DNA of 64,000 nucleotides, taken from positions 62,001 to 126,000 of the forward strand of contig NZ_LGHS01000072.1 of assembly GCF_001202025.1 (NCBI RefSeq), written 5' to 3'. A program made the position numbers and the translations under genes. Shown in pieces: positions 1 through 64,000 of this stretch; the first letter of the stretch is position 1, and the number at the start of each line of letters is the position of its first letter. The notes beneath the pieces are model-generated. The model worked only from the letters and a program-made list of their open reading frames with translations, was not told the DNA's origin and made no database searches. Source of the stretch: Pseudorhodobacter aquimaris. GTDB taxonomy: Bacteria > Pseudomonadota > Alphaproteobacteria > Rhodobacterales > Rhodobacteraceae.

Positions 1-798
1 GGGGGCCACCACCGCCGCCTCACAAGAGCGGTAGGCGTGCGTGATCAACAGCGCCCCCATAACCGAGGCGCAGCCGATCAACCCAAGGATGGGCATATCC
101 GCAATATCCGGCCATTCCCACGCGCGGGTCAGGAAGGCCAGCGAGGCATTGGCCTCACTCGCAAAGACCCCGCCGCCAAGGATCAGCCCGCTGATCGCAC
201 AAATCCCGATAAAGGTAAGCTGGATATAAACTGTCAAGGTCACCGCACTTTCTGTCGTCCCCAAACGGCGCGTCAGCATATGCAGCATCGCATAGCAAAA
301 GGCCGCAAAGAGTGGCAGCAACATCGCAGGATGGAATATCCCCGCCCCCGGCCGCAGCATCACGATCACACCCAAAAGCCCGACCCCGACCGCCGCCCAC
401 CGGCGCGGGCCGACCTTTTCGCCCAGCATCGGCACCGACAGGGCGGTGATCAGCAAGGGCGCGATGAAGAACAGCGCCACCGCCTCGGCCATCGGCATCA
501 CCGCCAACCCAAGGAAAAAGCACAGGTTAGAGGTCACGACGAAACTGCCGCGCAGCAGATGCATCCCCAAACGACGCGTCCGAAAGGCCGAAAACCCGCC
601 ATGCGATGGCACCACAAACAGTGACAAGACCGTCATTCCGATCAGCGACCGGATCAGCACGATCTGGTGCAAGGCATATCCCCCGCTCAGAAACTTGACC
701 GACGTGTCATTGATCGAGAAAAAGCAGGATGCCCCCATCGCACTGGCAATGCCAAGCAAGAGGATACGACGGTCGGGTGTGGCGCTTGCATAAGTCAT
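1..798 (-). CDS. DMT-superfamily (EamA) membrane transporter, C-terminus cut by window edge
   Basis: Reading the minus strand from an ATG at 798 gives 266 open codons that leave the window before any stop. The protein begins MTYASATPDRRILLLGIAS and continues as alternating hydrophobic segments, including a helix near FSINDTSVKFLSGGYALHQ and the typical EamA stretch AEAVALFFIAPLLITALSV followed by GEKVGPRRW. That pattern is characteristic of the ten-helix drug/metabolite exporters of the inner membrane. It lies 49 bp after the YaiI-like gene and is probably the last visible member of the same operon. The substrate cannot be told from sequence. Confidence 0.8.
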   Translation of the reverse strand, partial: MTYASATPDRRILLLGIASAMGASCFFSINDTSVKFLSGGYALHQIVLIRSLIGMTVLSLFVVPSHGGFSAFRTRRLGMHLLRGSFVVTSNLCFFLGLAVMPMAEAVALFFIAPLLITALSVPMLGEKVGPRRWAAVGVGLLGVIVMLRPGAGIFHPAMLLPLFAAFCYAMLHMLTRRLGTTESAVTLTVYIQLTFIGICAISGLILGGGVFASEANASLAFLTRAWEWPDIADMPILGLIGCASVMGALLITHAYRSCEAAVVAP

Positions 799-847
799 GC
801 CGACACTAGGCCGGTCCAGTTACGACCTGTCTATCCCGGTTGCGACA

Positions 848-1300
848 CTATCCGCGTTTTGCTGCCTGAACCACCCGTTCCAGCGCATCCAGAAACCGCG
901 AACGGTCCGCCTTGGAAAAGGGCTTGCCCCCGCCTTGGCGAAAGGGGTCGGCACTGCGCAGATCCTGCATCAGGTCGCGGGTCGCCAGAACCTGCCCGAT
1001 ATTGCGCGCATGCAACTCTTCTCCATTGTGTTTGAGGACTTTCGCGCCCCCCTGCACACAACGATCCGCAAGCGGGATATCGCCCGTGATCACCACATCC
1101 CCCGCGCCCGCATTATCCGCGATCCACTTATCCGCCTCATCCGGCCCGTCCGAAACAAAAACGCTGTCGACCAACGGGTTGGCTGAGGGACGGATCCCGC
1201 CGTTGGAGACAAGCACCATACGGATGCCGTGACGTGTGGCGACCTTTTCAGCTTCGGCCTTGACGGGGCAGGCATCGGCATCGATGTAAATCACGGTCAT
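848..1300 (-). CDS. YaiI/YqxD (DUF188) family protein
   Basis: This 150-residue protein starts [21 protein letters not shown] and contains the family-typical segments [13 protein letters not shown] and [22 protein letters not shown]. The length equals the usual length of the YaiI/YqxD family. The N-terminal DADACP and internal TGDIPLA motifs resemble a PIN-like nuclease fold, but no biochemical role is firmly established. The gene starts 6 bp after the S-formylglutathione hydrolase stop on the same strand, so the two are almost certainly cotranscribed. Confidence 0.88.
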
Positions 1301-1306
1301 TGGGGG

Positions 1307-2137
1307 TTACGCATAAAGCGCCTCGGCGTGGAAGTTGATGTGGTCTTCCATAAAAGTCGACACAAAGAAGTAGCTGTGATCATAGCCCTTTTGCATCCTG
1401 AAAATCATGTTCTGACGCGCACTGACGGCTGCCTCGGCCAGAGCCTCGGGGCGCAGCAGCTCAAGAAACTGGTCCGAGCCGCCCTGATCAATCAGCATCG
1501 GCCCGTCAAAGCCGCGCTTCTTCATCAAAAGACAGGCGTCATGTGCGGCCCATTTCGCTTCATCCGCGCCCAGATAAGCGGTAAACTGCTTGCGGCCCCA
1601 GTCACTGGCGCTGGGGTTGGCAATCGGCGCAAAGGCAGAAACCGAGCGGAACCGCCCCGGAAAGGACATCGCAACGGTCAAGGCGCCATGCCCGCCCATC
1701 GAATGGCCCGTGATCGCCTGCCGCCCTTCGTCCAGCGGATAGGCGCTGAACACACGATGGGGCAGTTCCTCGGTGATGTAATCCCACATACGGAAATTCG
1801 GCGCCCAAGGGGCTTCGGTGGCGTTGACATAAAAGCCCGCGCCCTGCCCCAGATCATAGGCCTCGTCGTCCGCGATATTCGCACCGCGCGGGCTGGTATC
1901 GGGGAAAATCAGCGCCACTCCCTGCTGGGCGGCCCATGCCTGCGCGCCGGCCTTTTCCATCGCATTCTGATGCGTGCAGGTCAGGCCCGACAGATACCAG
2001 ACCACTGGAACCGGCTCATGCTCTGCCTCTTCGGGCAGGAACAGGCCGAATGTCATATCGCAACCGCAGGCCTCGGATGCATGGCTGTAAACGCCCTGAA
2101 CGCCGCCAAAAGCACGGTTTTCTGAAATGGTTTTCAT
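1307..2137 (-). CDS. fghA: S-formylglutathione hydrolase
   Basis: The protein hydrolyses S-formylglutathione to formate and glutathione, the second step of glutathione-dependent formaldehyde oxidation in the cytoplasm. The 276-residue esterase-D fold protein shows the nucleophile motif GHSMGG (Ser146), an acid region DQGGSDQFL around residues 217-225 and the catalytic His in GYDHSYFF (His254). The family-typical SGLTCTHQN motif is at residues 50-58. The start at 2137 was chosen because the upstream extension is a shadow of the neighbouring carrier gene. It lies 11 bp after the AEC carrier stop. The usual partner adhC is not next to it here. Confidence 0.95.
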   Translation of the reverse strand: MKTISENRAFGGVQGVYSHASEACGCDMTFGLFLPEEAEHEPVPVVWYLSGLTCTHQNAMEKAGAQAWAAQQGVALIFPDTSPRGANIADDEAYDLGQGAGFYVNATEAPWAPNFRMWDYITEELPHRVFSAYPLDEGRQAITGHSMGGHGALTVAMSFPGRFRSVSAFAPIANPSASDWGRKQFTAYLGADEAKWAAHDACLLMKKRGFDGPMLIDQGGSDQFLELLRPEALAEAAVSARQNMIFRMQKGYDHSYFFVSTFMEDHINFHAEALYA

Positions 2138-2148
2138 GTCTGTCCCCT

Positions 2149-3075
2149 TCAGCCCATTACAAGGGCCATCACGATGGTAACGGTCACGATGCTGACCGCC
2201 GTTGAAATCAGGATCGAGGCGGAAACACGCTGTGGTGCCACCCCGAAATGCTGCGCCAGAATGTAGACATTGCCCGCAACAGGCAAGGCCGCCGCCGCAA
2301 TCATTACGCCCGCCGCCTCCGCATCGACGTGAAAAATCACAATTGCCGCAAACGCCACCGCCGCCGGATGCAGCACCAGCTTGCAAAACGAAAGCCAGCC
2401 CGCCACTGCCAGCCGCTCGGCCGATTTGCCGGCCAGCGATGCGCCAATCGCAAAAAGCGCACCCGGCGTCGCAGCTCCGCCCAGCAAGGCCATGAAATCA
2501 TTGACAGGTTCTGGCACAGCCACGCCCGTAGTGGACCAGCACAGCCCCAGAGCCATCGAGACGATCATCGGGTTTTTCAGCAAGCCGATGGCCAGAACCT
2601 TGATCATCCCAAAGCTCATCCCGCCCTGCCGCATACCTGTGATGATCAATGTAATAATGGTTGAGAAAACAATCAGATCAATCGCAAGCACCATCAACAC
2701 CGGCCCCGCCGCTTGTGGTCCCATCAAGACCACCAACATCGGCACGCCCAGAAATCCGGTGTTGCCGATCACCGCGCATTGCGCCTCAACCGCCGCCTCC
2801 TCTACCGAGACCTTGCGCCAGCGCGCCACGCCAAAGGCCAGCGCGTAGACAACGGTGCAGCCCAACAAATAGGCCGCCACAAAGCGCGCATCCCAGACCT
2901 GGGCCAGCGACAGATTCGAGGCAAAGCGGAACAGCATCGCCGACAGCGCAAAGTAAAACACAAATTTCGTCAGCCAAGCGGTGGCCTCGGGCGTGAAAAA
3001 ACGCACGCGCGCGGCCCAATATCCAAGCCCGATCAGCGCGAAAAAGGGGAGCGTTTTAAGGAGGATGGGCAGCAT
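2149..3075 (-). CDS. AEC family (auxin efflux carrier-like) transporter
   Basis: The 308-residue inner-membrane protein begins MLPILLKTLPFFALIGLGYWAARVRFF and has about ten hydrophobic segments. It has the AEC signatures AVIGNTGFLGVPM in the first half and GVMIAAAALPVAGNVYILAQHFG in the second. Bacterial members export or import organic anions such as malate or malonate, but the substrate of this one is unknown. It is the first gene of a minus-strand operon with fghA, the YaiI-like gene and the DMT transporter. Being next to fghA does not prove a role in formaldehyde metabolism. Confidence 0.9.
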   Translation of the reverse strand: MLPILLKTLPFFALIGLGYWAARVRFFTPEATAWLTKFVFYFALSAMLFRFASNLSLAQVWDARFVAAYLLGCTVVYALAFGVARWRKVSVEEAAVEAQCAVIGNTGFLGVPMLVVLMGPQAAGPVLMVLAIDLIVFSTIITLIITGMRQGGMSFGMIKVLAIGLLKNPMIVSMALGLCWSTTGVAVPEPVNDFMALLGGAATPGALFAIGASLAGKSAERLAVAGWLSFCKLVLHPAAVAFAAIVIFHVDAEAAGVMIAAAALPVAGNVYILAQHFGVAPQRVSASILISTAVSIVTVTIVMALVMG

Positions 3076-3259
3076 CGATCACGGCTTTCACAACGGGCTG
3101 CCCTTAGGTTCCATGCCCCTGCAAAAGATGCAAGCCAAGACCCCGGTTTCTTTTTGTCCAGAACGATTCGGCCACATCACTCAAACACAGACGCAAAGCC
3201 CATGTTTTGCATGGGTGGGGCACTTCTTTCCATCACGGCATAATCAGGATTACGGTGCG

Positions 3260-3697
3260 CTATTCCGGCGCAAGCAAGCACCATGGTGGCGTTGATTGGC
3301 CCAACTTCCATTCAACCGCATATTTACGGGCCAGCAGTTCATCCGCCAATGAGAGCCATCGATCACTGCGAAACCTTTTTATATCGGCAACCACGCGGCC
3401 TGCAAATGCTCCTCGCTGCACATTTTCAAGGCGAACCAATTTCCCGACAGGATAGGTTTTTTCTACCCAATCCGTTACGGTCTTCTCAAATTCTACGCCG
3501 TTTGGGCACCCATCATTGGGGACGTCTGGCGCATCGATGCCCAACACTCGCACATGAACTTCTGCCGTCAAACCAGGCCAAATGCTTGCCGTGACTTCAA
3601 TCGTGTCACCATCAATAACCCGAACGACTTCGGCGTCATATGGACCGACATAGATACCAGTATCCGCGAGGATAGGCGATGAAAGGCAACACACCAA
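3260..3697 (-). pseudogene. thermonuclease-like (SNase domain) protein with damaged start
   Basis: Residues about 20-110 carry an SNase-like domain: EVVRVIDGDTIEVTA, then VHVRVLGIDAPDV, CPNGVEFEKTVTDWV and RGAFAGRVVADI. Such proteins are usually exported nucleases. The only start in the open frame is a TTG at 3697, which leaves a truncated signal peptide with no positive N-region. Upstream in frame are the codons for KPLVFSA, preceded by TAG at 3719-3721 where an ATG would be expected. No Shine-Dalgarno sequence is visible. The gene is therefore either silenced or started by an unusual codon. It stands alone, flanked by non-coding DNA of about 180-200 bp on each side. Confidence 0.6.
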
Positions 3698-3897
3698 AGC
3701 CGAGAATACAAGAGGTTTCTACGGGCAAACTTTAACAATCAAGACGCCAAGCTAGGCAAAATAGGTCCGCAGCTACAGGATTAGGTTGCATAGCATGACA
3801 GGTCGGCGCGGGTCAAAGCCTATCGCGTGGCCTCTCACGTTAAAAAACAATAGTAGCTCGCCACTTACAACGCTGCCTTTAAGCGTTCTAAGATTGC

Positions 3898-4812
3898 TCA
3901 TTCAGGGGAGTTCACGACGCCCATAAACTCGCGCCACTCCCCCTTGCTCATGCCAGAGGTTTCTTGTGTGACGGCCTCACCCTTCAGCATCCGGCGCACG
4001 CAATCAATCGCCTTGCCGCTGAGGGTGGCGCCGCCCATACGGTAATCCTCAAACGCACCAAAAGCGATCGGGACCCAATCGGCAACGACCTTACAGATCG
4101 CATCGGCATAGACGCGGATTTCATATTGGGCGTGAGCATCGGCGCGCAGGCGCAGGAAGTGGAAAAGGTTGTGCAGATCGACCTTCCAATACCATTGCGT
4201 ATAGATATTTGCGGGCAGGTTCATACGCGCCAGTTCACGCGCCAACCCTTGCTGCCCCTCTTGCGAGAGCATGGATTCGTAATGGTCATAGGCGGTGTTC
4301 GCATCGCGCTTGAGCATCTCCAGCACGCGGGCGGCTTCTTCGCCGGTCAGCACTTCACCGCGGCCTTGGTTGTTGACCACCGATTGTGCGGCAAGCTGTT
4401 CGGGCGCGGGGATATAGAACTCTCGGTCCAGAATCGAATAGCGGGCGGAATATTCATTCACATTCGCGGTGCGGTGGCGAATCCACTGGCGGGCAACAAA
4501 GACCGGCAGTTTGACGTGCAGTTTGATTTCGCACATCTCGAACGGCGTCGAATGCCAATGCCGCATCAAATAGCGGATCAGTCCCTCATCGTTGGACACA
4601 TGTTTGGTCCCTGCGCCATAAGACACACGCGCCGCCTGCACGATGGCGGCATCATCGCCCATATAGTCGATGACGCGGACAAACCCGTGATCGAGCACCT
4701 CATGCGCATGGTAAAGATGCGCCTCCATCCCTTCGGAAACTGCACGAAGCGTGGGCTTGGGGCTGGCGCGTTGCGCATCGATCTCGGCGCGCTGGTCGGG
4801 GGAAAGGGGCAT
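3898..4812 (-). CDS. thyX: FAD-dependent thymidylate synthase
   Basis: ThyX makes dTMP from dUMP using methylene-tetrahydrofolate, FAD and NADPH, independently of ThyA. The 304-residue protein has the ThyX signature [15 protein letters not shown] at residues 112-126, matching RHRxxSxNExSxRYS-type motifs except Ala in place of the first Ser. It also has the flanking [24 protein letters not shown] region. Length is at the upper end for proteobacterial ThyX. It is monocistronic on the minus strand, divergent from the lipoprotein gene. Confidence 0.95.
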
Positions 4813-4997
4813 GGCAGGCCTCGTCTATGCTAGGGTTAATGTCACATATATGCGGCGTGGGCAAAGGGCAAGCGTTGGCGCGGAACCGACACCTAGGACC
4901 TGCAATCAAAACACCCATAGGTTGCGCGTCTTTTTTGCACCAACCACGGCGCAGCACGCGCGCTGTGATTGACAAAAATGGCATGGGGCAGGCATTG

Positions 4998-5039
4998 TTT
5001 TCTCAAAATAACCAATCGTTTTCTCAAAATAACCAATCG
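4998..5039 (+). repeat. perfect tandem duplication of a 21-bp unit upstream of the lipoprotein gene
   Basis: Two identical, directly adjacent copies of a 21-bp A/T-rich unit (beginning TTTTCTCAAAATAACC and ending AATCG) occupy 4998-5018 and 5019-5039, ending 9 bp before the lipoprotein ATG. A unit of two helical turns would place two copies of any bound protein on the same face. It may instead be a recent slip duplication in the 5' untranslated region. No coding function is visible. Confidence 0.9.
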
Positions 5040-5048
5040 AGTGGTGCA

Positions 5049-6095
5049 ATGAACATCAATATACTGGCGTCTTGTGCGCTTGCGTTGGGCCTTATGGGCT
5101 GTAGCGGAAACTCCCTGAACAACCCTTTGATTTTCCCCGAGGAAACACCGCCGGACGGCTCCACCGACGGGGGTGACGGCGATATAATCACGGCAAGCAG
5201 CCCGGTCGTTGTACCTGATGGGCTGGCCTTCAATCTGGCGAATGCAAAGATTATTCGCGGAACCGGCAGTAATCTTGACACAGTATTGGTGAACATCTCT
5301 GCATTGGATGCCACCCCGATCGAGGCCACATGGCAACGCCGTCCGGCACTTGATATTCCCGGTTATCAGGCCTTTGCGGTACAAGAAGACGCGCTTGACC
5401 GACTGTTTATCGGGCTTGCAGCGACCAGCGCGGATGGCTCTGCCAGTGCGGTTCTAGCGGGGGATGGGGGCCAGTTCGGCAGCTATTTTTCTGGTACGGA
5501 TTATTACCGCGAAGGGGGCTATACCCCACCCGATGCAACGGCCGAAGGCCCTGGCCGCGGGCAGGTTTCCTATACCGGGAAATACGCGGGCATGCTAAAC
5601 GGTGGCGCTGCGGGCGACGACCTGTTGCCCATCCCCGCCGGGCGCCCCACAGCACCCTCAGAGGCCCCCAATCAGGCCACACGGATCACCGGCGATGTTT
5701 TTGTGAACGCCAACTTTGCGGATGATATGGTCAATGGCATCGTCAAGAACCGCAATGCGATCGACCTCAGCATCACCTCGAATGTGAGCAGTGCGAATTA
5801 CAACGACGGGACCGGCGTCAGGCTTGAAGACCTGAACATGGAACCAACCGAGATTCTGGCAAATGGCACCTTTGAGGGAACCGTTGAACGCGGGCCTGTC
5901 AAAACTTCAGCTGGGACCTATGGTGGCGTATTTGGCGGCACGGATGCGTCAAGCATCGCGGGCGGGGTGCATTTAACGGATGTCCGCAATGGCGCAGGCG
6001 AAAAGATCACCGATGCAGTGGAGCGCGGTATCTTTGTGCTGGATCAATGCGGGTTGACGGCATCGGGCGGGGATTGCGTTGGCACCGCGCCATAA
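5049..6095 (+). CDS. surface lipoprotein, probable Slam substrate (TbpB-like barrel)
   Basis: The 348-residue protein starts MNINILASCALALGLMGC, giving a lipobox with Cys18 as the lipidated residue. A low-complexity Asp/Gly linker follows (residues about 35-45). The C-terminal half has short beta-strand repeats such as GTFEGTVERG, TYGGVFGGTDASSIAGGVHL and a terminal ERGIFVLDQC, which resemble the small barrel of transferrin-binding-protein-B-like surface lipoproteins. The next gene encodes a Slam-type exporter and overlaps its 3' end, so export to the outer leaflet is likely. The ligand is unknown; no TonB receptor or haem gene is adjacent. The start at 5049 is chosen for the signal peptide. 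Confidence 0.7.
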   Translation: MNINILASCALALGLMGCSGNSLNNPLIFPEETPPDGSTDGGDGDIITASSPVVVPDGLAFNLANAKIIRGTGSNLDTVLVNISALDATPIEATWQRRPALDIPGYQAFAVQEDALDRLFIGLAATSADGSASAVLAGDGGQFGSYFSGTDYYREGGYTPPDATAEGPGRGQVSYTGKYAGMLNGGAAGDDLLPIPAGRPTAPSEAPNQATRITGDVFVNANFADDMVNGIVKNRNAIDLSITSNVSSANYNDGTGVRLEDLNMEPTEILANGTFEGTVERGPVKTSAGTYGGVFGGTDASSIAGGVHLTDVRNGAGEKITDAVERGIFVLDQCGLTASGGDCVGTAP

Positions 6096-7472
6096 GGTCC
6101 CCCGGCTTTGGGCGGGATTGGTGGCGGCCAGCCTTTTGCTCGCCCCGATTGCCTATGCACAAGCGCCTGCGGGTTATACAAGCGTGTCCGCGGATGAGGC
6201 CCGAGTATTGGGGCTTCAGGCGATCCGTCATGGACGACCCGACATCGCGGCTCAGATCGCGACCAGCCTGCTGGCACAGGATAAAACCGACAGCTTCGCA
6301 CATTTCCTGATGGCCAACAGCCTGATGCGTATGGGCGACGGGAAAACCGCCGAACGGGCGGCGAAACGTTCCTACCGTTATGCCAAAACGCCCGAACAGT
6401 CGTATCAATCCGCCCATCTGGCCGCGGATCTTGCCTTTCAACGCGGTGCACTGACCACGGCCCAATGGTGGTTGCGCCAATCGGCCGAGGCCGCCCCTGA
6501 TGCGGGGCGCAAGAACACCTCTATCGCGCAGTTTCGTGCCGTCAAAGCCCGCAATCCGTGGCGGGTAAAGCTGGCCTTTTCGTTACGCCCTTCGGACAAT
6601 GTGAACAATGGCAGCACGGGGCAATACAACATCATCGACGGGCTGCCCGTGGTTGGCAGCCTAAGCGCGGATGCGCAGGCGGTAAAAGGCTTTGTGGCCG
6701 AGGCCGCCATCAACATGGGCTATCGTTTGCGGCAAAGCGCAAGCAGCGAAACGGTATTGGGGGCTGAAATCTCGACCAGACGGGTACATCTTGGTAAGGC
6801 CGAGAAGGCGCGGCTGGGCGGTGATCCGGGCTTTGGCTCCGACCGATTGGCCCTGTCGCTGCGCCAGGACTGGCAGGCGCAGGGCAGCAAGCATCGCTTT
6901 AGCGTAACGGGCACGGTGGGGCGGCAATCCTATCAAAGCAGCAACGACTACGGGTTTTATGGCGCGACCCTTGGGCATCGCACCGCGATCTCAGCCAACA
7001 GCTTGATCGACAGCGCCCTAGAGGCCGAACAGCGCCAAGGGCGCAATGGCCAGCGCGGCGACCGCAGCTTTGCCCTGCGCAGCACGCTTATCCACCAGCG
7101 CGACAACGCCGACCTGATCATGGCGAGCCTTTTGGCAAGCCGCCTTGACACCGCCGTTCAGGGGCGATCAGGCACCATGCTTGGCGCGCAGCTTGGATAC
7201 ACTTTGGCAAAACCGCTTGGGCCCGTCAGTATCGGCGGCACCTTGGGGTTTCAAAAAGCGCAGTTTGATGGCTACACGATTGCCGCAATCGAGGTGCCGG
7301 GCGGGCGGAGCGACAAGACCGGCTATGCCCAGCTTCAACTTCAGGTGAATGACATCAGCTATGCGGGCTTTACCCCCCAGTGCGCCTACGTCATCAGCGC
7401 ACAACCTCGAATGTCAGCCGGTTCGAGGTCAAGGAAACCTCGGTCACATTGGGGCTGGTTTCCAAGTTTTAG
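6079..7472 (+). pseudogene. Slam-like surface lipoprotein assembly modifier, frameshifted near the C-terminus
   Basis: A TTG start at 6079 (overlapping the lipoprotein stop by 17 bp) gives a signal peptide ending LLLAPIAYAQ. Residues about 35-150 are helical TPR-like repeats (ARVLGLQAIRHGRPDIAAQI, FAHFLMANSLMRMGDGKTA). From NPWRVKLAFSLRPSDNVNNG onward there is a beta-barrel pattern. This matches the Slam (DUF560) outer-membrane family. At the C6 run 7373-7378 the frame breaks. One more C would continue as PPVRLRHQRTTSNVSRFE to a barrel-like terminal Phe and TAG at 7470-7472, for 464 residues. As given, the frame reads on into the glyoxalase gene. This could be a sequencing error or a genuine loss. 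Confidence 0.7.
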
Positions 7473-7542
7473 CCGATTGCGCACGGGGTCGCATTTGGCG
7501 TATTCGGCCCTATACTTGGCACAGGCAAAAAAGGAGATACGG

Positions 7543-7971
7543 ATGTCGATCAAATATCTACACACGATGGTTCGCGTATTGGATCTGGAAAAAACCATGG
7601 CATTCTTCAACCTGCTCGGGCTGGAAGAAACCCGTCGGGTGGACAATGAAAAAGGGCGCTTTAGCCTGGTTTTCATGGCCCCTCCAGGCCAGCCGGAATG
7701 CCCCGTGGAACTGACTTATAACTGGGATGGCGATGACGCCTTGCCATCCGACAGCCGCCATTTCGGCCATCTGGCCTATGAGGTGGAAGATATCTATGCG
7801 ACCTGCGCCCATCTGGCGGCCAATGGTGTGGTGATTAATCGCCCGCCCCGCGACGGGCATATGGCCTTTGTGCGCAGCCCCGACAACATCTCTATCGAGC
7901 TGTTGCAAAAGGGTGAATCGCTGGCCCCGGCAGAACCTTGGGCGAGTGCGGAAAACATCGGGCACTGGTAA
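7543..7971 (+). CDS. gloA: VOC-family lactoylglutathione lyase (glyoxalase I)
   Basis: Glyoxalase I isomerises the methylglyoxal-glutathione hemithioacetal to lactoylglutathione. The 142-residue protein has a duplicated VOC fold: YLHTMVRVLDLEKTMAFFNLLG with the first metal-ligand His (residue 6), VELTYNWD, then FGHLAYEVEDIYA, and FVRSPDNISIELLQKG with the last metal-binding Glu. An AAGGAGA ribosome site at 7531-7537 fixes the ATG at 7543. It is 70 bp after the corrected end of the Slam gene and convergent with hisN. Confidence 0.9.
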   Translation: MSIKYLHTMVRVLDLEKTMAFFNLLGLEETRRVDNEKGRFSLVFMAPPGQPECPVELTYNWDGDDALPSDSRHFGHLAYEVEDIYATCAHLAANGVVINRPPRDGHMAFVRSPDNISIELLQKGESLAPAEPWASAENIGHW

Positions 7972-7979
7972 CGGACCGT

Positions 7980-8010
7980 CGGGCATCGGGTTTGTCAGAT
8001 CCGGTGCCCG
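7980..8010. terminator. bidirectional hairpin between convergent gloA and hisN
   Basis: CGGGCATCGG (7980-7989) pairs with CCGGTGCCCG (8001-8010) with one wobble, forming a 10-bp stem with an 11-nt loop in the 45-bp gap between two convergent genes. There is no T-tract, so terminator function is inferred from placement. Confidence 0.5.
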
Positions 8011-8016
8011 AACAAG

Positions 8017-8811
8017 TCAAGCGTTCAGATAGGCCATCGCCGCCGCGTGGATTTCGGGATTGGCCGCTGCCAGAACCTGCCCCCCTTGGCACGCCGACCC
8101 ACCCTGCCAATTGGTTACAACACCGCCTGCCGCCTCGATCACCGCGATCGGGGCCTGAACGTCATAGGTCTGCAACCCCGCTTCGATCACCAGATCAACC
8201 TGCCCCGCAGCCAAAAGCGCATAGCCGTAACAATCCATCCCATAGCGCACCAGACGCACCTGCCCTGCCACGCGGCGAAAGGCTTCACCCTCGGCGTCAT
8301 CCCCAACTTCTGGGAAGGTCGAAAGCAAGATCGCCTGCGACAGATCGGGCGTCGAACGGGTCCGCAGCACCGACGCCCCCATCGGGCCATTGACCAAGGC
8401 CCGCCCAAAGCCGCCCTCGAACCGTTCCTGGATATAGGGTTGGTCAATCAGCCCGTAAATCGGGCCATTCCCATCGGCGACCGAGATCAGAACCCCCCAA
8501 GTTGGTGTGCCGGACAAAAACCCGCGCGTGCCGTCAATGGGATCCAGCACCCAAGTCAAACCAGAGACCCCCGGTTTAAGGCCAAACTCCTCGCCCAGAA
8601 TAGCGTCGTCAGGGCGGCGGCGCGCCAGAATATCACGCATTGCGATTTCTGACTCACGATCCGCAATGGTGACCGGGTCAAAATGCGTTGCCTCTTTGGT
8701 ATCCGCCGTCAACCCTGGCTTGCGAAAATGCGCCAAAGTGGCGACCCGCGCTGCATCGGCCAAAGCCGCTGCGGTATGCCGGATATCTTCAACTTCGCTC
8801 TGTGTCAGCAT
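8017..8811 (-). CDS. hisN: histidinol-phosphatase, inositol-monophosphatase family
   Basis: HisN-type enzymes dephosphorylate histidinol phosphate in histidine synthesis. The 264-residue protein has the family metal-site motifs: GEEF (residues 73-76), DPIDGTRGF (90-98), and YDVQAPIAVIEAAGG near the C-terminus. The stretch AGQVDLVIEAGLQTYDV is typical of the HisN branch rather than SuhB. No other his gene is adjacent, so the exact substrate is inferred from family resemblance. It could be a more general phosphatase. Confidence 0.85.
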   Translation of the reverse strand: MLTQSEVEDIRHTAAALADAARVATLAHFRKPGLTADTKEATHFDPVTIADRESEIAMRDILARRRPDDAILGEEFGLKPGVSGLTWVLDPIDGTRGFLSGTPTWGVLISVADGNGPIYGLIDQPYIQERFEGGFGRALVNGPMGASVLRTRSTPDLSQAILLSTFPEVGDDAEGEAFRRVAGQVRLVRYGMDCYGYALLAAGQVDLVIEAGLQTYDVQAPIAVIEAAGGVVTNWQGGSACQGGQVLAAANPEIHAAAMAYLNA

Positions 8812-8910
8812 GATAGTTTTCTCCGCAAGGCTGCCCCAAGTTTATAGCCAAGGGGCGATAAACTTGCGCAGCGCTAGCGGCTAGACAGCATGCGGTCAAG
8901 AGGAAGGCGT

Positions 8911-9273
8911 CTAGGCCGCGGCACTCAGGACACGCGCCAGGTCGAACAAACGACGGCGCTGTGCCTCAGGGATCGCGTAATAGGAGCGCACAAGCTCCAA
9001 CGCTTCCTTGTCGGCAAGCATATCCCCTTCCATCCGGCGCGGGGTTTCCGGCTCTTCGCTCAGACCTTCAAAGAAAAAGCTGATTGCAACACCAAGCGCG
9101 GTCGAGATATCCCACAAACGCGAAGCCGAAACGCGGTTCATTCCGGTTTCATATTTCTGGATCTGTTGAAACTTGATTCCCACACAATCGGCAAGCTGTT
9201 GTTGTGTCATGCCCACCATCCAACGACGGTGACGGATTCGCTTGCCTACATGGACATCGACCGGGTGTTTCAT
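8911..9273 (-). CDS. XRE-family helix-turn-helix regulator
   Basis: The 120-residue cytoplasmic DNA-binding protein has an HTH_XRE domain at about residues 9-65 (GKRIRHRRWMVGMTQQQLAD, then GIKFQQIQKYETGMNRVSAS). A short C-terminal helical tail follows (EALELVRSYYAIPEAQRRRL). Small regulators of this shape are common in Rhodobacterales chromosomes. It is monocistronic and its target is unknown. The strong minus-strand hairpin with T-tract just upstream would insulate it from anything transcribed out of the 9.4-9.6 kb gap. Confidence 0.88.
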   Translation of the reverse strand: MKHPVDVHVGKRIRHRRWMVGMTQQQLADCVGIKFQQIQKYETGMNRVSASRLWDISTALGVAISFFFEGLSEEPETPRRMEGDMLADKEALELVRSYYAIPEAQRRRLFDLARVLSAAA

Positions 9274-9375
9274 CAGGGTACTCCATCAATATTTTACGCG
9301 CTTTTTAGTTTACAAGCAAAAACCGTGCCAAAGCTGATAGCACCCCAAATTTTGATAAAATTCATTGCATTCACC

Positions 9376-9402
9376 AAAAAGACCTGACCTTTTAGACAGG
9401 TC
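9376..9402 (-). terminator. rho-independent terminator on the minus strand
   Basis: Read on the minus strand, GACCTG (9402-9397), a 10-nt loop and CAGGTC (9386-9381) are followed directly by TTTTT (9380-9376). This is a compact classical terminator. No protein gene lies upstream of it on that strand within the gap, so it would end a short non-coding transcript or read-through antisense to the oxidoreductase. Confidence 0.6.
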
Positions 9403-9510
9403 AATTTGTCTTAAAGAATAAGTGTCGGCACCATTCCGCTCAATGATAGTTAACAGCCCAGCCGGGCGACACCTCCAGTATTTGCAAAATATGTTGCATA
9501 TTGCAAATCG

Positions 9511-9533
9511 CGCGAATGGGTTTTTCGCGTTTT
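9511..9533 (+). terminator. terminator-like hairpin on the plus strand
   Basis: CGCGAA (9511-9516) pairs with TTCGCG (9524-9529), followed by TTTT (9530-9533). The stem is short and no plus-strand gene precedes it, so its use is uncertain. Confidence 0.35.
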
Positions 9534-9612
9534 GCATAGAGCGATCCCAATGGTAGCCGCATTATCAATACGTTATGTATGATTAACGGAAACCACCTTA
9601 AAGGGAAAAACC

Positions 9613-10581
9613 ATGCGCGCATTTCGTGTAGAGACAGCCGGGCACCCTGCGTCCTTAACCAACACCCCGCGCCCTGAACCCCAAAAGGGCGAGGTGCGGG
9701 TCAAGATTATGGCCTGCGGCTTGAACTTTGCCGACCTGCTTATGATCAAAGGCAAGTACCAAGAGCGCCCCGCCCTGCCCTTTACCCTCGGCATGGAGCT
9801 GGCAGGTGTGGTTGAGGCGCTTGGCTCGGGCGTCGACCACCCCGCGATTGGCACCCGTGTCGCGGTCTATGCGGGCATGGGCGGGCTGGCGGAATGGGGC
9901 TGCTTTGACGCAAAGGCCTGTACCCCGATCCCGGATGCAATGCCTTTCACCGATGCCGCCGCCTTTCAGATCGCTTATGGCACCAGCCACCTCGCGTTGG
10001 ACCACCGCGCGCGGTTGCAACCAGGAGAGACCCTTTTGGTCATGGGGGCCACGGGTGGCGTGGGTTTAACCGCGCTGGAAATCGGCAAGCGTATGGGCGC
10101 GCGGGTCATTACCACGGCACGTGGGCCGGAAAAACTGGCGATCGCCCGTGATGCGGGTGCCGATCATGTCATTGACAGCGAAGCACCGGATTTGCGCGAA
10201 GCTCTTTTGGCGCTTGGCGGTGTGGATGTGGTGTTTGACGCCGTCGGCGGCCCTGCCTTTACCCAGGCGATGCGCGCCACCAAGCCCGAAGGTCGCCTGA
10301 TCCCCATCGGCTTTGCCGGTGGCGAGGTTCCGCAGATCCCCGCCAACCACCTGCTGGTCAAGAACCTGACAGTGATCGGGCTTTACTGGGGGGGCTATGC
10401 GAAATTCGCACCACAAACCCTGTCGCGCAGCATGGCGACCTTGTTTGAATGGTATGAGGCCGGCGGCCTGCGTCCCCATATCAGCCATTGCCTGCCGCTC
10501 GACCAAACCCAGACCGGGCTGGACCTGCTTCGGGATCGCAAATCCACTGGCAAGGTTGTCATCACCCCGCATGGCGCCTGA
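9613..10581 (+). CDS. NADPH:quinone oxidoreductase-like zinc-free alcohol dehydrogenase
   Basis: The 322-residue MDR-superfamily protein has an N-terminal GroES-like domain (ACGLNFADLLMIKGKYQ, FTLGMELAGVV). Its Rossmann domain carries the nucleotide motif LLVMGATGGVG around residues 141-151. Structural-zinc cysteines are absent, as in the quinone oxidoreductase branch. It is expected to reduce quinones or enones with NADPH in the cytosol. AAGGGA upstream of the ATG serves as ribosome site. It is monocistronic and convergent with the peptide ABC operon. The physiological substrate is unknown. Confidence 0.88.
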   Translation: MRAFRVETAGHPASLTNTPRPEPQKGEVRVKIMACGLNFADLLMIKGKYQERPALPFTLGMELAGVVEALGSGVDHPAIGTRVAVYAGMGGLAEWGCFDAKACTPIPDAMPFTDAAAFQIAYGTSHLALDHRARLQPGETLLVMGATGGVGLTALEIGKRMGARVITTARGPEKLAIARDAGADHVIDSEAPDLREALLALGGVDVVFDAVGGPAFTQAMRATKPEGRLIPIGFAGGEVPQIPANHLLVKNLTVIGLYWGGYAKFAPQTLSRSMATLFEWYEAGGLRPHISHCLPLDQTQTGLDLLRDRKSTGKVVITPHGA

Positions 10582-10590
10582 CGGCCGACT

Positions 10591-10615
10591 GGCAGGCAAC
10601 GCTCAGTTGCCTGCC
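10591..10615. terminator. perfect 10-bp hairpin between convergent genes
   Basis: GGCAGGCAAC (10591-10600) and GTTGCCTGCC (10606-10615) form a perfect stem with a 5-nt loop, lying over the stop of the peptide ABC ATPase (10603) and 10 bp after the oxidoreductase stop. There is no T-tract on either strand. Placement suggests a shared transcription end. Confidence 0.55.
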
Positions 10616-12237
10616 GCCTCCATCTTGCGATTGGCAATGGTGCGTTCCAGCCAGCCCAGCTCCATCTCGGGAACCGAAGACAAGAGCAGATCGGTATAAT
10701 CATCAAAGGGCGGCGAGAGCACCTCGGTCTTGTTGCCATAGCGCACCACGCGCCCCTGATACATCACCGCAATACTATCGGCGATGGCACGCACCGTTGC
10801 CAGATCATGGGTAATGAACAGATAGGCCACGTTTTCCCGTTTCTGAAGGTTCAAAAGCAACTTCAAAATCCCCGCCGCTACCAACGGATCAAGCGCCGAG
10901 GTCACCTCATCACAGATGATCATCCGGGGCTTGGCCGCAAGGGCGCGCGCGATACAGACACGCTGCTTTTGTCCCCCCGAAAGCTCGGCAGGATAGCGGT
11001 CGATGAAGCCTTCGCCCATCTCGATATCATCCAGAAGTTCCTGGACCCGTTTCCGCTTTTCCGCACCGCGCAGGCCAAAATAGAACTCCAGCGGACGGCC
11101 GATGATGGTGCCGATGGTCTGGCGCGGGTTCATCGCGGTATCAGCCATCTGATAGATCATCTGGATTTCGCGCAGATCATCACGGGTGCGCTTTTCGAAA
11201 TCGGGCGCAAGGGTGCGGCCGTCAAACAGGATCTCACCGTCCGACGGCGGCAAAAGCCCGGTAATCACCCGCGCCAGCGTCGACTTGCCCGACCCGGACT
11301 CACCCACGATGGCAAGGGTCTGCCCCTCGGGCAGATCCACCGTAACATCCTTGAGCACATCAAACTTCGTGCCTTTATAGCGTGCGGTGATGCCATTGAC
11401 CGACAGCACCGGCGCGCCTGACGTTTGCTCGACATGCTTGACCGAGCGGACCGAAACCAAGGCTTGGGTATATTCCTCGGTCGGAGAGTTGATGATGTGA
11501 TCGGTGGTGCCATATTCCACCATCTGCCCGCTTTGCAACACCATGATATCATCGGCAATCTGTGCCACCACGGCCAGATCATGGGTGATATAAAGCGCGG
11601 ACACGCCCGTATCACGGATCGCTTTTTTGATCGCGGCCAGAACATCGATCTGGGTGGTCACATCCAGCGCAGTTGTCGGCTCATCAAAGATCACAAGGTC
11701 GGGTTTGGGGCAAAGCGCCATTGCCGTCATCACCCGTTGCAACTGACCCCCAGACACCTGATGCGGATAGCGGTTGCCGATGGTTTCGGGTTTGGGCAGA
11801 CCAAGCTGATCAAAGAGCGAGATCGCGCGCGCCTCGGCCTCTTCCTTCGTCATCAGCTTGTGGTGCAGGGTCGCCTCGATCACCTGCTCCATCAGCTTTT
11901 TTGCGGGGTTAAAGGCGGCCGCGGCGGATTGGGCAACATAGGTCACCTCTTTGCCGCGCAAACCCCGCAGACCGGCCGAACCGATTTGCAAGATATCGCG
12001 CCCGTTGACCATGACCTCGCCGCCGGTGATGCGCACGCCACCGCGCCCGTAGGCCATCGCCGACAAGCCGATGGTGGATTTCCCCGCTCCGGATTCACCG
12101 ATCAGCCCCAGTACCTTGCCCTTATCCACCGCAAAGGACACGCCCTCGACGATGGTGATATCCTGCGGCGGCTCTCCGGGAGGATAGGCGGTGGCTTCGA
12201 TTTTCAGATCTTTGACTTCAAGCAGAACATCGCTCAT
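10603..12237 (-). CDS. dipeptide/oligopeptide ABC transporter, double ATP-binding protein
   Basis: The 544-residue protein contains two complete ATPase modules, equivalent to a DppD-DppF fusion. The first has Walker A GESGAGKST, signature VSGGQLQRV and Walker B DLVIFDEPTT. The second has GESGSGKST, LSGGQKQRV and MIICDEVTS. It powers import of peptides or peptide-like compounds across the inner membrane. The start at 12237 gives an ATGA overlap with the permease stop, which marks translational coupling. The longer upstream extension is not needed. Confidence 0.93.
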   Translation of the reverse strand: MSDVLLEVKDLKIEATAYPPGEPPQDITIVEGVSFAVDKGKVLGLIGESGAGKSTIGLSAMAYGRGGVRITGGEVMVNGRDILQIGSAGLRGLRGKEVTYVAQSAAAAFNPAKKLMEQVIEATLHHKLMTKEEAEARAISLFDQLGLPKPETIGNRYPHQVSGGQLQRVMTAMALCPKPDLVIFDEPTTALDVTTQIDVLAAIKKAIRDTGVSALYITHDLAVVAQIADDIMVLQSGQMVEYGTTDHIINSPTEEYTQALVSVRSVKHVEQTSGAPVLSVNGITARYKGTKFDVLKDVTVDLPEGQTLAIVGESGSGKSTLARVITGLLPPSDGEILFDGRTLAPDFEKRTRDDLREIQMIYQMADTAMNPRQTIGTIIGRPLEFYFGLRGAEKRKRVQELLDDIEMGEGFIDRYPAELSGGQKQRVCIARALAAKPRMIICDEVTSALDPLVAAGILKLLLNLQKRENVAYLFITHDLATVRAIADSIAVMYQGRVVRYGNKTEVLSPPFDDYTDLLLSSVPEMELGWLERTIANRKMEAAGN

Positions 12238-13049
12238 CCGCGGCCCCCTTTCAGGCTGGTGGTCCGGTTCAGCACCCAATCGGCAACCAGATTGACCGAA
12301 ATGGCCAATGACGCGATGGCAAATGCCGGCACCAATGCGGCAGGAACGCCATAAACGATTGCATCCTTGTTTTCCTTAACAATACCGCCCCAATCGGCCA
12401 TCGGCGGCTGTACGCCAAGCCCGAGGAAAGACAGCGTCGAAATGAACAGCACCATAAAGATAAAGCGCAGCCCCATCTCTGCGATCAGCGGCGAAAGCGC
12501 ATTTGGCAGGATCTCGCGAAAGATGATCCAAAGCTGCTTTTCACCGCGCAGACGGGCGGCTTCGACATAATCCATGACGGTGATGTCGACGGCAACCGCG
12601 CGGCTTAGACGGAACACGCGGGTCGCATCCAGAACCCCCATGACGATGATCAATATCGGCAAGGTCACCGGCATCACCGAAAGCACAACCAGCGCCGAGA
12701 TCAGCGAGGGGATCGACATCATCAGATCTACCAGACGACTGAGCAACTGGTCAATCCAGCCACCCCTGACCGCCGCGATGAACCCAAGAACCGAGCCAAG
12801 CGTGAAGGACAGGATCGTGCCCATGGTGGCGACAAAGATCGTGGTTTGCCCGCCCCAGATCATCCGCGAAAGCAAATCGCGCCCGATGCTGTCAGTGCCA
12901 AGCGGATGGGCCCAGGACCATGGCTCCCAGCTGTCACCGACAACTTCGGCCATGCCATAAGGGGCGATCCAACCGGCAAAGATTGCCATGAAAAAATAGA
13001 CGCCGGTGAAAAACAAACCCAGCATTGCTGCAAATGGAATACGCATCAT
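12234..13049 (-). CDS. oligopeptide ABC transporter permease (DppC-like)
   Basis: The 271-residue inner-membrane protein has an N-terminal anchor helix, the HPLGTDSIGRDLLSRMIWGG segment found just before the permease core in DppC proteins, and the EAA-loop region YVEAARLRGEKQLWIIFREILPN that contacts the ATPase. It lies between the DppB-like gene (10-bp gap) and the double ATPase (4-bp overlap). It forms the channel together with the DppB-like subunit. Confidence 0.93.
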   Translation of the reverse strand: MMRIPFAAMLGLFFTGVYFFMAIFAGWIAPYGMAEVVGDSWEPWSWAHPLGTDSIGRDLLSRMIWGGQTTIFVATMGTILSFTLGSVLGFIAAVRGGWIDQLLSRLVDLMMSIPSLISALVVLSVMPVTLPILIIVMGVLDATRVFRLSRAVAVDITVMDYVEAARLRGEKQLWIIFREILPNALSPLIAEMGLRFIFMVLFISTLSFLGLGVQPPMADWGGIVKENKDAIVYGVPAALVPAFAIASLAISVNLVADWVLNRTTSLKGGRG

Positions 13050-13059
13050 ACGGCCCCCT

Positions 13060-14016
13060 CTATTTCGGATGCCGCAAACGCGGATTGCTTAGAATCGAGA
13101 CAATATCAGCGACAAGGTTCAACCCGATATAGACGGCCGCAAAAACAAGCCCGCAGGCCTGCACCACCGGCACATCCCGTTTTGATACGTGATCCACAAG
13201 ATATTGTCCCATGCCCGGATAGACAAACACCACCTCGACCACGACGACCCCCACCACAAGATAGGCAAGGTTGAGCATGACCACATTGACCACCGGCGCC
13301 ACCGCATTGGGCAGCGCATGGCGCGCAATGATGGTGAACTTGCGCAAGCCCTTCAGCTCGGCGGTCTCGACATAGGCCGATTGCATCACGTTCAAAATCG
13401 CCGCCCGTGTCATTCGCATCATATGGCCAAGCACCACCAGAACCAGCACAATCGCAGGCAGGGCAATGGCGTTCATGCGGTCCAGAAATGGCATCCCGTC
13501 ATAAACGGTCGAAAGCGAGGGAAAGACACGAAACTGCACCGAAAGCACAAAGATCGCGATATAGCCAAGCAGGAATTCCGGCACCGAGACTGTCGCCAGC
13601 GTCACACCGGAAATCACACGGTCCGGCCAGCGGCCCTGATAGCGCACGGCAATAAGCCCCAACACAATCGCCAATGGCACCGCGATAATGGCCGCACAAA
13701 CCGCCAAGAATAACGTATTGCCCAGCCGCTTGCCCATCGAGGTGGCGATATCCTGACCATTGGTCAGCGCCGTCCCCAAATCGCCCTGCATGGCCGCAAA
13801 CAGCCAGTTGAGGTAGCGCGTCAGCGGCGGATCGTTCAGCCCCAGCTCTGCCCGCAGGTTGGCCAAGGTTTCGGGTGTCGCACCCTGCCCCAGAATATTC
13901 TGCGCCACATCCCCCGGCAGGATCTGGGTTCCCACAAAGATCAGGATCGACGCGGCGAAGAGCAACAGCAGGCCCAGCGATATACGCTGGACCAGAAGTT
14001 TGAGGACAGGGTGCAT
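13060..14016 (-). CDS. oligopeptide ABC transporter permease (DppB-like)
   Basis: The 318-residue membrane protein begins MHPVLKLLVQRISLGLLLLFAASILIFVGTQILPGD, the standard DppB N-terminus. It has the coupling-loop motif YVETAELKGLRKFTIIARHALPN. The C-terminus ends with DIVSILSNPRLRHPK, matching the family. The start at 14016 is preferred over an upstream ATG because it begins directly with the first helix and leaves an 11-bp gap after the binding-protein gene. Confidence 0.93.
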   Translation of the reverse strand: MHPVLKLLVQRISLGLLLLFAASILIFVGTQILPGDVAQNILGQGATPETLANLRAELGLNDPPLTRYLNWLFAAMQGDLGTALTNGQDIATSMGKRLGNTLFLAVCAAIIAVPLAIVLGLIAVRYQGRWPDRVISGVTLATVSVPEFLLGYIAIFVLSVQFRVFPSLSTVYDGMPFLDRMNAIALPAIVLVLVVLGHMMRMTRAAILNVMQSAYVETAELKGLRKFTIIARHALPNAVAPVVNVVMLNLAYLVVGVVVVEVVFVYPGMGQYLVDHVSKRDVPVVQACGLVFAAVYIGLNLVADIVSILSNPRLRHPK

Positions 14017-14027
14017 TGGCGTATCCC

Positions 14028-15599
14028 TTACGCCAACCAGGTCTTGTGCGGGGCAAGCCCGTTCATGGCCTCTTGCATGCCATTTACTTCCCAACCCTGC
14101 ACCTTGTCGCTGACCGCCTCGATGAAGTCATTGAACATCGGGCAAATCAAGCCGCCGTCATCATGGACCATCTGGCTCAGCTTGGCATAGATTTCGACCC
14201 GCTTGGCCTCATCCAGCTCGGCGCGTGCCTCTTCGACCAGCGCATCGAATTCGGGGTTGAAGAAACGGGTGTCATTCCAGTCGGCCGTGGAAACATAGGC
14301 GGTGGAGAACATCTGGTCCTGCACCGGACGCCCGCCCCAATAGGACGCGCAGAAGGGCTGCTTGTTCCAGACCTCGGACCAATAGCCGTCATTGGGCTCA
14401 CGCTTGATTTCCAAGGGGATGCCTGCCGCCTGTGCGGTTTGCTGGAACAAGGCAGCCGCATCGACAGCCCCCGGAAAGGCGCCATCGGCCACACGCAGGA
14501 TGATCGGGCTGCCATCATGGCCGGACGCCTTATAGGCCTCGGCGGCGGCGGCCACGTCAAACTTGCGCTGTTCCAGCGGGGTAAACAGCGGATAGGCCGC
14601 ATTGATCGGCGTGTCATTCCCAACAGAGCCGAAACCGTCAAGGATCTTGTCGACCAGTTCTTCGCGGTTGATCGCCAGTTTCAGCGCGCGGCGCAGATCG
14701 GCATTGTCAAAGGGGGCCGTATCGCAATGCATGATGAACACATAATGCCCGCGTCCCGGTGCGTTGCGCACCGTCAGCCCCGGCGCGCGGGTCAAAAGCT
14801 TGGCGATTTTGGGGTCAACACGGTTGGCAATATGCACCTGCCCCGATTGAACAGCCGCCATCCGCGCCGTGGCATCATTGATCACGGTGATTTCCACACC
14901 GTCATAATGGCCGCGGGTTTCATCCCAATACTCAGCATGTTTTTCGAATGTGTGACGCACACCCGGTTCATTGACGACCACCTTATAGGGGCCGCAGCCA
15001 ATACCGTCCGCAGGGTTTTCCATTCCGCCACCGGGCTGTATCTGCAAATGGTAATCCGCCATCAGATAGGGCAAATCTGCATTGCCTGTATCCATTGTCA
15101 CCTCGACCACATCGCCATCCACACGCATGCTTTGGATGTTTTCCATGATGCCAAAGGCCCCCGAGGAGCTTTCCTTGTTCGAGTGACGCTCCAGCGTTTT
15201 GAGGACATCATCGGGTGTCAGCTCTGCACCATTGTGGAATTTCACGCCCTTGCGGATGGTAAAACGCCAGACCTTGGCATCGGGTGAACTTTCAATCGCC
15301 TCGGCAATCCGCATCTCTAGCGTGCCGTCGGCGGCGACATCGACCAAAGGTTCCCCGATAATCCGGTTGATATGAAAGGTGACCTGGCTTTGCGCGACGG
15401 CGGGGTCAAGGCTGTTGGTGCTCTCGCCGCCACCAAGGCCCATCTTCAGGATGCCGCCCTTGACCGGCTCTGCCGCAGCACCCGTCGGCGCGCCCATGGT
15501 CGCCAATGCGCCAACGGCGGCGGCCCCCCCCATGAAGCTTCGGCGGCTTACGCGTGCGGCATAAATACGGCCAATCAGCTTTGCAAGGTTATCGTTCAT
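14028..15599 (-). CDS. oligopeptide ABC transporter substrate-binding protein (family 5)
   Basis: The 523-residue periplasmic protein starts MNDNLAKLIGRIYAARVSRRSFMGGAAAVGAL, an apparent Tat-type signal with RRSF. The SBP_bac_5 body includes WRFTIRKGVKFHNGAELTPDDVLKTLERH and the C-terminal RVEIYAKLSQMVHDDGGLICPMF. An AGGGAG ribosome site fits the second of two adjacent ATGs (15599). It is the first gene of the ABC operon and lies 191 bp after the CocE-like hydrolase. Family members bind peptides, but glutathione, nickel and opine binders also exist, so the ligand is open. Confidence 0.9.
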   Translation of the reverse strand: MNDNLAKLIGRIYAARVSRRSFMGGAAAVGALATMGAPTGAAAEPVKGGILKMGLGGGESTNSLDPAVAQSQVTFHINRIIGEPLVDVAADGTLEMRIAEAIESSPDAKVWRFTIRKGVKFHNGAELTPDDVLKTLERHSNKESSSGAFGIMENIQSMRVDGDVVEVTMDTGNADLPYLMADYHLQIQPGGGMENPADGIGCGPYKVVVNEPGVRHTFEKHAEYWDETRGHYDGVEITVINDATARMAAVQSGQVHIANRVDPKIAKLLTRAPGLTVRNAPGRGHYVFIMHCDTAPFDNADLRRALKLAINREELVDKILDGFGSVGNDTPINAAYPLFTPLEQRKFDVAAAAEAYKASGHDGSPIILRVADGAFPGAVDAAALFQQTAQAAGIPLEIKREPNDGYWSEVWNKQPFCASYWGGRPVQDQMFSTAYVSTADWNDTRFFNPEFDALVEEARAELDEAKRVEIYAKLSQMVHDDGGLICPMFNDFIEAVSDKVQGWEVNGMQEAMNGLAPHKTWLA

Positions 15600-15790
15600 C
15601 ATAGTCTCCCTATAGGTCATTATTTTATTGTCTGGTCGATACTAGAGCCGCACCAAGCCTCTACAGCAAGAATTACTTTTGCTGCGGGCGCCGCCATGGT
15701 TGGGGGTGAAGCATCGCAATATGACGCTTTCAGACAATTGAATGTCGTCTTTAAGCCAAAACTCGCTTATCCGCAACCTTTTGCACGACC

Positions 15791-17782
15791 CTAAACAAAA
15801 TCGCGGGGGATTTTCTCCCTGAACTCGCGTTCGAAAACAAGCGCTTCGCCCTCATAGGCGCGCAGATGGGCGTGGAACACCAAAGCCTCCGGTTCTGCCC
15901 ACATTTGCGATATTGCGCGGGTGGAAACCGCCCAGTCACCGCGCGAAAACAGCTGTTCCCAATCGCAAATCACATGGGCGCTGCCGGGTGCATTCGGGTC
16001 CACCTCAAAGCGTTCGGTCACATGTTCTTCGGTGATCAGCCCGTGGTCGAGGTTTTCCACACGCCCGCTGTGTTCCTCGACCACCAAAGCGCGGGTGCCG
16101 GTGATCAGATCCTCCTCCAGCCGCCGCGCAAAGCGCGCATCGGAATGGCGGCGGTGGTTCCAATCGGCGGCGGCGCGCGGCGGCGGGGCCTGCCATTCAT
16201 CGGCAGGCGTACCCTCATGCACCGGCAGGGTCAGGCTGCCTTCGGTCAATGTCAGGGTCGCCGCCTCGGGGCTGGGCCAGACAAAGGGCCAATAGGTCGT
16301 CGAGAGGGCGATCCGCAAATGATGCCCCGCCGCCAGCCGGTAGGCCATCTGGTCCAGCGCCAGCTCCACCTCCATCTCCTGCCCCGGCACCAAGAGGCTG
16401 GGGTGTTCCATACTGTCACGGTGGCACAGGTTGAGCATCCCATGCGCAATCCGCACCGAAGCCCCGTCCGGCCCGACATCGCAAAGCCGCGCCACGACAA
16501 AGGCCCGCGGCTTGTCGCTGCTCAGGCGCAGGCGCAAACGTGCCGCCCCCAACAGGGCCAGAGGCGCATCCAATACCGGCCCGTCAAAGCAAAGCGACAT
16601 CGCGTCATCCCCCGCCTGATCGCCGGGCAGTTCGGCATGGCTGCTCATCGGGAAGAACTCACCCGCCGAGAAGCCCAGATCGGGGGGCGTGCAGATGGGG
16701 TGGTTCAACGCCCCGCCCGCACCGCCCAAAACGCCACCTGCGGATAGCGCCATGACCTGATCTTGCGACCTTGGCGCGGGATAGGTGGTTTCGGCCACCC
16801 AACGCCCCTTGCGGTGCAGGGTCGAGGCATCAGGGGCCTCGCTGTCAATCATCCAGGCGCGGTAGGCCGGATCATCCTCGGCCCCGTTATCAACGCCTTT
16901 GAGCCAGCGATCCCACCAGCGCAGCGCCGCATCCATGAACCCCATCGCGGGGCCGGGCACCGCCTGATGCGGATATTGATGCACCCAAGGCCCGATGATC
17001 GCCTTGGCCCCCGCCACATTCTCCACCAGCTTGGCCGAGGTGTTCATATAATTATCCGCCCAGCCCGAGATGCTCAGCACCGGCACCTGCACACGGGCGA
17101 AATCCTCACAGACCGAGCCATGTTTCCAATAGGCGTCGCGGCGCTGGTGGCTGGCCCAACGCGGGGCCAGAAACGGCTCTGCCTCCAACCGCGCCAGCCA
17201 GTCCTCCCGCCAGTCGCTGCGCACGGCCGGATCGGCGGGACGGGAACTATAGGACAGCATCACCGCCCCCCAGCCAAGGTTTTCCCCCAGCAAACATCCG
17301 CCACGAAAATGCACATCATCGGCAAAACGATCGGTGCTGGAACAAACCGTCACGATGGCTTTCAGCGCTGGGGGCTGCGAAAACGCCGCCTGAAGGCTGT
17401 TAAACCCGCCCCAGCTTTTGCCCATCATGCCGACGTTGCCATTGCACCAGTCCTGGGCCGCCAGCCAGGCGATCACATCCACCGCATCCTGCATTTCCTG
17501 CTGGGTATATTCATCCGCCATCAGCCCCTCGCTGTCGCCGCAGCCGCGCATGTCAACCCGCACGGCGGCATAGCCATGGCCCGCAAAATAGGGGTGCATC
17601 CGCGCATCGCGGGCATAGGTGCCATCCCCTTTGCGGTAGGGGATATATTCCAGAATTGCGGGCACCGGCCCTGCCCCCTCGGCCCGCCAGATCCGCGCAG
17701 ACAAACGGCAGCCGTCCGGCATCACGATGCCCACATCCTCCTCGATCTTAACCGCAAAGGAAAATTCTGTTACTACCTGCAT
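15791..17782 (-). CDS. CocE/NonD-family alpha/beta hydrolase
   Basis: The 663-residue protein has the X-Pro dipeptidyl-peptidase (S15) domain with nucleophile motif GKSWGGFNS (Ser123), preceded by DMRGCGDSEG. A C-terminal jelly-roll region starts near LCFDGPVLDAPLALLGAARLRL. Relatives hydrolyse acyl esters (cocaine esterase), amides or Xaa-Pro dipeptides. The start at 17782 has a strong AAGGAAGG site and the upstream extension is not supported. Being upstream of a peptide ABC importer on the same strand fits a peptidase or amidase role, but the substrate is inferred only. Confidence 0.87.
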   Translation of the reverse strand: MQVVTEFSFAVKIEEDVGIVMPDGCRLSARIWRAEGAGPVPAILEYIPYRKGDGTYARDARMHPYFAGHGYAAVRVDMRGCGDSEGLMADEYTQQEMQDAVDVIAWLAAQDWCNGNVGMMGKSWGGFNSLQAAFSQPPALKAIVTVCSSTDRFADDVHFRGGCLLGENLGWGAVMLSYSSRPADPAVRSDWREDWLARLEAEPFLAPRWASHQRRDAYWKHGSVCEDFARVQVPVLSISGWADNYMNTSAKLVENVAGAKAIIGPWVHQYPHQAVPGPAMGFMDAALRWWDRWLKGVDNGAEDDPAYRAWMIDSEAPDASTLHRKGRWVAETTYPAPRSQDQVMALSAGGVLGGAGGALNHPICTPPDLGFSAGEFFPMSSHAELPGDQAGDDAMSLCFDGPVLDAPLALLGAARLRLRLSSDKPRAFVVARLCDVGPDGASVRIAHGMLNLCHRDSMEHPSLLVPGQEMEVELALDQMAYRLAAGHHLRIALSTTYWPFVWPSPEAATLTLTEGSLTLPVHEGTPADEWQAPPPRAAADWNHRRHSDARFARRLEEDLITGTRALVVEEHSGRVENLDHGLITEEHVTERFEVDPNAPGSAHVICDWEQLFSRGDWAVSTRAISQMWAEPEALVFHAHLRAYEGEALVFEREFREKIPRDFV

Positions 17783-17910
17783 CGCCTGACCTTCCTTGAG
17801 ATACCTCTGCCAACGCCATTGAAACTGCTCGTAAAAGCGGTTGGCACGTCTTAGGCTGCCATCAAAAGCGGTGCGGGCCCGAATGGCAACCCGCAAAGAA
17901 AGAGGGACCT

Positions 17911-19413
17911 ATGACCAAACCGAACATCCTGATCCTGATGGTGGACCAATTGAACGGCACACTTTTCCCCGATGGCCCCGCCGATTGGCTGCATGCGCCC
18001 AACCTGCGCAAACTTAGCCAACGCTCGGTGCGCTTTGCCAACAGCTATACCGGGTCGCCGCTCTGTGCGCCGGGGCGCGCCAGCTTTATGTCCGGCCAAC
18101 TTCCCAGCCGCACCCGCGTTTATGACAACGCCGCCGAGTTCCAATCCGACATCCCCTGTTTCACCCATCATTTGCGCCGCGCGGGCTATGAATGCACGCT
18201 TTCGGGCAAGATGCATTTTGTTGGCCCCGACCAGATGCACGGGTTCGAAAACCGGCTGACCACCGATATCTATCCCGCCGATTTCGGCTGGACCCCAGAT
18301 TACCGCAAACCCGGAGAGCGGATTGATTGGTGGTATCACAACCTCGGCTCTGTCACCGGTGCGGGGGTGGCCGAGATATCGAACCAGCTGGAATATGATG
18401 ACGATGTCGCCCATCAGGCCAGTCAGAAGCTTTATGATTTGTCACGCGGGTCTGATCGCCCTTGGTGCCTGACCGTCAGCTTTACCCACCCGCATGACCC
18501 CTATGTCGCGCGCCGCAAATATTGGGATCTTTACAATAACTGCGAGCACCTCGATGCGCCCGATGCCATTGCTTACGCCGATCAAGACCCGCATTCGAAA
18601 CGCTTGATCGACGCCTGTGACAGCGACAATTTCAACATCACCACTGACCACATCCGCCGCGCCCGCCAAGGCTATTTTGCCAATATCAGCTATATCGACG
18701 ACAAGATCGGTGAGATTTTGCAGGTCTTGGAGGACACACGCCAAGAGGCGATTATCGTCTTTGCCTCGGATCACGGGGATATGCTGGGCGACCGTGGGCT
18801 TTGGTTCAAGATGAGTTTCTTTGAAGGTTCCGCCCGTGTGCCCTTGATGATCTGCGCGCCGGGGTTGGAGCCGCATCTGAACGAAGCGCCTGTCTCTACC
18901 ATCGACGTCACCCCTACGCTTTGCGATCTGGCGGGGATCGATATGTCAGAGGTGATGCCATGGACGGACGGGCAATCGTTACTGCCTTTGGCCAAGGGCG
19001 CAGAACGCTCGGCGCCCGTGGCCATCGAATATGCCGCCGAAGGGTCGATCACCCCGCTGGTCATGCTGCGCTATGGCAAGTGGAAATACACCCGCTGCCT
19101 TGCCGATCCCGAACAGCTTTTCGACATTGAGGCCGACCCGATGGAGCGCAAAAACCTTGCCCTTGAACCGGCCCATTCGGCCACGCTACAATCCTTTCGA
19201 GCCAAATCCGAGGCCCGTTGGGACCTGCGCGCCTTTGATGCAGCGGTACGCGAAAGTCAGGCGCGCCGCTGGGTGGTCTATGAGGCGCTGCGTCAGGGCG
19301 GCTATTACCCGTGGGATTTCCAACCGCTGCAAAAAGCCTCGGAACGCTATATGCGCAACCACATGGACCTTAACTCGCTTGAGGAAAGCAAAAGATTTCC
19401 GCGCGGGGAATAG
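17911..19413 (+). CDS. betC: choline-sulfatase
   Basis: The enzyme releases choline and sulfate from the osmolyte choline-O-sulfate in the cytoplasm. The 500-residue protein shows the sulfatase motif CAPGR with Cys52 as the formylglycine precursor, the metal-binding MVDQ at residues 10-13 and FASDHGDMLGDRG for the second metal site. The C-terminal extension RRWVVYEALRQGGYYPWDFQ is typical of BetC rather than arylsulfatases. It is divergent from the CocE-like gene and convergent with the osmC gene. betIBA are not adjacent, so free choline would be oxidised by enzymes encoded elsewhere. Confidence 0.88.
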   Translation: MTKPNILILMVDQLNGTLFPDGPADWLHAPNLRKLSQRSVRFANSYTGSPLCAPGRASFMSGQLPSRTRVYDNAAEFQSDIPCFTHHLRRAGYECTLSGKMHFVGPDQMHGFENRLTTDIYPADFGWTPDYRKPGERIDWWYHNLGSVTGAGVAEISNQLEYDDDVAHQASQKLYDLSRGSDRPWCLTVSFTHPHDPYVARRKYWDLYNNCEHLDAPDAIAYADQDPHSKRLIDACDSDNFNITTDHIRRARQGYFANISYIDDKIGEILQVLEDTRQEAIIVFASDHGDMLGDRGLWFKMSFFEGSARVPLMICAPGLEPHLNEAPVSTIDVTPTLCDLAGIDMSEVMPWTDGQSLLPLAKGAERSAPVAIEYAAEGSITPLVMLRYGKWKYTRCLADPEQLFDIEADPMERKNLALEPAHSATLQSFRAKSEARWDLRAFDAAVRESQARRWVVYEALRQGGYYPWDFQPLQKASERYMRNHMDLNSLEESKRFPRGE

Positions 19414-19416
19414 GGG

Positions 19417-19881
19417 CTAATCCTCGATGCGGAATTCCGGTGCATAGGTGACGGGGAAATTGACCGAACGGGCAATGAAACAGACCTTGTGGATCCTGTC
19501 ATGGATCGCGGCTGCTTCACCCATATCGGCACCAAGGGCGACCCAGATCACGGGGCGCAACTGGGCCGAGGTAAGACGCCCCGCGCCCCCCGGCCCCAGT
19601 TCGGCCTCGCCCACGGGGGTATCCTCATAGTGGGTGACGACCACGCCCGCCTCGGAAGCGTAATGCAGATACCACAGCATATGGCAGGCCGAGAGCGCCG
19701 AAAGCAGCAGGTCCTCGGGGTTCATTCGTGACGGATCGCCGCCCATAAGCGGGTCGTTGGAGCAATGCACCAAGGGCTTGCCCGGCACCGCGATATCCCA
19801 TGTGCGGGCATAGGCGCGGTAATGGGCCGTACCCTCACCGCTGTTGCCGGTCCAGATGATCCGGCTCTCATAAGTCTGCAT
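19417..19881 (-). CDS. OsmC-family protein
   Basis: The 154-residue protein has the OsmC/Ohr fold pattern, with NPEDLLLSALSACHMLWYLHYASEAG carrying the first conserved Cys and HDRIHKVCFIARSVNFPV carrying the second. OsmC proteins reduce organic hydroperoxides using these two thiols. The start at 19881 removes a shadow extension. It follows the enoyl-CoA hydratase gene by 19 bp on the same strand, so it appears to be the last gene of the carnitine operon. Its role in that pathway is unclear. Confidence 0.87.
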   Translation of the reverse strand: MQTYESRIIWTGNSGEGTAHYRAYARTWDIAVPGKPLVHCSNDPLMGGDPSRMNPEDLLLSALSACHMLWYLHYASEAGVVVTHYEDTPVGEAELGPGGAGRLTSAQLRPVIWVALGADMGEAAAIHDRIHKVCFIARSVNFPVTYAPEFRIED

Positions 19882-19900
19882 TGAGGACCCCAATGAACAA

Positions 19901-20698
19901 TCAGCGGCCCTTCCAGACCGGATCGCGTTTTTCGGCAAAAGCCCGCGCGCCTTCCAGCTGATCATCCGAAGAATAGAGCCGGTCCACCGTTGAAAACTGC
20001 CGCTTTGTGATGCGGTTCAGGGCGTCCTGGAACTTCATATCCTCGGCCTCGCGGACCACTTCCTTGATCGCGGCATAGACCAGCGGTGGCCCGCTTTCCA
20101 ACAGCCGCGCCAGATCCCACGCCTTGGCATGCAGATCCTCCAGCGGGCAGATCTCCTTGATGAGGCCCCAGCGTTGCGCCTCTTCGGCGTCAAACCAGCG
20201 GCCTGTCAGCAAAAGATCCATCGCGACATGATAGGGAATGCGCTTGGGCAGCTTGATTGATGCCGCATCGGCCACCGTGCCTGAACGGATTTCGGGCAGC
20301 GCGAATGTTGCGGTATCCGAGGCCAAAATCAGATCGCAAGAAAGCGCCAGTTCCAGCCCGCCACCACAGCAGATACCGTTCACTGCGGCGATGACGGGTT
20401 TGTTGAGCTGGGGCAATTCCTGCAAGCCACCAAAGCCGCCCACGCCGTAATCACCATCGACCGCATCGCCGTCGGCGGCAGCCTTCAAGTCCCAACCGGG
20501 GCAAAAGAATTTGTCACCCTGCGCGCGCAGGATACAGACCCGTAGCGCATCATCATCCCGAAAATCGCGGAACACCTCACCCATGACGCGGCTTGTGGCC
20601 AGATCGATCGCATTGGCCTTGCCGCGCGCCAGTGTCACCTCCAGCACGGCGCCCTCTACCCGCGTTAAAATCGGGCCGTCTGTTCGCATGTCCATCAT
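19901..20698 (-). CDS. caiD: enoyl-CoA hydratase/isomerase family, probable crotonobetainyl-CoA hydratase
   Basis: The 265-residue crotonase-fold protein has NKPVIAAVNGICCGGGLELALSCDLILAS forming the oxyanion-hole region, plus FALPEIRSGTVADAASIKLPKRI. It resembles CaiD, which hydrates crotonobetainyl-CoA to L-carnitinyl-CoA. The start at 20698 overlaps the stop of the upstream acyl-CoA synthetase by ATGA. Its place between a synthetase, an acyl-CoA dehydrogenase and a carnitine dehydrogenase supports a gamma-butyrobetaine / carnitine role. A generic enoyl-CoA hydratase is the alternative. Confidence 0.82.
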   Translation of the reverse strand: MMDMRTDGPILTRVEGAVLEVTLARGKANAIDLATSRVMGEVFRDFRDDDALRVCILRAQGDKFFCPGWDLKAAADGDAVDGDYGVGGFGGLQELPQLNKPVIAAVNGICCGGGLELALSCDLILASDTATFALPEIRSGTVADAASIKLPKRIPYHVAMDLLLTGRWFDAEEAQRWGLIKEICPLEDLHAKAWDLARLLESGPPLVYAAIKEVVREAEDMKFQDALNRITKRQFSTVDRLYSSDDQLEGARAFAEKRDPVWKGR

Positions 20699-22689
20699 TC
20701 CATATCCTTCCAGATCACCGCATCGGCGGCCACAGCCCCCGTTTCGCACAGCATCAGCGGGTTGATTTCGATCTCGTTCAAAGTGGTATCATCCATAAGC
20801 GCCTGCAACCGCATAACGACATCGACCAGAGCGGCAACATCAGGCTTGGCGCGCCCGCGATAGCCGTCAAGCAAAGGCCAAAGGCGCAAACGGTGCAAGG
20901 CCTCTTCGACCTCTGGTGCGGTCACCGGGCAAATCAGGGTGACAGTATCGGCCAAAAGTTCGGTCGTGGTGCCGCCGAAACCCAAGGTCAGGGTGATACC
21001 GTAAACCGGATCCTGACGGATGCCGATCATCATCTCGGCCAGAACAGCGGATACCATTTCCTCGGCCAGATAGCCTGTTGCGCCCGGCATCGGGGTTTGA
21101 TCATCAAGCGAGTTCAGCCCCAAACGCACCGCACCGTTTTCGGATTTATGTGCAAAACCATGGCCCTTGAGCGCAAGCGGCGGTGTCAGGGTGTCGGCCA
21201 AGGGGCGCAGGGTCGCCAGATCGGGGGCACTGACACCGCGCGGCACTGGGATGCCCGCGGCCTCAAGGAGCGCCTTGGCGGTGCCTTCATCCAGAAGCGT
21301 AGGACGGGTCGGCTTGCGCGACGGCAAGGGCCGCCACCCCGCCCGACCCGGCGGCGTCTGCGCCGCGGCCAAGGCGCCGAGCGCGGTCTCTAACCCCATA
21401 AGGGGAACTATGCCACGGGCCATCATCTCAATCGCGCGGGATTCCTCAAAGTTTTCGGGCAATGAGGCCACGGGAAAAGCAGGCTTGCCGATGAGTTTGG
21501 CGGCATCCTCAATCGCTTGCAGGGCCGGCTCGAATGACGATGGATCACAAAGGTCGGACCGTGGCGGATCGATCAGGAAAATTCCTGCATCATAGCCTTG
21601 CAGCATAGCGGCAAAGACATCGCGGGTGCGCGGCCCGTCCCCCCAGATAAAGGTATGATAATCCAACGGGTTGGCAATTGTGACAATCGGCCCCAACAGA
21701 TCGCCCAAGGTCTGGCGTTGCGCCTCGGTTGGCGGCTCAAACCCGATGCCGAAACGGTCGGCAAGATCACCGACCAGGCCGGCCTCACCGCCCGAACAGG
21801 ACAAAGAGCACAGGCGGCTGCCGATCTGCGGGCCATGGGCGTGAAAGATCTTCAACGTCTCCAGCAGTTCCGGCATGGTTGCCACCTCGGCCACGCCGGA
21901 TTGCGCCAGAAACGCCGAGGACGCAGCCCCGCCACCGGCCAAGGCCGCCGTATGCGAGGCCGCCGCCAGACGCGCACCCTCGGTCTTGCCCGACTTGAGG
22001 CAAACCACACCCTTGCCCGCCAGCCGCGCCGCCTCGGCCACGGCTGCAAAGCCGGGGGCATCATCAAAACCCTCGACATAAAGGCCCAAGGCCGTCACGC
22101 GATCATCCGCCAAAAAGGCCGCCGACAGTTCCGCCAAGCCAACCTGAGCGGCATTGCCCAGACAGGCGACATAGGCCACCGGAAGGCCGCGCGCCTGCAT
22201 CGTCAGGTTGATCACGATATTGGAGGATTGCGACAGCAGGGCCACGCCGCAGTCCACCCGCCGTCCGCCATGCTGATCCGGCCACAAAAGCGCGCCGTCC
22301 AAGTAGTTGATAACACCATAGCAATTCGGCCCGAGGATTGGCATATCGCCCGCGGCCTTGACCAGATCGGCCTGCAATCCGGCCTCACCTGCCTCGGTCC
22401 AACCGGAGGCAAAGCAAACCGCACCTCCGGCGCCCATCGCCGACAGATCGGCCACGACATCCACAGTGGCATGGCGGTTGACACCGATGAAACTCGCATC
22501 CGGCGCCGCGGGCAGATCGGCCAGAGAGGCATAGGTCTTGATCCCGCCAATCTCGGCGCGTTTCGGATGCACCGGCCAGATGTCACCGGAAAACCCCATC
22601 TTGGCACACTGTGCGATAACATTTTCCGCCCAGACAGAGCCGAGCACAGCAATGGAACGCGGCCGCAAAAGCCGCGACAGATCCTTCAT
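20695..22689 (-). CDS. NDP-forming acyl-CoA synthetase (acetate-CoA ligase family)
   Basis: The 664-residue protein joins a CoA-binding Rossmann domain (LRPRSIAVLGS at the start, PILGPNCYGVINY), a succinyl-CoA-ligase-like flavodoxin domain, and a C-terminal ATP-grasp domain (AKALLEAAGIPVPRG, then PPLALKGHGFAHKSENGAVRLGL). Such enzymes make acyl-CoA from acid, CoA and ATP, yielding ADP. Here it probably activates gamma-butyrobetaine or crotonobetaine. The start at 22689 is 4 bp after the acyl-CoA dehydrogenase stop, so the genes are tightly coupled. Confidence 0.86.
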   Translation of the reverse strand: MKDLSRLLRPRSIAVLGSVWAENVIAQCAKMGFSGDIWPVHPKRAEIGGIKTYASLADLPAAPDASFIGVNRHATVDVVADLSAMGAGGAVCFASGWTEAGEAGLQADLVKAAGDMPILGPNCYGVINYLDGALLWPDQHGGRRVDCGVALLSQSSNIVINLTMQARGLPVAYVACLGNAAQVGLAELSAAFLADDRVTALGLYVEGFDDAPGFAAVAEAARLAGKGVVCLKSGKTEGARLAAASHTAALAGGGAASSAFLAQSGVAEVATMPELLETLKIFHAHGPQIGSRLCSLSCSGGEAGLVGDLADRFGIGFEPPTEAQRQTLGDLLGPIVTIANPLDYHTFIWGDGPRTRDVFAAMLQGYDAGIFLIDPPRSDLCDPSSFEPALQAIEDAAKLIGKPAFPVASLPENFEESRAIEMMARGIVPLMGLETALGALAAAQTPPGRAGWRPLPSRKPTRPTLLDEGTAKALLEAAGIPVPRGVSAPDLATLRPLADTLTPPLALKGHGFAHKSENGAVRLGLNSLDDQTPMPGATGYLAEEMVSAVLAEMMIGIRQDPVYGITLTLGFGGTTTELLADTVTLICPVTAPEVEEALHRLRLWPLLDGYRGRAKPDVAALVDVVMRLQALMDDTTLNEIEINPLMLCETGAVAADAVIWKDME

Positions 22690-22693
22690 TGCC

Positions 22694-23856
22694 TCAGCCC
22701 CCGTGCGCACGCAAAAGCTGACGGCTGATGATGTGACGCTGGATTTCCGAGGTGCCTTCCCAGATCCGCTCTACGCGGGCGTCACGCCAGATGCGTTCCA
22801 GTGGCAAATCATCCATCAGGCCCATGCCGCCGTGGATCTGGATCGCCTCATCCGCGACCATTGCCAGAACCTCGGTTGCCTTCAGCTTGGCCATGGACAT
22901 ATCGGCCTCGGTCACGTTGCCCTCGTCAAAGCGCCAGGCCGCCTCCCATGTCAAAAGCTCTGCGGCCTTCAGCTCCATCGCCATATCGGCCAGTTTGAAG
23001 GACACCCCTTGGAACTTGCCGATCTTCTGGCCGAATTGCTCGCGCTCGGCGGCATATTCCACGGCATGGCCCAAGGCGCGATCGGCGCGGCCAAGGCTGG
23101 TGGCGGCAACTTGCAGGCGCGTGGCCCCAAGCCAGGTATTCGCCACCTCAAAGCCCTTATGCACCTCGCCCAACACCTGCGAGGCTGGCAGGCGGCAATT
23201 GTCAAACTCCAACACGCCATTGGTATAGCCACGATGGCTGACGTTACGATAGCCTTCGCGCACGGTAAATCCCGGCGTGCCTTTGTCGACGAAAAACGCG
23301 GTGATCAGCTTTTTGGGGCCGCGCGGGGTGTCTTCCTCACCGCTGGCCATGAAAACAATCGCGAAATCGGCGATGTCGATATGGCTGATGAAATGCTTGG
23401 TCCCGTTGAGTATCCAATCATCCCCGTCCTGACGCGCGCTGGCCTTCATGCCGCGCAGGTCGGACCCGGCACCCGGCTCGGTCATCGCAAGCAATCCCAT
23501 TTCTCGCCACGGATGCACGGGTGCAGATAGCGTTCACGCTGTTCCTCGGTGCCCGCAAGCAGGATGTTGGAGGGGCGCGCAACACAGGTCCAATGCAGCG
23601 CATAATTGGCGCGGCCCAACTCTCTCTCATAGAGCAGCCATGACAGCGTATCGAGGCCCGCACCCCCGACCTCTTCGGGCATATTCGCCGCATAAAGCCC
23701 CGCCTCAATCGCCTTGGCTTGAATCTCGCGGATCAGATCCATGCGCAGATGGCCCGTGCGTTCGACCTCTGCCTCATGCGGGTAAAGTTCGGCCTCGACA
23801 AAGGCGCGTGTGGTGTCAACGATCATGCGTTGTTCGTCGGTCATTCCAAAATGCAT
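22694..23856 (-). pseudogene. acyl-CoA dehydrogenase (probable gamma-butyrobetainyl-CoA dehydrogenase) split by a frameshift
   Basis: The N-terminal part starts MHFGMTDEQRMIVDTTRAFVEAE at 23856 and is open to IRGEKWDC. The rest continues in another frame from AMTEPGAGSDLRGMKA to the stop at 22694. Adding one G to TTGCGATG around 23485-23492 restores the conserved GEKWDCLAMTEPGAGSD run and a protein of about 387 residues. The restored enzyme has the FAD-linked acyl-CoA dehydrogenase architecture with a terminal IRRDARVERIWEGTSEIQ-like motif (present here as IWRDARVERIWEGTSE). It would desaturate gamma-butyrobetainyl-CoA to crotonobetainyl-CoA. Because every neighbour is intact, the shift may be a base-calling error. 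Confidence 0.8.
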
Positions 23857-23859
23857 GGC

Positions 23860-25314
23860 TTATTTCCTTTGTCCGGTGGCGCGGCCCACGGCCTTGGGGC
23901 GCGGTAAATCGGCATGGGCATTGGCGATGGGCAGCAGCCGGTCCAGAATGGCCTGAGGCGCGGCAGTGGCACGGCCTGCCTTCATATCCACATGCAAGAG
24001 CATCTGTTCGATCGAAGCCACCTCCTGCCCGTCTTTTTGAATGGATACAAAGACATGCAGCCGTTTTTCATCCGCCGACAACACTTGCAATGTGCCGGTC
24101 AGACGGTCGCCAAGCTTGGCCTCGCCGCGGTGCATGATATGGCTCTCGGCGGTGTAATAGCTGTAACCGCTGGCGACATAATCCATATCCGCGCCGATAT
24201 AGCGCAAAAAGGCATCGGTGGTTTCCGACGACGCGTAAAGGTAACGGCTCTCGGTCATATGACCGTTGTAATCGATCCAGCCCGGCAGCACCTGCATATG
24301 CGCCATAACCAAGGGCGCCCCTGCGGGCGGCGTATCCGCAACGGCCACACGGCGGCGCTCGTCATGTTCGCGCAGCACACGGCCCGCCCCCCAATCGCGG
24401 TCTTTCAACGCGCGCAGAAAGCCGACAAGATTGCTGTCGCGGATGCGTTCCAATTCGCGGATGGAATATTGGCCCGATTGCGCATCCGATTGCCCCGCGA
24501 TCAGGTCAACCAATTCCTCGGTAAACTCCGGCACATCGGTCAGCTTGGTCCAGGGCCACTCCAGGCAGGGGCCGAATTGCGCCATGAAATGCTTCATGCC
24601 CGCCTCTCCGCCCGCAACGCGGTAAGTCTCGAACAGGCCCATCTGGCCCCAGCGCAGGCCAAAGCCCATGCGGATCGCCTCATCGATTTCCTCGGTGGTG
24701 GCGACCCCGTCCTTGACCAGCCAAAGCGCCTCACGCCAGACCGCCTCAAGGAAACGGTCCGCGACATGGGCGTCGATCTCTTTGCGGACATGCAAGGGGA
24801 ACATGCCGATTTCACGCAAGATATCCTTGGCCCGTTCAATCGCATCCAGATCACTGACGGCGGAGGGCACCACCTCGGCCAAGGGCAACAGATAGACCGG
24901 GTTGAACGGATGGGCGACAAAGATCATCGCGGGGTTGGCCGCGTTTTGTTGCAGCTCCGACGGTTTGAACCCCGAGGTCGACGACCCGATCAACGTATCA
25001 GGGCAGGATTGCTGGATCTGCGCGAAAACGCGGTGTTTCAGCTCCAACCGCTCGGACACGGATTCCTGAATGTATTCCGCGCCCTCCACCGCATCGGTCA
25101 GGGTGTCGGCCATGGTCAGCACCCCTTCCGCCATCATCGGAAGATCCGAAAGCGCGGGCAAGGCGGCGCGGGCATTGGCCAGCACCTCCTGGATCTTGCG
25201 CTCTGCTTGCGGGTCGGGGTCGAACACCGCGACATCCCAGCCGTTCAGCAAGAACCGCGCGGCCCATCCCCCGCCAATAACCCCGCCACCAATGATCGCT
25301 GCCTTACGTGCCAT
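23860..25314 (-). CDS. lcdH: L-carnitine 3-dehydrogenase fused to a hotdog thioesterase
   Basis: Residues 1 to about 320 are a 3-hydroxyacyl-CoA-dehydrogenase-like NAD enzyme with GGGVIGGGWAARF at the N-terminus, SSTSGFKPSELQ, and the HPFNPVYLLPLAE motif at 136-148. Residues about 336-470 form a 4-hydroxybenzoyl-CoA-type thioesterase with LPGWIDYNGHMTESRY. Carnitine dehydrogenase makes 3-dehydrocarnitine. The fused thioesterase would release betaine from betainyl-CoA formed by the following cleavage enzyme. The 484-residue fusion is known in Rhizobiales and Rhodobacterales carnitine loci. The start at 25314 has a clean Rossmann N-terminus. Confidence 0.92.
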   Translation of the reverse strand: MARKAAIIGGGVIGGGWAARFLLNGWDVAVFDPDPQAERKIQEVLANARAALPALSDLPMMAEGVLTMADTLTDAVEGAEYIQESVSERLELKHRVFAQIQQSCPDTLIGSSTSGFKPSELQQNAANPAMIFVAHPFNPVYLLPLAEVVPSAVSDLDAIERAKDILREIGMFPLHVRKEIDAHVADRFLEAVWREALWLVKDGVATTEEIDEAIRMGFGLRWGQMGLFETYRVAGGEAGMKHFMAQFGPCLEWPWTKLTDVPEFTEELVDLIAGQSDAQSGQYSIRELERIRDSNLVGFLRALKDRDWGAGRVLREHDERRRVAVADTPPAGAPLVMAHMQVLPGWIDYNGHMTESRYLYASSETTDAFLRYIGADMDYVASGYSYYTAESHIMHRGEAKLGDRLTGTLQVLSADEKRLHVFVSIQKDGQEVASIEQMLLHVDMKAGRATAAPQAILDRLLPIANAHADLPRPKAVGRATGQRK

Positions 25315-25345
25315 GCGCCCTATTCCTTTGTTATTTATTTTACGA

Positions 25346-26260
25346 TCAAGCCGACAGCGGCGCGCGCTTTTCAACCTTCAGGCGTTTGCGCACCTCATCC
25401 GGTCCGATCACCCGCGCGCCAAGGCCGGTAATAATGCCTGCGGCCCGTTCCACCAGCTGTGCATTGGTCGCCAAGACGCCCTTATCCAGCCAGAGGTTAT
25501 CCTCTAGCCCGACGCGCACATTACCGCCCGCCAGAACGCTGGCCGCAACATAGGCCATCTGATGCCGCCCCAAGGCGAATGCCGACCAGTTCCAATCCTT
25601 TGGCACATTATTGACCATCGCAAGGAAGGTATTAAGGTCATCCGGCGCGCCCCATGGCACCCCCATGCAAAGCTGTACCAAAACCGGATCGGGGATCACC
25701 CCTTCGGATGCCAACTGTTTGGCCAGCCAGAGGTGGCCGGTGTCAAAGGCCTCGATCTCGATCCGCACACCGGATGCCGCCATGCGTGTTGCCATATCAC
25801 GCAGCATGCCGGGGGTGTTGACCATCACATAATCGGCCTCGTTGAAATTCATCGTCCCGCAATCGAGGGTGCAGAGCTCGGGACGGCATTCGACCACATG
25901 GGCCACGCGTTCCTCGGCACCGATCATGTCGGATGAGGCCGCCATCGCGCCCATTTTCTCAGTGCCGTCAAACATCAGATCGCCGCCCATGCCGGCCGTC
26001 AGGTTCAAGACCACATCGGTGTCGCTGTCGCGGATCCGTTCCGTCACCTCACGGTAGAGCGCGCGGTCACGCGAGGGCTTGCCGGTTTCGGGGTCGCGCA
26101 CATGGCAATGGACCACCGCCGCACCGGCGCGGGCAGCCGCAATCGCGCTTTCGGCGATTTCCTTGGGCGAACGCGGCACATGCGGGCTGCGGTCCTGGGT
26201 GGAACCCGATCCGGTGACGGCACAGGTGATGAAAACATCGCGGTTCATTTCGAGTGGCAT
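25346..26260 (-). CDS. beta-keto acid cleavage enzyme (BKACE, dehydrocarnitine-type)
   Basis: BKACE enzymes condense a beta-keto acid with acetyl-CoA; for dehydrocarnitine the products are betainyl-CoA and acetoacetate. The 304-residue DUF849 TIM barrel has a zinc-ligand pair in VVHCHVRDPETG (His51, His53), DVVLNLTAGMGG, and GNVRVGLEDNLWL near the C-terminus. An ideal GGAGGA ribosome site precedes the ATG at 26260. It is the first gene of the carnitine operon, divergent from the regulator by 70 bp and 31 bp before lcdH. Confidence 0.9.
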   Translation of the reverse strand: MPLEMNRDVFITCAVTGSGSTQDRSPHVPRSPKEIAESAIAAARAGAAVVHCHVRDPETGKPSRDRALYREVTERIRDSDTDVVLNLTAGMGGDLMFDGTEKMGAMAASSDMIGAEERVAHVVECRPELCTLDCGTMNFNEADYVMVNTPGMLRDMATRMAASGVRIEIEAFDTGHLWLAKQLASEGVIPDPVLVQLCMGVPWGAPDDLNTFLAMVNNVPKDWNWSAFALGRHQMAYVAASVLAGGNVRVGLEDNLWLDKGVLATNAQLVERAAGIITGLGARVIGPDEVRKRLKVEKRAPLSA

Positions 26261-26330
26261 GGAAGTCCTCCTGATTTGGCGACAGCTTAACGGGCTTGGC
26301 AAAGGCTGTTTTGCAATTTACGAAGGATTA

Positions 26331-27296
26331 ATGACACAATCCGCAACAATTTTCGCCCCTTCCTCCGCGCCGCTCAGCCTTGCGGTGCTGGTTCTACCGC
26401 AAGCCTCGATCCTTGAGGTGGCGGGCACCTTGGACCCGATGCGCTCTGCCAATCGCCATTTGGGAACCGAGGCTTATCGCTGGCGGGTGCTCTCGCCCGA
26501 TGGCGGTCCCGTGCCCCTGACCTGCGGCATAGAGATCCCCGCCTCGGGCACTTTGAACGATGCGGCGGGGGCGGATGCGCTGGTGGTGGTCGCAGGCTTT
26601 CGTCAGGCCGAGGTGGCAACCCGCCCGCTGATCGCCGCCCTGCGCCGTGCGGCGGGACGGTTTGCGATGATCGGCGGGATTGATGCGGGGCCTTGGGTGC
26701 TGGCGCGGGCGAGGCTGCTGGATGGCTACCGCGCCACCGTGCATTGGGAGGATTTTGAGGATATGGCCGCCGCCCACCCCGAGGTTGACGTGGTCCAGAC
26801 CCGCTATGTCATTGATCGCAATCGTTTCACAGCAGGCGGGGCCGCGCCCGCCGCCGATCTGATGCTGCACCTGATCGCACAGCGCCAAGGCACGCCCCTC
26901 GCCCGCCAGATCGCGGCCAGCTTTATCACCACCCCGCGCGACGGGGCCGAGGCACAGGTGCAACACAGCCGCCCGCGCCTTGATCCGCGCATCGCCAGCG
27001 CCATCGCGCGGATGGATGCGCGGCTGGATGCCCCCGAGCCGGTCGCCGCCACCGCCCGCGCGCTTGGCCTGTCAACTCGGCGTCTGGAAACCCTGTTCCA
27101 AACCGCCCTCGGCCAAAGCCCCGGAGCCTATGCGCTTGGCCTGCGCCTTGCCGCCGCGCGCCGGATGATCACCGACACACACCACCCTTTGGCCGAGGTG
27201 GCGCTGCGCTGCGGGTTTTCCAGCCAATCCACCCTCAGCCGCGCGTTTCAGCGCGCATTCGGGCAGCCGCCCTCCAGCCTGCGCAAGGGCCGGTGA
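26331..27296 (+). CDS. cdhR: GlxA/CdhR-type AraC-family regulator of the carnitine operon
   Basis: The 321-residue protein has an N-terminal class-I glutamine-amidotransferase-like sensor domain (SLAVLVLPQASILEVAGTLDPM to about residue 190) and a C-terminal AraC DNA-binding domain (VAATARALGLSTRRLETLFQ, then ALRCGFSSQSTLSRAFQRAFG). Carnitine regulators CdhR and GbdR have the same layout. Divergent orientation from the operon with a 70-bp shared promoter region strongly suggests local control. The start at 26331 follows a GAAGGA site. The inducer is probably carnitine, inferred from context. Confidence 0.88.
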   Translation: MTQSATIFAPSSAPLSLAVLVLPQASILEVAGTLDPMRSANRHLGTEAYRWRVLSPDGGPVPLTCGIEIPASGTLNDAAGADALVVVAGFRQAEVATRPLIAALRRAAGRFAMIGGIDAGPWVLARARLLDGYRATVHWEDFEDMAAAHPEVDVVQTRYVIDRNRFTAGGAAPAADLMLHLIAQRQGTPLARQIAASFITTPRDGAEAQVQHSRPRLDPRIASAIARMDARLDAPEPVAATARALGLSTRRLETLFQTALGQSPGAYALGLRLAAARRMITDTHHPLAEVALRCGFSSQSTLSRAFQRAFGQPPSSLRKGR

Positions 27297-29309
27297 TCAG
27301 CCCGCGTCCAGCAAGCCACGTCCCTTAAGCAAGGGTTCCACCCCAGGCATCCGCCCCCTGAACTGGGTATAAAGCGCCTCGGGGTCCTGACTGCCACCAG
27401 CCGAAAGGATGAATTTTTCAAGCTTTGCCGCGACCTCCGGATCAAAGGGATCGCCCGCCTCTTCAAAGGCGGCAAAGGCATCGGCATCCATCACCTCGGA
27501 CCACATGTAGCTGTAATACCCCGAGGAATAGCCATCACCCGAAAACACATGCGCAAAATGCGGTGTGGCGTGACGCATCCGGATCGCATGGGGAAGGCCG
27601 ATCTCGGCCAGAACCTCGGCCTGTTTTTCCATCGGGTCGGTCGGCGCAGGCCCGTCATGAAAGGCCAGATCAACCAGCGCGCTGGCCAGAAATTCAACCG
27701 TGGCAAAGCCTTGGTCATAGGTCCCCGCCGCCAGCAATCGCTCCAGCATATCGGCGGGCATCGGGGCCCCCGTTTCCACATGGCGGGCGTGTTTTTCCAG
27801 CACCTCGGGCACCTCCAGCCAATGCTCGTAAAGCTGGCTTGGCAGTTCGACAAAATCGCGCGCCACGCTGGTGCCGGAAATAAAGTCGTAAGTTACATCC
27901 GACAACATCTGATGCAGCGCGTGACCAAACTCATGGAACAAGGTGCGCGCGTCATCATAGGACAAAAGCGCAGGCTCCCCCTTGGCAAAGTTGCACACAT
28001 TGACAACGATCGGCCGGACATCGCCGCCAAGCTTGCGCTGGCTACGCATCGCCGAACACCATGCACCCGAGCGTTTTGAGCCCCGCGCGAAATAATCCCC
28101 GATAAACACCGCGACATGCTGCCCCTTGCGCGTCACCTCCCACGCCCGCGCATCTGCGTGATACAACGGCAAATCAAGCGCGCGAAACTCCAGCCCGAAC
28201 AAACGGTTGGCGCAATCGAAACAGGCGGCGATCATTGCCTCAAGCGACAAATACGGCTTCAGCACCGCCTCATCCAGATCATGCTCTGCCTTGCGGCGTT
28301 TTTCGGAATAATAGCGCCAATCCCACGCCTCAAGCGGGCCATTGACACCATCGGCCTGCATCATCGCCTCAAGCACCTTCGCGTCGGCATTTGCCTTGGC
28401 CTTGGCTGGCTCCCAGACCCGCAGCAGCAAATCACGCACGGCATCCGGCGTTTTTGCCATTTCCGGCTCCAGCTTGAAATCGGCAAAGGTGTTATAGCCC
28501 AGAAGGTTCGCGCGTTCCTCACGCAGGCGCAGCGTTTCTGCGGCGATGGCGCGGTTGTCGTTGTCATTGCCGTTCTCGCCGCGCGCCACCCAAGCGGTAT
28601 AGGCCTTTTGCCGCAACTCACGACGGGGCGAGAACTGCAAGAACGGTACAATCAATGACCGGTTGAGCGTGATCACAGGCCCTGCGACCTGTTTCTCCGC
28701 ACCCGCCGCCCGCGCCGAGGCCACTACGAAATCGGGCAGCCCCTCAAGGTCGTCCTCGGAAATTTCCATGAACCACGCGCGCTCATCCGCCAGAAGGTTC
28801 TGGCTGAAGGACGTACCCAGCACCGCCAGCCGCCCTTTGACCTCGGTCAGCCGTGCGGCCTCGGTCCCTTCCAACTGCGCACCGGCGCGGATAAACATCC
28901 GGCGGTAAAGCTCCAACACACGCAACTGTTCCGCGCCCAAGCCATCGCGGTCGCCCCACACCGCCTCAATACGGGCAAAGAGCGCCTTGTTATTGGTCAC
29001 TTCCGAGGAAAACGCGCTCAGCTTTGGCGCAAGATCACGCTGCAAGGCCTCACGCTCGGGGGTGCTATCGGCGCCGGCGAGGTTGTAAAACACACCCGCC
29101 ACACGGTCCAGATCCCCCTGCGCAAGCTCCATCGCCTCGATCACATTGGCGAAATCGGGGGCAGCGGGGTTGCGCGCAATACGGTTGATATTGGCGCGCG
29201 CGCTTTTCAGTGCGGCATCAAAGGCGGGGCCAAAATCGGCATCCTTGATCGCGTCAAAGGGCGGCATTGCGAAGTCTTCGGTCCAGTCAGACAAGAGCGG
29301 GTTGGTCAT
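27297..29309 (-). CDS. M3-family zinc oligopeptidase (dipeptidyl carboxypeptidase / oligopeptidase A type)
   Basis: The 670-residue cytoplasmic metallopeptidase has the zinc motif HEFGHALHQ near residue 458 with the downstream Glu in FVELPSQLYEHWL. The typical N-terminus MTNPLLSDWTEDFAMPPFDAI and the SGYYSYMWSEVMDADAFAAF region match Dcp/PrlC proteins. It degrades short peptides such as cleaved signal peptides. It is monocistronic; its stop lies directly against the cdhR stop, and it is divergent from mmcB. Confidence 0.93.
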   Translation of the reverse strand: MTNPLLSDWTEDFAMPPFDAIKDADFGPAFDAALKSARANINRIARNPAAPDFANVIEAMELAQGDLDRVAGVFYNLAGADSTPEREALQRDLAPKLSAFSSEVTNNKALFARIEAVWGDRDGLGAEQLRVLELYRRMFIRAGAQLEGTEAARLTEVKGRLAVLGTSFSQNLLADERAWFMEISEDDLEGLPDFVVASARAAGAEKQVAGPVITLNRSLIVPFLQFSPRRELRQKAYTAWVARGENGNDNDNRAIAAETLRLREERANLLGYNTFADFKLEPEMAKTPDAVRDLLLRVWEPAKAKANADAKVLEAMMQADGVNGPLEAWDWRYYSEKRRKAEHDLDEAVLKPYLSLEAMIAACFDCANRLFGLEFRALDLPLYHADARAWEVTRKGQHVAVFIGDYFARGSKRSGAWCSAMRSQRKLGGDVRPIVVNVCNFAKGEPALLSYDDARTLFHEFGHALHQMLSDVTYDFISGTSVARDFVELPSQLYEHWLEVPEVLEKHARHVETGAPMPADMLERLLAAGTYDQGFATVEFLASALVDLAFHDGPAPTDPMEKQAEVLAEIGLPHAIRMRHATPHFAHVFSGDGYSSGYYSYMWSEVMDADAFAAFEEAGDPFDPEVAAKLEKFILSAGGSQDPEALYTQFRGRMPGVEPLLKGRGLLDAG

Positions 29310-29406
29310 GGCGGTCTCCTTTACGCGCCACGCTACGCATCCGCGCGGCGAAGGTCCAGAGTGGAAGGGCCTTGCACGACGTTCCCGTTTCGTTCAAAAT
29401 GTCTTG

Positions 29407-29847
29407 ATGTTCGATCCCGCCATGACCCCCGGCCAGCGCCTTGCGCGTGGCACCTGCCGCCACCTCGCCGCCCTCGGCTTTGCCAGCGTCGAAGAGGTGA
29501 TCCCCACCCCGGGCCTGCGCGTCGATGTCATGGCGCTTGGCCCCAAGGGAGAGGTCTGGGTGGTCGAATGCAAATCCTCACGCGCGGATTTCATGTCGGA
29601 TGGCAAATGGCAGGGGTATCTGCCCTGGTGCGACCGGTTTTTCTGGGCGGTCGATACCACCTTTCCGGTTGAGCTTTTGCCAGATGACACCGGCCTTATC
29701 CTTGCCGATGGATATGACGCGGAGTTGGTCCGCATGGCCCCGCACAGCAAGCTTTCCGCCCCACGCCGCCGTGTGATCACGCAAATTTTCGCGCGCACGG
29801 CGGCCATGCGCCTGCGCACGTTACGCGACCCGCAAATCGGCGGTTAG
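29407..29847 (+). CDS. mmcB: MmcB-family DNA repair protein
   Basis: The 146-residue protein has a restriction-endonuclease-like pattern: LRVDVMALGPKGEVWVVECKSS, giving a D...E-x-K core, followed by DFMSDGKWQGYLPWCDRFFWAV. Caulobacter MmcB is an SOS-independent, mitomycin-C-inducible protein needed for damage repair, and these proteins are conserved in Alphaproteobacteria. The start at 29407 is the first plausible one; 29422 is possible. The stop overlaps the DUF6324 stop tail to tail by 4 bp. Confidence 0.85.
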   Translation: MFDPAMTPGQRLARGTCRHLAALGFASVEEVIPTPGLRVDVMALGPKGEVWVVECKSSRADFMSDGKWQGYLPWCDRFFWAVDTTFPVELLPDDTGLILADGYDAELVRMAPHSKLSAPRRRVITQIFARTAAMRLRTLRDPQIGG

Positions 29848-30053
29848 CGTTTTTTCTTGGAGGGTGCTGCACCCATGCTGCGCGCCGCCGCCGCCGCTGT
29901 CATCAGCTCTTCGGCAATTTCCTGCGCCTCATCTGGATCAAAATCCAGCGGCAGGTCCACGCCCTCGCCCTCTACATAAATCCGCACCATGCCAAGGCTT
30001 GTTGGCCCGATCTGCAAATTTGCGGCAACTTCGCTTTGTTTATCAATGCCCAT
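29844..30053 (-). CDS. DUF6324-type small conserved protein
   Basis: The 69-residue protein MGIDKQSEVAANLQIGPTSL has a central stretch VRIYVEGEGVDLPLDFDPDE and a short helical, Lys-rich C-terminus. I recognise it as the small alphaproteobacterial family DUF6324; no function is known. An AGGAG site precedes the ATG at 30053 with generous spacing. The upstream extension in the same frame is not conserved-looking and was excluded. Confidence 0.75.
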   Translation of the reverse strand: MGIDKQSEVAANLQIGPTSLGMVRIYVEGEGVDLPLDFDPDEAQEIAEELMTAAAAARSMGAAPSKKKR

Positions 30054-30169
30054 GGGCCTGTTTCTCCTGACCAATCCGGTTTTTATCGGCATAAACTGAA
30101 GCGTTGCGCGTGACAAGCTGTGCAAAGGGTCTTGCATTCGGTTAAAGCACAGTCTAAATCGCCCCCAGT

Positions 30170-30246
30170 GCCGCCTTAGCTCAGTTGGTTAGAGCGCTTG
30201 ATTGTGGATCAAGAGGTCCCCCGTTCGAGCCGGGGAGGTGGTACCA
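30170..30246 (+). tRNA. tRNA-His (GTG)
   Basis: A full cloverleaf is present: acceptor GCCGCCT (30170-30176) pairing with AGGTGGT, D-arm from TAGCTCAG, anticodon stem CTTGA/TCAAG with loop TTGTGGA and anticodon GTG at 30204-30206, T-arm CCCCG-TTCGAGC-CGGGG, and an encoded CCA (30244-30246). The base before G1 is T, the discriminator is A73 and position 72 is U. This lacks the G-1:C73 pair of most bacteria and matches the divergent alphaproteobacterial tRNA-His type. Confidence 0.96.
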
Positions 30247-30399
30247 TTACCCTTTATTTACAGATCAAAAACCGCTTTCAAGCGATTGCGCCTTGCTGAT
30301 TCTGCGCAGGCGGGCTTTGGCCACCTTTGGCCGAAAACACCTTGGCCCCGGACCTTGTCAGGTCTATGGTTCCGGCTTGCCAAACAGGAACCAAAGAAT

Positions 30400-32724
30400 A
30401 TGACCCCTGATCTTGCCGCCCGTCTCAACCGCCTTATTGCCAGCGAAATCAACGCCACCCCCGGGCAGGTCGCCTCTGCCGTGGAGCTGTTGGACGGCGG
30501 GGCCACCGTGCCATTTGTCGCCCGCTACCGCAAAGAGGTGACGGGGGGGCTGGATGATACCCAGCTACGCAACCTGTCCGAACGGCTGTCCTATCTGCGT
30601 GAAATGGAGGCGCGGCGCGCAACGATTCTGGCCTCGATCAAGGATCAGGGCAAGCTGACCGATGATCTGACCGCCAGCCTGACCAAGGCCACCACCAAGG
30701 CCGAGCTGGAAGATATTTACCTGCCCTACAAGCCCAAGCGCCGCACCCGCGCGATGATTGCCCGCGAAAACGGTCTTGGCCCGCTGGCCGAGGCTATCTT
30801 GGCCGATCGCAATGCCGATCCCCAAACGCTTGCCACTGCCTATGTCAATGACAAGGTCGCCGATACCAAAGCCGCCCTTGAAGGTGCGCGCGACATCATC
30901 GCCGAGGGGCTGGCCGAGAATGCCACGCTTTTGGGCAAGCTGCGCAACCATATGAAATCCGTGGGCCGTCTGGTCGCCACCGTCGTTGCCGACAAAGAGG
31001 CCGAAGGCGCCAAGTTTTCCGATTACTTCGCCCATTCGGAGCCGTGGCATTCCGCCCCCTCACACCGCGTTTTGGCGATGCTGCGCGGCCGCAACGAGGG
31101 GTTTCTGACCTTGGACCTTGAGGTGGACCCGGACGCCCCGCGCGGCCAATCCCCCTGTGAGGCGACCTGCGGTGCGGCGTTGCAGGCCGCAGGCCAAGTC
31201 AAGGGGGATATCTGGCTGCGCGAGGTCGCGGCCTGGGCATGGCGGATCAAGATCAAGACCTCGCTGACGCTGGATCTGATGGGCGATCTGCGTGACCGTG
31301 CCGAGGCCGAGGCGATCCGCGTCTTTGCCCGCAACCTCAAGGATCTTCTGCTGGCGGCCCCTGCGGGGGGGCGTGCCACGATGGGGCTTGATCCGGGGAT
31401 ACGGACGGGGGTGAAAGTGGCCGTGGTCGATGCGACGGGCAAGCTCTTGGCCACCGATACTGTTTACCCGTTCCAGCCGAAAAACGAGCTGCGCGCCGCA
31501 CAGGTGACAATCGCGCAACTGATCGGCAAGCATGGTGTGGGCCTCATTGCCATCGGCAATGGCACCGCCAGCCGCGAGACCGAAAAGATGGTCGCCGATA
31601 TGCTGAACGTGCTGCCCGCCACAGTGAAAAAACCAACCAAGGTAATTGTCTCCGAGGCAGGCGCGTCGGTCTATTCCGCATCGGAACTGGCCGCGCGCGA
31701 ATTTCCCGATCTGGATGTGTCCCTGCGCGGGGCGGTTTCCATCGCCCGCCGTCTCCAAGACCCGCTGGCCGAACTGGTCAAGATCGAGCCCAAAGCCATC
31801 GGCGTCGGCCAGTATCAGCATGACGTGGACCAGCACCGCCTTGGCCGCTCGCTTGAGGCCGTGGTCGAGGATGCCGTGAACGCGGTAGGGGTTGACCTGA
31901 ACACCGCCTCGGCCCCGCTTTTGGCGCGGGTGTCGGGTGTCGGGCCGGGGCTGGCCGATGCGATCGTTGCCCACCGCGATGCCAATGGCCCCTTTGCCAA
32001 ACGCCGCGACCTGTTGAAAGTTGCGCGCCTTGGGCCAAAAGCCTTTGAACAGGCGGCGGGGTTCTTGCGTATTTCAGGCGGGGCGGAACCGCTTGATGCC
32101 TCATCGGTCCACCCCGAGGCCTATGACGTGGCGCGCAAGATCGTTGCCGCCTGTGGCCGCGATCTGCGCGAGGTGATGGGATCACCGAAACTGGCTCAGC
32201 TTGACCCGATGCATTTTGTCGATGACCGCTTTGGCCTGCCCACCATCAAGGATATTCTGGCCGAGCTGGAAAAACCCGGCCGCGACCCGCGGCCCGAGTT
32301 CAAGACCGCAAGCTTTGCCGAGGGCGTCGATGACATCAAAGACCTCAAACCCGGCATGATGCTGGAAGGCACGGTAACCAATGTCGCGGCCTTCGGGGCC
32401 TTTGTCGATATAGGTGTGCATCAGGACGGGCTGGTGCATGTCAGCCAGCTTGCCGATAAATTCGTGTCCGACCCGCATGAGGTGGTAAAGGCCGGTGATG
32501 TGGTCAAGGTGCGGGTGGTTGAGGTGGATGTGCCACGCAAGCGTATCGGGCTGACCATGAAGAAAGACAGCGGCGAGGCCCGCGAAAAAGCCGCCGAACG
32601 AGGCAAACGCCCCACAGGCGGCCCGCAAAAAGCCCCGCCCAAAGCCGCGCAAATGCAATCAGCGCCCAAGGCGACAACGGCAAATCCTTTTGCCGATGCG
32701 CTACGCGGCAAGTTCGGAAAATGA
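30400..32724 (+). CDS. tex: Tex family transcription accessory / RNA-binding protein
   Basis: Tex is a cytoplasmic nucleic-acid-binding protein linked to transcription. The 774-residue protein shows the whole Tex order: helical N-terminal domain ([19 protein letters not shown]), YqgF-like RNase-H fold ([18 protein letters not shown]), the [20 protein letters not shown] motif, helix-hairpin-helix pairs ([20 protein letters not shown]) and a C-terminal S1 domain ([20 protein letters not shown]). A Lys/Ala-rich tail follows. The start at 30400 has AGGA upstream; a longer frame that begins inside the tRNA is rejected. Confidence 0.95.
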
Positions 32725-32726
32725 CG

Positions 32727-33623
32727 CTACCGGGCGGCGGGCTTATGCCGGGCCAGCCGCCCCAGACCCCGCGCGCCGCCGTGGCGCGCCACCGCAGCAC
32801 TTGCGGTATACGCCCCCGCATCCAGACAATCCGCCAGCCCTGCGCCAAAAAGCCAGCGGTCCAGAAAGCCTGCGTTGAAGGCGTCCCCCGCCCCCACGGT
32901 ATCAACCACCTCGGTGATATAGGCGGGACGGTGGATCGACCCTTTGGCCGAAAAAGCCCGCGCACCGGCGGCCCCCTCCTTGACCACAACCAAGGGGGCC
33001 AGGTGTTCGTAGCCCGCCAGCATATCCGCCTCGGCGCGATTTGGGAAAAAGACGTCAATGCCCTGCATGATCGCCGCCAGACCATCACGGGCCAGAACCT
33101 CCGCATCCCATGAACAATCCAGCGAAATCGTCATCCCCGCCGCCTTGGCCCGCGCAATCACCTGCGGGCTTTCGACAAGGCTTGCCAGCTCACCTATATG
33201 CAGATGATCCCATGCGCCGCTGTCAATGGCGGCACCCAAAGTGTCGGGAAAGGCGGGCCCTGCACGGCGCGTGACAAAGGCGCGGTCGCCGCCCAGGATC
33301 ATTGCCACAGTGATCTGCGGGTCAACCCCCGGTGCGGCTAGGCTGCATGCGCCCAGATCAAGCCCCGCATTACCCAGTTCGGTTGCGATTGCGCCCGCGA
33401 AAGGTTCAGCGGGCAGAACCGCAGCCAGCCCCGCCGCACGCCCCAGCGCCGCAAGATAGGCCGCCGTGATATAGGCCCCGCCCCCCGCTGCCAACACAAG
33501 ACCGTTTGCATAAACCTCTTGGCCCGGCGCGGGCACGCAGGGCAGGCCCGACATCACGATGTCACAATAAAGTCTGCCTGTGCAAAGCACTCGCTTGCCC
33601 CATGATGCCGGTTGCGTGCTCAT
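32727..33623 (-). CDS. PfkB-family carbohydrate kinase
   Basis: The 298-residue ribokinase-fold protein has LAAGGGAYITAAYLAALG near the N-terminus and the PfkB signature 2 VVDTVGAGDAFNAGF with catalytic Asp. It is expected to phosphorylate a sugar or nucleoside with ATP. The start at 33623 overlaps the ABC ATPase stop by ATGA, so it is the last gene of the import operon. Its substrate is presumably the sugar part of the imported compound. It also ends 2 bp from the convergent tex stop. Ribokinase, KDG kinase and fructosamine-type kinases share these motifs and cannot be separated here. Confidence 0.87.
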   Translation of the reverse strand: MSTQPASWGKRVLCTGRLYCDIVMSGLPCVPAPGQEVYANGLVLAAGGGAYITAAYLAALGRAAGLAAVLPAEPFAGAIATELGNAGLDLGACSLAAPGVDPQITVAMILGGDRAFVTRRAGPAFPDTLGAAIDSGAWDHLHIGELASLVESPQVIARAKAAGMTISLDCSWDAEVLARDGLAAIMQGIDVFFPNRAEADMLAGYEHLAPLVVVKEGAAGARAFSAKGSIHRPAYITEVVDTVGAGDAFNAGFLDRWLFGAGLADCLDAGAYTASAAVARHGGARGLGRLARHKPAAR

Positions 33624-34663
33624 GTGATCGCCTCCCCATCCGCGCCGAAAAGATGCAGGTTCGCCGGATCGACCGTTAGCTGAACCACAGCCCCCAGCGC
33701 GGGCGGGTTGCGCCCATCGGCATGGGCGACCACCTCTTGCCCATCGATATCGACATAGACAAGCGTCTCGGACCCCAGCGGCTCCAGCAGGGTGATACGG
33801 CCCGAAAAACAGCCCTTGTCTTGTGTTACGCAAAGATCATCAGGGCGAATACCTACCGTCATTGCCCCCGTACGGCCGGTTTCACGCGCAATCATTGTGC
33901 CGCCCACCTCAAGGCCACCCGCCACCGCCCGGCCCGGCATCAGGTTCATCGAGGGCGCGCCGATGAATTGCGCCACAAAGATATTGGCAGGCTGGTGGAA
34001 CACCTCGGCGGGGGTGCCGATTTGCTGGATATGGCCATCCTTCATGATCACGATCCGGTCGGCCATCGTCATCGCCTCTACCTGATCATGGGTGACAAAG
34101 ATGATCGTGGTGCCGACCCTTTGGTGTAGCTTCTTTATCTCCAGCCGCATCTGACTGCGCAATTGGGCATCGAGGTTCGACAGCGGCTCATCAAAAAGGA
34201 ACACCGCCGGATCGCGCACCATCGCGCGCCCGATCGCCACCCGCTGACGTTGCCCGCCCGAAAGCTGGGCGGGCTTGCGGTCCAGATATTCGGTCATCGA
34301 CAGGATCGCCGCGACCTCTTCGATCCGCTGTTCCCGCTCGGGTTTGGACAGCGAGGAGGTCCGCAGGCCAAAGCCGATATTCTTGCGCACCGACATATGC
34401 GGATAGATCGCGTAATTCTGGAACACCATTGCGATGTCGCGGTCTTTGGGTTCCAGATGGTTGACGGTGCGCCCGCCGATCTGCACCTCGCCGCTGGTCA
34501 CATCCTCCAGCCCCGCGATGATCCGCAAGGTCGTGGATTTGCCGCATCCCGAAGGCCCGACAAAGACGACAAACTCGCCATCTGCCACCTCAAGGTTGAT
34601 GCCGTGCAAGACCTCTGCCTTGCCATACGCCTTGACCAGATTGTGCAGGGTAACTGTCGCCAT
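33620..34663 (-). CDS. carbohydrate ABC transporter ATP-binding protein (UgpC/MalK-like)
   Basis: The 347-residue ATPase has Walker [11 protein letters not shown], signature [16 protein letters not shown], Walker [17 protein letters not shown] and a C-terminal TOBE-type regulatory domain (MTVGIRPDDLCVTQ). It powers the two neighbouring MalF/MalG-type permeases. It is only 3 bp after the lyase stop and overlaps the kinase start, so the genes form one operon. Confidence 0.94.
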   Translation of the reverse strand: MATVTLHNLVKAYGKAEVLHGINLEVADGEFVVFVGPSGCGKSTTLRIIAGLEDVTSGEVQIGGRTVNHLEPKDRDIAMVFQNYAIYPHMSVRKNIGFGLRTSSLSKPEREQRIEEVAAILSMTEYLDRKPAQLSGGQRQRVAIGRAMVRDPAVFLFDEPLSNLDAQLRSQMRLEIKKLHQRVGTTIIFVTHDQVEAMTMADRIVIMKDGHIQQIGTPAEVFHQPANIFVAQFIGAPSMNLMPGRAVAGGLEVGGTMIARETGRTGAMTVGIRPDDLCVTQDKGCFSGRITLLEPLGSETLVYVDIDGQEVVAHADGRNPPALGAVVQLTVDPANLHLFGADGEAIT

Positions 34664-34666
34664 AGG

Positions 34667-36154
34667 TTACTCCTTCAACAAGGCATTGAAAGCGGCATCA
34701 AGGGCGGTTTGCGCATTGGTCACCCGCTCATGGCCCAGCCGGCCAATCTGACAGCATTCGGCCAGTTCATATTCATACTGCAAAAATGCCTCATCCAGCG
34801 CCGCAGGTGCCGGCCCACCAAAGCGGTCACGCCGCGCGATGAAACCTTGCACGCTGACCGCATCGGCAAAGCCCGCCGCATCCATCCCCGTCGCGCGCCC
34901 CAGCTGCGCGGTAAAGGCGGCGGTAAAGGGGGCAAACCCTTGGGCCAAAGGCACGCCGCGCGCAATCACGTCCCTTGCAGTTTCTGCGGCCACCTCATGC
35001 GCCTGACGAAAGCTGAGCCCCTCATCGCGCACCAAAGTATCGGCCAGCTCGGTCACAGTCACACAGGCCGCATCCATATTTGCCGCCACCCTATCGGCGC
35101 GGATCGAACAGGCCGGGATCAGCGCACGCATCAACGTCAGCACCCGCTCGGCGCTGGCAAAGGCGGCATAGCCTGCGACCTGCACCTCTCCCTCGCTGTC
35201 ATTCATATCCGTAAAGGGCGTGTTATGCATGGTGTTGACCACCGCATCACAGCGCCCCACCGTCATGCTGGCCAGATGGCGCAAATGCTCTATCGGGACC
35301 GGATTGCGCTTTTGCGGCATGATCGAGGATATCTGCACCATCGAGTTCGGGACATAAAGCTGACCGACCTCAAAGGCGCTCCAGAATTGCATATCCTGAA
35401 TGACGCGACCAAGGTGCAAGAACACCAGCTTTATCGCGGAATAAAGCCCCGTCACGTAATCCACACTGGCGATACAGCCATAAGAATTGCGCAAAGGGGC
35501 GGAAAACCCCAAAAGATCCGCCATACGGTGCCGGTTGACCGCAAAGCCCGAGGTGGTGATCGCCGCCGCCCCCATCGGGCAATGGTCAAGCACCTCGCGG
35601 GCATCACACAACCGCTGGCCATCGCGGATCAACACCTCGATCACAGCGGCAAGGTAGTGACCATAGGTGGTGGGCTGGGCCGGCTGCCCGTGGGTATAGG
35701 CCACAATCGGAGTATCGCGTTCTCGCCGCGCCGTCGCAACCAATGCCAACGCCAGGTCCATGGTTTGTGTCAGTAAACCCTTGGCCTTTTCACGCAAAAC
35801 CATTTTAAAAACCGTATGATCCATGTCGTTGCGCGACCGCGCCGTATGCAATGCCCCCGCCACATCCGGGCCAAGACGGCGTTTCAGCTCTGCCTCGACC
35901 AAAAAGAAATAATCCTCATATTCGCCGATATATTCCAGTGTGGACAGATCAACCCCGGCATCGATATCCACCAGCGCGCGGGCAATTTTACCGGCCACAT
36001 CCCGCGCCAAAATACCCTCTTCGGCCAGCATCACCAGATGGGCGCGGTTGATTGCACGCACGCTTGGGGCATAGTAATGCTTGGCGGCGTCAAACAGGGG
36101 GGTCAGCACCGTATCGCGGTAAGCTGGATCGGGAAATTTTGTTGTGTCGGTCAT
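34667..36154 (-). CDS. argininosuccinate-lyase-like enzyme of unknown substrate
   Basis: The 495-residue protein belongs to the aspartase/fumarase superfamily. It has TARSRNDMDHTV (105-116), THGQPAQPTT (154-163) and the catalytic flexible loop SSIMPQKRNPVP (276-287, Ser277). Superfamily enzymes release fumarate from N- or O-succinyl compounds. The 154-163 motif differs from the HxQRAQP pattern expected in true ArgH, and the gene sits inside a sugar importer operon rather than with arginine genes. I infer a catabolic lyase acting on an aspartate conjugate. EDDS lyase is a precedent for an ArgH relative with another substrate. It overlaps the MalG-like permease by 4 bp. Confidence 0.8.
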   Translation of the reverse strand: MTDTTKFPDPAYRDTVLTPLFDAAKHYYAPSVRAINRAHLVMLAEEGILARDVAGKIARALVDIDAGVDLSTLEYIGEYEDYFFLVEAELKRRLGPDVAGALHTARSRNDMDHTVFKMVLREKAKGLLTQTMDLALALVATARRERDTPIVAYTHGQPAQPTTYGHYLAAVIEVLIRDGQRLCDAREVLDHCPMGAAAITTSGFAVNRHRMADLLGFSAPLRNSYGCIASVDYVTGLYSAIKLVFLHLGRVIQDMQFWSAFEVGQLYVPNSMVQISSIMPQKRNPVPIEHLRHLASMTVGRCDAVVNTMHNTPFTDMNDSEGEVQVAGYAAFASAERVLTLMRALIPACSIRADRVAANMDAACVTVTELADTLVRDEGLSFRQAHEVAAETARDVIARGVPLAQGFAPFTAAFTAQLGRATGMDAAGFADAVSVQGFIARRDRFGGPAPAALDEAFLQYEYELAECCQIGRLGHERVTNAQTALDAAFNALLKE

Positions 36155-37017
36155 CCTTTAAGCCCCGCCATGGCAACACCGCGAATGATGTAGCGTTGAA
36201 AGATTAGAAATACGATCAGCGTCGGGATCGTGGCAAGTGCTGCACCCGTCATGATCAACTCCCACTCCACCGCTTGTTCCACGCTAAAGGTGGTAAGGCC
36301 CACAGGCAGCGTGTAAAGTTCCTGGCTGTTGGTCACGATCAGCGGCCAAAGGAACGCGGTCCAATTGCCCAGAAATACGAATATCGCCAAGGCACTCAGC
36401 GCAGGCGCCACCAAAGGCAGGGCCACCGACCACCAGATCTGGAACTCGTTCAGCCCGTCAATCCGCGCCGCCTCCAGAAAGTCATCGGGCACTGTTTCAA
36501 AGAACTGTTTCATCAGGAATGTGCCAAAGGCCGTCATGACGCCGGGGAACATGATCCCCCAGTAACTATCCAGCCAGCCAAGGCTTTTTGACATCAGATA
36601 CCACGGGATCACCAGCATTTCCGTGGGGATCATCAGTGTCGACAGGATGGCGATGAACACGAATGTCCGCCCGCGAAAGGTGAACTTGCACAGCGCATAG
36701 CCCACCAATGCATCGAAAAATACCGCCGAGATCGTCGTCAGCGTGGCGATCAGCAGCGAGTTCCCGAACCAGCGCAAAAACCGCCCGTCCGACAGAACAT
36801 AGGTGTAATTCTCAAACGTCGGCTCGGTCGGGATGATGTTGAGGTCGTACATCTCGAACGGATATTTGATCGAGGCCGAGAGCATATAGACAATCGGCAT
36901 CACCATCACAATCGCGCCCATCGCCAGCAAGGTCCAGCGCAGCACGGCATAGGGATCACGCGGGCCTTTGGCGGGCTTGCGCATCAGGCTTTGGGAACTG
37001 ACCCTGATCTCGCTCAT
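36151..37017 (-). CDS. carbohydrate ABC transporter permease (MalG-like)
   Basis: The 288-residue inner-membrane subunit has an N-terminal helix (LLAMGAIVMVMPIVYML), the permease core and the coupling-loop motif FLEAARIDGLNEFQIWWSVALPL. It is followed by the C-terminal ...RYIIRGVAMAGLKG typical of CUT1 permeases. It overlaps both neighbours by 4 bp, so stoichiometric translation is likely. Confidence 0.94.
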   Translation of the reverse strand: MSEIRVSSQSLMRKPAKGPRDPYAVLRWTLLAMGAIVMVMPIVYMLSASIKYPFEMYDLNIIPTEPTFENYTYVLSDGRFLRWFGNSLLIATLTTISAVFFDALVGYALCKFTFRGRTFVFIAILSTLMIPTEMLVIPWYLMSKSLGWLDSYWGIMFPGVMTAFGTFLMKQFFETVPDDFLEAARIDGLNEFQIWWSVALPLVAPALSALAIFVFLGNWTAFLWPLIVTNSQELYTLPVGLTTFSVEQAVEWELIMTGAALATIPTLIVFLIFQRYIIRGVAMAGLKG

Positions 37018-37910
37018 GGTTTGTCCCTCAGTATACGAAGCTGGGCAAGGCTGACGACCAGCAATATCGCGAAGAGCACCACAGTTTGCGCGGCGGCATA
37101 GCCCATATCAAAGCTGGAAAACGCGGTTTGATAGATCATCAGGACCAGCGGCTTGGTGCTGTCCAATGGTCCGCCGGGGTTATTGGTGGTCATATTGAAC
37201 ACCTGATCGAATATCCGCAAAAAGCCGATCGAGGAAAAGACCACCAGAAACACGATTGTAGGTTTCAGCAGTGGCAAGGTGATCTCGGACATGATCGTCC
37301 AGCCCGAAACGCCGTCAATCCGCGCCGCCTCATAGTAACTTGTAGGAATGGCGCGCAGACCGGCCATAAAGATGATGATCTGGAACCCGAGGCCCGCCCA
37401 GATTGCAGGCAGCAAGATCGCAGGCAGCGCATTGGTGGTGGAGTTCAGGAAATTAACCTGCGCAAAGCCCAATGACGCCAGAAAATTGTTGAAAAGCCCG
37501 ATGGGCACCGGCTGATAGAACCACCGCCAGACCCATGCCATCGCCACGGTAGAGGTCAGGAACGGCAGGAAATAAAGCGCGCGCAAGGTGCCATGCAGCA
37601 GACGGGTTTTATCAAGCTGATAGGCGATCACAAAGCTTAGCACCAATGAGATCGGCGTGCCGAGGATCAGATAGACAAAGGTGTTGCGAAACACCTTCCA
37701 GAACACCGGATCATGCCAGAGCTTGATGTAATTCTCGGCCCCGACCCATTCGCGCGGGCCCAAAAGGTTCCAGCTTTGAAAGCTGAGGATGATCGCGTTC
37801 AGCGTCGGGTAAAAGCGGATGACCGAGTAAAACAGGATCGGCACAGCCAAAAAGGCCCATGCCCAGACCACCTGTTTTTGGCGGATCGAAAGGTTGCGGT
37901 AAAATGACAT
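37014..37910 (-). CDS. carbohydrate ABC transporter permease (MalF-like)
   Basis: The 298-residue protein starts MSFYRNLSIRQKQVVWAWAF and has six predicted helices with the coupling loop YYEAARIDGVSGWTIMSEITLPLL. It pairs with the MalG-like subunit. The start at 37910 was preferred to 37931 because it gives the standard short cytoplasmic N-terminus. A 54-bp gap separates it from the binding-protein gene, which is typical for extra expression of the latter. Confidence 0.93.
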   Translation of the reverse strand: MSFYRNLSIRQKQVVWAWAFLAVPILFYSVIRFYPTLNAIILSFQSWNLLGPREWVGAENYIKLWHDPVFWKVFRNTFVYLILGTPISLVLSFVIAYQLDKTRLLHGTLRALYFLPFLTSTVAMAWVWRWFYQPVPIGLFNNFLASLGFAQVNFLNSTTNALPAILLPAIWAGLGFQIIIFMAGLRAIPTSYYEAARIDGVSGWTIMSEITLPLLKPTIVFLVVFSSIGFLRIFDQVFNMTTNNPGGPLDSTKPLVLMIYQTAFSSFDMGYAAAQTVVLFAILLVVSLAQLRILRDKP

Positions 37911-37964
37911 GATGGCTCCCAAGCCCCGCAAGGTGCGGCGCAGTTGCCCGCGCCGCGCCAGTGT

Positions 37965-39221
37965 TTACTTATTGTAATAGCCGTCCAGAATGGCCTGTTC
38001 CGCCTTGGCTGCAGCGGCCAAGGCATCCTCGGCCGATTGCCCCTCAAGGAACATCCGGCTTACGGCATCCACAAGCACCTGACGTTGACCGGATTCGTCA
38101 ACGAAGACAGTTGTTTGCGCGTATCCAAGCCCCGCCACAAACGGCCCGAACACCGGATCGGCAAGGTTCGCCTCGGTCATCGCCGCGGATGGTTTCGCAG
38201 GCAATTCGCCAACCGTATCCAGCCAGATCTGCATCGCCTCATCGCTGGTGATATATTCCATGAATTTGACCGAAGCCTCGAATTTCTCACCCTCGGCCTT
38301 GGAGGTGATCGCATTCACCCAATAGCTGGCATAGTTGGACTTGCTGCCATCCGGCCCCGCAGGCAACTCCGCCACGCCCCAATCAAGACCGCGGGTATCC
38401 TTTAGCGCGCCGATACGGAAAGAGCCGTCAATATGCATCGCGGCCCGGCCTGCCTTGAAGGCGGCTTGCGGCTCATCCATGAAGGTAGAGCTGGTTACAC
38501 CGTGTTTTTGCTCCAGATCGGTATAAAACTTCAGCGCGGCCACGCCGGCGGCATCATTATAGGTTACGGTTTTATTGTCATCCGAATAAGGCACGCCGCC
38601 GAACTGGCGCAACAGCACTTCGCGCAGCCAATGGTGATCCTGCGCCGTCATACCAGAGGTAAAGCCCTCAGCCGTGATATTGCCCGCCCCGTCTTTTTGG
38701 GTCATCGCGGCGGCCATTTCCACCAGCTCATCCAGATTGGCGGGCGGGGCCTCAAAGCCTGCGTTCTTGAACATCCGCTTGTTATAGAACAACGCAAGCG
38801 AGCGCACCGCCGTCGGCAGCGCCATATAGGCACCGTCGATCTTCATCGCGCGCACCATCGGAAAGAAATCCGCCTCGATCTGTTCAACCGGGAAACGGTC
38901 CTCGGGCAGCGGCTGGATCAGATCCGCCTCGACGTAATCATTCAGCCAGCCGTAAAACAACTGCACCACATCCGGCCCCTCGCCTGCGGGAATGGCGGCG
39001 GCAACCTTGGTACGGTAATCGGCATAGGGAAAGGTGCTTTGCTTGACGGTGATACCGGGGTTGGCGACCTCAAAATTCTCGATCAACTGATCCATCGCGG
39101 TGACACGGGCATCAAAAATATACTGCCAATATTCAATTTCTACCGCCCAGGCGGGACCAGAGGCCACCAGCGCCGCAAGGCTTGTCGCCGCAGCACAGGT
39201 CAGTGTCTTGAAGGTTTTCAT
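37965..39221 (-). CDS. carbohydrate ABC transporter substrate-binding protein
   Basis: The 418-residue periplasmic protein has a Sec signal peptide (MKTFKTLTCAAATSLAALVASGPAWA, cleaved before VEIEYWQY). The SBP_bac_1 body includes NPGITVKQSTFPYADYRTKV, IPAGEGPDVVQLFYGW and ALPTAVRSLALFYNKRMFKNAG. Three ATGs stand in a row at 39227-39219; the GGGAG site fits the second or third best. It is the promoter-proximal gene of the operon, 155 bp from the divergent ROK regulator. Family 1 binders recognise mono- and oligosaccharides or derivatives such as glycerophosphodiesters. Confidence 0.92.
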   Translation of the reverse strand: MKTFKTLTCAAATSLAALVASGPAWAVEIEYWQYIFDARVTAMDQLIENFEVANPGITVKQSTFPYADYRTKVAAAIPAGEGPDVVQLFYGWLNDYVEADLIQPLPEDRFPVEQIEADFFPMVRAMKIDGAYMALPTAVRSLALFYNKRMFKNAGFEAPPANLDELVEMAAAMTQKDGAGNITAEGFTSGMTAQDHHWLREVLLRQFGGVPYSDDNKTVTYNDAAGVAALKFYTDLEQKHGVTSSTFMDEPQAAFKAGRAAMHIDGSFRIGALKDTRGLDWGVAELPAGPDGSKSNYASYWVNAITSKAEGEKFEASVKFMEYITSDEAMQIWLDTVGELPAKPSAAMTEANLADPVFGPFVAGLGYAQTTVFVDESGQRQVLVDAVSRMFLEGQSAEDALAAAAKAEQAILDGYYNK

Positions 39222-39344
39222 CATCATACTCTCCCATATGCGGCCCCGATCAGGCCCAAATTCTAGCTTATGTTTTTATGGGGGGCCGCCAAGATTGCGG
39301 CCCCTATACGCAACTGTTGACGCCTTCCCTGCAAAGATCAATAC

Positions 39345-39367
39345 TTTATTCAAACGTTTTGAATAAA
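39345..39367. promoter_or_regulatory. perfect 10+3+10 palindrome, probable operator of the ROK regulator
   Basis: TTTATTCAAA (39345-39354), spacer CGT, and TTTGAATAAA (39358-39367) form an exact inverted repeat in the intergenic region between the importer operon (minus) and the ROK gene (plus). The right arm touches the AAAGG ribosome site of the ROK gene. Length and symmetry fit a dimeric winged-helix repressor. Binding by the adjacent ROK protein is inferred. Confidence 0.75.
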
Positions 39368-39376
39368 GGTTGCCCC

Positions 39377-40606
39377 TTGCCCCACAGCCTCCATCACATC
39401 GCGGGAAACAACGCCGAAAAGACAAAGGCGCACAATCGCCGTGTCATTCTGGGGCATTTGCAAGGCCGGGACGCGGGGCGCGCGGAAATCGCCAAGGCCT
39501 CGGGGCTGTCGACCCAGACCGTATCAAACCTGATGGCCGAACTGGAGGAAGAGGGGCTTGTCCACCGCCAAGGCCGCAGGCCCGCCGCGCGCGGGGCGCC
39601 GCCGCTGCTCTATGCCTTCAACCCTTCGGGGGCTGCGGCCCTCGGGTTCGAAGTCCGCCCCGATATTTTGACAATGGTGCTGACCGATATTGGCGGCACG
39701 GCGCGGCTGACCCGCCAGATGCGTCTGACCCGGTGCGACCCTGCGCATGTCTTGGAACTGATGGCGCAAATGGCCAAGGAGGCACAGGCCGAGCGGCCCC
39801 GCATTCTTGGTGCCGGTCTTGTCATCCCCGGCCCCTTTGGTGTTGAGGGGCTAAGTGCTGCGGGGGCCACCACCCTGCCCGGCTGGGAGCCGAAACAGAT
39901 CCCCGCCATGGCCGCCGAAGCCCTTGGCATGCCCGTTCATCTGGACAAGGACGCCACGGCCGCGGCCCTTGCCGAGGGGATGGGCGGCGCAGCGCAGGGG
40001 CTTTCGAGCTATGCGTTTTTGTATTTCGGATCGGGGCTGGGGTTGGGGATCATATCGCAAGGCCAGCCCCTGCGCGGCGGTTTCGGCAATGCAGGAGAAC
40101 TGGGTCATGTCATCATCACCCCCGGCGGCCTGCCCTGCGATTGCGGCAATCGCGGCTGTCTGGAGCAATACGTCAGCCGTCTTTCGCTGCAACGCCATCT
40201 GGTTGCAACGGGCCTTCTGGCCCCACATACGCGCGGCACCGATGCGACAGTCACCGCCCTGCTTGCCGCAAATGACCCTACGCTGACAGAATGGATCATC
40301 ACAGCGGCCGAGGCGCTTTCGCGCGCGATCGGCATGCTGGAAAACCTGTTTGATCCGCAAAGCATCATCCTTGGCGGTGCCTTGCCCGATGCACTTCTGG
40401 ATGCGCTCATCGCCCATTTATCCCTGCCCGAGGGCTCTGTCTCGCGGCGCGCGGATCGCAACAGGCCGCGGGTCATGCGCGGCACCTCTGGCAGGCAAAG
40501 CGCCGCAATGGGGGCCGCAGCCCTTGTGATCCATGATACCGTCACCCCGCGCCTTGATGCCCACCGCGCGCTGCCCACCGAAATGAAAGATGCCCCATGC
40601 CCCTGA
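39377..40606 (+). CDS. ROK-family transcriptional regulator
   Basis: The 409-residue protein has an N-terminal winged helix (GRAEIAKASGLSTQTVSNLMAELEEEGLVHRQGRRP). The ROK body includes FYFGSG-like nucleotide-binding FLYFGSGLGLGIISQGQ, GELGHVIITPGG and the zinc motif CDCGNRGCLEQYVS. ROK repressors release DNA when they bind a sugar or sugar phosphate. The TTG start at 39377 is chosen because AAAGG lies 7 bp upstream and it avoids a shadow extension. It is divergent from the importer operon and overlaps the PIG-L gene by 10 bp. Confidence 0.88.
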   Translation: MPHSLHHIAGNNAEKTKAHNRRVILGHLQGRDAGRAEIAKASGLSTQTVSNLMAELEEEGLVHRQGRRPAARGAPPLLYAFNPSGAAALGFEVRPDILTMVLTDIGGTARLTRQMRLTRCDPAHVLELMAQMAKEAQAERPRILGAGLVIPGPFGVEGLSAAGATTLPGWEPKQIPAMAAEALGMPVHLDKDATAAALAEGMGGAAQGLSSYAFLYFGSGLGLGIISQGQPLRGGFGNAGELGHVIITPGGLPCDCGNRGCLEQYVSRLSLQRHLVATGLLAPHTRGTDATVTALLAANDPTLTEWIITAAEALSRAIGMLENLFDPQSIILGGALPDALLDALIAHLSLPEGSVSRRADRNRPRVMRGTSGRQSAAMGAAALVIHDTVTPRLDAHRALPTEMKDAPCP

Positions 40607-42927
40607 CCGATGCCGCCCGTATTGCCGCCCAAACCACCCAGCCCGCAGCCATGATGCTCTGGCGGGCGCTGCAACCCCTGCGCGGGCTGGCGCGGTTCAT
40701 GAACTCCGGCGCCCATCCCGATGATGAGATTAGCACGATGCTGGCCGCCCTCACTTACCGCGACGGGCTGTCGCTGTCTTATGTCTGTTCCACCCGTGGC
40801 GAGGGCGGGCAGAATGACATCGGCCGCGAGGCAGGGGCCGATCTGGGCACACTGCGCACCGCCGAGATGCATGCCGCCGCCGATATCCTCGGGCTGTCGA
40901 TGTATTGGCTGTCCGACAGTCCCGATGATCCGATCGTTGATTTCGGCTTTTCAAAATCAGGCATCGAGACCCTTGGCAAATGGGGCCACGCCCATACCCT
41001 GCGGCGGCTGGTAGAGGTCATCCGCAAGGACCGGCCCGATATCCTTTGCCCGACCTTCCTCGATATCCCCGGCCAGCATGGCCACCACCGTGCCATGACC
41101 CAAGCCGCCCATGAGGCAATGACCGCCGCCGCCGATCCGGATTTCAGTGCGGAGGGCGCGCCCTGGCAGGTCGCCAAGCTGTATCTGCCCGCATGGTCCG
41201 GCGCGGGGGATGCCTATGATGACGATCTGCCGCCGCCCCCCGCCACCGTCCATATTCCCGGTGCAGGGCGGGAACCGGTATCCGGCTGGACATGGGCCGA
41301 AATCGGCCAGCACTCCCGCGTGTTTCATGCCACCCAAGGCATGGGCCGTTGGACCGATGGCAAGGAACCGCAGGGCTGGTCGCTGCATCTGGCGCAAAGC
41401 CATGTCGGGGCGGACCGCTCCGCGATCACCGACAACCTGCCGCAGAGCTATGCCGAATTGCTGGACGGTCATCCGCGCGCCCAAACATTGGACGGCGCGC
41501 TTGCGGCCTGTATCGCCGCCTTTCCCGATACCGCACAGATTTTGCACCACGGGTTTGACGCGCTCGGCCATCTGCGCGCCTTGCGCGATACCTGCCCCGA
41601 AGAGGCGCGTGACCAGACGCTCCACCGGCTGGACCGGACCGAGGCCCAGCTGGCGCGGGTGCTTTGGCTGGCCTCGGGGGCGCGGTTGACGGCGCGGCTG
41701 GACCGCCTCCATGCCCGCCCCGGCGAACATATCGCGGCGGGGCTGACGCTCCAGCCCGCCAGCGAGGCCTGTGAGGTCACGGCCGAATGGCACCTGCCGG
41801 AGGGCTGGCTGGCCGATGCGAACGGCATCACCCTTGCCAAGGATGCACAGCCCTTTGACCCCTATCCGATGATCCATCACGCCCATGCCCCGCAAGGGCC
41901 GGTGGCCGCCACCATCACCCTGCGCAAGGACGAAACCTCTGTCCAGCTTTTGCACCCCATCGGCGCGCAGGTGCTGGTCCTGCCCAACACCGAAGCCGGG
42001 GTAGAACCGCAAACGGCTTTCCTCAACATCGCCGCGCCGCAGCCCATTGCCCTGCGCCTGAGCGACGGTGCCACGCTGACGCCACCCGATGGCCGGACGC
42101 TTGAGACATCTGCCAATGAGACGGTGCTACTGCCCGAAACCCCGAAAGAGGGGCTGTATACTCTGCCGCTAAAGGTCGCGGGCCAGCCTGCCCAGACAGT
42201 GACCCGTATCAACCATCCCCATACCGGCGCGCTGATACGCAGCGCCCCCGCGGCCCTGCGTTTGCGCGTGGCGGATGTGGCGTTGGCCCCCGCGCGCATC
42301 GCCTATATCGGGGGCGGCAATGACCGCGTGGATCACTGGCTGCGCGCAATGGGGGCCGATGTCACGACCCTTTCGGATACGGATATGAGCCCCAGCATAC
42401 TTGTCGGTTTCGACACGCTGGTGATCGGGATCTTTGCCATGCGGTTTCGCCCCGGCCTGCCCGCCTTGATGCCTGCGGTGCATGACTGGGTGGTCAAGGG
42501 CGGTACGCTCCTGACGCTTTATCACCGCCCATGGGATAATTGGACCGAGGCCACCGCGCCCCGCCCGCTAGAGATCGGCAAGCCCAGCCTTCGCTACCGC
42601 GTCACCGATGAAAATGCCGCCGTCACCCATCTGGTCCCTGATCATCCGCTGCTCAACGCCCCCAACCGGATCGGCCCCCAAGATTGGGAAGGGTGGGTCA
42701 AGGAACGCGGGCTCTATTTTGCCAAAAACTGGGACGATGCCTATCAGCCCCTGCTGGAGATGGCGGATGAGGGCGAGACCCCGCATCAAGGCGCGTTGCT
42801 GTCGGCGCGGATCGGTGAAGGGCAACACCACCACTGCGCGCTGATCTTGCATCTGCAAATGGAGGCGCTGGTTCCCGGTGCGTTCCGCTTGATGGCCAAT
42901 CTGACGGCACCGCCAGAATGGCCATAA
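40597..42927 (+). CDS. large PIG-L-family deacetylase with C-terminal amidotransferase-like domain
   Basis: The 776-residue protein has an N-terminal LmbE/PIG-L zinc deacetylase domain with AHPDDE at residues 39-44 and GQHGHH at 159-164. A middle region of beta-rich character (about 360-560) follows, then a C-terminal segment with YIGGGNDRVDHWLRAMGADV and FDTLVIGIFAMRF that resembles a class-I amidotransferase/ThuA-like fold. No signal peptide is seen, so it is probably cytoplasmic. PIG-L enzymes remove acetyl groups from N-acetylamino sugars and their conjugates (MshB, BshB). It is translationally coupled to the ROK repressor and probably acts on the compound imported by the divergent ABC system. 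Confidence 0.83.
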   Translation: MPLTDAARIAAQTTQPAAMMLWRALQPLRGLARFMNSGAHPDDEISTMLAALTYRDGLSLSYVCSTRGEGGQNDIGREAGADLGTLRTAEMHAAADILGLSMYWLSDSPDDPIVDFGFSKSGIETLGKWGHAHTLRRLVEVIRKDRPDILCPTFLDIPGQHGHHRAMTQAAHEAMTAAADPDFSAEGAPWQVAKLYLPAWSGAGDAYDDDLPPPPATVHIPGAGREPVSGWTWAEIGQHSRVFHATQGMGRWTDGKEPQGWSLHLAQSHVGADRSAITDNLPQSYAELLDGHPRAQTLDGALAACIAAFPDTAQILHHGFDALGHLRALRDTCPEEARDQTLHRLDRTEAQLARVLWLASGARLTARLDRLHARPGEHIAAGLTLQPASEACEVTAEWHLPEGWLADANGITLAKDAQPFDPYPMIHHAHAPQGPVAATITLRKDETSVQLLHPIGAQVLVLPNTEAGVEPQTAFLNIAAPQPIALRLSDGATLTPPDGRTLETSANETVLLPETPKEGLYTLPLKVAGQPAQTVTRINHPHTGALIRSAPAALRLRVADVALAPARIAYIGGGNDRVDHWLRAMGADVTTLSDTDMSPSILVGFDTLVIGIFAMRFRPGLPALMPAVHDWVVKGGTLLTLYHRPWDNWTEATAPRPLEIGKPSLRYRVTDENAAVTHLVPDHPLLNAPNRIGPQDWEGWVKERGLYFAKNWDDAYQPLLEMADEGETPHQGALLSARIGEGQHHHCALILHLQMEALVPGAFRLMANLTAPPEWP

Positions 42928-42989
42928 CCGCCAAGGCTCGGCACGATTTTTCTTGGGTAGGGACCTATGTTTCAAAATTTCTACGCTCG

Positions 42990-43023
42990 CCATCGACAAT
43001 CATCTGCTCTGGATTGTCGATGG
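42990..43023. repeat. perfect 12-bp inverted repeat in the PIG-L/guaB gap
   Basis: CCATCGACAATC (42990-43001) and GATTGTCGATGG (43012-43023) pair perfectly around a 10-nt loop. No T-tract follows on either strand. It lies 63 bp past the PIG-L stop and 122 bp past the guaB stop. It may be a processing site, a protein site or the end of a mobile fragment. Confidence 0.7.
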
Positions 43024-43103
43024 GAAAGTGTTGCGATGCTTCAACTGGTCTTGGTAACCGGCCAATAACACCGCTGAGCGCGTCAAATCCATCCGGTGGA
43101 TCC

Positions 43104-43139
43104 GGCGCTCCGGGCAAAAGCTGGGAGCGCCTTGGTTTT
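43104..43139 (+). terminator. terminator-like hairpin between PIG-L and guaB
   Basis: GGCGCTCC (43104-43111) pairs with GGAGCGCC (43124-43131), followed by TTGGTTTT on the plus strand. This fits termination of the ROK/PIG-L transcript and perhaps of guaB from the other side. The T-tract is interrupted. Confidence 0.45.
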
Positions 43140-43144
43140 ACGGA

Positions 43145-44704
<1,560 letters not shown>

Positions 44705-45697
44705 CTAGGCTGTGGCCGCATTGGTTTTTTGCGCAAGCATACCCTTGCTCCAGGCCTGAAAAACTTTCACCGCAATCAACGGGACAATCCCAATGGCCGC
44801 AATCAAAACTGCCAGACCAGGCCAGACCCAAATGTCATCCCGTGCCGCAAGGATCAGTAAAAGCCCGGCATAAGAGGCCAGCGGAAAGGTAAAAGCGGCC
44901 CAAAGCGCCGAGAAACCCGAGGCCGTGATCCAGCGCGCAGATCCCACCAGCACCAGCAAAATCACCCCGCCCAACAGGGCAAACCCGGTCGCAAGCGTGT
45001 TCATTCCCGACAGATGCGCAACCGTACCCAACAGCGCCGCGGGGGCCAGATGGATCGCAAGCAGCGGGCGCAAGGGCGCAGGCGGCACCCGTTTGATCAA
45101 TTGTACAAGGCTGACCGCCCAAACAATGGCAGCCCCCCCCCCGGTCCCGATCAACACCGCCTCGCCAAGCCCGACATACCCCAAGGGCCCGGCCACAAGC
45201 CCCGCAATGATGAACCCTACGAAATTCAAATGCCAGACCGGCGTAACATGTCGCCCCTCTGCCGGCCCCCTGACAAGCGCCAGCGCAATCAGCACCGCCA
45301 GCACCGCGTGAACGGCCAAGCCTGCAAACAGCAAAACCTCTGCCGCGGCTGCCGAATAGGGCAGCATGGTCGCCGCAAGTAAAAACACACCCAAAGACAT
45401 CGCAGCCAGCCCCGCACGCCCCGGCAAAATCGCCAGATCCTCCATAATCACAGCGGGCCTTTGACGCAGTTTCAGCAAATATCCAAACGTGGTGAAAACC
45501 CACAGCAAGCTGACAGCACCCAGCACCATCTCAGCCAAGGCGGGCGGATAGCCGATAACTGCTGCCCCGCGCCTGAGCGCAAGCCCAAGACCAAACAACC
45601 CCATAACAGCGGGAAAAACAGCCGGCGGCATACGCTGAAAAGCGCGCAGCTTTACGGGGGGGAATTGCGGGGGCGGGAAAATCGGCGCGCGTTTCAT
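44705..45697 (-). CDS. TehA/SLAC1-family (TDT) membrane transporter
   Basis: The 330-residue protein has about ten hydrophobic helices and begins MKRAPIFPPPQFPPVKLRAFQRMPPAVFPAVMGLFGLGLALRR. The PPAVFPAVMGLFGLGLA stretch is the family N-terminal signature. TehA/SLAC1 proteins are anion channels or tellurite/dicarboxylate transporters of the inner membrane. It precedes guaB by 111 bp on the same strand and could share transcription. The ion transported is unknown. Confidence 0.82.
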   Translation of the reverse strand: MKRAPIFPPPQFPPVKLRAFQRMPPAVFPAVMGLFGLGLALRRGAAVIGYPPALAEMVLGAVSLLWVFTTFGYLLKLRQRPAVIMEDLAILPGRAGLAAMSLGVFLLAATMLPYSAAAAEVLLFAGLAVHAVLAVLIALALVRGPAEGRHVTPVWHLNFVGFIIAGLVAGPLGYVGLGEAVLIGTGGGAAIVWAVSLVQLIKRVPPAPLRPLLAIHLAPAALLGTVAHLSGMNTLATGFALLGGVILLVLVGSARWITASGFSALWAAFTFPLASYAGLLLILAARDDIWVWPGLAVLIAAIGIVPLIAVKVFQAWSKGMLAQKTNAATA

Positions 45698-45763
45698 CTG
45701 CTATCCTCAAAAGCTTACAACAATTCTACCCTATACCAGATCCACGGGCATCGCGACCTGTTG

Positions 45764-46684
45764 TCACCCTGTCCATGGCAATGGCGGTTTGCGGGGTTCG
45801 ATGCCCCGCAAACCGCCCGCCCCGCGCGGCAACACCAGACTTGTCGCCCCTGCGCGTTGCACCACAGCGCCGGTGCCCAATTTGAACCGCGCAAGGGACG
45901 CGCCACCCTCGGTATCGATCGCCCCAAGGTTCACACTTATAACCCCGCGAGCGCGCAGCATCTGCCCCGCACGCCACAGCATTGGCCCATGGGCAAAGGC
46001 ATTGCGTCCCGCCGCACCGTTCCAGCCCAGAAAATAGCTCGCAACCTGCCCATGGACCAAAAACACCATCCCCGCCTGAAGCGCCCCACCGGAGTGCCAC
46101 CCCAAAACCAGCTTCTCCCCCGGCCAATGCACTGCCAGTTCCCCAGGCAGATTGCGATAGCCGCGCGACTGCCTCTGGCGCGCCTCTTCAAACACCAGCT
46201 TGTGCAAGGTCTTGTCATTACCAAGAATACGCGGCTGCACCATGGCCTCGGCCTTCACCAGACGGTTGCGCCATTTACCCTGTAACTGCGCCCGCAACTC
46301 GGCATCTGTTTTGCCAATCTCCCAGATCGCATGGCTTTGTGGCGTGACCAGCGGGATCATCCCCGGCCCCGCTATCGCCTCATCCGGTGTCACAACCGTC
46401 AGCCCCGGATGGAGCGCAAGCCGCCCCAGGACCCTACGCTTTTGCGCAAGGGGCAAATCCCCAAGCCAGATCGGCCCCTGTCCGATGACGCGCAATCCCC
46501 GACGCTGCAGGACCTGCACCATCGCAAGCTCAACGCCGTTCTCGACGATCAGCGCGCGGCCAACCCTGCCGCCCAGTGTCGCCATCGCCTGCCCATAACC
46601 CCAAGACTGGCGCAACCCATAGGCCTTATCGGCCACACGAGCCTGCCAGCCAAGCTCATCAACGCTATCCCATAAGATTTTCAT
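45764..46684 (-). CDS. FemAB-like GNAT-fold acetyltransferase
   Basis: The 306-residue protein has a tandem-GNAT pattern: MKILWDSVDELGWQARVADK at the start, AIWEIGKTDAELRAQLQGKWRNRLVKAE in the middle, and GGALQAGMVFLVHGQVASYFLGWNG followed by LWRAGQMLRARGVISVNLGA. This pattern is typical of peptidoglycan-bridge / FemAB-related aminoacyltransferases found in many Rhodobacterales genomes. The start at 46684 is the first that begins the conserved part. The acceptor molecule is unknown. Confidence 0.72.
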   Translation of the reverse strand: MKILWDSVDELGWQARVADKAYGLRQSWGYGQAMATLGGRVGRALIVENGVELAMVQVLQRRGLRVIGQGPIWLGDLPLAQKRRVLGRLALHPGLTVVTPDEAIAGPGMIPLVTPQSHAIWEIGKTDAELRAQLQGKWRNRLVKAEAMVQPRILGNDKTLHKLVFEEARQRQSRGYRNLPGELAVHWPGEKLVLGWHSGGALQAGMVFLVHGQVASYFLGWNGAAGRNAFAHGPMLWRAGQMLRARGVISVNLGAIDTEGGASLARFKLGTGAVVQRAGATSLVLPRGAGGLRGIEPRKPPLPWTG

Positions 46685-46748
46685 AGATCCGTTAAGACAT
46701 GGGAAACCTAAACATCCTATTAAAACCTGACCCTGTGAGAGAGAGAAA

Positions 46749-46847
46749 ATGCCCCCCATCCCCGCGCCACATTTTACATTCTGGGTGCCCGCCCTTGCCG
46801 CCGTTTTGATCAGTACGATCTTTCTCGCCCTGCTCTGGATATTCTAG
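46749..46847 (+). CDS. possible 32-residue single-helix membrane protein
   Basis: An ATG at 46749 opens a 32-codon frame whose product has a short proline-rich head (MPPIPAPHF) and one continuous hydrophobic segment (WVPALAAVLISTIFLALLWI). A purine-rich GAGAGAGA precedes the start. The stop overlaps the convergent aglK-like stop by CTAG. It fills the only gap between two minus-strand genes. The frame is too short for statistics; conservation would decide. Confidence 0.42.
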   Translation: MPPIPAPHFTFWVPALAAVLISTIFLALLWIF

Positions 46848-47929
46848 CGATACAGCAATGAGACCCCATCTTGAAACAGATGTACCTTGTCCGGCTCTGC
46901 CGTCAGATGCACGGTCGTATGACGCAGGCCCGGATGAATCCCGGGCAGCTTGCACAAAAGCGGCGCGGTCCCTCCCTGCTGTTTGAAATAGAGCATCGTC
47001 ACCTCGCCCAAGGCCTCGGTAATCTCCACCTCGCCCGTGTAGAGCGGCGGGCCGTCGGTGGGGGTCAGGTCTTCGGGTCGCACGCCGATATTGACCCTTG
47101 CGCCCAAATCCTCGGCCAAGCTCGGCACAGCCGAGCGCGCCCTACCGCCGCCATCCAGGCGGACAACGGTTTGCGCCCCCGTCTGAACCACCTCCCCGGC
47201 CAAAAGATTCATCGCGGGTGAGCCGATAAACCGCGCGACAAATTCGTTCTTCGGCCGCAAATAAAGCTCTAGCGGAGGGCCAACCTGCGCAATCCCACCC
47301 TCGGCCAGCACAACGATGCGCGTGGCGAGGGTCATCGCCTCGACCTGATCATGGGTGACATAGATCATCGTCGTATCAGGCAACTGCTCTTTGATCCGGG
47401 CGATCTCTATCCGGGTCGCCACGCGCAGCCCCGCATCCAGATTGGACAGCGGCTCATCAAACAGAAAAACCTTGGGGTCACGTACAATCGCCCGCCCGAT
47501 TGCGACCCGCTGCCGCTGCCCGCCCGAAAGCGCGCTTGGCAATCGGTCGAGATAGGGCGCAAGCTGCAAGATCTGCGTCGCCTTACTCACGGCTGCGGCA
47601 ACCTCGGCCTTTGGTTTTTTGGCAATCTTGAGCGCGAATTCCATATTCTCGCGCACGGTCATATGCGGGTAAAGCGCATAGGATTGAAACACCATCGCCA
47701 CCCCACGCTGCGCGGGCGGCAGATCGTTCATCAACCGCCCCCCAATCGACAATTGGCCACTGTCGATCCGTTCCAGTCCCGCGATCATCCGCAGCAGGGT
47801 CGATTTGCCACAACCCGACGGGCCGACAATCACCACCAACTCCCCGCGCGCGATATCGAGGTTGAGATCCGACAAAACCTGCACATCGCCATAAGATTTC
47901 GAGATATTCACCAACTTTAGATCGGCCAT
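46844..47929 (-). CDS. aglK: alpha-glucoside ABC transporter ATP-binding protein (AglK-like)
   Basis: The 361-residue ATPase has Walker [42 protein letters not shown] and a C-terminal TOBE region ([15 protein letters not shown]). It is the last gene of an aglEFG-K operon, 24 bp after the permease AglG stop. In rhizobia the alpha-glucosidase gene aglA lies between aglG and aglK; here it is absent. AglK energises uptake of trehalose, maltose, sucrose or other alpha-glucosides. Confidence 0.88.
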
Positions 47930-47953
47930 AATTCTTTCCTTTTCACCGCCGAC

Positions 47954-49075
47954 CTATTTCACCGATCCGGCCAAAAGACCCCGGACCAGATATTTCTGCA
48001 TGGTAAAGAACACCAGCAATGGCACCGCCATAGTGACAAAGGCCGACGCTGCCAGAATCTCCCACTCGCCACCATGCGCGCCCATCATGCCGCGCAGTTT
48101 TCCTGTCAAAACCAGCTGATCCGCAGAGCTGCCCAAAAAGACCAAAGCCACCAATAGGTCATTCCAGGTCCATAGGAACTGGAAAATCGCAAAACCGGCA
48201 AGGGCCGGCAAGGTCAGCGGCAAAACGATCCGCAGGAAAATCTGAAACTCGGGGATGCCGTCGATACGCGCACTCTCGATGATCTCTCTGGGCAGGGTGA
48301 TCATGTAATTGCGCAGCAGATATATCGCCAGCGGCAGGCCAAAACCCGTATGCGCCAGCCACACCCCGAGATAGCCTTTGCCGATGCCGATCTTGTTGTG
48401 AAACGTCAAAAGCGGGATGAACGCCATCTGCAAAGGCACCACCATAAGCCCGACCACAACAGCCATAACCAGCGCGCGGACCGGAAACCTCATCCACGCC
48501 AAGGCATAGGCCGCAAAACCCGCAATCAGCGTGGGGATCACCGTTGCCGGAATAGAGACCGTCAGCGTATTCAAAAACGCCTGTCCCATGCCTTCGGCCC
48601 CGATAACGCGGTCGAAATTGCCAAGGGTGAACTTTGCCGGGCTGACGGTGGTTGCAAATATCCGCATGCCTCGGGGGCCGGTCATCGGGGTTGTGGATGT
48701 GATGCTATAATCCCCGTTTCGGGTCAGTGTCACCGCCTCACCCCCCTGCGCAACTACCCGACGGCCAACGGCATATTCCGCTGGCGAACGGATGGATGTC
48801 CCAAAGGCAATCACCTCTCCCCCTGCTCCGTTAAATATATTCCCTTCAATGGTATATAATCCGTTCTTCACAATTGCCGTAGACGGGGGGGCCGCGCGGT
48901 ATTGACTGGAAACCTCGGCCGGGAACATGGCCCGCCACCAGCCCGAAGCGCTGATCTGATCGCGATCACGAAAGCTGGACACCAAAAGACCAAAGGTCGG
49001 GATGCTCCATAACAACACCAAGACAGCGGCGCAAAGATGGGTTGCGACGACCAGCCGCGATCGCGCCCCCGGCAT
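47954..49075 (-). CDS. aglG: alpha-glucoside ABC transporter permease (AglG-like)
   Basis: The 373-residue permease is longer than usual CUT1 subunits because it has a large periplasmic insert (about residues 45-150: SSQYRAAPPSTAIVKNGLYT through RIFATTVSPAKFTLGNFDRV). This is a known feature of AglG. The core has the coupling loop IIESARIDGIPEFQIFLRIVLPL. It overlaps aglF by one base at 49075 and forms the channel with AglF. Confidence 0.88.
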   Translation of the reverse strand: MPGARSRLVVATHLCAAVLVLLWSIPTFGLLVSSFRDRDQISASGWWRAMFPAEVSSQYRAAPPSTAIVKNGLYTIEGNIFNGAGGEVIAFGTSIRSPAEYAVGRRVVAQGGEAVTLTRNGDYSITSTTPMTGPRGMRIFATTVSPAKFTLGNFDRVIGAEGMGQAFLNTLTVSIPATVIPTLIAGFAAYALAWMRFPVRALVMAVVVGLMVVPLQMAFIPLLTFHNKIGIGKGYLGVWLAHTGFGLPLAIYLLRNYMITLPREIIESARIDGIPEFQIFLRIVLPLTLPALAGFAIFQFLWTWNDLLVALVFLGSSADQLVLTGKLRGMMGAHGGEWEILAASAFVTMAVPLLVFFTMQKYLVRGLLAGSVK

Positions 49076-50046
49076 CAGCGGACCTCCCGCAGGGTGTTGC
49101 GAATATTCCAGATCATAACCGGCGTCACCATCAGCATGATGACAATCGCCACCGTAGAGGCTCGCCCCGTATCATTGCCGCGAAACATCCAGTCAAACAT
49201 CAGATTGGCCAGTACCTGCGTGCCCCATTGGCCATTGGTCATGGTCAGGACAATATCAAAGACTTTCAGCACGGTGACGGTGATTACCGTCCAAACCACC
49301 AAGATCGTCCCCCCGATTTGTGGGATCTTGATCCTGAGGAACACCTGCACAGGAGAGGCACCGTCCAGCACGGCCGCCTCGACAATATCTTTTGAAATCC
49401 CGCGCAAGGCCGCAGTCAGGATCACCATCGCAAAGCCGGTCTGGATCCAGATCAGCACCACCATAAGCAAGACCGAGTTGAGGATCGGTGAGTCCAGCCA
49501 AACCTGCGCCTGCCCGCCCATCGCCGTCCAAACGGCATTGAGAAGGCCTATTTGTTCCTCTCCGTCGGGGCGATAGTCATAAACCAGCTTCCAGATCACA
49601 GCCGCCCCAATGAAGGAAATCGCCATGGGCATGAAAATCATCGCCTTGGCAAAATTTCCCCAACGGATACGGTCCGTCACACCCGCCGCTATCAGGCCCA
49701 AAACGGTAGAGGCCGCAGGCACAACCACAAGCCACATCAGGTTGTTGAGCATGCTTTCACGGAATTTCGCATCCTGCATCAACCAGAGATAATTCGCCGC
49801 TCCGACGAAATGATCGCCCTCGGCATCCATAAAGGACAAACAGAGGGTCACGAAAACCGGATAGAGCAGATAGAGCCCCATCAGCACCAAGGCCGGCAGC
49901 ATGAAAAGCCATGGCCGGATGTGATTGCACCGCAGCACATCAGCGCGACAGATCCGATCAAGCATCCGATTGGACAAGAAGTAATACCCCGTACAGCCAA
50001 AGACGCCGATCAATACCGTTACGGCCGTGGCCCCGACCTGTTCCAT
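49075..50046 (-). CDS. aglF: alpha-glucoside ABC transporter permease (AglF-like)
   Basis: The 323-residue membrane protein has an extra N-terminal helix (TAVTVLIGVFGCTGYYFLSNRML) before the usual start IRPWLFMLPALVLMGLYLLYPVF. Its coupling loop is IVEAAVLDGASPVQVFLRIKIP. These traits agree with AglF. It is 43 bp after the binding-protein gene and one base from aglG. Confidence 0.88.
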   Translation of the reverse strand: MEQVGATAVTVLIGVFGCTGYYFLSNRMLDRICRADVLRCNHIRPWLFMLPALVLMGLYLLYPVFVTLCLSFMDAEGDHFVGAANYLWLMQDAKFRESMLNNLMWLVVVPAASTVLGLIAAGVTDRIRWGNFAKAMIFMPMAISFIGAAVIWKLVYDYRPDGEEQIGLLNAVWTAMGGQAQVWLDSPILNSVLLMVVLIWIQTGFAMVILTAALRGISKDIVEAAVLDGASPVQVFLRIKIPQIGGTILVVWTVITVTVLKVFDIVLTMTNGQWGTQVLANLMFDWMFRGNDTGRASTVAIVIMLMVTPVMIWNIRNTLREVR

Positions 50047-50089
50047 GGCACCCCCTCTTCAGCCCTACGTTGGCAGACTGAAAGCCATC

Positions 50090-51442
50090 CTACTTGATGC
50101 TGTCCCATGTGCGTTGAATATCGGCCGCCACCGCAGCCGCCTCCTTGCCGGCGGCGTAATCCACCATCCCCGTCCAGAATGCACCAGCACCGATTGCCCC
50201 CGGCATAAGGTCCGAGCCGTCAAAACGGAATGTATCCGCCCCCAACAGGACATCCCCCATCTTGCGTGCTGTCATATCGCTATAGGTTTCCGGGTTAACC
50301 CCCTTGTGTGGTGTCAAAAAACCGGATTGTGCCATCCATATTTCATGTGCGATCGGGCTTTGCAGAAACCGCATGAAGGCCTTTGCGGCAGGGCTATCCT
50401 CGGTGATCACGAACAGGGTGCCGGAACCAAGCACCGGATTGCCTAGCGCCTTGCCTTCATAGGCAGGGAAGTAAAAGAAATCCGCATCTTGTCCCACCAC
50501 GGTGCCTTCAGAGAAAAAAGAGGGGATGAAGCTGGCCTGATGGTGCAGATAGCAAGCCGGAGGAGAGGTGAACAAACCCTTGACGCTATCGCGGAAATCC
50601 GTGGCGCCAACGGCCTCCACCCCCCCCGCCACATAGGCATCATTGCGCGCGAAGCTTCCGAAATCCTCAATCGCGGCAATCACTTTGGGGTCGTCAAACG
50701 GCATCTCATTGGCAACCCATGCGTCATAATCTTGCGGCGGGTTGTTACGCAGCATCAAATCCTCAACCCAGTCGGTCGCAGGCCACCCCGTCGCCTCGCC
50801 AGAGCCGAGCCCGATACACCATGGCGTTCCCCCATCTGCGATGATCTGATCACTCAGCGCCTTCAACCCTTCCATTGAATCGGGTACAGAATATCCGGCA
50901 TCTTCAAGGTTTTCAGGGACATACCAGACGAGGGATTTGACCTCGACCTTATAAAAGAACCCATAAAGCGCGGGCGTGCCATCCGGCCCCTCAAATGTCG
51001 CCAGATCGACCCAGGATTGCCCTGCGGCATAGTTTTCGCGCAGCCAATCCGCAGTCGTTGGCGGCAAAGGCGTCAGCTTGCCCCGCTTGGCCAGATCTGC
51101 CGCCAGCCCCGGCTGCGGGATAATCGCGATGCCCGGCGGAGAGCCTGCCTCGACATCAATCAGCACGCGCTGCTCCAGCCCGTCGCCACCGTAATATTCG
51201 ACCTCGGCACCCGTCGCCGCCTCAAAATAGGCGATCACACTTTCGAACAGCGCCTTGTCCACGCCCGCCCATGTGCCGTCGATTGTCAGCCGTTGACCCT
51301 GCAGATCGGTCGCTTTCAAGGCCTCATAACTGTCCCAATGAAAGCGCGCATCAACACCCGGCGCGAATTTCAGCTCCTCTGCCTGTGCAGCGCCTGCCAA
51401 AAGCGAAATCACAACTGCCCGCATAAGAAAGCTCGGTTTCAT
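50090..51442 (-). CDS. aglE: alpha-glucoside ABC transporter substrate-binding protein (AglE-like)
   Basis: The 450-residue periplasmic protein has a signal peptide (MKPSFLMRAVVISLLAGAAQA). The body with LTIDGTWAGVDKALFESVIAYFEAATGAEVEYYGGDG, GSGEATGWPATDWVEDLMLR and SVKGLFTSPPACYLHHQASFIPSFF is characteristic of AglE. GGAAGG lies ahead of the ATG at 51442. It is the first gene of the operon, divergent from glucokinase. Substrates of relatives include sucrose, maltose and trehalose. Confidence 0.9.
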   Translation of the reverse strand: MKPSFLMRAVVISLLAGAAQAEELKFAPGVDARFHWDSYEALKATDLQGQRLTIDGTWAGVDKALFESVIAYFEAATGAEVEYYGGDGLEQRVLIDVEAGSPPGIAIIPQPGLAADLAKRGKLTPLPPTTADWLRENYAAGQSWVDLATFEGPDGTPALYGFFYKVEVKSLVWYVPENLEDAGYSVPDSMEGLKALSDQIIADGGTPWCIGLGSGEATGWPATDWVEDLMLRNNPPQDYDAWVANEMPFDDPKVIAAIEDFGSFARNDAYVAGGVEAVGATDFRDSVKGLFTSPPACYLHHQASFIPSFFSEGTVVGQDADFFYFPAYEGKALGNPVLGSGTLFVITEDSPAAKAFMRFLQSPIAHEIWMAQSGFLTPHKGVNPETYSDMTARKMGDVLLGADTFRFDGSDLMPGAIGAGAFWTGMVDYAAGKEAAAVAADIQRTWDSIK

Positions 51443-51738
51443 CACTGCCCTTCCGGAAATTGCGCATAAGCGTCACAAAAATAACCCATGATTGCCACAG
51501 TCGGTGATTACCCTGTTTGTGTCAATCTCGGGTTGTATCGGAGCATCCTATAAATCAGCCATTTTCTTCTTATAAACGGACTATTTAGCGTTAGAACTTG
51601 AACAGTGTAAACATCCGGTTCAACCTATAAGAGCACAAAGCCCGGCACATACTTTAGTTGAAATCATCGCAGCACACCTCCAAGGCCCACCCCCAGCAGT
51701 TTGAAACGTTCCCGCCGTATCAAATCCAAGGATCTATC
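51443..51738. other. 296-bp divergent promoter region between aglE and glk
   Basis: No gene is seen. The A/T-rich middle contains three TATAA runs (51550-51630) and an inverted repeat TTGAAC (51598-51603) with GTTCAA (51618-51623) that could be an operator. The local LacI-type regulator aglR is not present in the window, so the controlling protein is unknown. Confidence 0.45.
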
Positions 51739-52674
51739 ATGCCCTTTCCCCTTTCCCTTGTTGCCGATATCGGCGGGACCAGCACATCTGTCGCGCTTGC
51801 AAAGGGGCCAGAGCTTTTGTCCGACACCATCCGCCATTTTCAAAACGCCGATTTTGCGGGGGTGGAGGCGCTCTTGCAAAGCTACCTGTCGGGTGCGGGG
51901 GATTTGGACGGGGCTTGCGTGGCTGTGGCGGGGCCGGTCAGGGGGGGGGTGGCAAATTTGACCGCTCTGGACTGGACCATAGATGAGGCGATGCTGAAAA
52001 ATGTGACCGGGGCGACAACGGTTGCGATTCTGAACGACCTTCAGGCACAGGGCCACGCCTTGGGACATATCGCGCCGGAAAAACTGCTGGCGGTGATCCC
52101 TGGACCCCTGCGTCCCGAAGAGGGAAGCCTGGTGGTCGGGGTTGGCTGCGGGTTCAATGCCGTGCCGGTATATGAAACATCCGCAGGCCGAATCATCCCC
52201 CCTTCGGAATGTGGCCATGCCCGCCTGCCGCTAAAGCTGACCGAAGATATAGAACTGGCGCAATATCTTCAGGAAACGGTCGGCTATGTGGCGGTTGAAG
52301 AGGTCTTGTCCCGTCGCGGCCTGGAACGGCTGGGTGCATTTGTATCTAATCGGCCATCCACCCCCAGGCTGGTCACGGCCGTGCCAATCCCGAAAAACGG
52401 CACCGAGAAGGCAGCGCAGCTTTTTGTCCGGCTGCTGGGGGCATATGTCGGTGATCTGGCGCTGACATATTCGCCCTTTGGCGGTATTTATCTTTGTGGC
52501 AAGCTGGCGCGGGAATTCGGCCCGCTTCTGGAAGGAAAAGGGTTTGAATCCGCCTTTGTGGACAAGGGTCCCTTTAGCTTGGACATGCGTAGGTTCGCCG
52601 TAAGGGCGATCATGGATAGCGATGCCATTTTAACGGGTTGCGCCGTTTACTTAAACGAAAACCTTCATACTTAA
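51739..52674 (+). CDS. glk: glucokinase
   Basis: Glucokinase phosphorylates cytosolic glucose at C6 with ATP. The 311-residue protein starts MPFPLSLVADIGGTSTSVALAKG with the phosphate-1 motif DIGGT. It shows VAGPVRGGVANLTALDWTIDE, the substrate region LNDLQAQGHAL, GVGCGFNAVPVY and PPSECGHARLP. It is convergent with pgm, with only 1 bp between stops, and divergent from the alpha-glucoside importer. The three units fit uptake and activation of glucosides. Confidence 0.92.
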   Translation: MPFPLSLVADIGGTSTSVALAKGPELLSDTIRHFQNADFAGVEALLQSYLSGAGDLDGACVAVAGPVRGGVANLTALDWTIDEAMLKNVTGATTVAILNDLQAQGHALGHIAPEKLLAVIPGPLRPEEGSLVVGVGCGFNAVPVYETSAGRIIPPSECGHARLPLKLTEDIELAQYLQETVGYVAVEEVLSRRGLERLGAFVSNRPSTPRLVTAVPIPKNGTEKAAQLFVRLLGAYVGDLALTYSPFGGIYLCGKLAREFGPLLEGKGFESAFVDKGPFSLDMRRFAVRAIMDSDAILTGCAVYLNENLHT

Positions 52675-52675
52675 G

Positions 52676-54352
<1,677 letters not shown>

Positions 54353-54420
54353 TTACGCGCATATTATCTGGCCCTGCAAGCCTGCCCGGGACAGTTCACG
54401 CTATGGCTGTAAATTCGATC

Positions 54421-54432
54421 TGATCTAGATCA
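54421..54432. promoter_or_regulatory. FNR-type palindrome upstream of the nsrR-like gene
   Basis: TGATCTAGATCA is a perfect 12-bp palindrome. Within CTGATCTAGATCAT it matches the TGAT-N4-ATCA core of FNR/FnrL boxes (consensus TTGAT-N4-ATCAA) with one mismatch at each outer base. It lies 56 bp before the nsrR-like ATG, a fitting place for control by oxygen. Confidence 0.5.
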
Positions 54433-54488
54433 TTGTCACGGCTTTATTGCCTGCCTAACCTCAAAAAAATTAGTGAGGGGCGGAGCGC

Positions 54489-54932
54489 ATGAGACTGACA
54501 GTACGAACCAATCTTGCCATGCGAACGTTGATGCATTGTGCGGTGAATGAAGGGCAGGTCGTACGCAAGCAAGAGGTCGCAAAAAGCTGTGACGCCTCGG
54601 AAAACCATTTGGCACAGGTCATTCACAAACTGGCACAGGCAGGGTTTATTACTACCGTGCGTGGCCGGAGCGGCGGACTGAAGTTGAGCCGCCCACCGGC
54701 CTCAATCCGCGTGGGTGAGGTTGTGCGCTGTTTTGAGGCCTCGGTGCCCTTTACCCAATGCATGGAAACCGATCCCCTCGCGGCTGCCAACTGCCCTCTT
54801 GTGGATGCCTGCCGCTTGAAATTCGCCTTTGGCACAGCACTAGAGGCCTTTTACGCCTCGCTTGATCGCCTGACACTTGTGGATCTGATCAAGGACAACA
54901 GCGGGTTAAGACGTATGCTGACCGTTGCCTGA
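54489..54932 (+). CDS. nsrR: Rrf2-family regulator, NsrR-like
   Basis: The 147-residue protein has a winged helix (MRLTVRTNLAMRTLMHCAVN, VVRKQEVAKSCDASENHLAQVIHKLAQAGF) and a C-terminal cluster of three cysteines at 91, 102 and 108, as expected for Fe-S cluster binding. NsrR senses nitric oxide and represses NO-detoxification genes. Start spacing to GAGGGG is good. No NO-reductase or flavohaemoglobin gene remains next to it; the downstream region is promoter-like DNA and an IS element. RirA or IscR branches are less likely from the Cys spacing. Confidence 0.78.
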   Translation: MRLTVRTNLAMRTLMHCAVNEGQVVRKQEVAKSCDASENHLAQVIHKLAQAGFITTVRGRSGGLKLSRPPASIRVGEVVRCFEASVPFTQCMETDPLAAANCPLVDACRLKFAFGTALEAFYASLDRLTLVDLIKDNSGLRRMLTVA

Positions 54933-54961
54933 TTGCGTATTGTTACAGTAACGTCACCGGG

Positions 54962-54984
54962 ACCGGCTGATATCGGCCGGTTTC
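54962..54984 (+). terminator. hairpin after nsrR
   Basis: ACCGGC (54962-54967) pairs with GCCGGT (54976-54981) and is followed by TTC, 30 bp after the nsrR stop. It is weak but well placed. Confidence 0.4.
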
Positions 54985-55121
54985 ACTGCGCTTTCGGCGG
55001 AATTCGCCCACAGGCCCTGCGATCCCCTTGCTGCGTCGCCATTCCATCCCTAGATCGCCCGGATCCTGCCATATTGCCGCCCCATCAATGTAGCAATTTC
55101 AGGAAAACTTTAATGATCTGG

Positions 55122-55135
55122 TTGTCGCAAGGCAA
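55122..55135. promoter_or_regulatory. orphan CRP/FNR-type (NnrR-like) box
   Basis: TTGTCGCAAGGCAA has the TTG-N8-CAA outer shape of CRP/FNR-family sites. Its TTGTC-N4-GGCAA form is close to NnrR/Dnr boxes that respond to nitric oxide. With the usual -41.5 spacing the transcript would begin near 55170 and reach the IS element after about 118 bp. Confidence 0.4.
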
Positions 55136-55287
55136 CCGTCACAGATGGAATGATCAATGTCGACCCCCTCGAACACGACCCTGTCAAACGGCACGCCCAC
55201 CCTGCAAACGCCCGCCCCGCAAACGCCAGACAGCACAAAGCAGAATCTACCAAAACAGGCTATCTTTCGTGACTGGGCCTCTATCTA

Positions 55288-55306
55288 GCAGGCAGCTGAA
55301 GAAGTC
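55288..55306 (+). repeat. left terminal inverted repeat of the IS
   Basis: GCAGGCAGCTGAAGAAGTC is the left end. The right end read in the opposite direction is GCAGGCTGCTGAAGAAGTC. Confidence 0.9.
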
Positions 55307-55367
55307 AGCCCTCGACCCGGTGTTAGGAACATGATTCACTCTTTGCACGACAAGGGTGGAGGTGATG

Positions 55368-56539
55368 ATGCGCGGGACGGACGAGACGAGCGGGTCGCTG
55401 TTCAGCTATGTCGATCTTGAAGAGCGCATCCCTGCGCGGCACCCGCTGCGCAAGATCCGGCGGGTGGTCAACGAGGCGCTGGCCAGTCTCGATGCCGAGT
55501 TCGAGGCGCTCTACACCGATTTTGGGCGCCCCTCGATCGCGCCGGAACGGTTGATCCGGGCGAGCCTGATCCAGATCCTGTTTTCGGTCCGCTCGGAGCG
55601 GCAGTTGATGGAACAGATGCAGTATACCTGATGTTCCGCTGGTTCGTGGGCCTCGGCATCGACGATCCCGTCTGGGTCCCGACGGTCTTCACCAAGAACC
55701 GCGACCGGCTGCTGAGCACCGAGATGTCGCGCAAGGTGATGACGGCGATCCTGGCGCATCGCGAAGTGGCGCCGCTGTTGTCGGACGAGCATTTCTCGGT
55801 CGATGGCACGCTGGTCAAAGCTTGGGCCTCGATGAAGAGTTTCCAGCCAAAACCGATGAGCACGCCGCCCGACGATGAAGGGCCAGGTGATCTGCCCGGA
55901 CCCGACACCGCCTCTGACAATCAAGCCGAACAAACCCAATCCGAGACCATCCCGATGCCCCGCCCCGCTCGCCAGAACCGCAACCCCGAAGTCGATTTCC
56001 GGGGCGAGAGGCGTTCCAACGCTACCCATGCCTCGACGACCGACCCGGAGGCGCGCCTCTACAAGAAGTCTCCCGGCACCGGGGCGATGCTGTGCTTCAT
56101 CGGGCATGCGCTGATGGAGAACCGTAATGGTCTGATCGTGCAGGGTGACCTGACCCAGGCGGACGGCCATGCCGAACGGCGCGCAGCATTGAACATGATC
56201 CACCGCCATTCCCCCGGGTCGACCCGACGTTTGACGCTCGGGGCCGACAAGGGGTTCGACGCGGCCGAGTTCGTCGCCGACCTGCGCCAGTCGTGTGTCA
56301 CGCCCCACGTCGCGCAGAAGTCACGACATTCAGCGATCGACGGCCGCACCACCCGGCACGAGGGCTATGCCCTTTCGATCAAGCACCGCAAGCGGATCGA
56401 GGAGGCCTTCGGCTGGGCCAAGACTGTCGGCGGAATGGCCCAGACCGTCTATCGCGGCGTCGAACGGGTGCGATCCCGCTTCATCCTGACGATGGCCGCC
56501 AACAATCTGGCCCGACTTCCACGGCTGCTGGCGGCATAA
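55368..56539 (+). pseudogene. IS5-family DDE transposase, frameshifted
   Basis: The N-terminal DUF772 part (LFSYVDLEERIPARHPLRKI, RSERQLMEQMQY) ends at a TGA (55629-55631). The catalytic part continues in the next frame from MFRWFVGLGIDDPVWVPTVF. It carries the DDE residues in HFSVDGTLVKAW, TLGADKGFDAAEF and RIEEAFGWAKTVGG. Restoring one A (TATACC to TATAACC at 55623-55628) rejoins the family sequence QYNLMFRWF. GGAGG ahead of the ATG at 55368 is the ribosome site. IS427-type IS5 elements use programmed frameshifting, but this position and lack of a slippery run argue against that here. Confidence 0.85.
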
Positions 56540-56635
56540 CATGACATACGGTATCAGGGCACGCATGCTTGCAACATGGAACGGCGCAACACGGAATGCC
56601 GACAGCCTCCGCAAGGGAAACCGTTCCGCCCCGCA

Positions 56636-56654
56636 GACTTCTTCAGCAGCCTGC
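56636..56654 (-). repeat. right terminal inverted repeat of the IS
   Basis: GACTTCTTCAGCAGCCTGC on the plus strand is the complement of the left end with one mismatch. Confidence 0.9.
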
Positions 56655-56690
56655 TAAGGGATGAATTGGATTATCCCGCCTGAGGAACCG

Positions 56691-57437
56691 TTAAGGAACT
56701 TGCCCTTCAGTCCCGTCCTTGGTCCATGCGCGCAGCAAATTGGCGCGCACGGGCGGGATCGCCGCGATCTCTACTGCGGTAAACACATGCATCCGGTCCA
56801 GATCCCGATCAAAGACAGCATGATCGCTGACCCAGCCCCCCATCGCCAGATAGCTGCGCAATAAAGGCGGCATCGTTGCCCTGACTTGCAGGGCATTCTG
56901 CCCGCGCCCCTCCAGTCCCAAAGCGAAATCAAACACCTCGCCCGCTTTGACACCGGGCCGCCATTGGGGCGGCGCTTGATGTGTAGTGTTTAGATAGGCG
57001 AAAGCATCCAGATGCGGTTCTGCCACCGCCCCCGTAAAAGAGGTGCAGCCAAACAAGACCGCGATCCCTTCCGCATCAACCCGCGCCGTAAGCCACGCCC
57101 AGGCTACCCGCAATATATCCGGGTCATGGCGCATCGGGTGGATGCAAAAGCGGCCCAGTTCCAGCAAAGGCCCCTGATAAAGAGCGAGTCGTTTCAGGTC
57201 ATAAAACTGCGCAGAATAGCTGTGCGATATATCGCTGGCTGCCATCGACAGCATCCGGAAACAACAAACCAGAGTGTCAGTGCCCGTATCCTCAACCAGA
57301 ACATGGGTGCAGCGTTGGTCGAAATTGTCTTGATCCGAGGGCCGGAAACAGAGCGCGCGTAATGCAAGGACACGGTCCAGATCATCTGGCCCCGCCGCTT
57401 CGCGGACCAAATAGCGCCCCTTGCGCAGCTGCCCCAC
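56691..57437 (-). CDS. olsB: ornithine-acyl[ACP] N-acyltransferase, OlsB-like
   Basis: OlsB links a 3-hydroxyacyl group to ornithine, the first step of ornithine-lipid synthesis. The 248-residue GNAT-fold protein has YLVREAAGPDDLDRVLALRALCFR, LVEDTGTDTLVCCFRMLSM, LELGRFCIHPMRHDPDILRVAW and the C-terminal PPLLRSYLAMGGWVSDHAVFDRDLDRMHVFTAV, all typical of OlsB. A GTG start at 57437 has AAGGAAG upstream. The usual partner olsA (acyltransferase for the second step) is not downstream; an IS lies there. A general N-acyl amino acid synthase is the alternative. Confidence 0.83.
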   Translation of the reverse strand: MGQLRKGRYLVREAAGPDDLDRVLALRALCFRPSDQDNFDQRCTHVLVEDTGTDTLVCCFRMLSMAASDISHSYSAQFYDLKRLALYQGPLLELGRFCIHPMRHDPDILRVAWAWLTARVDAEGIAVLFGCTSFTGAVAEPHLDAFAYLNTTHQAPPQWRPGVKAGEVFDFALGLEGRGQNALQVRATMPPLLRSYLAMGGWVSDHAVFDRDLDRMHVFTAVEIAAIPPVRANLLRAWTKDGTEGQVP

Positions 57438-57471
57438 CGCATCTTCCTTTGTTCAATATCCGGCTGTGGGT

Positions 57472-57942
57472 TTACTCACCCAGGAAATCACCGGCCTGCA
57501 CACGGCCTACGTTGCTAAAGAGCTGACGCAAGAAGCTGATCCCTTTGATATTTGTCTCGGTCACACGGCGCGACAAGGGCACCACACGCCCTTCGGCCAG
57601 GCCAAAGCGTTCGACATTCTCAACGATACCGCTTTGGTTGAAGCTGATCGCAACGACCTGCCGGTCAATCTCCTCGGGCTTCATAGGACCGACATGTTTG
57701 AACCTGCTTTGAACGTAGTACCAACCGCTGTCATCCAGCAGCCCCGCAGCAGAAGGGCGGCCAACCATCTCGGCCACATCCTCACGGCTTGAGGCACCGA
57801 CCTGAACCGACTCCAGTTCGGCATCCATCGGCACATAACCATGATCGCGGTAAATCGCGGAACAGGCAGACAGCACCAGAATCGATCCCGCCATGAGCAA
57901 CCCGTTTAGCCGCGCCTTCACCTTGCTTGCCTGCACTTCCAT
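57472..57942 (-). CDS. bamE: outer membrane protein assembly lipoprotein BamE
   Basis: BamE is a small lipoprotein of the Bam complex that inserts beta-barrels into the outer membrane. The 156-residue protein has a lipobox LVLSAC with Cys27. The SmpA/OmlA domain follows with VQVGASSREDVAEMVGRPSAAGLLDDSGWYYVQSRF and VVAISFNQSGIVENVERFGL. It is divergent from the DUF177 gene, the conserved order in Rhodobacterales, and lies 34 bp upstream of olsB on the same strand. Confidence 0.92.
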   Translation of the reverse strand: MEVQASKVKARLNGLLMAGSILVLSACSAIYRDHGYVPMDAELESVQVGASSREDVAEMVGRPSAAGLLDDSGWYYVQSRFKHVGPMKPEEIDRQVVAISFNQSGIVENVERFGLAEGRVVPLSRRVTETNIKGISFLRQLFSNVGRVQAGDFLGE

Positions 57943-58092
57943 CGCACCCTCTTGCCTATAGGGGCGAAGCCCCGTATCCCGATCCGGAATTCCGGCGTTC
58001 CCCTTGGCTTACAGAAGGATGGGCTTTTGTTCAAGAAAGGAACGCAACCTGCCGGCGGCTTTGCCCCCCTGACATGGTAAACCGAAAGAGAC

Positions 58093-58725
58093 ATGATGAC
58101 ACAAAACAATGACAAGCGCCCCGATTCCCGGCCCGACTACCGGATTGCCCCGATCCCGTTTAGCGAAGAACTGCGCGTGGCGGGCCTGTCCAATCGCAAG
58201 CCGAACCGTTTCGATCTGGCACCGGATGCCGCGATGCGGGCGCAGATCGCGCAATACCTCGGGATCAACGCCATCGCCAAGCTGCGCCTGACCGGTGAGA
58301 TCCGGCCAAAAGGGCGGCATGATTTCACCTTGCATGCAATGCTGGAGGCAAGCGCCGAACAGGCCTGTTCCATCACCCTTGCCCCTGTCGTCACCGAGAT
58401 CAAGGAAGAGGTGCTGCGCGTCTTTCTAGCCGACTGGAAAGAGACCGAGGGCGAAGAGATGCAAATGCCCGAAGATGACAGCATGGAGGCTTTGGGCGAG
58501 GTGATCGATCTGGGCCATGTCACGGTTGAGGCGCTCTCGCTTGCCCTGCCCGCTTTTCCCCGCGCGCCGGGTGCCGTTCTTGAGGATGCGCAATTCGCAG
58601 CCCCCGGCACAACACCCCTGCGCGACGGCGATCTTAAACCTTTTGCCGGGCTTGCGGGGCTGAAAGCCAAGCTGGAGCAGGGCAAAGAGCCCGATAATGA
58701 CGATGACGACGAAAACGAAGCTTGA
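58093..58725 (+). CDS. YceD (DUF177) family protein
   Basis: The 210-residue protein is the alphaproteobacterial form of YceD, encoded upstream of rpmF in most bacteria and linked to 23S rRNA or ribosome biogenesis. Landmarks are LRLTGEIRPKGRHDFTLHAMLEASAEQACSITLAPV, VIDLGHVTVEALSLALPAFPRAPGA and an acidic C-terminus. Two adjacent ATGs (58093, 58096) follow GAAAGAG. It is the first gene of the rpmF-plsX-fabH block. Confidence 0.9.
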   Translation: MMTQNNDKRPDSRPDYRIAPIPFSEELRVAGLSNRKPNRFDLAPDAAMRAQIAQYLGINAIAKLRLTGEIRPKGRHDFTLHAMLEASAEQACSITLAPVVTEIKEEVLRVFLADWKETEGEEMQMPEDDSMEALGEVIDLGHVTVEALSLALPAFPRAPGAVLEDAQFAAPGTTPLRDGDLKPFAGLAGLKAKLEQGKEPDNDDDDENEA

Positions 58726-58891
58726 GCCTGCCTGCATGGCATGACAAGAAAGGACTTGCGCGCGGACAGAATCGCAGTATGTTCCGCGCTTCGAGATATT
58801 GAGAGTGGTTCACGCACACCCAACACTTTGGGACAGTGCCAGATCCCCAAAGAAAATCAGGGCATTGCCCTCTAAAGACCGAGGTTGTGAC

Positions 58892-59098
58892 ATGGCTGTC
58901 CAGCAGAACAAAGTTACCAAATCCCGTCGCAACATGCGCCGTTCCCACGACGCATTGGTCGCGGCAAACCCTGCCGAATGCGCAAACTGCGGTGAGTTGA
59001 AGCGCCCTCACCATGTTTGTGGTGCCTGTGGCCATTACGATGCACGCGAAGTCGTCGCATCGGCCGAAGAGATCGATCTGGACGAGGACGCGGCGTAA
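58892..59098 (+). CDS. rpmF: 50S ribosomal protein L32
   Basis: The 68-residue protein starts [20 protein letters not shown] and has four zinc-type cysteines at 30, 33, 43 and 46 (CANCGE...HVCGACG). The acidic tail [17 protein letters not shown] is normal for Rhodobacterales. It is 166 bp after the DUF177 gene and 23 bp before plsX, the classical order coupling ribosome and lipid synthesis. Confidence 0.97.
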
Positions 59099-59121
59099 GC
59101 CGTCTGTCATTGTTCTGAGGC

Positions 59122-60249
59122 ATGACGATTAGCCCCGACATCCCGGCAGAGGCCGAACAGGGTCCTGACGGGCAGACTGCGGGGCAAATTGTTATTTCCG
59201 TTGACGCCATGGGCGGTGACCGCGGTCCCGCCTCTGTTGTCGCGGGCCTTGTCCTTTCGGCACATAAAAATCCACGCATCGCGTTCATCCTGCATGGGGA
59301 TGAGGCGGTTCTGGCACCTTTGGTCGCCAAACACCCCGAGCTTTCGGGGCGCTGTGTGTTGCGCCACGCCGCACGAATCATCTCGATGGAAGACAAGCCC
59401 AGTCAGGCAATGCGTAACGGTCAAGGCACCTCTATGTGGTCTTGTATCGAAAGCGTGAAGCAGGGCGAGGCAACCGTGGCGGTGTCTTGCGGCAATACCG
59501 GCGCGCTGATGGCCATTTCCATGGTCCGGCTGCGCAAACTTCCTGGCGTAAACCGGCCTGCGATCGCCTGCCTTTGGCCGTCCCGCAATGCGGGCGGGTT
59601 CAATGTGATGCTGGATGTCGGCGCCGATGTCAAAGCTGACCCCGAAGATCTTGTACAATTTGCCACGATGGGCGCATCTTATGCCCGCAACGGGTTGAAC
59701 CTGATGCGGCCGCGCGTAGGCTTGCTCAATGTCGGGACCGAGGAAAACAAAGGCCGGCCAGAGCTTAAACAAGCCTATGAGATGATGCCCGCGGTGGCGG
59801 CTGTTGGCGATTTCGATTTTGTCGGCTTTGTTGAGGGCGGCGACATTCCCGGCGAGCGCGTGGATGTTATCGTAACCGACGGCTTCAGCGGCAATGTCGC
59901 GCTAAAGACCGGTGAGGGTACGGCCAAGCTGCTTGCAGATTTCATGCGCGAAGCCTTTACTGGCAGTTTTCTGACAAAAATCGCTGCGGTTTTTGCCATC
60001 GGTGCGCTGCGGCGTTTGCAAAAACGGATGGACCCGCGCCGCGTGAACGGTGGCGTTTTTCTGGGCCTGAATGGCACCGTCGTAAAATCCCACGGATCGG
60101 CAGATGCAACCGGTGTATCGGCTGCAATCAAACTGGCCTTCGATCTTGCCAAATCAGGTTTCAACGAAAGACTTGCCGCACGCGTTGCATCTGCAGGGCA
60201 GGCAAGGCAGGATGAGGCCCGAGACCTTGGTGAGAGTGGGGACATATGA
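59122..60249 (+). CDS. plsX: phosphate acyltransferase PlsX
   Basis: PlsX converts acyl-ACP and phosphate to acyl-phosphate for phospholipid synthesis. The 375-residue protein has ISVDAMGGDRGPASVVAGL near the start, SMVRLRKLPGVNRPAIACLWP, NVGTEENKGRPELKQAY and VIVTDGFSGNVALKTGEG. The N-terminus has about 20 extra residues before the family core; a later start is possible but no better ribosome site is seen. It overlaps fabH by ATGA. Confidence 0.95.
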   Translation: MTISPDIPAEAEQGPDGQTAGQIVISVDAMGGDRGPASVVAGLVLSAHKNPRIAFILHGDEAVLAPLVAKHPELSGRCVLRHAARIISMEDKPSQAMRNGQGTSMWSCIESVKQGEATVAVSCGNTGALMAISMVRLRKLPGVNRPAIACLWPSRNAGGFNVMLDVGADVKADPEDLVQFATMGASYARNGLNLMRPRVGLLNVGTEENKGRPELKQAYEMMPAVAAVGDFDFVGFVEGGDIPGERVDVIVTDGFSGNVALKTGEGTAKLLADFMREAFTGSFLTKIAAVFAIGALRRLQKRMDPRRVNGGVFLGLNGTVVKSHGSADATGVSAAIKLAFDLAKSGFNERLAARVASAGQARQDEARDLGESGDI

Positions 60250-61220
60250 CGTTAAGAGCCGTTGTAAAAGGCGTCGGGCATTATTTGCCGGAACGCGTGG
60301 TTCCCAATTCGGAATTTGAGGCAACGCTGGCAACATCCGACGAATGGATCCGCACCCGCTCGGGGATAGAGCGCCGCCACTTTGCCGCCGAGGGGGAAAC
60401 CACCTCTGATATGGCGCATAAGGCGGCGGTCAAGGCGCTGGAACACGCCGGGCTGTCGGTGGATGATATTGATGCGATTATCCTTGCCACCTCTACGCCC
60501 GATCTGACTTTCCCTTCTGTCGCCACGATGGTGCAGGGCAAACTGGGCATGAACCACGGGTTCGCCTTTGATGTGCAGGCGGTCTGTGCGGGGTTTGTCT
60601 TTGCCCTCACGACGGCGAATGCGATGATCCTATCGGGCCAGGCACAGCGCATTCTGGTGATCGGGGCCGAGACCTTTAGCCGGATCATGGATTGGTCGGA
60701 TCGCTCCACCTGTGTGCTGTTTGGCGATGGTGCCGGCGCGTTGGTTCTTGCGGCCGAGGAAGGAACCGGAAAGGTTTCTGACCGTGGCGTTTTGTCATCC
60801 GATCTGAACTCCGACGGGCGCTACCGCGAGATGCTCTATGTCGACGGCGGAGTTTCGACCACAGGCGAATCGGGCAAGCTGCGGATGCAGGGCAATCAGC
60901 TTTTTCGCCAAGCCGTTGAAAAGCTTGCATCAACCGCCGAAACCGCGCTTGCCAAAATCGGGCTAAGCGGACAGGATGTTGATTGGATCGTCCCCCATCA
61001 GGCCAATCTGCGCATCATCGCCGCCACCGCCGCGCGCATGGATGTGCCTATGGAGCGCGTTGTGGTGACCTTGCAGGACCATGGCAATACTTCTGCGGCC
61101 TCTATCCCGCTTGCGCTTTCGGTCGGGCATCAGCGCGGCCAGATCAAGACAGGCGATTTGCTGGTGGTTGAGGCGATCGGCGGCGGTCTCGCGTGGGGAT
61201 CGGCAGTTCTGCGCTGGTAA
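60246..61220 (+). CDS. fabH: 3-oxoacyl-[ACP] synthase III
   Basis: FabH starts fatty-acid synthesis by condensing acetyl-CoA with malonyl-ACP. The 324-residue thiolase-fold protein has the catalytic Cys114 in DVQAVCAGFVFAL, His in WIVPHQANLRII and Asn in DHGNTSAASIPLAL. GDGAGALVL is also present. It is coupled to plsX by a 4-bp overlap and followed after 108 bp by ihfA. Confidence 0.97.
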   Translation: MTLRAVVKGVGHYLPERVVPNSEFEATLATSDEWIRTRSGIERRHFAAEGETTSDMAHKAAVKALEHAGLSVDDIDAIILATSTPDLTFPSVATMVQGKLGMNHGFAFDVQAVCAGFVFALTTANAMILSGQAQRILVIGAETFSRIMDWSDRSTCVLFGDGAGALVLAAEEGTGKVSDRGVLSSDLNSDGRYREMLYVDGGVSTTGESGKLRMQGNQLFRQAVEKLASTAETALAKIGLSGQDVDWIVPHQANLRIIAATAARMDVPMERVVVTLQDHGNTSAASIPLALSVGHQRGQIKTGDLLVVEAIGGGLAWGSAVLRW

Positions 61221-61328
61221 TCCGCTTGTTTACACGAATGTAGCCTGCAACTGCACCGCACAAGCCTTTGATATTGACTTGGCTTTTTAAAACACGCATC
61301 CTTTTTGCAAAACTTCGGGGGATGTGTC

Positions 61329-61631
61329 ATGACTGAAAAAACTCTAACGCGTATGGACCTGAGCGAGGCCGTGTTTCGTGAGGTTGGCCTGTCGCGCAAC
61401 GAATCTGCCAGTCTGGTTGAAAGCGTGTTGCTTCATATCTCGGACGCATTGGCCGCAGGTGAGACCGTAAAAATCTCTTCGTTCGGGACATTCTCGATTC
61501 GTGACAAGACGGCCCGCATTGGCCGCAACCCCAAAACCGGGGATGAGGTGCCAATCAGCCCCCGCCGCGTCTTGACCTTCCGCCCTTCGCATCTGATGAA
61601 AGATCGCGTTGCGGCCGGTGGCAAGATCTGA
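61329..61631 (+). CDS. ihfA: integration host factor subunit alpha
   Basis: IHF-alpha pairs with IHF-beta to bend DNA at specific sites. The 100-residue HU-fold protein has [61 protein letters not shown] with the DNA-inserting Pro in the beta-arm. The start at 61329 gives the standard N-terminus. In many proteobacteria ihfA follows pheT; here it follows fabH, the usual order in Rhodobacterales, and precedes the MerR gene. Confidence 0.95.
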
Positions 61632-61647
61632 ATCCTAAGGAAGACCG

Positions 61648-62361
61648 ATGACGAAATCGCCGGATGCCTTTCGCACAATCAGCGAAGTGGCCGAAATATT
61701 GGAAACCCCCGCGCATGTCTTGCGTTTTTGGGAAAGCCGCTTTCCACAGATCAAGCCGGTCAAACGTGCCGGGGGACGGCGCTATTACCGCCCCGAGGAT
61801 TTGGCGCTTTTGTCAGGCATTCGTCGGTTGCTCCATGACGAGGGGCTGACGATTCGCGGGGTTCAGAAGGTGCTTCGGGAACAAGGTGTGCGCTATGTCT
61901 CCGGCATCGCTGAGGATGAGGAAGCCGATTTCCTTGCCGATGTTATCGATGCAACGCCGGTTAAATCCTCGGCGCCGATCCCCTTGTTTCCGCAACCGGC
62001 TGAAACAGCCCCGGAAACTATGCAGGACCCCGCGCCAGAGCCTACAGTGGTGAAAGAGGCATCAAGCGCCCCCGAGCTTCCCTTCCCCGAGCCGCTAAGA
62101 CCGGCAGCCGCCGACAGCAAGGCCGCGGAGGCTACGCAAGCCTCACAAGAAATTGAGGTCACCGCAAAAGACACGCCACGCCCCCTGCCCCCACCCTTTC
62201 CAGAAACGGCAGAGATCCACACCCACTGGCTTGCCACAGATCTTCGCAGGGTGCGTAAAGATGCCTTTGTCGGGAAAACAGCAGAAGCGGCGGCAATTTT
62301 TCAACGGTTGAAGGCCTTACGCAATCGTGTTGGTGATCTCGGTCGCGTGCCACGACGCTAA
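61648..62361 (+). CDS. MerR-family regulator adjacent to ihfA
   Basis: The 237-residue protein has an N-terminal MerR winged helix ([51 protein letters not shown]) and a helix for dimerisation. A Pro/Ala/Glu-rich linker of about 90 residues and a short conserved C-terminal helix follow ([38 protein letters not shown]). No metal-binding cysteines are seen, so it is not a metal sensor. The gene is 16 bp after ihfA and follows it in most related genomes. The regulon is unknown. Confidence 0.88.
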
Positions 62362-62425
62362 TTTCAACAAAATGGTGTTTTCGTGCTTGCCCCTGCCCTA
62401 AATATCACTATGAAAGCCACTGTAT

Positions 62426-62502
62426 CGGGCTATGGCGCAGCATGGTAGCGCGTCCGTCTGGGGGACGGAAGGTCGTGAGTTCGAATCTCGCTAGCCCGAC
62501 CA
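62426..62502 (+). tRNA. tRNA-Pro (GGG)
   Basis: A full cloverleaf: acceptor CGGGCTA paired with TAGCCCG, anticodon stem TCCGT/ACGGA with loop CTGGGGG and anticodon GGG at 62460-62462, T-arm TTCGAAT, and encoded CCA at the 3' end. It is followed by a strong terminator. Confidence 0.96.
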
Positions 62503-62511
62503 TTCTCGAAT

Positions 62512-62548
62512 ACCGCCCGCCCTGTTCCAGACAGGCGCGGGCGGTTTC
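62512..62548 (+). terminator. strong terminator after tRNA-Pro
   Basis: ACCGCCCGCCCTGT (62512-62525) pairs with ACAGG, one bulged C, and GCGGGCGGT (62531-62545), closing a 5-nt loop. TTTC follows at 62545-62548. The very stable stem ends the tRNA transcript. Confidence 0.75.
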
Positions 62549-62581
62549 GTATCCGGCATAGGCAGGCGCGCAAAGGAGTTG

Positions 62582-63664
62582 ATGATGACCGGAGTTCTAC
62601 CCTCACAAAGCCTGCTCGGCCTGATCGATACGGGCGCAATCTCTGCCAGCCCCGCCCTGCAACAAGATCAAATTCAACCCGCCAGCCTCGATTTGCGTTT
62701 GGGCATGGTCGCTTACCGGGTGCGCGCCTCTTTTCTTGCAGGGCATGGCCGCACCGTGGCTGAACGGATCGCTGAATTCGAGATGCACCGCGTTGATTTA
62801 TCGGGGGGGGCGGTGCTGGAAAAGGGCTGCGTCTATGTCATCCCCTTGATGGAACATCTGGCCCTGCCTGCGGATCTGACGGCGGTGGCCAACGCCAAAT
62901 CCTCAACCGGGCGGCTGGATCTTTTGACGCGGACCATCACCGATGGCGGGGTCGAGTTTGACCGCATCGCACCCGGATATAAAGGCCCGCTTTATGCCGA
63001 GGTCTGCCCGCGCAGCTTTTCCGTTTTGGTTCGCCCCGGCATGCGCCTGAACCAGATCCGCTTTCGCGCGGGCCAAGCCGTTCTGGATGATAGCGCGCTT
63101 TCGGCCCTGCATCAGGCCTCTCCCCTGGTGTCGGGGCCTGCGATGATTTCCGAAGGGCTTGGCTTTTCGGTTGATTTGCAGGCGGGTACGGATGATCTGG
63201 TCGGCTTTCGCGCCAAGCCACATACCGGTGTGATCGATCTGGACCGGATTGGCCATTACCCCGCCCGCGATTTCTGGGAGGATGTGCGCAGTCGCGATGG
63301 CCATATCATCCTTGATCCCGGCGCGTTCTATATCCTCGTCAGCCGCGAAGCCGTAACCATCCCGCCCGATTACGCCGCCGAGATGGCCCCCTATCTTGCC
63401 ATGGTGGGGGAGTTTCGTGTGCATTACGCCGGCTTCTTTGATCCCGGTTTCGGCTGGGCAGAGGCGGGCGGTGCAGGATCACGCGGCGTGCTGGAGGTAC
63501 GCTGTCACGAGGCACCCTTTGTGCTGGAGCATGGGCAGGTCGTCGGGCGTCTGGTCTATGAGCGGATGGCGGCACGACCGCAAGCGCTCTATGGCAGCGG
63601 CATCGCCTCCAACTATCAGGGCCAGGGGCTTAAGCTCTCAAAACATTTTCAGATGCCCGCCTGA
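62582..63664 (+). CDS. dcd: double-length 2'-deoxycytidine 5'-triphosphate deaminase
   Basis: The enzyme converts dCTP to dUTP for dTMP synthesis. The 360-residue protein is about twice the length of enterobacterial Dcd (about 190). It contains two dUTPase-like halves: QDQIQPASLDLRLGMVAYRVRASF with AVANAKSSTGRLDLLTRTITDGG in the first, and HIILDPGAFYILVSREAVTIPPDYAAEM with RGVLEVRCHEAPFVLEHGQVVGRLVYERM in the second. This form is usual in Alphaproteobacteria. AAAGGAG precedes the paired ATGs. It fits with the presence of thyX. Confidence 0.92.
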   Translation: MMTGVLPSQSLLGLIDTGAISASPALQQDQIQPASLDLRLGMVAYRVRASFLAGHGRTVAERIAEFEMHRVDLSGGAVLEKGCVYVIPLMEHLALPADLTAVANAKSSTGRLDLLTRTITDGGVEFDRIAPGYKGPLYAEVCPRSFSVLVRPGMRLNQIRFRAGQAVLDDSALSALHQASPLVSGPAMISEGLGFSVDLQAGTDDLVGFRAKPHTGVIDLDRIGHYPARDFWEDVRSRDGHIILDPGAFYILVSREAVTIPPDYAAEMAPYLAMVGEFRVHYAGFFDPGFGWAEAGGAGSRGVLEVRCHEAPFVLEHGQVVGRLVYERMAARPQALYGSGIASNYQGQGLKLSKHFQMPA

Positions 63665-63707
63665 TCGCCCCCAACAGTCCAAGCGCAGGGTGATCTCCTG
63701 CATTGGC

Positions 63708-64000
63708 TCAATCCTCGAATAACTCGCTTTGCCCCTCGGGGGTGTCCTCATCTTCATCCTGCACCGGGGATGTGACGAAACCGGGGCGATTGTCGAGCAA
63801 TCCGGCGGCGCGCAGCTCCTTGAGCCCCGGCAGGTCACGCGCGGATTCAAGCCCGAAGTGATCGAGGAACTGTTCTGTTACCACGAATGTCACCGGGCGG
63901 CCCGGCGTCATCCGTCTGCGGCCAAAACGCACCCACTCCAGTTCGATCAACTGATCAACCGTACCGCGAGACACGGCCACGCCGCGGATTTCCTCAATCT
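63708..64000 (-). CDS. scpB: segregation and condensation protein B, C-terminal part
   Basis: The minus-strand frame entering from the right edge reads EIRGVAVSRGTVDQLIELEWVRFGRRRMTPGRPVTFVVTEQFLDHFGLESARDLPGLKELRAAGLLD, which is the second winged helix of ScpB. The tail is acidic (QDEDEDTPEGQSELFED). ScpB works with ScpA and SMC in chromosome condensation. The N-terminus lies outside the window. Its 3' end faces the dcd 3' end. Confidence 0.9.
   Translation of the reverse strand, partial: IEEIRGVAVSRGTVDQLIELEWVRFGRRRMTPGRPVTFVVTEQFLDHFGLESARDLPGLKELRAAGLLDNRPGFVTSPVQDEDEDTPEGQSELFED

Follow-up and report, generated by a model that had tools for sequence, protein, structure and literature searches.

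Catabolism of N-acetylglucosamine (GlcNAc) and glucosamine (NagC, NagK, NagA, NagB/NagB-II) uses a ROK repressor, a sugar kinase and either NagB or NagB-II, unrelated families that both act on glucosamine-6-phosphate; the gene module analysed here has these elements in common with it, and carries in addition a fumarate-type lyase and a large PIG-L protein ahead of the kinase. Fructoselysine and fructose-asparagine utilisation follow a comparable kinase and sugar-amino acid logic, but no deglycase was seen in the module, which has the lyase and PIG-L instead. EDDS lyase (Chelativorans BNC1; 6g3d-6g3i) and argininosuccinate lyase share fold and fumarate-side residues with the module lyase, and all ArgH-group enzymes known to us cleave C-N bonds. 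For PIG-L, passages of a review of work to 2014 describe LmbE/PIG-L enzymes as acting on N-acylglucosamine cores, and BshB on GlcNAc-malate (PMC4101496), while bacillithiol is given as Cys-GlcN-malate, and Bca as a BshB-type amidase, in a section of PMC4360819. Bacillithiol is described as widespread, with an N-methyl form in Polaribacter MED152, and together with its derivatives was proposed to represent the most widespread low-molecular-weight thiols of bacteria (passages of PMC6282198).

The window (the whole 64,000-nucleotide stretch analysed) holds the module as eight genes in two divergent units. The minus-strand unit comprises a sugar-type solute-binding protein (SBP; 37965..39227; PF13416/PF01547), a MalF/UgpA-type CUT1 sugar ABC permease with ATG start (37014..37910; PF00528), a MalG/UgpE-type CUT1 permease (36151..37017; PF00528; NF008210 at 136 bits, below the cut-off of 297), an ArgH/EDDS-lyase-like lyase proposed to release fumarate from a glucosaminyl conjugate (34667..36154; PF00206 and PF14698), a MalK/UgpC-type importer ATPase (33620..34663; NF008653 at 492 bits, cut-off 432), and a PfkB-family sugar kinase, proposed to act on glucosamine (32727..33623; PF00294, 2.4e-29), for which the ATG at 33623 was used as start, giving 298 aa, and not a longer TTG open reading frame. 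The plus-strand unit comprises a ROK-family repressor with a winged-helix N-terminus (39377..40606; PF00480, 4.4e-42; MarR_2/HTH; presumed TTG start) and a large PIG-L/LmbE metallohydrolase of 776 aa (40597..42927; PF02585, 8.7e-19, residues 38-174). Overlaps occur at four junctions, namely ATPase/PfkB (4 nt, with the PfkB ATG overlapping the ATPase stop), lyase/permease (36151-36154), permease/permease (37014-37017) and ROK/PIG-L (10 nt); gaps of 3 nt and 54 nt separate ATPase from lyase and SBP from the first permease. All eight open reading frames were recovered at the positions given by an earlier, sequence-only reading, with family names consistent with Pfam and NCBIfam. An Rfam scan returned two tRNAs and nothing else.

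Homologous regions (20 kb) were found through one permease in 59 further genomes of the host's family, and the gene set also recurs in 53 named loci. The lyase was present in 59/59 regions, PIG-L in 58/59, ROK in 50/59 and PfkB in 40/59, so that the co-occurrence named as a test by the sequence-only reading was observed, and the overlapping divergent units with a single palindrome proved conserved. The lyase is the most constant module enzyme, present even where PIG-L is missing. Among alphaproteobacterial plasmids, the 27 records with an SBP at ≥51% identity were the same 27 that carried a lyase at ≥53%; the large PIG-L was found in 21 of these, with no match in 6. On several plasmids the lyase gene is annotated argH. 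In Deinococcota, sampled through plasmids only, rearranged versions were found that combine ROK, lyase, PIG-L and PfkB with an importer belonging to the same family (identities of 46% for the SBP and of 45% and 53% for the permeases), and these point to a functional module; no PIG-L was seen in the module region of D. psychrotolerans, D. aetherius or KNUC1210. For whole-genome counts, 394 family genomes were taken as one sample across scans, since identifiers agree, and presence figures are minimum values derived from the best 6, 5 or 2 candidates per genome.

The palindrome, CTTTATTCAAACGTTTTGAATAAAG (39344..39368), is a 25-base inverted repeat and a putative operator, placed between the divergent units as one site for both. 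Its core, TCAA-N3..7-TTGA, was found in 37/50 homologous intergenic stretches of clusters with ROK, or in 40/50 once each stretch was extended by 60 bases into the matched end of the divergent gene, and in 0/8 clusters without a matched ROK (one of the 59 regions, which has neither ROK nor PIG-L, was left out); 50 random stretches of equal length contained it in a mean of 0.77 (maximum 5) or 1.02 (maximum 4), a contrast somewhat flattered since the pattern was picked after inspecting palindromes from the same regions. Nine of the ten misses in the extended count are regions L156-L160, L162-L164 and L166, where a ROK-type kinase is common. At the level of sequence, operator and ROK gene are coupled. 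The ROK protein scores as NagC/Mlc-like in NCBIfam, under cut-offs.

The lyase belongs to the ASL group of the aspartase/fumarase superfamily, with fold and catalytic Ser, Lys, Asn and Thr-His present. In structure comparison the best matches to its model were EDDS lyase and ASL (Z 36), the first 17 lying at Z 35.2-36.4 and rmsd 2.6-3.0 over 441-463 residues; the model is poor precisely at loop 313-318. Fumarate-side residues are retained (R108, N109, T154, H155, S276, S277, K282, N284), whereas the leaving-group side is altered and invariant (V286, N311, D316, N318, D319). The arginine-side sequences of true ArgH (QKKNPD, TYSKDMQEDK) are absent, the module lyase reading QKRNPV and NTPFTDMND, and the signature QKRNPV plus N-x-P-F-x-D-x-N-D was invariant in the 111 lyases covering it; the loop differs from that of EDDS lyase and argininosuccinate lyase. 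Identity to EDDS lyase is 28% over the structure alignment, and EDDS lyase D290 and Y320, located near substrate in passages of PMC12363623, correspond to V286 and M317. On TIGR00838 the lyase scored 282.2 bits, slightly over the cut-off of 279.5, which together with the argH annotations could suggest that it serves arginine metabolism as an additional argininosuccinate lyase; we consider this close to untenable, given a separate ArgH of 590 bits on another contig, the changed leaving-group residues and the location of the lyase gene in a sugar-importer operon. A D. wulumuqiensis homologue, at 276.5 bits, lies under the same cut-off. Arginine metabolism was rejected as the lyase's role on the genome's own ArgH and the differing signature, and the comparison supports an ArgH-fold paralogue distinct from the genome's ArgH, as the sequence-only reading had supposed.

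The large PIG-L protein combines an LmbE domain, an Ig-like middle and a ThuA-like C-terminal part, with fold matches to 1uan, MshB (1q74) and ThuA-like 1t0b (E 4e-5 to 1e-4). Since its model has pLDDT < 50 at residues 65-107, within the catalytic domain, it was used for the order of parts only. The Pfam domain scored 68.7 bits (cut-off 28.2), and the motifs GAHPDDE (containing the HPDD metal motif) and GQHGHHRA were invariant among 10 aligned homologues. The HPDD-bearing PIG-L/LmbE domain is shared with BshB1/BshB2 (Bca) and MshB/Mca, and NCBIfam matches of the window and Deinococcus proteins fall in the BshB/Bca/MshB/Mca group, except for one anchor domain. In contrast to those enzymes, module PIG-L scores under all curated cut-offs (BshB1, 23 bits vs 182.5 for the window protein), carries the extra Ig-like and ThuA-like parts within its 776 aa, differs in second-motif residues, and sits in a catabolic-type operon of a genome without BshC. 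In our reading of the homologue alignment against passages of PMC4101496, BshB Arg109 and Asp112 correspond to Q160 and H163, so that recognition by module PIG-L would differ from that by BshB. In D. ficus the large PIG-L has the look of a secreted protein and contains CBM9 and NEW3 domains, features that would be compatible with a polymer or an envelope component as substrate, too.

The importer is a complete CUT1 system, with MalK-type ATPase, two permeases and sugar SBP. The nearest solved relative of the SBP is the acarbose/maltose binder GacH (E 8e-30); solved-structure searches led from the SBP to general sugar binders and from PfkB to sugar kinases, matches that do not fix the ligand. 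With diacetylchitobiose deacetylase as the nearest solved sequence to PIG-L (E 3e-4), and with NagB in some clusters, an ordinary GlcNAc- or chitooligosaccharide-type uptake operon could be envisaged, with PIG-L as the sugar deacetylase and the lyase serving unrelated arginine or aspartate chemistry. This is very unlikely in our judgement, the lyase being present in every region, within the importer operon and retained without PIG-L, with an invariant signature and a separate ArgH elsewhere.

Glucosamine-6-phosphate deaminases have been recruited into 18/59 regions (NagB-II in 12, NagB in 6), 41/59 having none. The nearest module gene was PfkB for 11/12 NagB-II genes (9 on the same strand) and a ROK kinase for 4/6 NagB genes. 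For module genomes, 11/42 NagB-II genes and 6/19 NagB genes lay inside the 20-kb regions, against ~0.21 and ~0.095 expected; these expectations assume a genome size of 4 Mb and a region length of 20 kb, which some regions do not reach. At least 52/60 module genomes had a deaminase, compared with at least 95/334 others (Fisher p 1.2e-17), an enrichment that may partly reflect lifestyle or relatedness; NagB-II was present in at least 41 module genomes and NagB in at least 15, with the same sets in both scans. Among the matches listed, 8/60 module genomes had no deaminase at the thresholds used (NagB-II, E ≤ 1e-55), one of which (L143) has an incomplete copy inside the cluster, at the end of a contig, that this threshold missed. 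In-cluster nagB scored 242 bits in Paroceanicella (cut-off 236.9) and 251 in Loktanella; an internal TAA interrupts one of the in-cluster NagB matches (G403). The host's own NagB-II scored 294 bits, under the cut-off of 430, which was reached by 0/394 sampled family genomes among the matches listed; its gene overlaps that of NagA (256 bits, cut-off 225.65) on another contig, and no NagB was found in the host genome. From this recruitment and the excess of deaminases in module genomes, glucosamine is most likely the released sugar. The kinase is PfkB in 40/59 regions, replaced by a ROK-type kinase in 8 and without a kinase match in 11, and its displacement by the ROK-type kinase is our sole reason for proposing PfkB to be a glucosamine kinase; its best family scores, ribose-1-phosphate kinase and fructoselysine 6-kinase, are far under cut-off.

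The sequence-only reading had also offered an Amadori-type conjugate, and catabolism of fructosyl-aspartate, glycosyl-aspartate or another glycated amino acid would fit the PfkB score on the fructoselysine 6-kinase model (51 bits, cut-off 247) and a distinct ArgH-like lyase of Rhodobacter capsulatus, encoded on a plasmid together with a CUT1 importer and an FrlB-like SIS protein (80.6 bits, cut-off 430). That lyase lacks the module signature, however, and both in-cluster SIS proteins scanned are NagB-II-like (313 bits in Roseomonas, cut-off 430, vs 27 for fructoselysine-6-phosphate deglycase, FrlB; 278 vs 35 in the second). As NagB was recruited too, and PIG-L would be left without a role, the Amadori route was judged improbable. 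An N-linked glucosamine-aspartate, for example N-(2-deoxyglucos-2-yl)aspartate, which is the Heyns product formed from fructose and aspartate, or a naturally occurring N-(1,2-dicarboxyethyl)glucosamine, would be split at C-N into fumarate and glucosamine, in agreement with the deaminases, with the C-N lyase fold and catalytic residues, and with EDDS lyase, which forms N-substituted L-aspartates from many amines (passages of PMC12363623). PIG-L in 58/59 regions suggests instead an N-acyl group, not normally found on an N-alkylated amino sugar, which makes such a substrate rather unlikely. We know of no abundant natural source of it.

Genome context gives good support to a catabolic pathway in general, and an amino sugar, probably N-acylated and joined to a group that leaves as fumarate, survives from the sequence-only reading along with the catabolic module and its non-ArgH lyase; that reading had not considered that the C4 acid might be malate, an option that brings in bacillithiol as a candidate. 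Natural compounds combining N-acylglucosamine with such a leaving group lead to bacillithiol or the GlcN(Ac)-malate core. Our working proposal, to which we give nearly even chances, is a scavenging route whose substrate is a C4 dicarboxylic acid carrying an N-acylglucosaminyl group, likeliest bacillithiol, its derivatives or GlcN(Ac)-malate from other bacteria. The conjugate would be taken up by the CUT1 importer, its N-acyl group (cysteinyl or acetyl) removed by PIG-L, and its malyl (or succinyl) part eliminated as fumarate by the lyase, leaving glucosamine; PfkB, or the ROK kinase in some relatives, would form glucosamine-6-phosphate, which NagB-II would convert to fructose-6-phosphate and ammonia, and the ROK protein would repress both units via the common palindrome. 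The substrate and all of the reactions are our inference, and this applies most strongly to malate as the acid and to the lyase cutting a C-O bond; to our knowledge, glycosyl-O-malate cleavage by an ArgH-group enzyme is without precedent, and the cluster has no gene specific for thiol or malate, which counts against bacillithiol. Scavenging is favoured over synthesis since BshC had no match in the host genome, with controls positive in B. subtilis, Thermus composti and Deinobacterium. BshA gave weak partial matches only (best 76.9 vs 273.7 bits), and biosynthesis in the host was rejected.

A literature search found no description related to the gene set, as judged by abstract, and no route consuming the glucosamine-malate core in titles, abstract openings and some passages. 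It is possible, with doubt outweighing confidence, that the module represents the first pathway for breaking down bacillithiol-type thiols, with organisms that do not make them scavenging GlcN-malate glycosides and with the glycosyl-O-malate bond cut through fumarate elimination by an enzyme of ArgH fold. If so, a glycoside would be opened without a glycosidase, the module (marine, soil and plasmid-borne) would supply a route for consuming the glucosamine-malate core, and genes now annotated argH but not encoding ArgH would be re-assigned.

An EamA/DMT exporter gene, absent from the window after PIG-L and from the sequence-only reading, is present in more than half of the relatives (33/59 regions, 29/53 named loci), where it could serve to remove cysteine or a cysteine conjugate.

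The eight-gene module (window positions 32727-42927) consists of two divergent units flanking a 149-base intergenic stretch, a length that uses the inferred ROK start: a minus-strand unit encoding the substrate-binding protein (SBP), two permeases, lyase, ATPase and PfkB, and a plus-strand unit encoding ROK and PIG-L. Family scans returned the same families that the sequence-only reading had named for the eight genes. The start of PfkB was corrected to ATG 33623, overlapping the ATPase stop, and that of the first permease to ATG 37910, and we infer a ROK start at TTG 39377. On a P. turbinis replicon, the SBP and lyase are 96% and 88% identical to the window proteins. Two tRNA genes lie in the window (30170-30243 and 62426-62499), the first overlapping the TTG start of the long ORF listed on the plus strand at 30202-32724, which looks Tex-like by eye and whose real start probably lies further downstream than that TTG.

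Named genomes were scanned with the lyase, producing 53 loci, some cut by contig ends, with both permeases in 53/53, SBP and ATPase in 51/53, PIG-L in 49/53, ROK in 48/53, PfkB in 33/53, EamA in 29/53 and NagB-II in 5/53. So that neither the lyase nor PIG-L served as the anchor, 394 family genomes (393 genera) were searched with one of the permeases (E <= 1e-90), and 60 matched, the window among them. The other 59 regions, a few of them shortened by contig ends, carried the lyase (59/59), PIG-L (58/59) and ROK (50/59), an outcome in favour of the sequence-only reading on the co-occurrence check that it had proposed; PfkB was present in 40/59, EamA in 33/59 and a ROK-type kinase in 8/59, with no kinase match in 11/59. 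Ten of the 53 named loci (e.g. L023, 12571-13197; Marivita is among the ten) gave a match to a gene that by eye resembles a glutathione S-transferase; in the loci inspected it follows the ATPase, at the position that PfkB takes elsewhere. At the ROK position of the Bosea (L074, 7640-8773) and Shinella (L075, 7634-8713) regions lies a divergent gene annotated as "substrate-binding domain-containing protein", by size and place a candidate LacI-type regulator; no PIG-L or sugar kinase is among the annotations of these two regions.

The palindrome that had been noticed between the divergent units (core TCAA-N3..7-TTGA) recurs in relatives. With the pattern fixed after inspection of these same regions, the core was found in 37/50 ROK-bearing clusters (40/50 with 60 more bases included), in 0/8 clusters where no ROK matched, and in about 1/50 random stretches, which links ROK to the site. 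Most of the ROK-bearing clusters that lack the core come from regions in which the ROK-type kinase is frequent.

Against the ArgH model, the lyase scored 282 bits and the separate ArgH of the same genome 590 bits. Among solved sequences it is closest to Thermus ArgH and the EDDS lyase of Chelativorans BNC1, and its predicted model matches the latter (6g3e; Z 36.4, 462 residues, rmsd 2.7) and duck delta-crystallin (Z 36.0) in a tie. Residues R108, N109, D110, T154 and H155 are invariant across 112 lyases (46-82% identity), as are S276, S277, K282, N284, V286, N311, D316, N318 and D319 in the 111 covering the later part; seven Deinococcus lyases carry these residues, with one T154S, and among the aligned plasmid alphaproteobacterial lyases that of Bosea has N318T. 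Positions 286, 311, 316, 318 and 319 are V, N, D, N and D in the module lyase but D, G, Y, K and D in the genome's own ArgH. The substrate-proximal residues described for EDDS lyase (R112, N113, Q159, N288, D290 and Y320; PMC12363623) align with R108, N109, H155, N284, V286 and M317, and therefore the fumarate side is retained and the leaving-group side is new. The acidic loop of the lyase would suit a cationic amino sugar. In an unrooted tree, the module lyases, including those of Deinococcus, stood apart from the ArgH of the window's genome and from the lyases of Haladaptatus, Cupriavidus and R. capsulatus (support 0.94). The Rhodobacter capsulatus SB 1003 plasmid pRCB133 (L174, 34-8479) encodes a different ArgH-like lyase (TIGR00838, 344 bits) without the module signature, beside two SIS proteins, one of them FrlB-like, a CUT1 importer and a kinase of the BadF type; this may be a further lyase-based route for amino sugars or Amadori compounds.

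The sugar product is probably glucosamine. A glucosamine-6-phosphate deaminase was present in the permease-anchored regions as NagB-II (12/59) or NagB (6/59), and absent from 41/59. PfkB is the module gene nearest NagB-II in 11/12, on the same strand in 9 (same-strand alignment gaps of 60-518 bases), and the ROK kinase is nearest NagB, on the same strand, in 4/6. The two deaminases share a function without being related as families, so that finding both of them recruited points to GlcN-6-P. In-region genes made up 11/42 for NagB-II and 6/19 for NagB, versus about 0.21 and 0.095 genes by chance. NagB scored over the cut-off in the Paroceanicella and Loktanella clusters, and NagB-II below it in that of Roseomonas; an in-cluster NagB match in G403 (C36:170280-171002) has one internal TAA. 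Genome-wide, at set thresholds, either deaminase occurred in 52/60 module genomes versus 95/334 others (Fisher p 1.2e-17), an excess that common lifestyle and ancestry may also feed. In the window's genome, NagB was not found, and a NagB-II (294 bits) overlaps NagA on another contig. The Amadori-type conjugate suggested earlier fares poorly: the two in-cluster SIS proteins scanned are no Amadori deglycases, scoring far higher with NagB-II than with FrlB (Roseomonas, 313 versus 27 bits; L113, 278 versus 35).

The PIG-L protein has 776 residues, with the Pfam PIG-L match confined to residues 38-174. Its predicted model (mean pLDDT 75, weak within the catalytic domain) gave partial-length matches to LmbE structures (1uan and MshB), to Ig-like repeats and to a ThuA-like protein. 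Across the phylum, the large form is scarce (5/398 sampled genomes at E <= 1e-10, all in the window's family, the window's genome included); there are also named matches in Rhizobium, Aminobacter, Thalassospira and Granulosicoccus. The G099 copy (C3:513529-515871) has one internal TGA and is decaying or mis-sequenced. In the Terrarubrum cluster (L063), without a large PIG-L, a metallo-beta-lactamase-fold gene (7196-8044) lies between the SBP and permeases and may replace it; Aminobacter has such a gene near its cluster too (L064, 1152-2030).

The lyase fold releases fumarate, and the L-malate (S) configuration is that of the L-aspartyl part in known substrates. C-O elimination is known within the superfamily from fumarase, although we know of none acting on a glycosyl malate. 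Bacillithiol makers export mercapturates. The substrates of LmbE enzymes, as reviewed to 2014, are N-acylglucosamine cores (PMC4101496), and bacillithiol (Cys-GlcN-malate) is described as made via GlcNAc-malate and then GlcN-malate, while Bca, an amidase of the BshB type, cuts its conjugates (PMC4360819). Bacillithiol is a natural compound joining N-acylglucosamine, glucosamine and fumarate-yielding parts, and the module would scavenge a conjugate of this type, releasing glucosamine and fumarate. BshC was not found in the window's genome, so the organism would scavenge such a substrate rather than make it; by analogy with the export of mercapturates, the EamA exporter of relatives might export cysteine or cysteine conjugates. 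Doubt comes from the second PIG-L motif, which is unlike that of BshB, and from the 41/59 regions with no deaminase, and none of the eight genes is a direct pointer to malate or to a thiol. Ordinary C-N cleavage of an N-linked glucosamine-aspartate would yield identical products, but the presence of PIG-L speaks against it. For the bacillithiol-like conjugate, no such breakdown pathway was found among top-ranked open-licence papers on bacillithiol/GlcN-malate or on the gene set.

Plasmids were searched with the SBP, and the best 60 records were taken, with 1319 further records behind them. Identity was at least 45% in 36 of these 60 (27 alphaproteobacterial, 9 Deinococcota), the next being 32%. 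The 27 are those with the lyase at >= 53% identity among the matches listed, and 21/27 carry the large PIG-L. Regions were inspected for all nine Deinococcota records, and the lyase lay within the cluster in 7/9. In D. wulumuqiensis, D. ficus and D. actinosclerus, the lyase, SBP and two permeases are joined by ROK, a PfkB-type kinase and both a large PIG-L-type protein and a small PIG-L; D. deserti has this set without the large PIG-L-type protein; nothing beyond lyase and importer is present in D. psychrotolerans, D. aetherius and KNUC1210; and Deinococcus AJ005 (L070) and Thermus oshimai (L069) have an SBP homologue at 47% with no lyase annotated in the region. The constant core of the module is importer and lyase, with variation in PIG-L, kinase, deaminase, regulator and exporter. 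The small Deinococcus PIG-L proteins (three scanned) scored 145-161 bits with the MshB model (cut-off 224). The large D. ficus PIG-L has a signal-like N-terminal stretch (by eye) and a CBM9, which could point to an extracellular or polymeric substrate.
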